Shown here: piece by piece, positions 1 through 42,885 of the stretch
Layout: every line of letters begins with the position of its first letter
How positions within the stretch are numbered: the first letter of the stretch is position 1
Assembly: GCF_014859695.1 (NCBI RefSeq)
Contig: NZ_JACUTS010000010.1
Coordinates: 1 to 42,885 of the forward strand
From: Sulfurimonas sp.
Lineage (GTDB): Bacteria > Campylobacterota > Campylobacteria > Campylobacterales > Sulfurimonadaceae
Length of the DNA stretch: 42,885 nt
Direction of reading: 5' to 3'
Made by a program: the position numbers and the translations under genes
The notes under the pieces: generated by a model
Databases searched by the model: none
Told to the model about the DNA's origin: nothing
What the model saw: the letters and a program-made list of their open reading frames with translations, nothing else

Positions 1-38
1 TAACCAAATCACTTATTCAGAATTGCAGAAATTAAAAG

Positions 39-1337
39 GTGCGTAAGGTCAGTGATTCATTAACCGGACTTGCCAATAGAGTTCTGTTTAATGAGAGGCT
101 TCAGCAGACAATCGAAAAAGCAAAACAGCAAAAAAGCTCGTTTGCACTGTTATTTGTAGACTTAGACAGGTTTAAGCAGATAAACGACTCATTGGGTCAT
201 GCTATTGGAGACAAAGTTCTTCAAATTATCTCAAAAAGACTCCAAAGAGTTGTGCGCACGGAAGATACAATTTCGCGTTTAGGCGGAGATGAGTTTACTA
301 TATTGGCTCAAGATTTAGATAAGGGAGAAAATGCCTCTCTCATTGCAGAAAAAATAATCTCTTCAATATCTAAAGCTATTTATATTGACAACCATACTCT
401 CTACTTAACTTCGAGCATAGGAATCAGTATATTTCCTGATGACGGCGCCGAGGCAGACCATCTTCTAAAAAATGCTGATGCTGCAATGTTTAGAGCCAAA
501 GAAGAGGGGAAGAATAACTTTCAATACTACTCTGTTGATATGACTCAGCTTGCGTTTGAGCGAGTCGTTATGGAAGCAAGCCTTAGAAAAGCGCTCTCCA
601 ATGATGAGTTTGTCGTCTATTTTCAGCCTCAAGTGGATGGAAAGACGGACAAAATTATCGGGATGGAGGCGTTGGTTAGATGGGAGCATCCCGATGTGGG
701 AATGATTTTTCCGGATAAATTTATACCGCTTGCGCAAGAGACGGGGCTTATTTTGGCTATTGATCAAAAGGTAATGAAAGCTGCTATGACTCAAATAGCA
801 AAGTGGTACAAGATGGGGCTAAATCCGGGAGTTTTAGCTCTAAATCTATCCATGAAGCAGTTGAACCAGGGTGATTGTATAGAGAACTTAGAGCAACTTA
901 TGAGCGATAGCAAATGTAAAGCTGAGTGGCTTGAACTCGAAGTTACGGAGGGTGAAATTATGAAAAACCCGCAAAGCGCAATAGAGATTTTAAACAAAAT
1001 AAGCCAAATGGGAATTGAGCTCGCGGTTGATGATTTTGGAACAGGATATTCATCTCTGTCATATCTTAAACGACTCCCGATTGACAAACTAAAGATTGAC
1101 AAATCTTTTGTGGACGGGCTTCCTGATAATGAAGAGGATGTCGGTATTGCAAGAGCCATTATAGCTCTTGCGCAGAGCCTCAAACTTGAGGTAATTGCAG
1201 AGGGTGTAGAGACTAAAGAACAGAGAGATTTTTTAATACAAAACGGTTGTACTAATATCCAAGGCTACTACTACTCAAAACCTCTGCCCGCAGGTAAAAT
1301 GCAAGAGATGCTAAAAAAAGATTTAGCGATTTTATAA
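39..1337 (+). CDS. Diguanylate cyclase/phosphodiesterase (GGDEF-EAL), probably 5'-truncated or frameshifted
   Basis: Cytoplasmic c-di-GMP turnover protein. The GGDEF domain (about residues 5-165) starts at the typical DSLTGLANR motif and has an intact GGDEF at 82-86, the metal Asp in FVDLDRF and an RxxD inhibitory site (R73-D76) five residues before it. The EAL domain (about 175-425) has EAL at 210-212, DDFGTGYSSL and the closing QGYYYSKPLP motif, so both activities look intact. No sensor domain is encoded here, and the GTG start at 39 lies only a few residues before the domain, which is unusual. The preceding bases read NQITYSELQKLKGA in another frame, which resembles the usual linker. Removing one A from the AAAA run at 34-37 would join the two frames. 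The gene therefore probably extends upstream with a frameshift, or was cut by an insertion. The call is firm; the start is not. Confidence 0.85.
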   Translation: MRKVSDSLTGLANRVLFNERLQQTIEKAKQQKSSFALLFVDLDRFKQINDSLGHAIGDKVLQIISKRLQRVVRTEDTISRLGGDEFTILAQDLDKGENASLIAEKIISSISKAIYIDNHTLYLTSSIGISIFPDDGAEADHLLKNADAAMFRAKEEGKNNFQYYSVDMTQLAFERVVMEASLRKALSNDEFVVYFQPQVDGKTDKIIGMEALVRWEHPDVGMIFPDKFIPLAQETGLILAIDQKVMKAAMTQIAKWYKMGLNPGVLALNLSMKQLNQGDCIENLEQLMSDSKCKAEWLELEVTEGEIMKNPQSAIEILNKISQMGIELAVDDFGTGYSSLSYLKRLPIDKLKIDKSFVDGLPDNEEDVGIARAIIALAQSLKLEVIAEGVETKEQRDFLIQNGCTNIQGYYYSKPLPAGKMQEMLKKDLAIL

Positions 1338-1370
1338 ACAAACCGTAGCTTCGTTTAATGTTAATGGAAT

Positions 1371-1376
1371 TATAAT
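1371..1376 (+). promoter_or_regulatory. Candidate -10 box upstream of the PA2779-like gene
   Basis: TATAAT lies 61 bases before the chosen ATG at 1438, in the 100-base gap after the GGDEF-EAL gene. No convincing -35 box is visible, which is common for the housekeeping sigma factor of Campylobacterota. Confidence 0.45.
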
Positions 1377-1437
1377 ATACGCTACATCTAAAAATTGTCG
1401 TCTGTTTTTTTTGTAAAAATTGTTCAAAAGGTATTAC

Positions 1438-1833
1438 ATGAAGATTTCAAAACTAATTTTATCGTTTATTCTAAGCACAACACTGTTTGCTCAGGTTTCG
1501 TTTGCCCAAATAGCTTCTACTGAGGCACTCGGCTATGGGTCGTCTGACACACTCTCATCCAAAGAGAAGCTTGCGGGTATTTTATCTCGTGAAGATGTTG
1601 CAAAAAAGTTTGAAGAGCTTGGGGTTGATGTAAAAATTGTAGAGGCAAGAGTTGCTTCAATGACTGATGAAGAGGCTTCAATAGTTGCAAATCAAATTGA
1701 TACATTGCCGGCAGGTGCGGATGTTGGTATGTCAATAGTAGGTGCAATTGTTTTTGTATTTATAGTTTTACTTATTACGGATATTCTTGGATTAACAAAA
1801 GTTTTTAACTTTACTAAACCTATAACTAACTAA
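1438..1833 (+). CDS. PA2779-like small membrane protein (DUF6627-like)
   Basis: A 131-residue protein with a Sec signal peptide (positively charged start, hydrophobic stretch, possible cleavage after FAQVSFA), a middle helical region rich in Glu/Asp and Ala, and a C-terminal membrane helix after a Gly-rich turn (GADVGMSIVGAIVFVFIVLL). This is the arrangement of the PA2779 family, whose biochemical role is unknown. The ATG at 1438 is preferred over an in-frame ATG at 1420 because AAAAGG sits just upstream and the signal peptide then begins directly with MKISKL. It ends one base before a PA2778-like cysteine peptidase, the standard partner, so the two probably form one transcriptional and functional unit at the inner membrane/periplasm. 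Family assignment is by pattern recognition. Confidence 0.7.
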   Translation: MKISKLILSFILSTTLFAQVSFAQIASTEALGYGSSDTLSSKEKLAGILSREDVAKKFEELGVDVKIVEARVASMTDEEASIVANQIDTLPAGADVGMSIVGAIVFVFIVLLITDILGLTKVFNFTKPITN

Positions 1834-1834
1834 T

Positions 1835-2782
1835 GTGAAGATAAACTTCGCCCTTCTTCTTGCGCTTGCCTCGTTGATTTTTTCAACAGGCTGTGCGCGC
1901 AATACTCCTTTTCCAAAAGATGCCAATGTCTCTTCATACAGTATAGATGTTCCTTTTGTAGCTCCACGCTCAGAGCTTTGCGGCTCAACATCCCTAGAGA
2001 TGCTCTCCTCTTACTGGCAATCTAAGGGCTCATATACTCCAAAGCTTTCACTTAAAGAGCTGGATGAAAGAACGCTTATCCCGCTAAAGGGCGGTACTCT
2101 TCAGATAGAACTAATTGCTGCGGCAAGAGCTAATGGTCTTCTTGTCTATCCGCTGGAGCCTAACTTTGACGCACTTTTTATGGAACTAAAAGCAAATCAT
2201 CCCGTAATTGTGCTTGTAAACCGCGGTCTCTCATGGTATGAGCTTTGGCACTATGCGCCGGTTAGTGGATATGACGCAAAGACACAGACTATTTTGATGC
2301 ACTTTTCAGAGGAGCCAAACGAGGCAGTTCCTATTGAGACATTTGCGGCCATTTGGAAGAGAAGCGGTAATTGGGGAGTTGTTCTTCTTCCTCCTGATGA
2401 GCTTCCTTCTTCAGCATCGCCAAAAAAATATCTGCAATCTGCGTATGATTTGGAAAAAATTGGAATGGTTGATGAGGCAATAGTCGCTTATAAAAGCGCA
2501 CTAAGTCGCTGGCCTCAGGATATTCCTATGCTCTTCGCTCTGGGAAATGTCTATTACAGCACTAATCAGATTAGCAGCGCCGAAGAGAGATACAGAGAGA
2601 TACTGCTCATTGACAAAACTCATCCGCTCGCACTAAACAATTTAGCCGACCTGTTATGTCATACCGACAGGGCAGAGGAGGCTCTTAGAGTGATTGATAC
2701 GGCCGAAACTACCGATACTAAAATACTCTCCATCATAAATGCCACACGCCAAGAGATTATCAAAGGGTGTACACTTCATTAA
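1835..2782 (+). CDS. PA2778-like C39-family cysteine peptidase lipoprotein with TPR tail
   Basis: A 315-residue lipoprotein with lipobox FSTGC (lipidated Cys20). The middle is a papain-like C39 fold: catalytic Cys49 in ELCGSTSLEM, His139 in LWHYAPVSGYD and Asp147 as the likely third residue. The C-terminal third (about 200-310) contains tetratricopeptide-like helices (AYDLEKIGMVDEAIVAYKSA, then ALGNVYYSTNQISSAEERY). The GTG start at 1835 follows the previous stop almost directly, which suggests translational coupling. The substrate is unknown; an envelope processing or cross-linking role is only an inference from the domain. C39 domains often cleave double-glycine leaders, but no such substrate or ABC exporter is encoded here. 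Confidence 0.75.
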   Translation: MKINFALLLALASLIFSTGCARNTPFPKDANVSSYSIDVPFVAPRSELCGSTSLEMLSSYWQSKGSYTPKLSLKELDERTLIPLKGGTLQIELIAAARANGLLVYPLEPNFDALFMELKANHPVIVLVNRGLSWYELWHYAPVSGYDAKTQTILMHFSEEPNEAVPIETFAAIWKRSGNWGVVLLPPDELPSSASPKKYLQSAYDLEKIGMVDEAIVAYKSALSRWPQDIPMLFALGNVYYSTNQISSAEERYREILLIDKTHPLALNNLADLLCHTDRAEEALRVIDTAETTDTKILSIINATRQEIIKGCTLH

Positions 2783-2828
2783 AAAACAGAAATATGCCTG
2801 CTTTGATTGATGATTTGCATTAACTTGT

Positions 2829-2834
2829 TATAAT
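2829..2834 (+). promoter_or_regulatory. Candidate -10 box upstream of dsbD
   Basis: TATAAT occurs 33 bases before the dsbD start inside an 84-base gap that follows the peptidase gene. A TTGATT at 2803-2808 is 20 bases upstream, longer than the ideal spacing, so the -35 assignment is weak. Confidence 0.45.
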
Positions 2835-2866
2835 TTTGCCACATTATAAAATCGGAAAAATATATT

Positions 2867-4654
2867 ATGAAAAAACTTCTTTTACTTCTTATCTCATCAA
2901 TTTTGCTTTTAGGTGCGCAGCCTAAATTTTTAATGCCGGAGGAGGCTTTTAAACCCTCGGCAAAATTAAACGATAAGATGGAGATAGAGGCGAGCATAGA
3001 GATTGCAAAAGATATATATCTTTATGAAGATGCTCTGAAATTTGAGATAAAAAATCAAAACGGTATCCGCATAAAAGATGTAAAAAAGCCAAAAAGTGTA
3101 GAGCATCATGGCGACATGGTCTACTTGGAATCTCCGATATTTATCATAAGTTTGGAAAAAGAGGCGGAAGTTAGCGGTTTAGTAAGCGTAGAGTTTGAAC
3201 TCTCCTATCAGGGATGCTCGGAGCAGGGGCTTTGCTATGAGCCATATACAGAGGCTTTTACCTTTGATATAGATAGTGCAAAACTTCCCGATGTTTCGAG
3301 TAAAGAGGAGAGTGGAGCGGATGAAAAAGGGCAAGAGAAGATTGAAGTAAATATCGAAGTGAAAAAAGAGCTCTCGGAGAGTGATTCTATTGCAGATACG
3401 ATTAAAGAGGGGAGTATTGCTATTGTTCTTCTTTCGTTTTTAGGTTTTGGGCTTCTTCTTGCACTCACTCCATGCACCTTTCCGATGATTCCAATTATCT
3501 CAGGAATTATCATCTCTCAAGGCGAGGGAATAACGACAAAAAGAGCGTTTATGCTCTCTCTTGTTTACGTTCTTGCCATGGCGGTTGCTTACACAATCGC
3601 CGGAGTTTTAGCGGGTCTGTTTGGCTCAAACCTGCAAGCCGCTCTTCAAGCGCCTTGGGCGATATATACATTTTCTGCAATTTTTGTCGCACTCGCATTT
3701 AGCATGTTTGGGTTCTACGAGCTTAAACTTCCGGACTCTTTTGTTGCCAAGATTAGCTCAAATCACCACACAAACCGCGGCGGTTATATCGGCGTTGCGG
3801 TTATGGGATTTCTATCGGCTCTGATTGTGGGTCCATGTGTTGCGGCTCCACTTGCCGGCGCTTTGGTCTATATAGGACAGACGGGAGATGCGCTTCTAGG
3901 CGGTGCGGCACTTTTTGCCATGAGCATAGGAATGGGTGCGCCGCTAATTTTAGTTGGTGTGAGCGCTGGTAAGTTTATGCCTAAACCGGGTACATGGATG
4001 ACAATGATCAGTGCAATATTCGGCGTAATGATGCTTGGCGTTGCTATTTGGATGCTTGAGAGAGTGCTTGATGAGTATCTTATAATGCTTCTGTACTCTA
4101 TTTTGGGAATCGGTTTTGCAGTCTATTTCGGCGCGTTTGAGAAGGATGCGCATACATTTAGAAAAAGTACAGCAATCATTATTTTTATCTACTCGGTAGC
4201 TCTTTTTATAGGAGTTCTGGGCGGCTCAAACAGCATGACAAAACCGCTGGAGTTTTTAAAGCCTTCTATCTCAATCTCCTCTGATGCCGCTTTATCTTCG
4301 CACTTAAAGTTTGAAAAAATAACCTCAATCAGAGAGCTTGATAAGATTTTAGAAGCAAACAGAGGCAAAAAAATTATGCTTGATTTTAGTGCAGAGTGGT
4401 GTGCGGTGTGTAAAGAGCTTGATAAAAAGACATTCTCAGATGAAGCAGTAAAAGCAAAAATGAAAGAGTTTGTACTAATTCAAGCAGATATTACACAAAA
4501 TAATCAAGAGCAAAAAGAGTTAAGTAAAAAGTATGGAGTGTTCGGTCCGCCTGTACTTATATTTTTCGATACAGAGCTAAATGTGATAGGGTCAAAAACT
4601 ATTGTAGGTTTTATAGGACCGAAAGATTTTTTAGAGCATTTAAGCACTATTTAA
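2867..4654 (+). CDS. dsbD: Thiol:disulfide interchange protein DsbD
   Basis: Full-length (595 aa) inner-membrane reductase that carries electrons from cytoplasmic thioredoxin to periplasmic thiol proteins, including apocytochromes c. It has a signal peptide (1-17), an N-terminal immunoglobulin-like alpha domain with redox Cys117 and Cys123 (YQGCSEQGLCYEPYTE), a charged linker (about 145-178), eight or so membrane helices with the two core cysteines in LTPCTFPMIP (Cys203) and VGPCVAAP, and a C-terminal thioredoxin domain with WCAVC (Cys512, Cys515) and the cis-Pro in FGPPVL. All three redox pairs are present, so it should be functional. It fits with the ccsBA gene and the several cytochromes c in this window. 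Confidence 0.95.
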   Translation: MKKLLLLLISSILLLGAQPKFLMPEEAFKPSAKLNDKMEIEASIEIAKDIYLYEDALKFEIKNQNGIRIKDVKKPKSVEHHGDMVYLESPIFIISLEKEAEVSGLVSVEFELSYQGCSEQGLCYEPYTEAFTFDIDSAKLPDVSSKEESGADEKGQEKIEVNIEVKKELSESDSIADTIKEGSIAIVLLSFLGFGLLLALTPCTFPMIPIISGIIISQGEGITTKRAFMLSLVYVLAMAVAYTIAGVLAGLFGSNLQAALQAPWAIYTFSAIFVALAFSMFGFYELKLPDSFVAKISSNHHTNRGGYIGVAVMGFLSALIVGPCVAAPLAGALVYIGQTGDALLGGAALFAMSIGMGAPLILVGVSAGKFMPKPGTWMTMISAIFGVMMLGVAIWMLERVLDEYLIMLLYSILGIGFAVYFGAFEKDAHTFRKSTAIIIFIYSVALFIGVLGGSNSMTKPLEFLKPSISISSDAALSSHLKFEKITSIRELDKILEANRGKKIMLDFSAEWCAVCKELDKKTFSDEAVKAKMKEFVLIQADITQNNQEQKELSKKYGVFGPPVLIFFDTELNVIGSKTIVGFIGPKDFLEHLSTI

Positions 4655-4742
4655 AAAAAAGTGTACAATGCCGAATAAATTAAGAGGGAGGAAGATGTTG
4701 AAACTTTTTAGCGATACTTATGAGATAGCAAAATCAAGACTA

Positions 4743-4883
4743 TTACACCTCCTCTTTTTGAAGCCATGTCACTGCAATCTTTTTTTTAAACGCAAGATAC
4801 GGCTTGTTCTTCTGTTGAACCATTTTATCCCTAGATGCCCTTACTATACAACCTACTTTGCATTTAGACGCACAGGCGTACAT
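4743..4883 (-). CDS. Possible small Cys-rich protein (46 aa), unrecognised
   Basis: A minus-strand frame starts at ATG 4883 and stops at TAA 4743. It encodes a basic peptide with three cysteines near the start (YACASKCKVGC) and a normal-looking composition afterwards (KMVQQKNKPYLAFKKK, then AVTWLQKEEV). The antisense frame in the same register gives an unnatural Leu/Phe/Cys-rich string, which favours the minus strand. A GGAGG lies immediately before the ATG, too close for an ideal ribosome binding site; AAGGATATT lies 10 bases further up. If translation instead began at the nearby GTG (4889-4887), the frame would end after eight codons, so a frameshifted remnant is an alternative. It would be convergent with dsbD and divergent from metE. 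Confidence 0.35.
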   Translation of the reverse strand: MYACASKCKVGCIVRASRDKMVQQKNKPYLAFKKKIAVTWLQKEEV

Positions 4884-4893
4884 CCTCCACTTT

Positions 4894-4954
4894 AATATCC
4901 TTTTTTACAAAATCATTACAAAAAATACAAAATGAAAAAAAATACAAGGATATT
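4894..4954. repeat. 9-bp inverted repeat flanking the metE control region
   Basis: AATATCCTT (4894-4902) and its exact complement AAGGATATT (4946-4954) are separated by 43 bases. The right arm contains the metE ribosome binding site (AAGGA, seven bases before the ATG). The left arm gives the same AAGGATATT on the minus strand upstream of the possible small gene. It may be a base-pairing element that masks the metE ribosome binding site, or two divergent ribosome binding sites that happen to be alike. Confidence 0.5.
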
Positions 4955-4957
4955 TAC

Positions 4958-7237
4958 ATGTCAAAAAATTATATAGTAGGATTCCCTAGAATAGGGGAAC
5001 AAAGGGAATTAAAAAGAGTTTTAGAGGAGTTTTGGGCAAAAAAATGCTCATTTGATGATGTTCTAAAAGTAGCACTTGAGCTAAAAAAAAGACACTGGGA
5101 GTATCAAAGGGATGCGGGAATTGAGTTTATAAGTTCAAATGATTTTTCACTCTATGACAATATGCTTGACACCTCTGTCATGTTAGGTGCAATTCCAAAA
5201 AGATTTAAAGAACTAAAAGATGAGGAGTTGTACTTTGCAATGGCAAGAGGCGATGCTTCAAGCGTGGCTATGGAGATGACAAAGTGGTTTAACACAAACT
5301 ACCACTACATAGTTCCAGAACTAAGTTTGGAGGACAACTACTCACTTAATGCTTCAAAAATTATAGAGGAGTATAAAGAAGCAAAAAAACTGGGCATAAA
5401 AACAAAGATAAATATCATCGGACCAATTACATATCTGGGGCTTAGCAAAAGAGTCGACCGTGGCGATGTTTATGAACTTTGGAGCAAAATAGTGCCTATT
5501 TATGAAGAGCTTTTAAAAGCCATAAGCACTCTTGATGATGAAGTAATTGTGCAGATAGATGAGCCGATTTTTGTAAAAGAGTTGGATACAAAAGTTCTCA
5601 GTCTTATAAAACCGACTTATGACACTCTTGCAAGTGTTACATCAAATATAAAAATTGCAGTCGTTACATATTTTGAACACTCAAACGAAGCGACAAAAGT
5701 GCTTGTGAATACGCCAATCTGGGCATTGGGGCTTGACTTTTTACATGGAGAAGAAAATCTTAATTCGCTTGATATTATCGCCCCTAGCGGTAAAAAACTT
5801 TTAGCGGGAGTAGTTGACGGCAGAAATATATGGAGATGTGATATCGTAAAAACGCTAACACTTTTAGAAAATATATCAAAAGTAGTGAAAAAAGAGAATA
5901 TCTTGATAAGTTCGTCATGCTCGCTTCTTCACACTCCTTTTACTCTTAAGCATGAAGAGAAGATGAGTCATGATATAAAAGAGTGGTTAAGTTTTGCGCT
6001 TGAAAAGTTGGATGAAATCTCGCTTCTCTCAAAACTCTTTTTTGACGGCAAAGGCAGTTTGGATGAGAGAGAAAAAGAGGCGCTGCAAAAGAACATAAAA
6101 GCAAACCAAAGCAGAAAAAATTCGCCTCTTATCCATGATAGAACTGTACAAGAGAGGATAAAGAAGCATACTAAACTCCAAAGAGAGGGCGATACAAAAG
6201 AGAGACTAAAACTTCAAAGAGAGATTTTAGGTTATAAAGATTTGATAACGACAACTATAGGCTCGTTTCCGCAAACTCCGGAGTTGCGAAAGGCAAGAAG
6301 CGATTTCAAAGCCGCTCATATCTCAAAAGAGAGTTATGAAAAAGAGATAAAAAAGTACATAGACGAGTGCGTGGCATTTCAAGAGGAGTGCGGTTTGGAG
6401 ATTTTAGTCCATGGCGAACCTGAGAGAAACGATATGGTTGAGTATTTCGGTGAGCAGCTTAGCGGGTATGGATTCAGCCAAAACGGATGGGTGCAGAGTT
6501 ACGGAAGCAGATGTGTAAAACCGCCATTTATCTACGGAGACATAAGCAGACCAAAACCAATGACGGTTGATTGGATAACTTATGCGCAAAGCAGAACAAG
6601 CCGCATCATGAAAGGGATGTTAACGGGACCCGTGACTATACTTAACTGGTCATTTGTAAGAGACGATATGCCAAGAGGAGATGTTTCAAAGCAGATAGCC
6701 GTGGCATTAAGTGATGAGATAGACGACTTGCAAAATGCCAGCATAAAAATCATACAGGTCGATGAAGCGGCATTTAAAGAGGGTTACCCACTAAGAAGTA
6801 CGAAGATAAAAGCGTATGAAGCGTGGGCAGTGAGAGACTTTAAAATCGCTGTGAGCAGTGCAAAAAAAGAGACACAAATCCACACGCACATGTGCTATAG
6901 CGAGTTTAATGACATCATAAACACCATTGAGGATATGGACGCAGATGTTATCTCCATAGAGACGGCAAGAAGCGGCAATGAACTACTGAAAATCTTTAAA
7001 AAAGTGGGCTATACAAAAGAGGTAGGACCGGGAGTTTATGACATACATAGCCCAAGAATCCCCAGTGTAGAGGAGATTGTAAAACAGATAGAGCTTCTGC
7101 TTGAGGTGCTGCCAAAAGAGCAACTTTGGATAAACCCCGATTGTGGGCTAAAAACAAGAAAATGGGAGGAGGTAAAACCCTCACTTAAAAACATGGTTGA
7201 AGCAGTAAAAATAGTAAGAACAAAACTACAAAGTTAG
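4958..7237 (+). CDS. metE: Cobalamin-independent methionine synthase MetE
   Basis: Cytoplasmic enzyme that transfers the methyl group of methyltetrahydropteroyl-triglutamate to homocysteine in the last step of methionine synthesis. At 759 aa it has the usual family length. The N-terminal half has the MetE start GFPRIGEQRELK and the C-terminal half restarts with TTIGSFPQTPELRKAR. The zinc/homocysteine ligands His644 and Cys646 (THMCYSEF), Glu668 (SIETARSG) and Cys729 (NPDCGLKTR) are all present. The ATG at 4958 has AAGGA seven bases upstream. The gene stands alone, with its own upstream region and a hairpin downstream. MetE means this organism can make methionine without B12. Confidence 0.97.
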   Translation: MSKNYIVGFPRIGEQRELKRVLEEFWAKKCSFDDVLKVALELKKRHWEYQRDAGIEFISSNDFSLYDNMLDTSVMLGAIPKRFKELKDEELYFAMARGDASSVAMEMTKWFNTNYHYIVPELSLEDNYSLNASKIIEEYKEAKKLGIKTKINIIGPITYLGLSKRVDRGDVYELWSKIVPIYEELLKAISTLDDEVIVQIDEPIFVKELDTKVLSLIKPTYDTLASVTSNIKIAVVTYFEHSNEATKVLVNTPIWALGLDFLHGEENLNSLDIIAPSGKKLLAGVVDGRNIWRCDIVKTLTLLENISKVVKKENILISSSCSLLHTPFTLKHEEKMSHDIKEWLSFALEKLDEISLLSKLFFDGKGSLDEREKEALQKNIKANQSRKNSPLIHDRTVQERIKKHTKLQREGDTKERLKLQREILGYKDLITTTIGSFPQTPELRKARSDFKAAHISKESYEKEIKKYIDECVAFQEECGLEILVHGEPERNDMVEYFGEQLSGYGFSQNGWVQSYGSRCVKPPFIYGDISRPKPMTVDWITYAQSRTSRIMKGMLTGPVTILNWSFVRDDMPRGDVSKQIAVALSDEIDDLQNASIKIIQVDEAAFKEGYPLRSTKIKAYEAWAVRDFKIAVSSAKKETQIHTHMCYSEFNDIINTIEDMDADVISIETARSGNELLKIFKKVGYTKEVGPGVYDIHSPRIPSVEEIVKQIELLLEVLPKEQLWINPDCGLKTRKWEEVKPSLKNMVEAVKIVRTKLQS

Positions 7238-7244
7238 CAAAAAT

Positions 7245-7268
7245 ATAGCATGCGCTTTTGCATGCTAT
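7245..7268 (-). terminator. Hairpin between metE and the lipid A operon, terminator mainly for the minus strand
   Basis: A perfect 9-bp stem (ATAGCATGC / GCATGCTAT) with a 6-base loop. Read on the minus strand it is followed by ATTTTTGC, a U-run typical of an intrinsic terminator for the lpxB-gnnB-gnnA-lpxA operon. On the plus strand no U-run follows, so any effect on metE would be weaker. Confidence 0.65.
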
Positions 7269-7355
7269 GTGTGATTGAGCTTGTTATAACCGGTGAGATA
7301 GTGAATTGCGTATATGATGAAAAAAATGAGGAGTTGTTTTGAAACAATCCCTTTG

Positions 7356-8105
7356 CTAAAGATTGCTTGAAGCGACAAAAGAGGCTAGCCTTTTGATAAG
7401 CTCGTTTGGGTTTGTGTCTGCTATCTCTTGCGCTAAGATTTTGTCTGCACCGTCGCCTAGAATCTTTTTGAAGACCGCTTTTATCTCTTCTATGTCGCCT
7501 TTGTTCTCTAACCTTCTTCTAAGACCGATTACGTTTAGTCCTTTTATGGTCGCCTTGTTGCCCTCAACCAGCATAAACGGTGGAATATCCGAAGTTACTA
7601 CAGATGCGCCGCCTATCATAACTCCCGTTCCTATGGTGTTGTTTGCTTCAACCGTGCTAAGACCGCCGATGATGACATTCTCCTCGCACTTGACATTCTC
7701 ATAAAGCCTGACCGCATTTGTTATGATACAGAAATCGCCTAACTCTACACCGCCGAGAATTTGAACGTACCCCATAAGAAAGTTGTTGGCACCGATGATG
7801 ATTTTTTTGTTTTCGCCATTTTGGCTCTCTTGTGCGCCGATTTGAGTAAACTCTCTTATATGCGTTTTCTCGCCTATAACTATCTCTGAATCTTCGCGCC
7901 CCATAACAGCAAAGCTAAATATTTTTACATTTAGTTCAACTCTAAGGGAGCCTTTTAGTATGACATTTGACTCTAGTGTACATCCTGCTTTTAGCTCTAC
8001 ATCTCTGCCTATAAAGCAAAAGGGACCTATTTTAACATCTGGAGCTATTTTCGCACCCTTTTCTATGACAACCGAGGGGTGGATATTTGCTTTTTTTTCT
8101 GCCAT
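7356..8105 (-). CDS. LpxA-fold left-handed beta-helix acyltransferase without the canonical histidines
   Basis: 249 aa; hexapeptide repeats through about residue 185, followed by the LpxA-type C-terminal element GLNVIGLRRR, so LpxA is the nearest family. True LpxA adds a 3-hydroxyacyl chain to UDP-GlcNAc (or UDP-GlcNAc3N) to start lipid A. In E. coli LpxA the motif NAHIAHDC carries His122 and the catalytic base His125; here the aligned stretch is GYVQILGGV (Gln115, Gly118). The positions of His144 and His160 align with Asn and Glu. The protein is otherwise intact. It overlaps the GnnA-like gene by one base (TAATG) and ends the operon. It may be a divergent acyl- or acetyltransferase for an amino sugar, or non-catalytic, with the real LpxA elsewhere in the genome. 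Confidence 0.75.
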   Translation of the reverse strand: MAEKKANIHPSVVIEKGAKIAPDVKIGPFCFIGRDVELKAGCTLESNVILKGSLRVELNVKIFSFAVMGREDSEIVIGEKTHIREFTQIGAQESQNGENKKIIIGANNFLMGYVQILGGVELGDFCIITNAVRLYENVKCEENVIIGGLSTVEANNTIGTGVMIGGASVVTSDIPPFMLVEGNKATIKGLNVIGLRRRLENKGDIEEIKAVFKKILGDGADKILAQEIADTNPNELIKRLASFVASSNL

Positions 8106-9013
8106 TATTTGCTCGCGATCTCTAGAGTGATTATGCTGTCGTGTACGGTTGCCAGTGAACCGCTATCGCCCGTTTGCAAGTAGTTTATAAATGCCTCGAG
8201 TTCATCATGCAGTGCGTTGCTTCTGTTTACAAAGCAGTTTTTAGTTATGTGTGAAGAAGGATTTATGTTGATGCGCTCCGTGAGAGTTTGAGAGATAAGA
8301 TCTGCTTCAAAATATTTTATCTTGCTCTGCTCATCTACTCTACATGCTAGAGAGATAGTTCTTTTTCTGTAAGGAGTAAGCCAGTTTGTAGAGATATCGC
8401 CGATAATCTGACCCTCTAGCTCAAATGCGAGTATGGCATTGTCTTCATGCGTCTTATGAATCTTTTGAGACTTAAAAACCGCACTTTTTATAATATCTCT
8501 TTTTGTTATAAAGCGTATCAAATCGCTGTCATGAACCGAGAGGTCTGTGAGTATCCCCACATCGGCTATACGCTCCGGAAAAGAGCCGCTGCGCGTGATT
8601 GAGATGGATAAAATCTCATGCTCTTTTATCTCGTTGATAAGAGATTTTACGACCGGATTGTATCTCTCAATATGTCCAACACAGCTCTTGATTGCGTTTG
8701 CCTCTACGGACGCAAGTATCTCTTTTGCATCTTTTACACTTGAAGCGGCAGGTTTTTCTATAAATATATCTATTTTGCGCGCGGCACACTTAAGAGCGGC
8801 ATCTTTATGCAGGAAAGTAGGCGTTACGATAATAACTGCTTCAGGTCTAACTTCATCAAGCATAGTCTCCAAATCGTAAAAAAAAGGCTCCGCGAACTCG
8901 CCGTTTTTTACAATATCACAGAGTCCGACAATCTCTACTCCATCTATCTTTTTGAGCGTGTTGTAGTGGTTTTTGCCCATTGCGCCAAGCCCGAGAATTG
9001 CGATTTTTTTCAA
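8105..9013 (-). CDS. Gfo/Idh/MocA-family oxidoreductase, GnnA-like
   Basis: 302 aa with an N-terminal Rossmann fold (GLGAMG at residues 8-13) and the family's EKPAA motif near residue 90, then the C-terminal alpha/beta domain. In Acidithiobacillus ferrooxidans and Campylobacter, GnnA oxidises the 3-OH of UDP-GlcNAc so that GnnB can replace it with an amine, giving UDP-GlcNAc3N for amide-linked lipid A. Position between a DegT aminotransferase (four bases upstream) and an LpxA-like gene, with lpxB in the same operon, supports that role here. A WbpB-type role in surface polysaccharide synthesis cannot be excluded from sequence alone. Confidence 0.75.
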
Positions 9014-9016
9014 TTT

Positions 9017-10108
9017 TCAGTCCTTAATTGCGTGAACTACAAAATCTTGTTCCGCTTCGCTTAGAAACGCACTCATCGGAAGTGACATTATCTCTTTCGA
9101 GACAAGCTCGCTTATAGGAAAATCACCCTCGCCGTAGCCTAAATCTTTAAATGCCTCTTGCATATGAAGCGGAACTGGATAGTGAACGGCGGTTGGAACG
9201 CCTGCGGCGGATAGTTTTGCAATCATCTCTTCTCTATCTTTTACTCTTATTGAGTATTGCGCATATACGCTTGTGCCGCCATCTGCTATTTTTGGCGTGA
9301 TAACGTCTGCATCTTCAAGCAAATCGCTGTATCTTGAGCCAATTTCTTCTCTGAGTCTAACTTCTTCGTCAAAATGCTTTAGTTTAACATCTAAAATAGC
9401 CGCTTGAACGGCGTCAAGGCGACCGTTTATACCGATGTATTTGTGCTTGTATCTCTCGTTTTGACCGTGATTTAAAAGCATTCTCATCTTTGCTGCAAGT
9501 TCATCGTCATTTGTGAAAATTGCTCCGCCGTCACCGTAAGCGCCTAGCGGTTTTGAAGGGAAGAAGCTTGTACATCCTATGGTTGAGAGATTACATGATT
9601 TTTTGCCGTTATATGTTGCGCCGAAACTCTGACATGCATCTTCAATAACGGGAATCTCATATTTTGCGGCTATCTCGTTGATTGCGTCCATGTCTGCGCA
9701 CTGTCCGTAAAGTGAGACGGGCATAATCGCTTTTGTTCTTTCAGTTATATGTGACTCTATTTTTGCAGGGTCTATGTTGTAGCTCTGCTCGTCTATGTCG
9801 ACAAAGACACTTTTTGCACCCAAAAGGGCAATAACTTCAGCCGTGGATATAAAGGTAAAAGGAGTGGTGATTACTTCATCGCCGGCTCCCACGCCAAGCG
9901 CCATAAGCGCTAACAAAAGAGCATCCGTTCCGCTGCTGCACCCTATGGCATGTTTTGCACCCGTATATGCCGCAAGATTTCTCTCTAGTGAGTTTAACTT
10001 CTCTCCGCCTATAAATTGCGCTGAAGCAAAAACCTCTAAAACCTCTTTGTCAATCTCTTGTTTATACTCTTGGTACTGCGCTTGTAAATCTATAAAATTA
10101 ATTTTCAT
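9017..10108 (-). CDS. DegT/DnrJ/EryC1-family aminotransferase, GnnB-like
   Basis: 363 aa PLP-dependent sugar aminotransferase. Visible family features are GCSSGTDALLLAL (phosphate binding), the EDACQSFGA aspartate motif and the PLP lysine Lys186 in FFPSKPLGAYGDGGA. It would convert the 3-keto sugar nucleotide made by the adjacent oxidoreductase into a 3-amino sugar nucleotide with glutamate as donor. The ATG lies inside the 3' end of lpxB (11-base overlap), so the two are translationally coupled. The coupling to lpxB and an LpxA-like gene makes lipid A (GnnB) more likely than O-antigen (WbpE/PglE-like), but close homologues serve both pathways. Confidence 0.8.
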   Translation of the reverse strand: MKINFIDLQAQYQEYKQEIDKEVLEVFASAQFIGGEKLNSLERNLAAYTGAKHAIGCSSGTDALLLALMALGVGAGDEVITTPFTFISTAEVIALLGAKSVFVDIDEQSYNIDPAKIESHITERTKAIMPVSLYGQCADMDAINEIAAKYEIPVIEDACQSFGATYNGKKSCNLSTIGCTSFFPSKPLGAYGDGGAIFTNDDELAAKMRMLLNHGQNERYKHKYIGINGRLDAVQAAILDVKLKHFDEEVRLREEIGSRYSDLLEDADVITPKIADGGTSVYAQYSIRVKDREEMIAKLSAAGVPTAVHYPVPLHMQEAFKDLGYGEGDFPISELVSKEIMSLPMSAFLSEAEQDFVVHAIKD

Positions 10109-11153
10109 CTCTGTCCTCTATTATTGTTGCTACTCTTTTTGAACTGCCATGTTTTAGGTACGCTCTTAGTGCTTTTGAGTCGCTTAAAAACCTGCTTCTG
10201 TCATATTCGCGATATGCTTGAATCAGGTTTTTGGCAGTTACATCTTCTTGTATAAACTCCGGATGCAGTGCCCTGTTTTTAAACTTGTTGTACATTATAT
10301 TTGCCAATCCTATATACTCCAGTTTTACAAGTCTGCTTGCAATAAAGTAATCAAGGGGTTTTGCAATATATGTCAACACAAAAGGTATCCCGATGAGCGA
10401 TGCCTCCAAGGTTGCCGTACCGCTGCAAATAAATGCAAAGTCCGCTTCAAGAAGTGTTTTGTGCGCATCGTGAGCCGTTTTAAAACCTGAAAGGCTACCA
10501 TAAACTTCTTTTATATCTTCTTTAGAGAAGTGTTTTGGCACAATAATCGTTGCTTGCACTTCAAGCTCTTTTTGAACTTCTCTAAAGATGGGCATAAGTT
10601 TGCTTATCTCGCCTTTTCGGCTTCCGGGCATAAAGACGATGTTTTTTACTTCGTTGTTTAAACTCTTTTTAAACTCCGTTATCTGATCCAAAAGGGGATG
10701 CCCGACATACTCGATAGGCGCATCTTTGGAGTAGTACTCCTTTTCAAAAGGGAGTATGGAGGCGAGATGGTCTATCGTCTTTTCTAAGACAGGGATTCGT
10801 TTTTTCTTCCATGCCCAAGCCTGCGGCAAAATATAGTAGATAATCTCTTTGTCTGGGTACTTTTTTCTGATTTTTTTGGCAAGCGGGAGATTGAATCCTG
10901 AGGAGTCAATCAGCAGAACTTTATCGGCGTCATGTGCGAGTTTCAACATATCGTTGTTTAGTTTTAAAAAAAAGCGCAACTTCTTGATGGCATCTACAAA
11001 GCCCATGATTGCTAAACTTCTCAAATCAATGATGCTCTCTCCTAACTCTTTATCAAATATGCCGATAAACTCTGTCGTCTCGTTTAACTCTTTTTTGAGA
11101 GATTTGAGGTGAACGTTTGCCGAGTGTTCAAGTGCGCTAACTAATATCTTCAT
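10098..11153 (-). CDS. lpxB: Lipid-A-disaccharide synthase
   Basis: 351-aa GT19 glycosyltransferase that joins UDP-2,3-diacylglucosamine and lipid X at the inner membrane. Diagnostic stretches are IDSSGFNLPLAKKIR, YYILPQAWAWKKKR, PGSRKGEISKLMPIF, CSGTATLEASLIGIPFVLTY and the end region with YIGLANIM. The start ATG overlaps the stop of the cytochrome gene by four bases (ATGA type), and its end overlaps the aminotransferase gene, so it is central in the operon. It is slightly shorter than the E. coli enzyme, as usual in Campylobacterota. The remaining raetz-pathway genes are not in this window. Confidence 0.93.
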   Translation of the reverse strand: MKILVSALEHSANVHLKSLKKELNETTEFIGIFDKELGESIIDLRSLAIMGFVDAIKKLRFFLKLNNDMLKLAHDADKVLLIDSSGFNLPLAKKIRKKYPDKEIIYYILPQAWAWKKKRIPVLEKTIDHLASILPFEKEYYSKDAPIEYVGHPLLDQITEFKKSLNNEVKNIVFMPGSRKGEISKLMPIFREVQKELEVQATIIVPKHFSKEDIKEVYGSLSGFKTAHDAHKTLLEADFAFICSGTATLEASLIGIPFVLTYIAKPLDYFIASRLVKLEYIGLANIMYNKFKNRALHPEFIQEDVTAKNLIQAYREYDRSRFLSDSKALRAYLKHGSSKRVATIIEDRDEN

Positions 11154-11512
11154 GATCCGCCGTCTCCATGTGTTTTATAACTGTCATCATATCTCTCTTT
11201 GTTTGTTTCTTCTACATACTCATACATGTAGGTTGTTAAATTTTGTATATCCTCATCGCTAAGACCCACTGCAAAAGGTATCATCATCTCTTGCTGCTGA
11301 TTGTCGGAGAGTTTTGAGCGAAATCTTTTTAATTTGTACGACATGTATCCTTTTGCGCGATTTGCAAGATAGGGATACTCATGAAGACCCTCTAGTTTCA
11401 TCCCATGACAGCTGTAACAGCCATTTTTGATATAGAGTTTTTTTCCACTCTCGTAAGCACTCTGGGCACTTAGAAGAAGTGCAATTAAAGATAAAAAGAC
11501 TATTTTCAACAC
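11150..11512 (-). CDS. Small periplasmic mono-haem cytochrome c
   Basis: 120 aa with a signal peptide, a single haem site C32-YS-C35-H36 and a plausible axial methionine (Met76/77 in EMMIPFA), so a class I cytochrome c of about 10 kDa when mature. The start is GTG at 11512, with AAAAGGGAGAGA just upstream as ribosome binding site. This site lies between the gene and the MITE-like element, so the insertion left it intact. Before the insertion, the upstream kinase gene would have ended inside this start region (see the mobile element entry). Its redox partner is unknown. Confidence 0.85.
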   Translation of the reverse strand: MLKIVFLSLIALLLSAQSAYESGKKLYIKNGCYSCHGMKLEGLHEYPYLANRAKGYMSYKLKRFRSKLSDNQQQEMMIPFAVGLSDEDIQNLTTYMYEYVEETNKERYDDSYKTHGDGGS

Positions 11513-11525
11513 TCTCTCCCTTTTG

Positions 11526-11684
11526 AGTTAATATTTGATGTTACGCACTAAAACGAACGCGTCCATTTTAGTGGCAGGGACAAATGTCCCTACAACCCCC
11601 TAAAGCTACGAAAAAGTATCTTTTTCGAGAATTACAAGGTGTTCTACAAACTTTTTTACAAAAGTGCGTAAGGTCAGTTAATAT
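11526..11684. repeat. 9-bp direct repeat flanking the MITE-like element
   Basis: AGTTAATAT occurs at 11526-11534 and 11676-11684, directly outside the element. The match extends to 10 of 11 bases if the element is taken to start two bases later. This is the expected trace of staggered-cut transposition. Confidence 0.75.
11535..11675. mobile_element. MITE-like element with terminal inverted repeats and target-site duplication
   Basis: A 141-bp non-coding insertion. Its ends are imperfect inverted repeats: TGATGTTACGCACT at the left (11536-11549) and, on the other strand, TGACCTTACGCACT at the right (12 of 14 identical). It is flanked by the direct repeat AGTTAATAT at 11526-11534 and 11676-11684. 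Inside are two strong hairpins: AGGGAC-AAAT-GTCCCT (11576-11591), enclosed by TTTAG/CTAAA pairing, and CGAAAAAG-TAT-CTTTTTCG (11609-11627). No transposase is encoded, so it would depend on an element elsewhere. Removing it with one direct repeat restores a reading frame through the junction. The exact ends are uncertain by about two bases. Confidence 0.8.
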
Positions 11685-13881
11685 ATTTGCGTAAAGTCTC
11701 ATAAAGTTTTTCCAAATCTATTGGTTTAATAAGATGTTCGTTCATTCCTGCGGCTTTTGTCTTCTTTACCTCTTCACTCATTGCATTTGCACTCAGTGCA
11801 ATGATTGGAACGTCGCTGTCCATGTCCCTAATGATTTTAGTTGCTTCGTATCCGTCCATAACAGGCATCTGTAAGTCCATAAAGATAAGTTCATACTTAC
11901 CTTTTTCAAACATTTCAACTGCCTCTTTGCCGTTTTTTGCAATATCTATATCTTCAACGAACTCTTCAAGAAGTCCAGAGAGAACAAGTTGGTTCGTTAT
12001 GTTGTCCTCAACGATAAGTACTCTTTTTGCATCTATGAACTCCTTGCTAAACTCTATTGTTTTTCTCTCTTTTTTCTCTTTTACGGATTCTGTCTCTTGG
12101 AGTTTTATTTCAAAAATAAAAGAGCTTCCGACTTTCTCTTTGCTCTCAACCCAAATCGTACCGCCCATTAGCTCTACAAGCTGTTTTGAGATTGCAAGAC
12201 CAAGACCTGTTCCTCCATATTTTCTCGTAGTGCTGCTATCTGCTTGCGAAAAAAGTTTAAATAGCTTTTTTTGTTCGGTTTGACTTAAACCGATGCCTGT
12301 GTCTTTGATTTCAAATTTAATTTTTGAATCATCTGTTTTTGTAATGATTATATATATATTTCCATTTTTATCGGTAAATTTAATGGCATTGCTTAAAAGA
12401 TTGGTTAGCACCTGAGAAATTCTTAGGCTGTCCCCATAAAAATAATCTTTTAGACTCTCTTCGTATTTTAGGTTAATTTTTATATTTTTATCTTCAACTA
12501 TATATTTCATAGACTCTACAACGTAGCTAACGGTTTTTTTAAGATTAAACTCTATATTTTCTATCTTCATCTTCCCAGCTTCAATCTTTGAGAAATCCAA
12601 AATGTCGTTTATTATGCCTAGAAGCGATTTTGCAGAGTCATCTATCTTAAGAAGATAGTTTTTCTGCTTCTCGTCGAGGTTAGTCTTTAGAAGCAGGTGG
12701 CTTATCCCTATGATACCGTTCATTGGAGTTCTTATCTCATGCGACATATTGGCTAAAAACTGTGACTTTGCCTTGGTCGCGTTTTGTGCTATCGTCTTCT
12801 TCTCCTCTAGCTCTTTTGTTCGCTCTTTGACTATGTTTTCAAGGTTTATACGCTGTTTTATATTGAAGTAGGCGACTGTAAGCAAAATCATAAATCCAAA
12901 AAATGCCATGGCATTTACCATTAAATATTCGTTTGTCATATCGTGAAGATATTTGCTTTTTGTGTATGAGACAAGATACGCCATTGTCTTGTGATTTTCA
13001 ATATTTTTAATAGGCAAAAAAGATATGATGTATGAGTCGTTTAAGTGATGCGCGTAGAGAGAAAATGAGTTATCTATATTTATGTTTTTTGCTATCTCAT
13101 CTTTTAGGTTTTGATTTAGGAGGATGTTTGTGGGAAAACTTCTTTTTCTCTTTGCGTTGGTGTTTAAAGAGAGAAAATCTTCATGCTCCAGACTTTGCAT
13201 ATAGTTTGAGTTAAAATCATCGTAGTACTCTACGGTACTGAAAATCTCTTTTTTGACTATAAAATTGGTATGCGTGCTATGAAGGTCGAGCATGGCATCT
13301 TGCATACTCTGAGGAGAGAAAGAGATTTCGGCAACTCCCAAATAGAGACTGTTATAAAAAAGAGGAAAAACATTTCTAAAAGCGTGTGTACCTTTTCCTC
13401 CTTCAAAGCCGCCTATAGGCTCTTTTGTCTTGTTTGTATGTACAATGGAGTAGCGTACCAAGGAGAGGTCATCGCCGTAGATATCCCTTTTATGCACTCT
13501 TAAAAATGAACTGTTGTCTTCAAAAGCAAAATTAACAATGTTTACGCCTATCTCTTTTAGGTTGTTAAAGTGCGGAAGCAGCTCAAAGTAGAGCATTGAA
13601 CGAAACATGTCCCGCTCATCTTCATCTTTTGTGTTTTTGGCATTGTAAAACAGCTCTAAAATTCTATTGCTGTTAAAAACCTCTTGATTTATGATTTTAG
13701 AGATAACACTGTATCTATCGGTTGTGACTTTGTAGCTGTGAGCCAGATTATCAACCTCTTGATTTAAGAGAAGTTCAAGGCGTCTATCTTTATCGTTTGT
13801 AGTAACTATATAGACTGAAGAGTAGAGGGATACAAAGAGAACGATGATGAAAAATTTAATTGAACCTAAAGAGAATCCCAA
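11674..13881 (-). CDS. Membrane-bound hybrid sensor histidine kinase with receiver domain
   Basis: 735 aa. An N-terminal membrane helix (about 7-27), a periplasmic sensor region of roughly 290 residues that looks like a double-Cache fold, a second helix (about 325-345), a short coiled coil, HisKA with phospho-acceptor His381 ([10 protein letters not shown]), HATPase_c with N, G1 and G2 boxes ([25 protein letters not shown]), and a receiver domain with Asp669 in [14 protein letters not shown]. The best start is TTG 13881, with GAAGG eight to ten bases upstream. The TGA stop is made of one target-duplication base plus two bases of the MITE-like element. The original protein would have ended SKGREC and overlapped the cytochrome start. 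Signal and output are unknown. Confidence 0.88.
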
Positions 13882-13911
13882 CTAGCCTGCCTTCTTTTTT
13901 CAAATATTCGT

Positions 13912-13979
13912 GTCGATTAGTATAACCTAAATTGATTAAAAGGTTATGAAATTAATCTTATTTATAAGGCAGAATCGAC
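13912..13979. promoter_or_regulatory. Nested inverted repeats in the kinase/pyrC-like divergent region
   Basis: GTCGATT (13912-13918) pairs with AATCGAC (13973-13979), and inside it ATAACCT (13922-13928) pairs with AGGTTAT (13941-13947). They lie between two divergent genes, directly before a possible -10 box (TACAAT, 13980-13985). They could be an operator for either gene or a transcript hairpin; no known regulator site is recognised. Confidence 0.35.
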
Positions 13980-14013
13980 TACAATTTCCTCACTAGATTA
14001 AAGGTTGAGTAAG

Positions 14014-15207
14014 ATGGTAGTAAAAAATGCGATACTTTGCGATATACACGGTGAGAGAGTAACAGACCTCCGCATAGAAGACGGTGTGGTAACGGAGATA
14101 GCAGAGGGACTCTCATGTAGCGAGACTCTGGATGCAAGCGGTTTTTACTTTATGCCTCTTTTGGTAGATACAAACGTAAGGGTACAAGACTCCTCTTTAA
14201 ATGCAAAAAACATAAAAGCACTCTCGGATGAGGCGCTTCAAGCAGGAGTAGGGCATGTAGTGCTAAATCCCGACTCCGCTCCCGCAATAGACAACGAGAT
14301 AGTTTTGGAGTTTGCACAAAACGGGTTGCATGAGCTTGGGGGTGCAAAAGTTGACTTGATGTTAAATACGCTAAAAGAGGATAACACTCTTAGTAATATT
14401 GCCATTTTGTTAAAGCGCGGAGCCGTTGCGCCATACATGAGCACCATCGCTAAAAATGATGTTGCCATTAAGATTGCACAGTATTGCCAGATGTACGGGG
14501 TTACGCTCTTTTGTAAAGCAGAGGACAACTCTCTTATATCTAGCGGCGTAATGCTAGAGGGTGATGTCAGCTCCAGGTTTGGGCTTGCAGGCATACCTGA
14601 CTTGAGCGAAGTTCTGCATGTCTCGCGTATGATAGAGATAGCAAGACACTTTAAAATCAAAATACTTTTTAAGTCAATTGCTTCGCCTCGTTCAATCTAC
14701 CTTATAAACAAAGCAAAGCAGGATGGCGTAGATGTCACATGCGAGGTCTCCATCCATCATCTCAGCAACTCCGATGAGGCATGTAAAAACTTCAACACCA
14801 CGGCAAAGCTAAATCCACCGTTATCTTCAAAAGATGATTTAAAACTGCTGCAAGATGCTCTCAAAGCGGGGCAGATAGACATTCTAACTACTCTGCATCA
14901 GCCAAGCTCTCCCCTAAACAAAGAGGTTGCTTTTTATGATGCTGCTTATGGGTGTGAAGGGCTTAAAAATGCCATGAGTGTTTACTACACAAAACTTGTA
15001 AAGAGCGGCATTATATCTATGCAGGAACTTGTAAGGCTCTGCGTGAAAAATCCATCAAAGGCGATAGGAGAGAGTGCAGGGGAGATAAAGGTTGGCAAGA
15101 GAGCAAATGCGATGTTGTTTAATCCACAAAGTGTCTCTGTCATGGAGGACAAACTCTCTTTGTATTGCGGCGAAGAACTGTATGGCGAAGTAAAAGCTAC
15201 ATTCTAG
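14014..15207 (+). CDS. Non-catalytic dihydroorotase homologue (PyrC'-like)
   Basis: 397 aa amidohydrolase-fold protein with the layout of type I dihydroorotase. The zinc motif normally reading DxHxH is LVDTNVRVQD here, so both histidines are replaced (Asn and Arg). The motif normally ATDHAPH reads TTLHQPS, losing the catalytic Asp and a His. The ECEV-HHL stretch is kept (CEVSIHHLS). It therefore should not hydrolyse dihydroorotate. In Pseudomonas an inactive PyrC' is a structural partner of aspartate transcarbamoylase PyrB, a plausible role here, though pyrB is not in the window. ATG 14014 is chosen over in-frame TTG 14005 because AAAGG at 14000-14004 leaves nine bases to the ATG and none to the TTG. 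Confidence 0.85.
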   Translation: MVVKNAILCDIHGERVTDLRIEDGVVTEIAEGLSCSETLDASGFYFMPLLVDTNVRVQDSSLNAKNIKALSDEALQAGVGHVVLNPDSAPAIDNEIVLEFAQNGLHELGGAKVDLMLNTLKEDNTLSNIAILLKRGAVAPYMSTIAKNDVAIKIAQYCQMYGVTLFCKAEDNSLISSGVMLEGDVSSRFGLAGIPDLSEVLHVSRMIEIARHFKIKILFKSIASPRSIYLINKAKQDGVDVTCEVSIHHLSNSDEACKNFNTTAKLNPPLSSKDDLKLLQDALKAGQIDILTTLHQPSSPLNKEVAFYDAAYGCEGLKNAMSVYYTKLVKSGIISMQELVRLCVKNPSKAIGESAGEIKVGKRANAMLFNPQSVSVMEDKLSLYCGEELYGEVKATF

Positions 15208-15214
15208 CTTCTCT

Positions 15215-15244
15215 TTGCGTATGTTAACATCGGGCTGATATAAT
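15215..15244 (+). promoter_or_regulatory. Promoter of the metal cluster with a palindrome in the spacer
   Basis: TTGCGT (15215-15220) and TATAAT (15239-15244) are separated by 18 bases and lie 28 bases before the His-rich gene. The spacer contains the perfect 10-bp palindrome ATGTTAACAT (15221-15230), well placed for a repressor. It faintly resembles TGTTATAACA-type Zur half-sites, but the regulator is a guess. Confidence 0.6.
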
Positions 15245-15271
15245 TAAAAATTAAACAAAAAATGGAGAGCG

Positions 15272-15580
15272 ATGAAGCGACAAATAATTATCATTTTAAT
15301 TACTCTTTCTATCTTCGGTGCTAACCTGTTCGCAACAGCTAATGTTTTTATAAAAGGCGATTCTCATAACAATTCTTGTTCTCTCCATAAGCACCAACAT
15401 ACTCATAACAGCTTAGAGCACACGCACGGGCATAACCATAAAGTAAATTCTATTGATTTCTATATATCCGAGAGCATTCAGATAGAACCACTCTTTTATA
15501 TAAAAGAAGATAATTTTTACTTTACTGAGCAATACAACTACTCTATATCCAAAGAACTGTTTCGTCCTCCCATCGTCTAG
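15272..15580 (+). CDS. Small exported His-rich protein, probable metal binder
   Basis: 102 aa with a signal peptide (about 1-23) followed by a His cluster at residues 32-56 (repeated HxH, as in HKHQHTH and HTHGHNHK) and one Cys. After it comes a tail rich in Tyr, Phe and Glu. This is typical of a periplasmic metal-binding or metal-buffering peptide. It is the first gene of a three-gene unit with a HupE/UreJ-type permease and another His-containing secreted protein, so it probably hands metal to or from the permease. The ribosome binding site is GGAGAG. No named family is recognised. Confidence 0.7.
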   Translation: MKRQIIIILITLSIFGANLFATANVFIKGDSHNNSCSLHKHQHTHNSLEHTHGHNHKVNSIDFYISESIQIEPLFYIKEDNFYFTEQYNYSISKELFRPPIV

Positions 15581-15634
15581 CCTTCTCTAAACTATCATCA
15601 CTTTAAATACTTACAATTTTTCAAAAGGAGATCT

Positions 15635-16408
15635 ATGAAAACACTTTTAATTTTAAGTGCATTGCTTCTGCTGAGTACCATGGCTTTTGCGCACGGTATT
15701 TCAGCTGCAGACAAACATGCAATGCTTGATGGGGGAAACCTTAAATATATTTGGCTTGGCGCTACCCATATGCTTAGCGGGTATGATCACCTGCTATTTT
15801 TGTTTGGTGTGGTATTTTTTTTAAACACACTAAAAGATATTGTTAAATTCGTCTCCGTATTTACATTGGGACACAGTATCACGTTGATTCTGGCAACTTT
15901 TGTGGGAGTTAACGCTAACTACTATTTGATCGACGCCGTAATAGCAATCAGCGTTATCTATAAAGCATTTGACAACAACAAAGGCTTCCAAAATTACCTG
16001 CATGTAAAGTCTCCAAACCTCTTATGGGTTGTATTCCTATTTGGGCTTATCCACGGTTTTGGACTCTCAACGCGTCTGCAACAGCTTCCTCTTGGAGAAG
16101 AGAGCCTAGATATGTTGTTGAGAATTGTTTCATTCAATATCGGTGTTGAATTTGGACAAATCATTGCCCTCATACCAATGCTTTTCATTCTAATGCTTTG
16201 GCGCAAAAAAGAGTCATTTATGCAGCACAGCAAGGTTGCCAACCATCTTCTTATATTTGCAGGTTTCATGCTGTTGCTTATGCAGCTACATGGCTATTTG
16301 CATACCACAAACGAAGAGGAGTTCGGCTTTAACAAAGACGCTCACACGCATATTCATCTTGATATGAAGGCAGAAGAGTCAAAACAATATACGCACGGTT
16401 CATTATAA
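15635..16408 (+). CDS. HupE/UreJ-family metal permease
   Basis: 257 aa with a signal-like first helix ending at AFAHG, then about six or seven membrane helices. The family motifs HMLSGYDHLLFLFG, FTLGHSITL and GLIHGFGLS carry the conserved His/Asp residues expected to bind Ni2+ or Co2+. The C-terminal tail adds more histidines (DAHTHIHLD). HupE proteins import nickel or cobalt, often for hydrogenase or urease. No such enzyme is encoded in the window, so the metal is not certain. It lies between two His-rich exported proteins, with AAAAGGAG as ribosome binding site. Confidence 0.85.
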   Translation: MKTLLILSALLLLSTMAFAHGISAADKHAMLDGGNLKYIWLGATHMLSGYDHLLFLFGVVFFLNTLKDIVKFVSVFTLGHSITLILATFVGVNANYYLIDAVIAISVIYKAFDNNKGFQNYLHVKSPNLLWVVFLFGLIHGFGLSTRLQQLPLGEESLDMLLRIVSFNIGVEFGQIIALIPMLFILMLWRKKESFMQHSKVANHLLIFAGFMLLLMQLHGYLHTTNEEEFGFNKDAHTHIHLDMKAEESKQYTHGSL

Positions 16409-16421
16409 GAAGGAGAACAAA

Positions 16422-16778
16422 GTGAAAAAAATTATTACAAAGGTTGCAGTTGCAGCTATTTTAGCATTCGGAGTAAATCCGCTTTATGCAGGTGCAGGAC
16501 ATGACCATGGTCATAGTCACTCTCAGGAAAAGATTAGTGAGGCAAAAGCAAAAGAGATTGCTATAAGAGCAGTTAAAAACTATACACTTAATGGAAAGCT
16601 TGATAAGAGCTGGGAGAATGTCCCTATTGACACCATTAAAAAGCAAACTTATCAATCAGCGCCTGAATGGGCAGTTACTTTTAAAAACCAAAAAGAGTCA
16701 AATATGGAGCGACAGAAGCTCTATGTTTTTGTAAATCAATACGGTGAAATGACCGGTGCCAATTTTACAGGTCAGTAG
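16422..16778 (+). CDS. DUF6488-like exported His-containing protein
   Basis: 118 aa with a signal peptide (cleavage likely after PLYAGA), then a short His motif (GHDHGHSHS) and a compact PepSY-like alpha/beta body (EAKAKEIAIRAVKNY to the end). It starts 13 bases after the HupE gene with AGAAGGAG upstream, so it is in the same operon, which closes with the hairpin at 16784. Probably a periplasmic metal-binding accessory of the permease. The DUF6488 name is from memory and should be treated as likely only. Confidence 0.65.
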   Translation: MKKIITKVAVAAILAFGVNPLYAGAGHDHGHSHSQEKISEAKAKEIAIRAVKNYTLNGKLDKSWENVPIDTIKKQTYQSAPEWAVTFKNQKESNMERQKLYVFVNQYGEMTGANFTGQ

Positions 16779-16783
16779 CTAAT

Positions 16784-16817
16784 GTGTCAGCCACCTATTC
16801 GGCTGACACTAATTTTG
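16784..16817 (+). terminator. Intrinsic terminator of the metal cluster
   Basis: A perfect 9-bp stem GTGTCAGCC / GGCTGACAC (16784-16792 and 16801-16809) with an 8-base loop, followed by TAATTTTG. It sits five bases after the stop of the DUF6488-like gene. Confidence 0.85.
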
Positions 16818-16871
16818 AAAAGATTTTTAACTGACAATGTGGTAGAATTCCAAAAAAATTAAGGAAACAAA

Positions 16872-17108
16872 ATGCTACATGAATACAGAGATATTATTAC
16901 ACACATGAAAGAGACAGGCGCTGAGAATGCCCACTTTTTAAGAATTTTCAACAAGCATAATGAGCTTGACGACAAGATTGTTAAAGCTGAAAAGAGTGAA
17001 GTTATATTAACCGACAAAGAGCTAGAGACTCTTAAAAAAGAGAAGCTGCTGTTGAAAGATGAGGCGTATGCTATTCTTATGAAATATAAAAATGAGCACA
17101 ACCTCTAA
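16872..17108 (+). CDS. DUF465 (YdcH-like) small helical protein
   Basis: 78 aa, almost entirely charged helix, with the family pattern of a first helix (MLHEYRDIITHMK), a turn, and a second heptad-like helix (TDKELETLKKEKLLLKDEAYAIL). Function unknown; such proteins form small coiled-coil hairpins in the cytoplasm. AAGGAAAC before the ATG is a good ribosome binding site, and TAGAAT at 16843-16848 may be its -10 box. It stands alone between terminators and converges on tgt. Confidence 0.85.
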   Translation: MLHEYRDIITHMKETGAENAHFLRIFNKHNELDDKIVKAEKSEVILTDKELETLKKEKLLLKDEAYAILMKYKNEHNL

Positions 17109-17109
17109 G

Positions 17110-17137
17110 ACTGCCAGGGCTTTTTAAGCCTTGCAGT
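17110..17137. terminator. Probable bidirectional terminator between the DUF465 gene and tgt
   Basis: A stem of ACTGC/GCAGT continued by GGCTT/AAGCC with one or two bulges and a three-base loop, located two bases after the DUF465 stop and seven bases after the tgt stop on the other strand. U-runs are short on both sides, so efficiency is uncertain. Confidence 0.55.
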
Positions 17138-17144
17138 GACGCTT

Positions 17145-18934
<1,790 letters not shown>

Positions 18935-18961
18935 TCCTTGTAGACAATTCAAAGGAGAATC

Positions 18962-19360
18962 ATGCATATCAAAAAAAAGAGTATTTTGGGTGCAAAGATA
19001 TCTTATTTATTGGTTGGCTTTCTCTTTTTATCTCCTCTTTTGTTAGATGCGGCATCTACGTTTAAGGGGCAGTTGGTCTATTTGAAAGAGTGCAGAGTAT
19101 GTCACTTAAGCAGTAGAATTTTTGTTGAGAAACACAGCTCTCTTGAGTGGGAAAAAATACTTGATGCCAATGGAGTAGAGCTCTCAGATATTCATCTAAA
19201 AACGGAAGAAAAATATGTAAACTCTAAAGAGAGAATCCGCAAAAGTTCGCATAAATATTTTAAGAGTCAAGAGTATGGCAAAAAATATAATGAATTAAAA
19301 AATTTTATCGTAGAAACAGCGAAAAAAAATGAAGTCCGAGATGCAAACAACAGAGAGTAA
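18962..19360 (+). CDS. Exported mono-haem cytochrome c-like protein
   Basis: 132 aa with a long basic N-region and hydrophobic core as signal peptide or anchor (about 9-31), one haem motif Cys44-RV-Cys47-His48 and a very charged helical remainder (Lys/Glu rich) with no obvious axial methionine. It begins 27 bases after efp with AAAGGAG as ribosome binding site. It is a small cytochrome of unknown partner; a close named family is not recognised. Confidence 0.75.
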   Translation: MHIKKKSILGAKISYLLVGFLFLSPLLLDAASTFKGQLVYLKECRVCHLSSRIFVEKHSSLEWEKILDANGVELSDIHLKTEEKYVNSKERIRKSSHKYFKSQEYGKKYNELKNFIVETAKKNEVRDANNRE

Positions 19361-19395
19361 AAAAGTTTTATAACTAAAAATTAAGTCAAATTTAC

Positions 19396-19401
19396 TATAA
19401 T
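19396..19401 (+). promoter_or_regulatory. Candidate -10 box upstream of dnaE
   Basis: TATAAT 28 bases before the dnaE ATG, in a very AT-rich 68-base gap. No clear -35 box. Confidence 0.4.
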
Positions 19402-19428
19402 AAATTTAAAAATTATAGGCAAATTTAT

Positions 19429-22400
19429 ATGAGCGCACAACCATTTACCCACTTACATCTTCATACCGAATACTCACTTCTAGACGGTGCAAATAAACTT
19501 ACAAATTTAGTATCGCAGGTTAAAAAGCTTGGCATGACATCCGTTGCTATGACGGACCACGGCAATATGTTCGGCGCTATTGATTTTTACCAGCAGATGA
19601 GAGGTGCGGGGATAAAGCCCATCATCGGGATGGAGGGTTACATTCATAACGGTGAGACGCTTGATGACAAGAGCACAAAACAGCGTTTTCACATCTGTCT
19701 TTTTGCAAAAGATCAAAAGGGTTATGAAAACCTTATGTATCTCTCATCAAAAGCCTTTATAGACGGCTTTTACTACTTCCCGCGTATAAACAAACAAGAG
19801 CTTCGTGAACATAGTGAGGGGTTGGTCTGTACAAGTGCATGCCTTCAAGGCGAAGTAAACTGGCATCTAAATACGGCAAACGAGAAAAATTTAAAAAACG
19901 GTGCTTTAGGGTATGAGGGCGCAAAAGCTGTAGCGCTGGAGTATAAAGAGATTTTTGGAGATGATTTTTACCTTGAACTTATGCGCCACGGCATAGGCGA
20001 TCAGCTCTTCATCGACGAGCAGGTGCTCAGGCTCTCAAAAGAGCTCGATATAAAAGTGGTGGCTACAAATGACACTCACTACACATTCCCCGGCGATGCG
20101 CAGTACCATGAGGCGTTTATGTGTATCGGGATGAATAAACTCTACGATGACCCAAACCGAATGCGCCACTCTGTACATGAGTTTTACCTGAAATCTCCCC
20201 AGCAGATGGCAAGACTTTTTGCAGATATACCCGAGGCAATAACGCATACGCAAGAGATTGTGGATAAGTGTAACCTAGAGCTAAAACTAGGCGACCCGAT
20301 TCCTCCTAACTTTAAATTTACTAAAGAGTACTCGAAAAACGACGGACTGGAGATAGATTATGAAGATGACGCTCCTTTAGCCGAAGATGCCACAAAAGAT
20401 GAAAAACGAGCATGGAAGAGCGCGGCTGATAAAAATGATGGGGAGTATTTTATATATCGCTGTGAACTCGGACTTATAGAGCGACTAAAACATGTGCCGC
20501 AGGAGAAACATGAGGAGTATAGAGACAGGCTGAAATTTGAGATGAACGTAATCAACTCCATGAAGTTTCCTGGCTACATGCTAATCGTTTGGGATTTTGT
20601 TAAAGTTGCCAAAGAGATGGGGATCGCTGTGGGACCTGGACGGGGAAGTGCGGCTGGAAGTCTTGTTGCTTATTCGCTTAAGATTACCGACATTGACCCT
20701 ATGAAGTATGACCTTCTTTTTGAGAGATTTTTGAATCCTGAGCGTGTGAGTATGCCCGATATTGATATGGACTTTATGCAGGCTCGCCGCGGAGAAGTAA
20801 TTGATTATGTTGTTCAAAAGTACGGACGAAATCAGGTTGCGCAGATTATTACTTTCGGCTCACTTCTGGCAAAAGGGGTTATCCGCGATGTTGCGCGCGT
20901 TCTTGACATGCCGCTATCTCAAGCCGACAAAATGGCGAAACTTGTTCCCGATGAGCTTGGAATCACGCTCAACGGAAAGAGCAAAAATGGAGAGTTTATA
21001 GCGGGAGCTTTTCAAAAAGAGCCAAAGTTAAAAGAGCTTATAGATGGCGATGCAAATGCCGCAAGAGTTTGGGAGTTTGCAAAAAAACTTGAAGGCTTAA
21101 AGCGTAACTCTGGCATACATGCCGCTGGCGTGGTTATTTCAAATGAGGAGCTTTGGAAAAAAACACCTATCTATAAGCCCTCAGGCGAGGATGTTTTTGT
21201 CACACAATACTCTCTTAACTACCTTGAGGACGTTGACCTGATTAAGTTCGACTTCTTGGGTCTGAAAACACTTGATGTAATCGACAATGCGATAAAGCTT
21301 ATAAAATTCCGCTATAACAAAGAGGTCATCTGGCATGAGATAGATGAAAACGACCCGAAAGTTTACGACGTGATTCGCGGCGGAAATACGGTGGGAATGT
21401 TCCAGATAGAGAGTTCCGGTATGCAGGATTTGAACAAGCGTCTAAAACCTGACAGCTTTGAAGATCTTATTGCGGTTTTGGCGCTCTACCGTCCGGGACC
21501 GATGGAGTCTGGAATGCTTGAGAGTTTTATTGAGAGAAAGCATGGACGCGAGAAGATAGAGTACACTTTTGATAGTATGGAACCTATACTTAAAAACACT
21601 TACGGAGTCATCGTTTATCAAGAGCAGGTTATGCAGATAGTTCAAACAGTCGGCGGTTTTTCTCTAGGCTACTCAGACATTATCCGTCGTTCTATGGGTA
21701 AGAAAAAAGATATGTCCGTCTATAACGACGAGTTTGCAAGAGGTGCGCAAAAACAGGGTCTAGACTACGCGGAAGCTTCTAAACTCTTTGACCTAATCGA
21801 GAAATTTGCGGGATATGGTTTTAACAAATCGCACTCTGCGGCTTATGCAATGATAACCTTTCAAACCGCATGGCTAAAGACATATTATCCAAACGAGTTT
21901 ATGGCGGCACTTCTAACTTCCGATAAGGACAACACCGACAAAGTCGTGCGCTATATTGATGAGACAAAGAGAATGGGCATTGAGCTCTCTCCTCCTGACA
22001 TCTGTGATTCACAGCTGGAGTTTTCCGCTATCACAAAGGATGAAAGAGAGATTGTACTTTTTGGTCTTGGTGCCATCAAGGGGGTCGGAGAAGCGGCAGT
22101 TTTATCGATACTTGAAACTAGAAAAGAGAGCGGTAATTTTACATCGCTTCAAGATTTCGTAAACAAAATCGAGCCTTCAAAGGTCAACAAAAGAGTCGTA
22201 GAGTCTATTATAAAAGCGGGCGGTTTTGACAGGTTCGGCTTTTCAAGAAAGGCACTGCTTGAGCAGATTGAGAAGATTGTAGATACCGCAAAAGATGCTT
22301 CAATGGCAAGAAAAAATGCCATCGGAAGCCTATTTGGAGACGATAGTGAGATAACAAGTGTTGAGCTAAAACTTACAAATTCGCCCGAGTACGAGCTTAA

Positions 22401-23037
22401 AGAGATTTTAGAGTTTGAGAAGGAGACCTTGGGCTTTTACGTCTCAGGACATCCGCTTGATGAGTACAGAGAAAAGATAGATGAGCTTGAGTATACGCTC
22501 TCCTCTGAGGTTGAGGGGGTAAAAGATGGCTCATACGCTATTTTCATAGGAAAAGTCGAAGAGATAACCAAAAAAACATCCAAAAAAGGAAACCAGTTCG
22601 GCATAGTAAGCCTTATGGATTTTCACGGAAATATAGAGGTGATGCTATTTTCTGACAAGGTTGAACAACTCCAAGAAATGAACCTAAACGAGCCAATAGC
22701 CATAAAAGCAAAAATTACCCACACCGATATGTTTACAAGAATAGGCGTAAGTAAACTTATGACGCTAAAAGAGGCGAAAAAAGAGACTCAGAAGACGAAA
22801 AAAGAGGTACGTGAGATGCCGCAAGAGCCTATAAATCTAGCCATAAGACTAGACAGTGACATGAGAGTTCTGGAAGATTTATACACACTTGTACGTCAAA
22901 ACCCGGGAAACAGAGAGCTAAAAATTACCATAATCTCAAAACTTCAAAACGTCATAATAGACTCGGCTATAAGAGTGGACAGCAAACTAATAGCTGCGTT
23001 AGAGGGCAATGAGTTTGTTGATATTTTAAGCGTCTGA
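19429..23037 (+). CDS. dnaE: DNA polymerase III subunit alpha
   Basis: 1202 aa replicative polymerase. The N-terminal PHP domain begins with HLHTEYSLLDGA. The palm contains PDIDMDF with catalytic Asp444/Asp446 in the family pattern. The fingers region has KFDFLGLKTL and YRPGPMESGM, followed by the helix-hairpin-helix and the OB-fold (about 1010-1090, FIGKVEEITKK). There is no DnaQ-like exonuclease insert, so this is DnaE type 1 and proofreading needs a separate epsilon subunit. Length is normal and no interruption is seen. A strong terminator follows. Confidence 0.97.
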   Translation: MSAQPFTHLHLHTEYSLLDGANKLTNLVSQVKKLGMTSVAMTDHGNMFGAIDFYQQMRGAGIKPIIGMEGYIHNGETLDDKSTKQRFHICLFAKDQKGYENLMYLSSKAFIDGFYYFPRINKQELREHSEGLVCTSACLQGEVNWHLNTANEKNLKNGALGYEGAKAVALEYKEIFGDDFYLELMRHGIGDQLFIDEQVLRLSKELDIKVVATNDTHYTFPGDAQYHEAFMCIGMNKLYDDPNRMRHSVHEFYLKSPQQMARLFADIPEAITHTQEIVDKCNLELKLGDPIPPNFKFTKEYSKNDGLEIDYEDDAPLAEDATKDEKRAWKSAADKNDGEYFIYRCELGLIERLKHVPQEKHEEYRDRLKFEMNVINSMKFPGYMLIVWDFVKVAKEMGIAVGPGRGSAAGSLVAYSLKITDIDPMKYDLLFERFLNPERVSMPDIDMDFMQARRGEVIDYVVQKYGRNQVAQIITFGSLLAKGVIRDVARVLDMPLSQADKMAKLVPDELGITLNGKSKNGEFIAGAFQKEPKLKELIDGDANAARVWEFAKKLEGLKRNSGIHAAGVVISNEELWKKTPIYKPSGEDVFVTQYSLNYLEDVDLIKFDFLGLKTLDVIDNAIKLIKFRYNKEVIWHEIDENDPKVYDVIRGGNTVGMFQIESSGMQDLNKRLKPDSFEDLIAVLALYRPGPMESGMLESFIERKHGREKIEYTFDSMEPILKNTYGVIVYQEQVMQIVQTVGGFSLGYSDIIRRSMGKKKDMSVYNDEFARGAQKQGLDYAEASKLFDLIEKFAGYGFNKSHSAAYAMITFQTAWLKTYYPNEFMAALLTSDKDNTDKVVRYIDETKRMGIELSPPDICDSQLEFSAITKDEREIVLFGLGAIKGVGEAAVLSILETRKESGNFTSLQDFVNKIEPSKVNKRVVESIIKAGGFDRFGFSRKALLEQIEKIVDTAKDASMARKNAIGSLFGDDSEITSVELKLTNSPEYELKEILEFEKETLGFYVSGHPLDEYREKIDELEYTLSSEVEGVKDGSYAIFIGKVEEITKKTSKKGNQFGIVSLMDFHGNIEVMLFSDKVEQLQEMNLNEPIAIKAKITHTDMFTRIGVSKLMTLKEAKKETQKTKKEVREMPQEPINLAIRLDSDMRVLEDLYTLVRQNPGNRELKITIISKLQNVIIDSAIRVDSKLIAALEGNEFVDILSV

Positions 23038-23080
23038 GAGATTGAAATGCCGCTGAATCTTAGGAAATAAGAGGTGGAAG

Positions 23081-23117
23081 AACTCTGAGGGAAAGCCCTC
23101 GAGAGTTAATCTTTTTT
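23081..23117 (+). terminator. Intrinsic terminator after dnaE
   Basis: Stem AACTCTGAGGG / CCCTC-G-AGAGTT (11 pairs with one bulged G) with loop AAAG, then TAATCTTTTTT. It may also stop minus-strand transcription from the ice-binding gene, although the U-run on that side is weaker. Confidence 0.85.
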
Positions 23118-23134
23118 AGAGTGTGTAGTTTTGA

Positions 23135-24580
23135 TTAAGGTTGTGTAACAGCGTTAGCATCTAGCGTAACTGCTGTTTGCGATAGGAGTCTACCGTTAGT
23201 TTTTGCTCCGGTAGTTAAAGAAATCTTCTTTGCTACTAATGCTATACCTTTAAACTCTGCTGTTGTTCCAAGAGAGACACCTGCACCGCCTGCAACTTGC
23301 CAGAAGATATTTTTCGCCAATGCGCCGCCTGTAAGAGTTATCTTAACACCATTAGCCACAATAAGGTCTCCTGATATCTGGAAAATCCAAACATCAGTCG
23401 CACCACCGGAAATAAATACTTCACTATTTATTAAAACATTTGTTCCCCATTTGTATAGACCTGGAACTAGTGCCTTACCACCTAAGGCACCGCCATGTAG
23501 TTCTGTAAAATCAGGCAGCGTGCGTCCGGCTGCATCAGTATATGCAATTTCCATATCGCTGACCGCCGCCGTCATTTTAGCCGGTGTTGGAGTGGCCATA
23601 TCGGCTGCGTAGATTTTTCCTGTTACTATAGATGATGTAGCATATGTGCCATCAGGAGAAAGAGGCATAGGATCAAATCCGGTTATATAAGTTAGAGCGG
23701 CTGGGCTAACGCCTATATCGCCTGTAATCGCCGTAGTACCGGTGGTTGATATTCCAGTCTTGGAAAGGATTGCAAAACTTCCAGCTGTACCGAGATTAAC
23801 CGGTGCCAGGACTTTTTCTGTAGTATCTCCTGTTGTAAAACTCCATGTTTTAGCTGCTAAAGGATTGCCTGCTAAGTCTGTTACCCCGGCAGTGATATTT
23901 GCATCATAAGTACTGTTCGCATCAAGATCTACAGCAGGATCAAAAATCATTGTATTGCTTTCATAACTCATAACACCCGTAACTGCTGCACCGCCATTTT
24001 TGGTTAAAGTAAAAGTATCTACATTTACCGTAGAAGGGTCAAGCGGTTCACTAAAGAGAGCACTTACACTTCTGTTCATCGGCACGCCTATTTCATTATC
24101 ATCAGGGTCTGTTGATAGAACTGTTGGTGGAGTGTTATCTGAGTCTGTTCCTGTTGTAAAACTCCAGACATAGTCAGCTGCTAAAGCATTACCTTCTGAG
24201 TCTGTAACTCCGGTAGTGATTGTTGCATTATATTCAGTGCTTGCAGTAAGATCTGCATCAGGATTAAAAATCATCGCATTGTTAGCATAGCTCACATTAC
24301 CATCAACTGCGGTAGCACCACTTTTTAGCGTAAAAGTAGTTTTACTTACGGTAGTCTGATTAAGTTCTTTGTTAAAGAGAGCGGCAATGTTTGTGTTAAG
24401 GGTTACGTTATCGTCGCCATTAAGAGGAGCTGTAGATAGAACTACAGGGGTAGCAGAGACTTCCGTTGTTTCTGTTATTGTAGTACCGCCACCGCCGCCG
24501 CCACATCCAGCTATGAAAACTGTTAGCATGAAGAGTATAGATAGTAGTAGATGATTTGAGTACTGTTTTAATGTTTGCAT
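23135..24580 (-). CDS. Ig-like plus DUF3494 (ice-binding-like) lipoprotein
   Basis: 481 aa. Lipobox IAGC (Cys26) followed by six glycines; then two tandem Big_5-type immunoglobulin-like domains (about 42-142 and 148-252), each with the pattern of a P-x-D-N opening, LFNKELN or LFSEPLD and a W-SFTTG end; then a C-terminal DUF3494 domain (about 258-481). DUF3494 is a beta-solenoid found in ice-binding proteins and in adhesins from non-cold habitats. The two Ig repeats are clearly paralogous at DNA level. The likely place is the cell surface. AAAAAAGGA upstream supports the ATG at 24580. It is a single-gene unit between dnaE and a 331-bp gap, a plausible acquired gene. Confidence 0.85.
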   Translation of the reverse strand: MQTLKQYSNHLLLSILFMLTVFIAGCGGGGGGTTITETTEVSATPVVLSTAPLNGDDNVTLNTNIAALFNKELNQTTVSKTTFTLKSGATAVDGNVSYANNAMIFNPDADLTASTEYNATITTGVTDSEGNALAADYVWSFTTGTDSDNTPPTVLSTDPDDNEIGVPMNRSVSALFSEPLDPSTVNVDTFTLTKNGGAAVTGVMSYESNTMIFDPAVDLDANSTYDANITAGVTDLAGNPLAAKTWSFTTGDTTEKVLAPVNLGTAGSFAILSKTGISTTGTTAITGDIGVSPAALTYITGFDPMPLSPDGTYATSSIVTGKIYAADMATPTPAKMTAAVSDMEIAYTDAAGRTLPDFTELHGGALGGKALVPGLYKWGTNVLINSEVFISGGATDVWIFQISGDLIVANGVKITLTGGALAKNIFWQVAGGAGVSLGTTAEFKGIALVAKKISLTTGAKTNGRLLSQTAVTLDANAVTQP

Positions 24581-24911
24581 TTATTTATCCTTTTTTGTTT
24601 GTAAAAACAATTTAGTTATGATTGATATTAATGTATCGTCTCGCAAACAGATACAAATTCTATAAGCATGTAAAACTTACAGCTAGAAACTCGCATAACA
24701 GACTGAAAATGTTATGAGCCTAGCATTTCTTTAGGATCCCCAGAAGTCAACCCGCAACCCGAAGTCAACCACAGATACTACAGTATACCTGAATATAAAT
24801 TTTTTGAGCATTGAGCAAGAAAATTCAATGTAGCTGAGAAGATAGGTCATTTCAAACTTTATAATCTTGATATAATTGTGTCATCAGGTACAAATATTTA
24901 TAGGATTCAAT
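24581..24911. other. 331-bp divergent intergenic region
   Basis: No gene or RNA is recognisable. It holds the ice-binding gene's upstream region, a pair of direct repeats GAAGTCAACC (24743-24752 and 24761-24770, 18 bases apart), and two possible plus-strand -10 boxes (TATAAT at 24860-24865 and 24871-24876) before the next gene. The central 100 bases are less AT-rich than the flanks. Confidence 0.5.
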
Positions 24912-25226
24912 ATGAGACATAAAATCAAAGCAAAGGCGCAAGCAATAGCGCAAAATCCAAATACGAAAAAAGCGTTGCAGTCGATGAAACCACAGAAAAA
25001 TCTATGGGGCATAGGCGGGGTTATTCTCTTTCTTATCGTTCCTGAGATTGTTGCTTACATGTGGGGTGCGGAGATTACAGCCTATGCAACAAATGAGCTT
25101 TTAACGGTTGACAGTTTTTTACAAGAGAAATACTATGAGCTTTTGGTAGTGCTTTTTGAAGAGGGCATGAGCTATCTCAATCTTGCCATCGGCATAGCAC
25201 TTCTGGTTTGGTTGTTTTTGGGATGA
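24912..25226 (+). CDS. Small two-TM membrane protein, unrecognised
   Basis: 104 aa. A basic N-terminal segment (KIKAKAQAIAQNPNTKK) is followed by a hydrophobic helix (GGVILFLIVPEIVAYMWG), an acidic amphipathic middle and a second helix at the C-terminus (LNLAIGIALLVWLFLG). The ATG at 24912 has AGGA seven bases before it; an in-frame earlier ATG falls inside the promoter. The stop overlaps the DUF167 start by four bases (ATGA), so the two are co-translated. No function can be assigned. Confidence 0.75.
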   Translation: MRHKIKAKAQAIAQNPNTKKALQSMKPQKNLWGIGGVILFLIVPEIVAYMWGAEITAYATNELLTVDSFLQEKYYELLVVLFEEGMSYLNLAIGIALLVWLFLG

Positions 25227-25528
25227 GAGCAAGAGATTTGGCGCATCTGTTTTATGAGTGGGAGGGGGATGTTTTGGTTGTAAACATACTTGGAACTCCC
25301 GCTGCAAAGAGAGATGTTATAGGAAAAGTAAAAGGAAATCAGCTCAAAGTCAGCGTAAAAGCACAGCCACAAAAGGGAAGGGCAACGGACTACATGGTGG
25401 TTTTTTTGGCAAAAGAATTTGGCGTGAGCACGTCTGCTATCGAGGTAGTTTATGGAAGGGAGAGCATCCACAAACAGCTTCGCATAAAAGCGCCGAAAAA
25501 GTTGCCTGATAATATAGAATTTGAGTAG
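25223..25528 (+). CDS. DUF167 (YggU-like) family protein
   Basis: 101 aa with the family pattern AAKRDVIGKVKGNQLKVSV, then QPQKGRATDYMVVFLAKEFGV and a final basic strand. Function unknown; the fold is a small alpha/beta protein. The ATG at 25223 overlaps the previous stop. It lies directly upstream of the Wadjet-like operon but belongs to the housekeeping side of the junction. Confidence 0.88.
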   Translation: MRARDLAHLFYEWEGDVLVVNILGTPAAKRDVIGKVKGNQLKVSVKAQPQKGRATDYMVVFLAKEFGVSTSAIEVVYGRESIHKQLRIKAPKKLPDNIEFE

Positions 25529-25545
25529 AATAGAAGATATTTTTG

Positions 25546-25551
25546 TATAAT
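25546..25551 (+). promoter_or_regulatory. Candidate -10 box of the Wadjet-like operon
   Basis: TATAAT preceded by TTTTG, 65 bases before the jetD-like ATG; TTGAGT at 25521-25526 could be the -35 (19-base spacing). Between them and the gene, a 16-codon frame (ATG 25574 to TAA 25624) overlaps the jetD-like start by eight bases and might act as a coupling leader. Confidence 0.5.
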
Positions 25552-25616
25552 CAAAAAAAATAATTAAATTTCTATGAAAAACTGCAAGGACTCCATTTTA
25601 AAAGCGAGAAAAATAA

Positions 25617-26396
25617 ATGAATAAAAAACTTTTAAGACAAGCGCTTCTTTTTGAGGGCAACACTCCTGTATATAGTAGTGTAAAAGAGTTGTGCGCATTG
25701 GCTTCAAACAATCAAAGTGAAAATGAAATCTATTTTTTACAAGCAAAGCGAGGAGAAAGAGCAGTTGTTAAAGATCAAGAGCTTTTTTTTAGGTTTTTGT
25801 CCCAAACGCAAGATGTAAGTATAAATAATTTTGAAGATATATATAATATTTTAAATGCAACATGTAGAAGTGAAAATATTAGATTTAGCGGAGATTCTAA
25901 ATCAAATTTTGTTAGAGTCTTTGATAATGTAGTGGTTGTTAAAAAAAGAGCAGAGATAGCAAAACTTTATAAAAGTGATGATTTAAATGAGCTAGAGAAC
26001 ATAGATAATTTTTTGGCTATAGAAAATGGGGAAACTTTTTTAAATATTGAAAAATTTGCAGAGTATTTTGACGAGCAATATTTTGTATATTTGGCGGGGT
26101 ATGCAAATACGCTTACGAGAGCTTTCTTGAAAACAAAAGAGGTAACTTTTTTTGTAGATTTTGACATTGAGGGGATGAATATTTATGAGAGTTTTACATG
26201 TAGGGCTAAAAAATTGCATATTCCTAAAAACATACAGAGTTATTTTTCAGATAAAAAATATAATAATATCGCATTGTATAAAAAACAAAGAGCAAGAATG
26301 AAAAGTAGCTATTCACAAGATGTCATGCCGATAATAAAACTTATAAAAGAATACAATACGGTAGTCGAACAAGAGATAATATATGAAACACATTGA
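25617..26396 (+). CDS. Wadjet-like JetD (Toprim/TOPOVIA-type nuclease subunit), short form
   Basis: 259 aa. The C-terminal half matches the DUF2220/Toprim part of JetD: Glu136 in AIENGETF, the GYANTL turn, and Asp181-x-Asp183 in FFVDFDIEGMNIY, the acidic metal-binding set of Toprim nucleases. JetD is the subunit that cuts DNA once the SMC complex has recognised a small circular molecule. Known JetD proteins are, from memory, about 350-400 aa with a larger N-terminal arm domain (DUF3322); here only about 130 residues precede the Toprim part. It is the first of four overlapping genes (14-base overlap with the next). The ribosome binding site is weak. Assignment rests on motifs plus operon context. 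Confidence 0.75.
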   Translation: MNKKLLRQALLFEGNTPVYSSVKELCALASNNQSENEIYFLQAKRGERAVVKDQELFFRFLSQTQDVSINNFEDIYNILNATCRSENIRFSGDSKSNFVRVFDNVVVVKKRAEIAKLYKSDDLNELENIDNFLAIENGETFLNIEKFAEYFDEQYFVYLAGYANTLTRAFLKTKEVTFFVDFDIEGMNIYESFTCRAKKLHIPKNIQSYFSDKKYNNIALYKKQRARMKSSYSQDVMPIIKLIKEYNTVVEQEIIYETH

Positions 26397-27477
26397 ACTC
26401 TTAAAACTGCTTCATGAAAACAGAGAGCTTATTGACAGGGCTTATAGACAGGAGTTTTTGCAAAATGTAGAACCTGAGCTTGTCGATTCTACTCTTTTTG
26501 TAAAAATCAGCGACAGATACAAACTCAATAAAAACTATTTAAACTTTGTGGATTCTGTTTTACAAAGAATCGATTACAGTATCATTTTTGGGGATTATGA
26601 AAAAGAGTATAAAGAGCTTGTAAAAAATAAAAAACGCTTTCAAGAGAGAGCGGATGCGTTTTACAAATCTGCCATTATGAAACTTATAGATGATTTGTAC
26701 TTTAAGTTTTACAATCGTGACAGAGAGATACAGATACTTTTGCTGAGACTTGAAAATGACACCTCTTTAGATATAGATATTTTACTTGAAAATGCTGCTG
26801 ATATTTTAGAAAAAATAGACGAGCTTATAGGTGCAAATCAAAAAATCGGTGCTTTTTTTAGGAAAGATTTGAGAGGTCTTGATAGTGAGATAGATACTCT
26901 TTTGCAAAATATCAGCGTCAATATTTTATACTACATTCAAAATATCAACACTTACATAAAAGAGATAAATCAGTTTATCATCCAAACGAAAAAGCGACGA
27001 ATTCAAAATAAACAGATTATAAAACTCTCAAATATGATTTTAGATGAGGATGTTAATGCCTTGGATGAGTACCTGAGTCTGCACTATAAAAACCTCTACT
27101 TTAGTGTTGAGCGCAGTCAAAAAAACAGAATTCACAGTTTTGCCTCAGATGATGATATAGTGAAGATGAAAAAAGAGTTAAAGAGTCTGTTTTCAAATAT
27201 CGTGTTAGAAAAACCTGTAAAAACTGCTCCAATAAAAATGCAGGCAAAAGAGAAATTGGAGATAGTAGATATACAAAAAATTCTCAAAGATTTACAAGCA
27301 AAAAAAAGTGATGATATATTTTTATTTATTAAGTCTCATGGAGAGTTAGAGAGATTTACGCAGAGCGAATTAATAAATGAGGCATTTAAAGTTTACTTGC
27401 AGATTACAACAAATAAACAGGTTATGTTTGGTAAGTGTTTTAATGAGTTTGGTATAAAGGTGGCGCAATGGCAATAG
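26383..27477 (+). CDS. Wadjet-like JetA (MukF/kleisin-type subunit)
   Basis: 364 aa, all helical by appearance. The N-terminal part (about 1-90) could be the winged-helix region, the middle (about 95-210) contains long helices resembling the MukF dimer/linker helices, and the C-terminal part (about 285-364) looks like a second small winged-helix domain. No enzymatic motif is visible, as expected for a kleisin that bridges the SMC heads. It overlaps the neighbours on both sides (14 and 10 bases). It is shorter than the roughly 480 aa I recall for type I JetA, so identification depends mainly on position between JetD-like and JetB/JetC-like genes. Confidence 0.65.
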   Translation: MKHIELLKLLHENRELIDRAYRQEFLQNVEPELVDSTLFVKISDRYKLNKNYLNFVDSVLQRIDYSIIFGDYEKEYKELVKNKKRFQERADAFYKSAIMKLIDDLYFKFYNRDREIQILLLRLENDTSLDIDILLENAADILEKIDELIGANQKIGAFFRKDLRGLDSEIDTLLQNISVNILYYIQNINTYIKEINQFIIQTKKRRIQNKQIIKLSNMILDEDVNALDEYLSLHYKNLYFSVERSQKNRIHSFASDDDIVKMKKELKSLFSNIVLEKPVKTAPIKMQAKEKLEIVDIQKILKDLQAKKSDDIFLFIKSHGELERFTQSELINEAFKVYLQITTNKQVMFGKCFNEFGIKVAQWQ

Positions 27478-28004
27478 GTTTGGATGAGGTTTTTAAAGTT
27501 TTGAGCAAGGGTGTGATAATCTCTATAAATTCACAAAAGTATCTTGAGGTAGCAAAGTTTTTGATGATAGATGAAAATTTTGATGAGTTATATAAGATTT
27601 TAAATAAGTTAGGCTTTATCCTTAATGGTGAAAACGGCTATTTTTACATCTCAAAAAAAGAGACTATGCATGAGGGTGAGCTAAACAGCTTTTTAAACAA
27701 TCATAAAAATACCCTGATTGCTATCGCGATTTTAAAACAACTTTTTCCTTACTTGGAGAGAGGCAGTGTGCTTAAACAGACAGATTTTATAGTGCATTAT
27801 AAACAAAAAGAGGATCCCCGTTTGCAACAGAAATTTGAATATATTTTTAAGAGCAAAGATTTAAAAGATATAGTGGAAAAGTTTTTTGATTTGTTGGAGA
27901 AAAACTACATTTTAGAGAAAAAAGAGAGTGATTCTAAAGATGATTATCTCGTGCTTAGTTCCATAGAGTACTATACAAAAATTGTTCAAAGCGTGGCATC
28001 GTAA
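27468..28004 (+). CDS. Wadjet-like JetB (MukE/KITE-type subunit)
   Basis: 178 aa with two probable winged-helix segments (about 35-100 and 110-175), including KQLFPYLERGSVLKQTDFIV and a DUF4194-like middle. JetB/MukE proteins bind the kleisin and DNA. AAAGG before the ATG is a good ribosome binding site. The gene shares one base with the SMC gene (TAATG), so the two should be made in coupled amounts. The family match is weak by eye; size, order and overlap support it. Confidence 0.65.
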   Translation: MAIGLDEVFKVLSKGVIISINSQKYLEVAKFLMIDENFDELYKILNKLGFILNGENGYFYISKKETMHEGELNSFLNNHKNTLIAIAILKQLFPYLERGSVLKQTDFIVHYKQKEDPRLQQKFEYIFKSKDLKDIVEKFFDLLEKNYILEKKESDSKDDYLVLSSIEYYTKIVQSVAS

Positions 28005-31000
28005 TGATTAAAAAACTCATACTGATAAACTCTGCAAACTTTAATTTTTTAGACGTAAGTTTAGAAAAAGACCTTTTTTTCTTAGGTGATAACGGAAGCG
28101 GAAAAACAACCGTCATTAGAGCTATACATTATCTTTTCAGCGGCGATGTAAGAAACCTCGGCATTCCAAGTGACAAGGATGGTTTTAAAGAGTACTATTT
28201 TAAATTTTCCAACTCCTACATGATATATGTTTTTGAAGATTTTTTTATCTTCATGTATAAGAGCGGCGGTGAAATAGTCAAGATGTTTTCTAAGCAAAAA
28301 TTTGACCTTGCAAAAGTGATGAATGACAAGCGTGAGCTTTACGAATTAGATGAGATTAACAAGTATATCAGGTCGCCAAATCTTAAAAAAAGAGTGACAT
28401 CACTTGGCGAGTATAGAGAAATAATTTACGGCAACAATAAAAAATATTTAGATTTTAAATTTACCTTCATTAAAAATAACGAAATTTTTATAGGGCTTTT
28501 TAACGAGATATTTAATATTGACAAATCAATCATAGACTCAAGAAGTATAAAAAAAGCGATTCAAACTACACTTGATTATGAAAAAAAAGTTATAGACTTT
28601 GACCATGAAGAGTATCTTCAGGAGATATATAAGTTCAAATCTGAATATAGATTTTTTAAAGAGTTTGAGAAGCAGAAAAAAAATATTGATGAAGCTTTCG
28701 TACTCAAAGAGACTCTTCTCTCTTTGGAAGATGATATAAGTGAATTAAAAGAGTTTATAGTTTATAGAGTTGCACATGAGAGAGAAGAGTTAAGCACTTC
28801 GGCGGCACATGCACTTAAAATTGACATGGAGCTTGCCAAAACAAAAGAGTTGCATAAAAGAAGTTCGGCTATTTTAGACAGATGCCAGAAGAACTTTAGA
28901 GAACATCTTCATACTTTGGAGTTGGAAGTAAAATCTATCAAAGCTCTCAAAGAGAAGTTTTCACATGAGAGTGTTTTGGCAAACAGGGACAAAGCGGACA
29001 GACATGAAGAGGTACAAAGCAGACAGAGCGAACTCCAAGCGAGTTATATAAAACTCAAATCCGGTTTTGAGAGTGAACTTGACAACATTCAAAAAGAGAT
29101 AGCAGAACTTCTTTATAAAAGAGATAAAGAGCTTCCGCGAGAGCTACAGAGCAAAAAGTTTAACCAGACGCAACTGTTCAAAAATGAACTGGGCGAGAAG
29201 ATACAAAAAAAAGAGTTAGAGTTTTCTACCAGACAAAATGTTGCACTTTTGAGTGAGAGTGACATAAGAGAGGAGATAACGCAGTTTGAATCAGAGATAA
29301 AGAGTAAAAAATCAGTTTTAAACAGTGCCTCAGACGAGCATAAAGCTTTTGTAAAAAAACTCCAAGAGTCTCATGAAAAAGAGGAAGATAAAAATAGAGC
29401 AGAGATAAAGCTTAAGCGCGAATTGATAGATACTAAAAAAAGAGAGATTAAAAATTTTAAACTTGATTTAGAAGATTTACAGCGATTACATGTAAGAGAA
29501 GTAGATGAAAATAAAAGCAGTTATGAAAATGAACTTAGCAGGCACACAAAAGAGATACAAAAATATCACGGTATGATAGTCTCAAAGCCAAACTCATTTA
29601 AAGAGTATCTACATGAAGAGGTTGATGGCTGGGAAAGTGAACTTTATCCATTACTTGATGATGCCTTGCTTGATATGAGCATAGAAGAGTTAAAGCCGAA
29701 ATTACACCCTCAAAACAGGCTTTTTGCAATAGAGCTAGATAAAAAGAGTCTTAAGTCTATGCTCACAAAAGATGAAGCAGAGAGAAAAGTAGAGGAGTTA
29801 ACCCTTCAAAAAGAGAATCTACAGAGCAGCTATAGAGAGTCACAAGAGAGGCTTGAAGCAAAATATAAAAAGATTAGAGAATCCATAGAAGCCAAAGAGG
29901 AGTTTGCCGCTAAAGATATAGAACTTTTGGCGGGTGAAATAGAGGCACTAGAAGAGAATATCAGGCTTCTTGGCGAAGGGCTCACTTTAAAAATACAAGA
30001 GGCTCACGACACTTATAAGATAAAAGAGAAGCAGTTTAATTTAGATATGCAAAATTTGCTTCAAGAGATTAGATACAACATACAAGAGATAGAGAGAATT
30101 CATAAAGAGATTAGAGTTGATAGAAGCAGGGTAAATGATGCCTTGCAAGATTTAAAAGACGAGTATTTTGAGGATGTAAAACGAGAAACCCAAAAACTCG
30201 AAATATGGCTTCAAAATGAACAAAAGAGGATAGATACATTTGTAAAAATAAAAGAGGAACAAAAGTACAAGATAACCAAAGATGAGAGAGTAAAAGAGCT
30301 TGAAGCGAGTCTCTCAGAGATAGACAAAGAGTTATCTGAATGTTTACTCTCTAAAGAGTTTTTGGCAGAGTATGAGAAAAGAAAAGATGAAATAATCACA
30401 CTTGCACAAAAAGAGAGTGACTTAGAAAATATAAAACTCAAACATGAAGAGTTTAAAAAACGACTTGAGATAAAGATAGAGAACTATGAGTATAAAAAAG
30501 ATGAGCTGATTGAAGCAAAAAAAGCTCATGCAAACAAAGACAAGAAACTCAAAAAAGGGTTAAGTGATTTTGAACTTTTGGAAGATATATTTGAACTTAT
30601 AACTCCAAAAGAGAGCGGCGAATTTTTGTACATGTTAGTAGAGCGCTACAATGCACATTTACTTGAGTATAAAAGTAAAAAGGTTGACCTGAAAACCAAA
30701 CTTGACAAGATAAATGTGCTTAAAAATTCTCAAAATGAAATAGAGATTAATTTTAAATTTGAGGAGTACGACAGCGTTCTTTTTATCTCCTCTACACCAA
30801 ACACAATTGTGAAAATTGATGATGTTGTAGAGTTTAAAAACAAAAAGTTAGAGATGGTAAAACAAAACGGACACAAAAAATTTATAAACTTTGTAAACAA
30901 CTTGCTTCCTCAAAAAATGTCTATTTTTAACGATAGTGAAGACAGATTCTTCTCTCAAGTCGCAAAGATAAATAAGAACCTCTCGGAGATAGATTTTGGC

Positions 31001-31576
31001 GTGATTAAAAACATCAAAATTGATACACAGGCGGGTAATAAAAAAAGTATAGCCAAACTTTTAAATGAGTTACATGTCAATGTTTCAAACCTCGGTTCAC
31101 TGCTTAATGAGGGTTCGCTCTTTTACGATAAAGATGAAGTTTTGGTAGAGCTGGGTCGCTTGGAGATGAAGTTTAAAGAGATAAAACAAGAACTCAAAGG
31201 AAACTCGATTTCGCTTCAAGACACTATAGATTTGAGTTTGTCTTTTAATGAAAACGGCAAACAGATTTCGCAAGTTTCACAACTCAAAAATGAGAGCTCA
31301 ACGGGTGGAAGTATGCTGCTTAAAATCGCTATTGCGGTAGCTATTTTAAAACTGTTTATAAAAGATGATGAAACCCCATTTTTTCTAATTGTTGATGAGG
31401 TATCGCGTCTTCATAGTGATAATCAGGAAAAGCTAAGAGCGTTCGCAAACTTTAAAGGTTTCGGTATCATATTTGTAACACCGGAGCCAACATATTCAAA
31501 ACCGGAAGCGATAAAATACTACAGATTTAGAAAAAATGCAGATGATGAGTTTGAAGCGATTGAACTCAATGTGTGA
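28004..31576 (+). CDS. Wadjet-like JetC (MukB-type SMC ATPase)
   Basis: 1190 aa SMC protein. Walker A GDNGSGKT at 28-35; long coiled coil (about 215-520); a globular hinge-like segment around 527-600 (KPNSFKEYLHEEVDGWESEL); returning coiled coil (about 610-900); then the C-terminal head with an ABC signature variant SSTGGSMLLKIAIA (about 1098) and Walker B FFLIVDEVSRL (Asp1131, Glu1132). The STGG signature and small hinge place it with MukB/MksB/JetC, not with chromosomal SMC or SbcC (no CxxC zinc hook). It would extrude DNA loops and position JetD on closed circular plasmids. Last gene of the island; the M18 peptidase gene follows after 26 bases. Confidence 0.85.
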   Translation: MIKKLILINSANFNFLDVSLEKDLFFLGDNGSGKTTVIRAIHYLFSGDVRNLGIPSDKDGFKEYYFKFSNSYMIYVFEDFFIFMYKSGGEIVKMFSKQKFDLAKVMNDKRELYELDEINKYIRSPNLKKRVTSLGEYREIIYGNNKKYLDFKFTFIKNNEIFIGLFNEIFNIDKSIIDSRSIKKAIQTTLDYEKKVIDFDHEEYLQEIYKFKSEYRFFKEFEKQKKNIDEAFVLKETLLSLEDDISELKEFIVYRVAHEREELSTSAAHALKIDMELAKTKELHKRSSAILDRCQKNFREHLHTLELEVKSIKALKEKFSHESVLANRDKADRHEEVQSRQSELQASYIKLKSGFESELDNIQKEIAELLYKRDKELPRELQSKKFNQTQLFKNELGEKIQKKELEFSTRQNVALLSESDIREEITQFESEIKSKKSVLNSASDEHKAFVKKLQESHEKEEDKNRAEIKLKRELIDTKKREIKNFKLDLEDLQRLHVREVDENKSSYENELSRHTKEIQKYHGMIVSKPNSFKEYLHEEVDGWESELYPLLDDALLDMSIEELKPKLHPQNRLFAIELDKKSLKSMLTKDEAERKVEELTLQKENLQSSYRESQERLEAKYKKIRESIEAKEEFAAKDIELLAGEIEALEENIRLLGEGLTLKIQEAHDTYKIKEKQFNLDMQNLLQEIRYNIQEIERIHKEIRVDRSRVNDALQDLKDEYFEDVKRETQKLEIWLQNEQKRIDTFVKIKEEQKYKITKDERVKELEASLSEIDKELSECLLSKEFLAEYEKRKDEIITLAQKESDLENIKLKHEEFKKRLEIKIENYEYKKDELIEAKKAHANKDKKLKKGLSDFELLEDIFELITPKESGEFLYMLVERYNAHLLEYKSKKVDLKTKLDKINVLKNSQNEIEINFKFEEYDSVLFISSTPNTIVKIDDVVEFKNKKLEMVKQNGHKKFINFVNNLLPQKMSIFNDSEDRFFSQVAKINKNLSEIDFGVIKNIKIDTQAGNKKSIAKLLNELHVNVSNLGSLLNEGSLFYDKDEVLVELGRLEMKFKEIKQELKGNSISLQDTIDLSLSFNENGKQISQVSQLKNESSTGGSMLLKIAIAVAILKLFIKDDETPFFLIVDEVSRLHSDNQEKLRAFANFKGFGIIFVTPEPTYSKPEAIKYYRFRKNADDEFEAIELNV

Positions 31577-31602
31577 AAAATTAATACAAAGGTAATTAAA
31601 TA

Positions 31603-32862
31603 ATGATAAAACAAGATTTCAATGAAGGTTTGCTGGGTTTTTTGGATGCTTCGCCTACGCCGTTTCATGCAACTATAAATATGGCTGGAATGTTTGAAAA
31701 CGCCGGTTTTATAAAGCTAAACGAGATTGAGAAGTGGTCATTGGAGAAGGGGAAGAAGTACTACGTCACACGCAACGACTCATCTATCATAGCTTTTACA
31801 TATTCCGGCTCTAAAAACTACGTTATGGTCGGTGCGCATACTGACTCTCCCAACCTAAAACTAAAGCCAAATCCGGTTATAAAAGAGCACGGAGTCGTAA
31901 AGTTTGGAGTTGAGCCTTACGGCGGAGTTCTCTTAAACACTTGGTTTGACAGGGATCTCTCTTTGGCGGGGCGAGTGACCTATCTTGACTCAAATAACGT
32001 CATTAAAGATGCGCTTATTGATGCCAAAAAAGCTATCGCAATCATTCCATCTCTTGCCATCCACCTCGATAGAGAGGTAAACGAGAAAAAAAGCGTCAAT
32101 GCACAAACGGATATTACGCCGATACTCTCTACATCTGAGGAGTTTAGTTTTGAGCTCTTTTTAAAAGAGCAGCTAAAGTCAAGCGGTGTGGATGATGTAA
32201 AAGAGCTTTATGCAAACGAGCTTAGTTTTTACGACACGCAAAAAGCCTCTTTTGTGGGGTTACATGACGAGTTTATCGCAAGTGCGAGAGTTGACAACCT
32301 GCTTAGCTGTTATGTCGGGATGCTTTGTGTTTGCAGCGTTGGCGAAGATAAACCGATGCTCTTTATTGCAAGTGATCATGAAGAGGTTGGAAGCGAGAGT
32401 ACGTCGGGGGCAGGGGGCTCGTTTTTGGAGAGCACGCTCAAGCGTATGTTTGGAGATTTTGAAGAGTATACGCAGATGATGCGCTCGTCTATGCTTATAA
32501 GTGCGGACAATGCGCATGCAATCCATCCAAACTTCCCAAGCAAACATGACTCAAACCATGCACCGCTTATAAACAAAGGGAGTGTCGTCAAAGTCAATGC
32601 AAATCAGCGTTACGCCTCCAACTCAAAGACGATTTCAAGATTTATGAATGTTGCATCCTCCATCGGCGAGCCGATTCAGAACTTTGTAACAAGAAGCGAT
32701 ATGGGGTGCGGCTCAACCATCGGTCCTATAACAGCCTCAAGACTCGGCATTGAGACTCTCGACGTTGGGCTTCCGACATTTGCGATGCACTCTATCAGAG
32801 AGCTTTGCGGAAGCGATGATGCATATAGTCTTTATAAAATCGTTTTGGGATTTAACGACTGA
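31603..32862 (+). CDS. M18 family aminopeptidase
   Basis: 419 aa cytoplasmic dizinc aminopeptidase (ApeB/DAP type, preference for acidic N-termini). Metal and catalytic motifs are all visible: GAHTDSPNLKLKP, RVDNLLSCY, ASDHEEVGSES, SADNAHAIHPN and the final FAMHSIREL. Length is normal. AAAGG upstream of the ATG. Its stop overlaps the ATG of the next kinase gene by one base, so the two are co-translated despite unrelated functions. Confidence 0.93.
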   Translation: MIKQDFNEGLLGFLDASPTPFHATINMAGMFENAGFIKLNEIEKWSLEKGKKYYVTRNDSSIIAFTYSGSKNYVMVGAHTDSPNLKLKPNPVIKEHGVVKFGVEPYGGVLLNTWFDRDLSLAGRVTYLDSNNVIKDALIDAKKAIAIIPSLAIHLDREVNEKKSVNAQTDITPILSTSEEFSFELFLKEQLKSSGVDDVKELYANELSFYDTQKASFVGLHDEFIASARVDNLLSCYVGMLCVCSVGEDKPMLFIASDHEEVGSESTSGAGGSFLESTLKRMFGDFEEYTQMMRSSMLISADNAHAIHPNFPSKHDSNHAPLINKGSVVKVNANQRYASNSKTISRFMNVASSIGEPIQNFVTRSDMGCGSTIGPITASRLGIETLDVGLPTFAMHSIRELCGSDDAYSLYKIVLGFND

Positions 32863-33845
32863 TGTCAGGCATAACACCCGATGAGCTAAGCCTTCTTATA
32901 GAGCAGACCTATAAGGTAGAGAAGGAGTTTAACGAGCTAAAAGCCTCTTATGCGCATCTGCAAGATACCGTTGAGGAAGTTGTTGAGTTTTTGCCAAACG
33001 CCATCTGGATACTACAAAAAGACGGTAGCGTTTTTCTGCAAAACTCTCAGGCAAAATCACTTGGCGAACTCTTTGAACTTTTGGAGCTTAAAAATGATGA
33101 CTATGAGGTGCAGTTTAGCTCAAAATCCTACCTTATTAAAAGCTCTTCATACAAAGAGAAATTACTTCTTAGCGCGACCGATATAACCGAGCAGAAGAGA
33201 AAAGAGAATCTCGCAACCATGGGGCAGATGGCGGCACATCTCTCTCATGAGATAAGAAATCCCATAGGCTCCATCTCGCTTTTGAGCTCCACGCTAAAAA
33301 AGAGGGTGCTTCCGGAGAATGTGCCAATTGTCGAGGAGATTCAAAAGTCGGTATGCAGGATTGAGAGGATTGTAAAAGCAACGCTTATGTTTAGTAAAGG
33401 TGTGCATGCAAACAAAGCGCCATTTATGTGGAGTGAACTTCAAGATGCCCTAGATATGGCTGTTGGGTACTACGGTTATACAAAAGATATAACATTTGTA
33501 TTTCCGGAGCAGAAATTTATACTAAATGCCGACAAAGATCTTCTTGAGATGCTCTTTTCAAATTTTTTAACCAATGCCATCGATGCAATAGAGCTTGATG
33601 ATAATGAGTGCGGAAGCGTTGAGATTGTTTATGAATGTGATGATAAATTTCATAAATTTTACGTTTATGACAGCGGTGTGATGATTGAAAATACCAAAGA
33701 GCTTTTTGAGGCATTTAAGAGTACAAAAGTCAAAGGAAACGGCTTGGGGCTTGTTCTCTCAAGACAGATTGCCGAGGCTCACGGGGGAAGTGTTGAGCTG
33801 CTTGAGGGCAAAAGAAAGGGTTTTGAGATAAAACTTGCGCTATGA
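32862..33845 (+). CDS. flgS: Soluble sensor histidine kinase, FlgS-like
   Basis: 327 aa with no membrane helix. N-terminal coiled coil (about 8-45) and a small PAS-like domain (about 42-110) precede HisKA with His129 in LSHEIRNPIGS and HATPase_c with NFLTNAIDAIE, the degenerate DSGVMI G1 box and GNGLGLVLS. This layout and length match FlgS of Campylobacter and Helicobacter, which senses the flagellar export apparatus and phosphorylates FlgR to activate sigma-54 flagellar genes. No FlgR or flagellar gene is in the window, so the name is a family-level inference. Confidence 0.7.
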   Translation: MSGITPDELSLLIEQTYKVEKEFNELKASYAHLQDTVEEVVEFLPNAIWILQKDGSVFLQNSQAKSLGELFELLELKNDDYEVQFSSKSYLIKSSSYKEKLLLSATDITEQKRKENLATMGQMAAHLSHEIRNPIGSISLLSSTLKKRVLPENVPIVEEIQKSVCRIERIVKATLMFSKGVHANKAPFMWSELQDALDMAVGYYGYTKDITFVFPEQKFILNADKDLLEMLFSNFLTNAIDAIELDDNECGSVEIVYECDDKFHKFYVYDSGVMIENTKELFEAFKSTKVKGNGLGLVLSRQIAEAHGGSVELLEGKRKGFEIKLAL

Positions 33846-33898
33846 CAATTTTTTTTGAATTATAAGATGTTAGAATAAACGAAAAAAAAGGGGTAAAT

Positions 33899-34186
33899 GT
33901 GAAAAAAGAGTTGATCGAGGTTCCAAGAGCTACACTGGATTTTTATAAATATGAAGAGGATGGCTTGACATACTATGAGTACGATGCAACAGGTTGTCAG
34001 CCGCCTGAGCCTATGGTAAACACAATGGTTGGTCTCTCTCTTCTTAAGAGCAAAAATGATAGACTAGTCGGAATATTTTTTCACGAGCCGTTTCCTCTAT
34101 ATGACAGGATTCCTCTCACAATATCACACGAAGCTGCGCAGCTTGAGAGCGGTGACTTTAGAATAACTTTTAAACTCGAAGAATAA
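33899..34186 (+). CDS. Conserved small protein, unrecognised
   Basis: 95 aa soluble acidic protein, starting at GTG with AAAAGGGG upstream. It has an aromatic-rich start (TLDFYKYEEDGLTYYEYDA), a CQPPEPMVNTM motif and a beta-rich remainder. Codon use is like its neighbours. No family is recognised; a 53-base gap separates it from the kinase, so it may or may not be co-transcribed. Confidence 0.75.
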   Translation: MKKELIEVPRATLDFYKYEEDGLTYYEYDATGCQPPEPMVNTMVGLSLLKSKNDRLVGIFFHEPFPLYDRIPLTISHEAAQLESGDFRITFKLEE

Positions 34187-34192
34187 GCCAAT

Positions 34193-34245
34193 TAGTTAAA
34201 CTTTGTTATCTAAATTTAACTAGAATATCCTTTTTAAATAAGGAT
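34193..34245 (+). promoter_or_regulatory. Control region of ccsBA with two inverted repeats
   Basis: TAGTTAAA (34193-34200) and TTTAACTA (34215-34222) form an 8-bp perfect inverted repeat just before a -10-like TAGAAT (34221-34226). Directly after it, TATCCTT and AAGGATA (34225-34231 and 34239-34245) could pair across a seven-base loop and cover the AAGGA ribosome binding site. The former could be an operator or a weak terminator of the previous gene. Confidence 0.4.
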
Positions 34246-34249
34246 ACAT

Positions 34250-37200
34250 ATGAAACAAATTCTATCGCTAATTAGCTCTATGAAAACGATGGCTCTCTTG
34301 ATGCTAATCTTTGCAGCAGCCATCGGTTATGCTACATTCATAGAGAACGACTACGGCACAATTACCGCAAAAGCTGATGTTTACAACGCTTTGTGGTTTG
34401 AAGCTTTAATGGCTCTGCTAGCCATCAACCTGAGTATCAATATAGTTAAAAACAAAATGTTCAGCGTTAAAAAAGCTCCTATTTTTATCTTCCATATCTC
34501 ATTTCTTATCATACTTCTTGGCGCGGCAATAACCCGTTTTATAGGCTTTGAGGGAACTATGCACATTCGTGAGGGTGAAACGGCAAATACTATGATTAGT
34601 ATGGATACCTACTTCATTGTCAGCGCTAAAGTAGATGAGAAAAAAGTTGAGAGCCAAAAGAGCGTATACCTATCAAAAAGAACAAGCAACTCGCTATCAA
34701 CATCTCTAAACATCGACGGCAAGGATGTAAATGTAAAATTGGCAGAGTATATTCCTGATGTTGTAGAGAGCTATGTTGAGGGCAAAGAGGGCGGCTTTGA
34801 GATGATTGATATGATGGTCACCGGCGAGCAGGGAAGCGAGCCTGTAAAACTTCGCAGAGGCGAATACTATGAAAATGAAAACATAGCGATAGATTTTGAC
34901 TCTAAAAAGATGTTTTTAAAACCTACCATCTCCGTATATAGTGAAAATGACGAACTATTTATGAAGCATGACTTTACTCTGAAATTTATGAAGATGGACG
35001 GCGGCTTGGATGGCGAGATTACTCCAAGCGAAAAAAGTACTCTTGAGCTAAGAACACTTTTTGGTGCTAATGGAAGTAACTTTGTCATTAGAAACTTTTA
35101 CAAGCATGCAAGTACTAAACTTGTCTCAAATCCCAACGCATCTTCTATGTCACCGGGGATGGATGCGCTTATATTTGATGTAAATGTAGCGGGTGTATCT
35201 GAGGCTGTTACAATCTTTGGTCAGGCAGGTAGACGTGCAAAAGAGCATCATAATGTAATCAACGGCGTAGATGTACACATAGCATACGGCTCGAAAATAA
35301 TTGAACTCCCTTTTGGCGTCAAGCTTTTGGATTTTCAGTTAGACAGATATCCCGGTTCAATGTCTCCTGCCTCTTATGCAAGCGAGGTGGAACTGATAGA
35401 CGAAGAACAAAACATACATATGCCTTACAGGATCTACATGAACAATATTTTAGAGCATCGAGGGTATAGATTTTTCCAATCTTCATACGATCAAGATGAG
35501 CAGGGAACTGTTTTGTCGGTAAATAACGACCCTGGAACCCTCCCCTCGTATATAGGATATTTTCTCTTAGGATTGGGTATGTTTTGGTCTCTCTTCTCAA
35601 GAGAAAATAGATTTGCACAACTATCAAAAAGAGCAAAAAAAGCAAGCGAGCAGAAAGCTCTTGGAATTTTACTCTCACTCGGAGTGCTCTTTAGCGTTGC
35701 ACCGACATACGCAGAGGAGGTGGACCCCGTTATAAAAACAGTACTCTCCTTTGACAAAGAGCATGCCAAAAAATTTGGTGAGCTTATCGTACAAGACAGT
35801 GCAGGAAGAATGAAGCCGCTGGACACCCTCTCAAATGAGATACTGGCAAAGATTTACAGAGACTCGTCTCTTAAAGTAGGAAAAGAGACTCTAAGCGCAA
35901 ATCAGGTTATTTTGGGAATGATGTCAAAACCTGAAGCCTATAAAGAGCTTAAAATCATTAGAACAAAAAACGAAGAGATAAATAGAATAATAGGAGTAAA
36001 ACTAGATGCTACATATGCATCTTTTACGCAGTTTTTTGCAGATCCACAAAATTTAGGCAGCTATAAATTGGTTGAGTATGTTGATGCTGCAGCTAGAAAA
36101 GAGCCAAAAAGCAGAGACCTTTTTGATAAAGCGGTTTTAGAGGTAGATGAGAGAGTAAACATCTCTTTTTCCGTTTATACTGGCGATCTTATGAAAATTT
36201 GGCCAAAACCAAATGAGATAAACAACAAATGGTTTCCAAGCATAGAGGCACTTCAAACTTTTCCGCAGGACCATGCCGTTAAAATAAGAGAGATAGCATT
36301 TAATTATTTTGTCTCACTGGACAAAGGCGTTACTACAGGAGATTGGAGCGATGCAAACAGTGCAATAGAGAAAATATCTAAGTATCAGAAATTTTACGGA
36401 GTCTCTGTTATGCCTTCTGAGGGCAGAATAAAAGCTGAAATGTTTTACAACTATACAAATATTTTTGAGAGACTCTATCCTCTTTATTTTGTCATCGGTT
36501 TTATGCTCTTGATAGCAAGTTTCATAAAAATACTAAAACCGGCACTTAATATTAGAGTGCTTGAGAAGAGCTCATTGTTGATTTTAACGCTTTTCTTTCT
36601 TGCTCATACATTCGGGCTTGGACTTAGATGGTATGTTTCAGGACATGCGCCGTGGTCCGATGGTTATGAGTCCATGATATACATTAGCTGGGCAACCATT
36701 TTAGCTGGTCTTTTCTTCTCTAAACGCTCATCCATGACGATGGCTTCAACTGCCGTGCTGACAGGCTTGATTCTCTTTGTGGCGCATCTAAACTGGATGA
36801 ATCCGCAGGTTACAAACTTGGTGCCTGTTCTTAACTCATACTGGCTTAGCATACATGTTGCGGTTATCACTGCTAGTTACGGTTTCTTGGGACTTGGTGC
36901 GCTTTTAGGTTTTATTGTAATTTTGCTCTTTGTGTTTAAAACAAAAAAGAATGAAAAACATATATCACTCTCAATTAAAGAGCTTAACTCCATAAACGAG
37001 ATGAGTCTTATGATTGGTCTTGCATTTTTAACGCTTGGAAACTTTATAGGCGGTGTTTGGGCAAATGAGAGCTGGGGACGCTACTGGGGCTGGGATCCGA
37101 AAGAGACATGGGCGCTTGTGACGATTTTAGTCTATGCAGTCGTTGTTCACCTTAGATTTATAAAGTCAATCTACAGCGAATTTAACTTTAGTGTTATCTC

Positions 37201-37375
37201 CTTGTTGTCGTACACGTCGGTCATCATGACATACTTCGGAGTGAACTACTATCTTGCAGGAATGCACTCATACGCAAAGGGCGACCCTGTTCCTATCCCT
37301 GATTTTGTGCCTGTGACATATGCGATTCTCTTTATCGTTATTGCCATTGCGTTTAGAAATAGAAAGCTGGCTTAA
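34250..37375 (+). CDS. ccsBA: Cytochrome c biogenesis protein CcsBA (ResB-CcsA fusion)
   Basis: 1041 aa system II cytochrome c synthetase. The N-terminal ResB half has membrane helices near 10-30, 45-65 and 75-95, a large periplasmic domain, and a helix near residue 425. The second periplasmic region leads into the C-terminal CcsA half with about eight helices. The tryptophan-rich WWD haem-handling motif WGRYWGWDPKETWAL lies near residue 943, with flanking histidines (FLAHTFGLGLRWY, SGHAPWSDGYESM). The enzyme exports haem and attaches it to CxxCH of secreted apocytochromes such as the two in this window; DsbD keeps their cysteines reduced. The fusion is usual in Campylobacterota. Confidence 0.95.
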   Translation: MKQILSLISSMKTMALLMLIFAAAIGYATFIENDYGTITAKADVYNALWFEALMALLAINLSINIVKNKMFSVKKAPIFIFHISFLIILLGAAITRFIGFEGTMHIREGETANTMISMDTYFIVSAKVDEKKVESQKSVYLSKRTSNSLSTSLNIDGKDVNVKLAEYIPDVVESYVEGKEGGFEMIDMMVTGEQGSEPVKLRRGEYYENENIAIDFDSKKMFLKPTISVYSENDELFMKHDFTLKFMKMDGGLDGEITPSEKSTLELRTLFGANGSNFVIRNFYKHASTKLVSNPNASSMSPGMDALIFDVNVAGVSEAVTIFGQAGRRAKEHHNVINGVDVHIAYGSKIIELPFGVKLLDFQLDRYPGSMSPASYASEVELIDEEQNIHMPYRIYMNNILEHRGYRFFQSSYDQDEQGTVLSVNNDPGTLPSYIGYFLLGLGMFWSLFSRENRFAQLSKRAKKASEQKALGILLSLGVLFSVAPTYAEEVDPVIKTVLSFDKEHAKKFGELIVQDSAGRMKPLDTLSNEILAKIYRDSSLKVGKETLSANQVILGMMSKPEAYKELKIIRTKNEEINRIIGVKLDATYASFTQFFADPQNLGSYKLVEYVDAAARKEPKSRDLFDKAVLEVDERVNISFSVYTGDLMKIWPKPNEINNKWFPSIEALQTFPQDHAVKIREIAFNYFVSLDKGVTTGDWSDANSAIEKISKYQKFYGVSVMPSEGRIKAEMFYNYTNIFERLYPLYFVIGFMLLIASFIKILKPALNIRVLEKSSLLILTLFFLAHTFGLGLRWYVSGHAPWSDGYESMIYISWATILAGLFFSKRSSMTMASTAVLTGLILFVAHLNWMNPQVTNLVPVLNSYWLSIHVAVITASYGFLGLGALLGFIVILLFVFKTKKNEKHISLSIKELNSINEMSLMIGLAFLTLGNFIGGVWANESWGRYWGWDPKETWALVTILVYAVVVHLRFIKSIYSEFNFSVISLLSYTSVIMTYFGVNYYLAGMHSYAKGDPVPIPDFVPVTYAILFIVIAIAFRNRKLA

Positions 37376-37386
37376 GAGACGTTGCT

Positions 37387-38088
37387 ATGGAGTTTACAGG
37401 CTTTAGTAAAAAAGCGCTTCCTTTTTTAGAAGCCATCCGCAAAAATAATAATAAAGAGTGGTTTGAAGCGCATAAAAGCGAGTATGAAGAGTGTCTTTTA
37501 AACCCTTCACGCGCTTTTGTGCAAGAGATGGGCGAGCATCTTATGGCGCTTGAGCCGACAATAGATTTTGAACCCAAAATCAACAAATCGCTCTTTAGAA
37601 TCTACAGAGATACCCGCAGGATGGGAGCAAACAAAGCACCTCTGAAATCAAGAATCGGTATTATTTTTACACAGGGCAATAGCGGAAGCAGGCTTCAAAA
37701 ATCCTCCTTTTACCTCCACTTCTCTCCTGATGAGCTTTTTGTATCCGTAGGTGTGAGATGGTTTGAAAAACCCATGCTTGATACCTACAGAGAGTACATA
37801 GGAGATGAGAGTCGAAGAGTTTCTCTCGATAAACTTTTAAAAACTCTTGAGGCAAAAGGTTATAAGACAGTAGAAAAAGGATACAAAAGATATCCACGAG
37901 GTTTTAGCCCTGAGATGCCGAGTGTGGATTTGAGCCTTTATAAAGGGATGGCAACTTATAAGATTTTAGAACCAAAGCTTATAGAAGATGGCGATAAACT
38001 AATAGATACGCTCTATAAAATATATGAAGAGATGCTACCATTACAAAGAGTTGTTTATGAGATAAGTTTACGAGTAAAAGAGGATTAG
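37387..38088 (+). CDS. DUF2461 family protein
   Basis: 233 aa soluble protein matching the TIGR02453/DUF2461 pattern: KKALPFLEAIRKNNNKEWF at the start, RIYRDTRRMGANKAPLKSRIG in the middle, FYLHFSPDELFVSVGV, and a PRGF segment. Function unknown. It starts 11 bases after ccsBA with a weak ribosome binding site and ends three bases before hemH, so it probably lies in the same transcript. Confidence 0.88.
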   Translation: MEFTGFSKKALPFLEAIRKNNNKEWFEAHKSEYEECLLNPSRAFVQEMGEHLMALEPTIDFEPKINKSLFRIYRDTRRMGANKAPLKSRIGIIFTQGNSGSRLQKSSFYLHFSPDELFVSVGVRWFEKPMLDTYREYIGDESRRVSLDKLLKTLEAKGYKTVEKGYKRYPRGFSPEMPSVDLSLYKGMATYKILEPKLIEDGDKLIDTLYKIYEEMLPLQRVVYEISLRVKED

Positions 38089-38091
38089 GTT

Positions 38092-39042
38092 ATGAAAAAA
38101 GAAGCAATAGTTTTACTCAACATGGGCGGACCAAACAACCTTGAAGAGGTTGAAGTTTTTTTAACAAATATGTTCAACGATAAAAATATAATTACCGTAA
38201 AGAGTTCACTGCTTAGAGCCTTTATAGCAAAGATGATAACATTTACGCGAACTGAGAAATCTCAAGATATTTACAGACAGATAGGCGGTAAATCGCCTAT
38301 TGTCGGACATACAAAAAAGTTGGTTGAGAAGCTTCAGTCGCGTGTCGGGGATGAAGTGATAGTTGATTTTGCAATGCGCTACACTCCACCTTTTGCTTCA
38401 GAGGTAATTGAGAGACTAAACAAAGAGAATCTTGAAAAAATCTACCTCATTCCACTCTATCCGCAGTTCTCCACGACCACCACAAAGTCATCTTTGGAGG
38501 ATTTTGAAGAGCAGTACCACCTAAATGGCGGCGATGCTGTTTTAGTGGAGATTAAGCACTTCTTTCAAAACCAAAACTACAACAGAGCAGTACTTCAAAG
38601 AATTGGGGAGCGCATAAGTGCGGATGAGTGTAGTGATTTTGATATTATTTTTTCAGCGCATGGACTTCCTGTAAAGATTATTGAGCGCGGCGATGTTTAT
38701 GAGCGCCATATAAACAAACATGTCGCCATCTTAACAAATATGCTCAAAGAGGCTGGGATGAATTTTCATGCGGTACATCTGGCATACCAGTCAAAAGTGG
38801 GACCGATGGAGTGGCTCAAACCCTCGCTTGAAGATAAACTAAAAGAGGTAAAGAGCAAAGGTGTTGTGATTTTTCCTATAGCTTTTACTATCGACAATTC
38901 GGAGACCGATTTTGAACTAGAGATGGAGTATAGAGAAGTTGCATTGGAGCTTGGTTTTAAAGATTATAGAGTCTGTGAGTGTCCAAATGATAGTGACTTT
39001 TTTGTTGATACTCTTGTTGAGCTATATGAGAAGATGAGATAG
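38092..39042 (+). CDS. hemH: Ferrochelatase
   Basis: 316 aa enzyme that inserts Fe2+ into protoporphyrin IX (or coproporphyrin). Family motifs: VLLNMGGPNNLEEVEVFL at the N-terminus, the catalytic His190 in FSAHGLPVKIIERGD and the acidic NSETDFELEMEY with the conserved Glu. Position after ccsBA fits joint supply of haem for cytochrome c. Normal length and no interruptions. Confidence 0.95.
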   Translation: MKKEAIVLLNMGGPNNLEEVEVFLTNMFNDKNIITVKSSLLRAFIAKMITFTRTEKSQDIYRQIGGKSPIVGHTKKLVEKLQSRVGDEVIVDFAMRYTPPFASEVIERLNKENLEKIYLIPLYPQFSTTTTKSSLEDFEEQYHLNGGDAVLVEIKHFFQNQNYNRAVLQRIGERISADECSDFDIIFSAHGLPVKIIERGDVYERHINKHVAILTNMLKEAGMNFHAVHLAYQSKVGPMEWLKPSLEDKLKEVKSKGVVIFPIAFTIDNSETDFELEMEYREVALELGFKDYRVCECPNDSDFFVDTLVELYEKMR

Positions 39043-39052
39043 AAAAATAGAG

Positions 39053-39682
39053 ATGAAAATCGTTATCTTTGATATGGACGGCACGCTGCTTGATTCCAAA
39101 AAAGATATTACCGTGTCCGTCAATTACGTAAGAGAGATGCATCACAATCTGCCTCCCCTGAGCGAGGAATATATAGTTGAAGTTATCAACATGGAGGTGC
39201 GAAACCTCTCCATGCTTTTTTATGAGACAGAGGTTTATTATCCAAAAGATAGAGAGTTATTTGAGGCTCACTACGAGCAGGAGTGTGTAAAAAATGTCTA
39301 TCTCTATGATGGCGTAGAAGAGTTGCTTCAAAAACTCGTAGCAGCAAACGTAAAAATATCGGTCGCTACAAATGCTCCAACGCAGTTTGCCCTGAGGATG
39401 TTAGAGCATCTAAAGGTAAAACCTCTATTTGATGTAATCATAGGAGCGGACAGAGTTTCTGCTTCAAAGCCAAGCCCTGAAATGCTTCACTATATATTGA
39501 ACCATTATGCATATGACGCCAAAAATCATAAGGCATGGATGGTCGGAGACAACACTAAAGATATTTTAAGTGCAATGAGTGCAGGGATAGAGTCTATCTT
39601 TGCAACATGGGGTTTTAGCCCTAAAAGTGATGCTCATTTGATTGTGAAAAAACCTGCCGAGGTATTAGATATAGTTTTATAA
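39053..39682 (+). CDS. HAD-superfamily hydrolase, phosphoglycolate phosphatase-like
   Basis: 209 aa with nucleophile Asp7 and Asp9 (FDMDGTLLDS), motif II Thr in VATNAPT, Lys in ASKPSPEM and motif IV MVGDNTKDI, plus a helical cap between about 15 and 85. Substrate is uncertain; Gph-like or a general sugar phosphatase. It begins 10 bases after hemH, with only a poor ribosome binding site (AGAG). Confidence 0.9.
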   Translation: MKIVIFDMDGTLLDSKKDITVSVNYVREMHHNLPPLSEEYIVEVINMEVRNLSMLFYETEVYYPKDRELFEAHYEQECVKNVYLYDGVEELLQKLVAANVKISVATNAPTQFALRMLEHLKVKPLFDVIIGADRVSASKPSPEMLHYILNHYAYDAKNHKAWMVGDNTKDILSAMSAGIESIFATWGFSPKSDAHLIVKKPAEVLDIVL

Positions 39683-39692
39683 AACTTTATGC

Positions 39693-39712
39693 TAGAATAG
39701 TTTTAAACTATT
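39693..39712 (+). promoter_or_regulatory. -10-like box fused to a palindrome before the coiled-coil gene
   Basis: TAGAAT (39693-39698) overlaps the palindrome AATAGTTTTAAACTATT (39696-39712). In this position, just downstream of the -10, a palindrome could be a repressor site or a transcript-start hairpin. The AAGGA ribosome binding site follows at 39715. Confidence 0.35.
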
Positions 39713-39725
39713 TTAAGGACGAAAA

Positions 39726-40985
39726 GTGTTTGATAGTGACTTACTTATTGCCTTCGCATTAATGGCTCTGCTTTTCCTTAGACAGATATCAATTTTAAAA
39801 CAGCCAAACAAGATAAACTATGCACCTCTTATGCTCGGCATCGGCGCAATAAGCGCTGTTGTTCACTTTATTTTATATCCAGATAGCGTAGAGACAAGCA
39901 TGGCTCTAAAAGAGAGTTTCTTCCCCATCTTGGTCTCGCTTATATTGTACATAATCATGAATATTTTGCACCAGACGCAACAAAGAGAAGAGGAAAAAAC
40001 GCAGCATGAATTTACAAAAGCGCTGACTGAACAGCTCTATGAGCTTAAAGAGTTTACGCTCAAGCTAGAGAAAAAGATGATTTTAAACCAAAATCAAGAC
40101 AAACAGATGCAAGAGGAGAACAGAGAGAGATTTAAGCATGATATAAAAGCTCTTGACTCTATACTGATAAATCAGAACAGGTTTATAGAGAAGTTTGAAG
40201 AGCTGCGCGGCTGGCATGAAGATGTAAAAGGCTCTTTTGAAAATTTTACCGATGTTCAGATTCCTTCGCTTGACAATATAGTACATAAACATATAGATAT
40301 TCTCAGGGTTGCCGAACAGGACCACTTTAACAAGGTAAGGACAACTCTTGCCAAAGCTATTGAGAGCAGAAGCGACATTATTGATGAGATAGAAGAGCTC
40401 AAAGAGAATCTGCAGCAGATGAGCAACCTCTCAAAAAGTATTGCAAAAGCGATTGTAAAAGAGACTATTGGAGAGCTCTCAAGCATTGCAAAATCTTTTG
40501 AAAAAGAGGTGCTCTCTTTGCGTTCACATACCGAGGGAGTAAACACTTCCCTCTATGAGAGCGAAAACAGGCTCGGCGGCATAAAAGAGCAGAGCGAGAT
40601 TATTATGAAGCAGATGATTCTCTCTTCAAACAAGATGAGTGAGCTTAAAGATCAGAACAGTTCTTTGCATGACATCTACTCTACGATGAGAGATCTTATG
40701 AAAGATATCGAAGTGATCAAATCAGAGTATGTAAAATCGCAATCACAGCTTAGCATGATAATCAAAGAGTTTAAAGAGATAAAAGAGAGCGAGATAGATA
40801 GCACAAAAGAGCTGGTAGCATCTCTTGGCAACAAGCTCAGTGCTAAAATAGAGAGCTCTTTGGAGAAGCTGCATAAAGAGCACTCTTTGGCAAATGAAGA
40901 TATCTCTCAAAGCGTGAAATTTCTCTCCAAACAGGCTCAACTAAAAAGCGGGTACGCTATGTCAGAGAGCAAAGAGAATAAGTAG
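39726..40985 (+). CDS. Membrane-anchored coiled-coil protein, unrecognised
   Basis: 419 aa starting at GTG (AAGGA six bases upstream). Three hydrophobic helices (about 4-20, 32-50 and 65-82) anchor it in the inner membrane. The rest, about 330 residues, is almost continuous coiled coil, rich in Glu, Lys, Ser and Leu, resembling the cytoplasmic part of a chemoreceptor but without the conserved signalling tip. It could be a scaffold or cell-envelope organising protein. No family is recognised. Its 3' end overlaps the convergent next gene by 24 bases. Confidence 0.8.
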   Translation: MFDSDLLIAFALMALLFLRQISILKQPNKINYAPLMLGIGAISAVVHFILYPDSVETSMALKESFFPILVSLILYIIMNILHQTQQREEEKTQHEFTKALTEQLYELKEFTLKLEKKMILNQNQDKQMQEENRERFKHDIKALDSILINQNRFIEKFEELRGWHEDVKGSFENFTDVQIPSLDNIVHKHIDILRVAEQDHFNKVRTTLAKAIESRSDIIDEIEELKENLQQMSNLSKSIAKAIVKETIGELSSIAKSFEKEVLSLRSHTEGVNTSLYESENRLGGIKEQSEIIMKQMILSSNKMSELKDQNSSLHDIYSTMRDLMKDIEVIKSEYVKSQSQLSMIIKEFKEIKESEIDSTKELVASLGNKLSAKIESSLEKLHKEHSLANEDISQSVKFLSKQAQLKSGYAMSESKENK

Positions 40986-41351
40986 AGGGTACGCAAACAT
41001 CCCAATATATGGCAAGAAGTCGTTTATAGGTGCGAGAAGAATAAGACTTAGTTCCTGTGAGAGCTCTTTTTTTGTATAGATCTGCTCTATAAGAAGAATT
41101 TTGGTTGCGACATCTAGAGTCTTTAAAAACAGCAGGATTACCGCGTACATATTTAGGTCTGTGATCATAGCGAACCCGATGCTGAAATAAAATGTCGGGT
41201 GCATAATCAAAAAGAGAAATATGCTCTTTGCGTAGTATCTGTGCATCTTTATAATCATGCCCATAATAGTCGGTGCCTTCTGCCATGAGACTTCAAAAAA
41301 CTCCAACAAAATAAACAAAAGCATATAGTTTAAAATTAAATCATCAATCAT
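40962..41351 (-). CDS. Small polytopic membrane protein, unrecognised
   Basis: 129 aa with about four hydrophobic helices (ILNYMLLFILLEFF, SIFLFLIMHPTFYF, AVILLFLKTLD, GMFAYPLLILFAL) and short loops. Function unknown. It converges on the coiled-coil gene with a 24-base tail-to-tail overlap and is divergent from the adhesin gene. Coding is supported by its membrane-protein composition; the other minus frame over the same bases gives an unnatural composition. Confidence 0.7.
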   Translation of the reverse strand: MIDDLILNYMLLFILLEFFEVSWQKAPTIMGMIIKMHRYYAKSIFLFLIMHPTFYFSIGFAMITDLNMYAVILLFLKTLDVATKILLIEQIYTKKELSQELSLILLAPINDFLPYIGMFAYPLLILFAL

Positions 41352-41468
41352 TCTTGAATTTTACTATAAATATTTTAAAGATTCAGACTTTTGGTTCATA
41401 CCAAAGTACTATTTACTTGTAAAACTCTATATGTTAGCATTGTAAAATAATTAATACGGAGGTGTGAG

Positions 41469-42885
41469 ATGGCTAGTGGAAAAGTGATAGGACAGATAGA
41501 GGTAACAAAAGGCAGTATTAAAATTGTTGGTGTTGACGGTGTTGTTCGCGAACCTGGATTTGAAGGGTTTTTGTATGAAAATGAGCAGGTTATAAGCAAT
41601 GACCCCGACGCTCTGTTTCAAATCAAGTTTTTGGCACTTCCTGAGGCATCTGCGTATGATGGTGCATTTAGAATCCTAGCAGACGGTTCTGTAATCCATG
41701 GCAGAGATGCAACGGACAGTGTAGCCAGCGATGAGAATTTAGTTGATATTTTAGAGACTGCAGCGGGTGAAGAGGCAGCGGAAGGCAGTTCTTCATTTAC
41801 TCCTACAAATATTGTGGCTGAATCAAGCGTGCTTGGCTTTAACAGAGGAGCAAACAGTGAGCTTGGATTTGGCATAACTGATTTTGGCGGTGAAAACGTC
41901 GTTTATGACCTTGCCCAAGAGGAGGGGGAAGCAGCTGTTGTAATGCCTCCTGTAATAACATCTCCAAATGTCGTCATATATGATGAAAACGACACTGTTC
42001 CGGTTATTCAGATAACAGCGACGGCTGAGAGCGATGTAATTTACAGCATTAGCGGACTGGACAGTGACTTCTTCAATATTGACTCCGCAACCGGTCTTGT
42101 CACTTTTAAAGAGTCTCCGGACTTTGAAAATCCAAAAGATTTGGGTGGAAATAATGAGTATAACACCTACGTAACAGTAACTGATGCATTTGGCAATTAC
42201 ACTACACAGCTTTTGTCCGTTCCTATCAACAATGTCAATGAGCCTGTAACGGCTGTAGATGATACCGTGAACGCCGTTGAAGATACTGTTCTTTATTCCA
42301 CAGTTGATTTGGATGCAAATGACTATGATATCGACGGTGATGATTTAACCGTTGAGGCAGGCACGTTTGCAACAGCTCAAGGCGGTGAAATAGTTATTGC
42401 CGAGAATGGAAGCTATACATATACGCCTCCAACCAACTTTAACGGAACAGACAGTGTAAATTATACTGTGACAGATGGCGAATTTTCTGATGTAGGTACG
42501 TTAACGATTAATGTGGAAGCTGTAAACGATGCACCCACAATTACAGTTACTTCAACAAACGACTTCACTGAAGATGACCCTGCAAATGAAGTAGGCTCAG
42601 TAGTTGCAACTTATACGACGGACGACGAAGATGGAGATACGGTAAGCGTAATTCTAAGCGATACAATCAACTATGCACTTGGAACAGGCGATGATGCAGG
42701 TAAAGTTCTCTTAACTCAAGCAGGACTTGGCTTAGTAAATGCAGGAACAGATTTACCAGCATTTACACTTACTCCAAACGATGGAACAGTTGATGGCACC
42801 CCTGCAGATGTTGACCCATCAGTAATTCTCGTAAACGATGCACCCACAATTACAGTTACTTCAACAAACGACTTCACTGAAGATG
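41469..42885 (+). CDS. LapA/BapA-like giant repeat adhesin, 5' part only (runs off the window)
   Basis: The frame is open from ATG 41469 (GGAGG about seven bases upstream) to the last base, 472 codons. The first ~85 residues (MASGKVIGQIEVTKGSIKIV, a GVDGVVREPGFEG loop, FRILADGSVI) resemble the retention module that holds LapA-type adhesins in their outer-membrane TolC-like pore. A low-complexity linker rich in Ala, Glu and Gly follows, then a cadherin-like domain (about 165-258), a VCBS/tandem-95-like domain (about 260-355, ENGSYTYTPPTNFNGTDSV) and the first of a series of ~103-residue repeats beginning NDAPTITVTSTNDFTEDD. The protein is expected to be exported by a type I system, possibly encoded downstream. 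The 3' end is unseen. Confidence 0.85.
   Translation, partial: MASGKVIGQIEVTKGSIKIVGVDGVVREPGFEGFLYENEQVISNDPDALFQIKFLALPEASAYDGAFRILADGSVIHGRDATDSVASDENLVDILETAAGEEAAEGSSSFTPTNIVAESSVLGFNRGANSELGFGITDFGGENVVYDLAQEEGEAAVVMPPVITSPNVVIYDENDTVPVIQITATAESDVIYSISGLDSDFFNIDSATGLVTFKESPDFENPKDLGGNNEYNTYVTVTDAFGNYTTQLLSVPINNVNEPVTAVDDTVNAVEDTVLYSTVDLDANDYDIDGDDLTVEAGTFATAQGGEIVIAENGSYTYTPPTNFNGTDSVNYTVTDGEFSDVGTLTINVEAVNDAPTITVTSTNDFTEDDPANEVGSVVATYTTDDEDGDTVSVILSDTINYALGTGDDAGKVLLTQAGLGLVNAGTDLPAFTLTPNDGTVDGTPADVDPSVILVNDAPTITVTSTNDFTED
42522..42885 (+). repeat. 309-bp tandem repeat in the adhesin gene
   Basis: The 55 bases from 42522 are repeated without any difference at 42831-42885, where the window ends. 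The period is 309 bases (103 codons), in frame. DNA-level identity suggests recent duplication or gene conversion between repeat units. Confidence 0.85.

What the first reader, a model, noticed from the sequence alone, without database searches (positions are those of the whole stretch)
25617..31576. Compact, JetD-first Wadjet-like SMC defence operon
Four genes overlapping by 14, 10 and 1 bases encode a Toprim subunit (Glu136, Asp181, Asp183), two small helical proteins of MukF/MukE size and position, and a MukB-type SMC with a 28-35 Walker A. This is the composition of Wadjet, which destroys plasmids. As I recall, the described type I order is jetA-jetB-jetC-jetD; here the nuclease gene is first. 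JetD is only 259 aa with a much reduced N-terminal arm, and JetA (364) and JetB (178) are also small. It may be a separate minimal subtype. Island borders are sharp: DUF167 gene on one side, M18 peptidase gene 26 bases after the other.
Basis: partly seen in the sequence, partly recalled or inferred. Interest (0 to 1): 0.8.

Follow-up and report, generated by a model that had tools for sequence, protein, structure and literature searches.

The report
Divergent Wadjet-like plasmid defence operon
A Sulfurimonas genome carries a four-gene machine, a DNA-pulling SMC complex plus a DNA-cutting enzyme, that most likely destroys incoming plasmids; it belongs to a little-catalogued branch of the known Wadjet/MksBEFG defences in which the cutting-enzyme gene has moved to the front.

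Summary
In detail: four co-directional genes (25617-31576), overlapping by 14, 10 and 1 bases, encode a Toprim nuclease (D, 259 aa), a helical kleisin-like protein (A), an MksE-type KITE protein (B) and a DUF3584/MukB-type SMC ATPase (C). D's predicted fold is nearest to MksG of C. glutamicum (Z 11.9); JetD of P. aeruginosa scores 8.8. E136, D181 and D183 are invariant in 23 aligned D proteins. The operon is accessory: strong D matches in 8 of 60 genomes of the genus, and two species show the site without it. MksBEFG/Wadjet-type anti-plasmid defence is the best reading. It fits no catalogued type: among PADLOC Jet models only JetD1 matches. It belongs to a wider branch (MksE-type B, DUF7281-type D) with three gene orders: A-B-C-D, C-B-A-D (eight large Pseudomonadota plasmids read here) and D-A-B-C. 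JetD-first looks like a derived Campylobacterota order; the short JetD is shared by the whole branch. Unexpected: in 4 of 16 related operons a restriction-type module is nested inside. New variant of a known kind; no activity has been shown.

The parts
25617..26396 (+). gene D: JetD/MksG-type Toprim nuclease, 259 aa, with a short N-terminal region of about 100 residues
   Evidence: Pfam DUF7281 1.1e-8 (above cut-off), JetD_C 1.4e-4 (21.7 bits, cut-off 22); PADLOC JetD1 1.9e-7; fold matches MksG 8b7f Z 11.9, topoisomerase VI A, JetD 7til Z 8.8 over residues 100-259; K95, E136, N137, D181, D183, Q252, E253 invariant in 23 aligned D sequences, window included
26383..27477 (+). gene A: kleisin-like subunit (JetA/MksF position), 364 aa, mostly helical
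   Evidence: no Pfam match at E<=1; profile match to A proteins of the A-B-C-D and plasmid systems, 307 and 296 columns, probability 44% and 64%, but 4% to Bacteroidota A; ten cross-subunit controls at most 0.6%; structure model weak, pLDDT 54.8
27468..28004 (+). gene B: KITE subunit (JetB/MksE), 178 aa
   Evidence: Pfam MksE 5.9e-14, above cut-off; profile match to B proteins of the other sets, probability 83-98%
28004..31576 (+). gene C: SMC-like ATPase (JetC/MksB), 1190 aa, Walker A 28-35, signature 1099-1102, Walker B 1126-1133
   Evidence: Pfam DUF3584 2.4e-19, above cut-off; motifs; G28, G33, K34, T35, D1131, E1132 invariant in 19 aligned C sequences; profile match over about 1100 columns to C of the other sets
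25573..31598 (+). inserted segment (about 6.03 kb) relative to two species of the genus whose DUF167 and M18 genes are adjacent; ends are those of the blastn alignments
   Evidence: homology ends at 25571/25572 and resumes at 31599/31601; GC 0.30-0.36 in the 1-kb steps of 25000-30999 against 0.37-0.45 in the steps of 18000-24999 and 32000-37999
25538..25551 (+). TATTTTTGTATAAT stretch left of the break, also present in the two operon-less relatives; possibly a resident promoter that the operon uses
   Evidence: the promoter role is inference, and the consensus scan did not list this site (31 sites found, 24.8 +- 5.0 in shuffles)
19429..23037 (+). flank: dnaE (DNA polymerase III alpha, name recalled from the sequence), left limit of the variable stretch in the genus
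   Evidence: dnaE and M18 lie 6-38 bp apart in 16 of 30 genomes with both on one contig
31603..32862 (+). flank: M18 aminopeptidase, right limit of the variable stretch
   Evidence: Pfam Peptidase_M18 1.1e-125

Best explanation
An accessory SMC-plus-nuclease operon of the MksBEFG/Wadjet kind that protects against circular foreign DNA, above all smaller plasmids. C dimers bound by the kleisin A and the KITE protein B form a loop-extruding motor. On a small circle the motor runs out of DNA, stalls and presents a bent segment to the dimeric Toprim nuclease D, which cuts both strands; the chromosome is too large to be fully extruded. Shown here: the four-part composition, intact ATPase and Toprim residues, JetD/MksG-like predicted fold of D, recurrence of the four genes together, accessory distribution at a site that holds other defence systems in some related species. 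Inferred from characterised relatives: complex formation, loop extrusion, size-dependent cleavage, plasmid as the target. The lineage is a branch (MksE-type KITE, DUF7281-type nuclease) outside the catalogued Wadjet types I-III; JetD-first is most simply a derived order within it.
For: Families and motifs; D fold; the four subunits recur together; subunit-by-subunit profile similarity to A-B-C-D and C-B-A-D systems with ten negative controls; sparse distribution: strong D match in 8 of 60 genomes of the genus, and in 9 of 397 genomes of the phylum, plus 2 intermediate and 4 weak; the site without the operon in two relatives; the dnaE-M18 interval of others holds type I restriction plus a PtuA-like gene, a type IIG enzyme, or PtuA-like genes. 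Published function of MksBEFG/Wadjet: passages of PMC10123090, PMC10586767, PMC12287153.
Against: No activity data. A has no family match and a poor model, so 'kleisin' rests on position, helical content and weak profile similarity. The D model comes from five sequences; its five versions range from pLDDT 50.6 to 78.2, and Foldseek TM-scores are low (0.28-0.44 for the top three). No profile of A, B or C found a solved JetA, JetB, JetC or MukB chain, and the widest D profile found MksG only at E 0.95. The IFDR motif of type I JetB is in 0 of 30 B sequences (motif from PMC10586767). ScpA was found in 0 of 21 genomes, so a chromosomal role is possible. Some occupied dnaE-M18 intervals hold no defence gene.
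Confidence: 0.82

Rival explanations
1. A chromosome-organising MksBEF condensin that happens to carry a Toprim subunit, used for segregation or decatenation in a bacterium without SMC-ScpAB.
For: ScpA found in 0 of 21 genomes searched, while 9 of 14 control genomes rang; A-B-C relatives without a neighbouring D exist in Bacteroidota; MksBEF of P. aeruginosa acts on the chromosome (PMC10586767 passages).
Against: No strong D match in 52 of 60 genomes of the genus and cleanly missing from the same site in two relatives; D keeps its metal-site residues; the interval holds defence genes in some relatives.
Confidence: 0.1
2. A Wadjet-like machine whose main target is phage or other circularising mobile DNA rather than plasmids.
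For: Neighbouring and nested genes are of restriction type; one paper mentions a probable action of Wadjet I on ssDNA phage (PMC11680222 passages); I found no paper on this branch.
Against: The characterised systems in the passages I read act on plasmids; C-B-A-D relatives ride on large plasmids, as expected if smaller plasmids are the target.
Confidence: 0.15
3. A decayed or non-functional remnant.
For: Some relatives are broken: D with an in-frame stop (G293), a lone D whose C-terminal end does not align (L081), a truncated C (L078); the L022 copy is split over several frames.
Against: In the window all four frames are full length with the catalytic motifs intact.
Confidence: 0.03

Closest known systems
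MksBEFG of Corynebacterium glutamicum (Wadjet type I)
   Same: SMC + kleisin + KITE + Toprim nuclease in one operon; D's predicted fold is nearest to MksG (8b7f, Z 11.9, rmsd 3.0 over 145 residues)
   Different: published order is mksFEBG, nuclease last (PMC10123090 passages); here nuclease first; D has about 100 residues before the Toprim part where MksG has about 217 (its residues 218-377 align); no match of A, B or C to PADLOC JetA, JetB or JetC models
Wadjet types II and III
   Same: four-part SMC plus Toprim composition
   Different: no PADLOC type II or III model matches any of the four proteins at E<=1; the D of a more distant relative matches JetD3 at 6e-6 (L053)
C-B-A-D systems on large Pseudomonadota plasmids (Aromatoleum, Azospira, Pseudomonas, Polaromonas, Acinetobacter, Vibrio, Rhodoferax)
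   Same: the four subunits match by profile comparison; MksE-type B and DUF7281-type D in the one scanned (L110)
   Different: gene order C-B-A-D; on plasmids of 107-910 kb; annotated as ATP-binding and hypothetical proteins, one D as DUF2399
MukBEF of E. coli K-12
   Same: SMC, KITE and kleisin roles; kleisin-KITE-SMC gene order
   Different: no nuclease gene; profile probability only 24% (C), 0.4% (B), 0.2% (A)

Membership tests
MksBEFG/Wadjet in the broad sense | operon of SMC ATPase, KITE, kleisin and Toprim nuclease | tested here: met
   A by position and weak profile similarity only
MksBEFG/Wadjet in the broad sense | JetD/MksG-type Toprim fold with conserved E and DxD | tested here: met
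MksBEFG/Wadjet in the broad sense | intact SMC ATPase motifs | tested here: met
MksBEFG/Wadjet in the broad sense | cleaves circular plasmid DNA, reduces transformation | not testable with these tools
   needs an experiment
Wadjet type I | SMC subunit of the DUF3584 family (PADLOC describes JetC1 so) | tested here: met
   Pfam DUF3584 2.4e-19
Wadjet type I | matches to the JetA1, JetB1 and JetC1 models | tested here: not met
   none at E<=1; distant relatives match JetB1 and JetC1 weakly
Wadjet type I | JetD with a long N-terminal domain | tested here: not met
   C-terminal part matches JetD1 and, just under cut-off, JetD_C; no N-terminal family match; 259 aa against JetD1 model lengths of 382-409
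Wadjet type I | IFDR motif at the JetB N-terminus (PMC10586767) | tested here: not met
   0 of 30 B sequences hold IFDR; VFKVLSKG lies near the N-terminus in the window's B and IFDILSKG in L083's; no type I JetB was at hand as a positive control
Wadjet types II and III | matches to their Jet models | tested here: not met
   none at E<=1; the JetA3 model rang in 0 of 200 genomes but also in no control
MukBEF | recognisable MukB, MukE, MukF homology | tested here: not met
   hhalign against E. coli K-12 MukBEF; no MukB chain among the matches of the C profile at E<=0.01

The most novel reading that the evidence does not exclude
The SMC core of this branch is a shared platform for several DNA-cutting effectors. 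Restriction-type modules have been plugged into the operon repeatedly: a helicase + type IIG-like methylase between D and A in two species (in one with start-stop overlaps on both sides), an McrBC-like pair between C and D in one, a YhcG-type nuclease between A and B in one. Extrusion-sensing and sequence- or modification-sensing restriction would then act together. In Sulfurimonas, where I found no ScpA, this may be the cell's only SMC loop extruder of known type.
Probability: 0.12. Interest if true: 0.78.

Novelty: new variant of a known kind. Interest (0 to 1): 0.5.

Why it matters
It points to a Wadjet branch, spread over at least Campylobacterota and Pseudomonadota plasmids, that the defence-finding models used here largely miss. 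Its JetD is about two thirds of the usual length: a smaller nuclease in which to ask what the JetD N-terminal arm is for. Three gene orders in one branch let the role of order be tested, and its presence on large plasmids bears on plasmid competition. The nested restriction modules suggest a testable link between topology-sensing and sequence-sensing defence.

Tried and rejected
Sequence search of solved structures with D, A, B and C found no Jet or Muk chain at useful E-values; the widest D profile reached topoisomerase VI A at 0.0048 and MksG at 0.95. Matches of the C profile there were mostly unrelated coiled coils. Other weak PADLOC matches in the window were set aside as partial: C to LmuB (1.4e-4), A to PDC-M54B (0.005), B to Cmr5 (0.0086). 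Viral contigs: no relative of D among 73 candidate stretches; for C five short head-domain matches, not followed; no C match in 50,697 phage records; no D match in 72,556 plasmid records. A JetC1 search rang in 57 of 200 genomes and 7 of 14 controls; the rows seen are short head or coiled-coil stretches; the best (G206, 7.4e-8, in a 1131-aa frame) could be a real JetC and was not followed. A JetA3 search was uninformative, as no control rang. A tree with canonical type I-III JetC was not possible, because I reached no named reference sequences; the tree holds this branch with MukB as outgroup. Doron 2018 and Deep 2022 are not held, so I could not check the gene order of the original types II and III and do not claim that JetD-first is unprecedented. 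Text searches: DUF7281, 0 papers; jetDABC or jetD-jetA, 0 papers; Wadjet with Campylobacter and MksB, 0 papers; Wadjet with Sulfurimonas, 1 paper, passages read, not about this; Wadjet with nested, restriction-modification and operon, 3 papers, listing seen only. Passages of PMC9252829, PMC10740426, PMC10512200 and PMC12647877 were seen for type and architecture background. DUF167 as a conserved island border was rejected. The fold of D's first 100 residues stays untested: the fold match covers residues 100-259.
Full report
WHAT IS THERE. The window is contig 105 of a 2.37 Mb, 186-contig assembly. I take the genus to be Sulfurimonas because contigs of its congeners G018 and G029 have the lengths and sequence of records titled Sulfurimonas. 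Four + strand ORFs, D (25617-26396, 259 aa), A (26383-27477, 364 aa), B (27468-28004, 178 aa) and C (28004-31576, 1190 aa), overlap by 14, 10 and 1 bases. M18 aminopeptidase follows after 26 bases. The finding's residues and motifs are correct: E136, D181, D183 in D and GDNGSGKT at 28-35 in C; C also has STGG at 1099 and a Walker B FFLIVDEV at 1126-1133.

FAMILIES. D matches Pfam DUF7281 (1.1e-8, above cut-off) and JetD_C (1.4e-4, 21.7 bits against a cut-off of 22); B matches MksE (5.9e-14); C matches DUF3584 (2.4e-19), the family that PADLOC names for JetC1; A matches nothing at E<=1. Among the PADLOC Jet models only JetD1 matches, to D (1.9e-7, residues 119-257); C has a partial match to LmuB of Lamassu (1.4e-4). 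NCBIfam gives nothing of use.

FOLD OF D. A model from five sequences has mean pLDDT 78.2 and pTM 0.56; the other four versions have 69.2, 66.7, 52.2 and 50.6. Among the chains that Foldseek ranks highest, VIA-align puts MksG of C. glutamicum first (8b7f, Z 11.9, 145 residues, rmsd 3.0), then Spo11 and topoisomerase VI A (Z 8.8-10.1) and JetD of P. aeruginosa (7til, Z 8.8); other Toprim proteins follow at Z 5.7 and below. Foldseek itself has topoisomerase VI A at 1.1e-4 and MksG third at 5.2e-3, with low TM-scores. The match covers residues 100-259 and MksG residues 218-377, so D has about 100 residues where MksG has about 217 before the Toprim part. In 23 D sequences (chosen from the 28 in the groups; five close ones left out) K95, E136, N137, D181, D183, Q252 and E253 are invariant and R84 nearly so. 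The model of A is poor (pLDDT 54.8), mostly helical.

RELATIVES AND GENE ORDER. Reading the loci around matches, D-A-B-C without an internal insert occurs in the window and in ten other genomes (L041, L048, L049=L018, L020, L024, L051, L052, L078, L079, L080). Of these ten, C is truncated to 195 aa in L078, D has an in-frame stop in L079, and C runs off the contig in L051 and L052. Three more have D first with an insert (L047=L016=L086; L050=L087; L042=L019). So 14 D-first operons were seen, ten of them (the window included) with all four genes full length. L021 has A-B-C without D; L022 is split over several frames; L077 ends after D; L081 has a lone D with an unalignable end; L015 and L017 begin inside the operon. 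In genus g16 the order is A-B-C-D (L083; A 33-34%, B 46%, C 33-36%, D 30-31% identical to the window) or C-insert-D (L082; A and B lie outside the stretch). More distant Campylobacterota relatives are A-B-C-D (L053, L057, L084, L085). In Sulfurimonas such a D stands directly beside M18 in L055 and L061 and one gene away in L057. Two full-length C proteins (L023, L025) have no A, B or D partner in the stretch by hmmsearch.

Searching plasmids with C of such relatives led to C-B-A-D systems; eight were read (L110, L113-L119), on records of 107-910 kb. Two more have an interrupted or split C (L108, L109), and L120 holds only a C fragment. In the one scanned (L110) B is MksE (3.2e-8) and D is DUF7281 (8.2e-19). 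Bacteroidota records carry A-B-C with no D in the stretch (L106, L112; in L107 C runs off the record).

Profile comparison of the Campylobacterota set (D-first operons plus L082, L083 and, for C, L023 and L025) with the A-B-C-D and C-B-A-D sets gives: C 100% over about 1100 columns, B 98% and 83%, D 99% and 97%, A 44% and 64% over about 300 columns. A matches Bacteroidota A at only 4%, although the A-B-C-D set matches it at 99%. Ten cross-subunit control pairs gave at most 0.6%. E. coli K-12 MukBEF gave 24% (C), 0.4% (B) and 0.2% (A) against this set. Lengths are small throughout: A 349-419, B 170-224, D 246-301, against JetD1 model lengths of 382-409. In a FastTree of 29 C proteins plus MukB, a clade with support 1.0 holds all 11 D-first operons that were included, with A-B-C-D L083 as its first branch (support of that split 0.83); D-first is therefore most simply a derived order. 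Several other nodes are weak (0.43-0.73).

ACCESSORY STATUS AND SITE. D matches strongly (E<1e-60) in 8 of 60 genomes of the genus and 1 of 39 others (13 of 99 have any match at 0.001). In an even draw of the phylum 15 of 397 match at 0.001: 9 at E<1e-70, 2 near 1e-38, 4 between 6e-13 and 1e-4. Of 39 genomes of the genus have dnaE and M18 on one contig (9 dropped: on separate contigs or one gene not found). In 16 of 30 they are 6-38 bp apart, in 14 of 30 they are 530-14,943 bp apart. The 14 occupied intervals were all read for ORFs, but family scans covered only chosen proteins. Six of the 14 hold likely defence genes: this operon (G000, G001, G029), a type I restriction set with a PtuA-like gene (G016, L038), a type IIG enzyme with a methylase (G021, L036), PtuA-like genes (G005, L034). 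Others hold GGDEF-EAL proteins (L044, L045, L046; L038 has one too) or a PAS-HD protein (L039). It is a variable site with a good share of defence genes, not a pure defence island. Two relatives (L034, L035) have DUF167 and M18 adjacent; homology with the window stops at 25571/25572 and restarts at 31599/31601, so the difference is about 6.03 kb: the operon plus 44 bp before and 22 bp after it. GC is 0.30-0.36 in the 1-kb steps of 25000-30999 and 0.37-0.45 in those of 18000-24999 and 32000-37999. A TATTTTTGTATAAT stretch left of the break is kept in both relatives; that the operon uses it as a promoter is inference.

HOW IT MOST LIKELY WORKS. Characterised MksBEFG/Wadjet systems extrude circular DNA with the SMC motor and cut it with JetD/MksG when extrusion is complete, which spares large chromosomes (passages of PMC10586767, PMC12287153, PMC13040014, PMC10123090). 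The same parts with intact catalytic residues are present here, so the same mechanism is the best inference. Steps shown: composition, motifs, predicted D fold, recurrence together, accessory site. Steps inferred: assembly, extrusion, cleavage, target. Points against or open: A is identified only weakly; the JetB IFDR contact motif of type I is absent in 30 of 30 B sequences; ScpA was found in 0 of 21 genomes (13 of the genus, 8 others of the order), while 9 of 14 control genomes rang, so a chromosomal role cannot be excluded.

NESTED MODULES. Beyond the finding: in G026 two large genes stand between D and A, a PLD + SNF2 helicase (H, 1037 aa) and a type IIG-like methylase (M, 1291 aa). D|H and M|A share an ATGA overlap and H|M abut, just where its relative L024 (D 70%, A 82%, B 88%, C 75% identical) has a D|A ATGA overlap. 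G056 has the same pair with two small ORFs before it (H 42%, M 43% identical to G026; D, A, B, C 51-70%). H rang in 17 of 298 genomes at 1e-60; in 7 of these 17 I read the surroundings, and in all 7 a relative of M lies beside H with no Jet gene in the stretch, so the pair is a system of its own that has nested here. L082 has an AAA_5 protein and an McrBC-family protein between C and D (165 bp after C, overlapping D); L042 has a YhcG-type PD-(D/E)XK nuclease between A and B, with gaps of over 300 bp on both sides. That is 4 of 16 operons (14 D-first plus 2 of g16; L021, L022, L077 and L081 not counted).

NOVELTY. The kind is known; the branch is largely missed by the PADLOC models used, and my text searches found no report of it. 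The original type II and III descriptions could not be read, so gene order alone is not claimed as new.

Noticed in passing
L050:1071-8830 (minus), L087; L047:260-9309 (minus), L016: A PLD/SNF2 helicase and a type IIG-like methylase are nested between genes D and A of the operon in two species, in one with ATGA overlaps at both ends.
   Followed up: partly
L082:10688-17001 (minus): An AAA_5 (McrB-like) and an McrBC-family gene lie between C and D of a g16 relative.
   Followed up: partly
L110, L113-L119: Eight large Pseudomonadota plasmids carry C-B-A-D Wadjet-like systems, annotated mostly as ATP-binding and hypothetical proteins.
   Followed up: partly
window 23037-31603 and the same interval in relatives: The dnaE-M18 interval is 6-38 bp in 16 of 30 genomes of the genus and filled with varied genes in 14, of which 6 hold likely defence genes.
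   Followed up: yes
L054:3-143 (own genome, contig 22) and L036:8036-8167: Fragments of the 3' end of dnaE stand next to type IIG restriction genes, once on another contig of the same assembly and once inside a relative's island, hinting at strain mixture or repeated insertion at the dnaE end.
   Followed up: partly
L023:8977-12522, L025:8948-12484: Full-length C proteins that branch inside the Campylobacterota clade stand without A, B or D partners in the stretch read.
   Followed up: partly
window 23135-24580 (minus): An ice-binding-like protein with bacterial Ig-like domains is encoded between dnaE and the DUF167 gene.
   Followed up: no
G000-G012 and G060-G067: ScpA was found in 0 of 21 genomes, suggesting that they lack SMC-ScpAB.
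   Followed up: partly
L094 (G206:C57:7379-7630): Best JetC1 model match in the phylum draw, in a 1131-aa frame; possibly a more canonical JetC in Campylobacterota.
   Followed up: no
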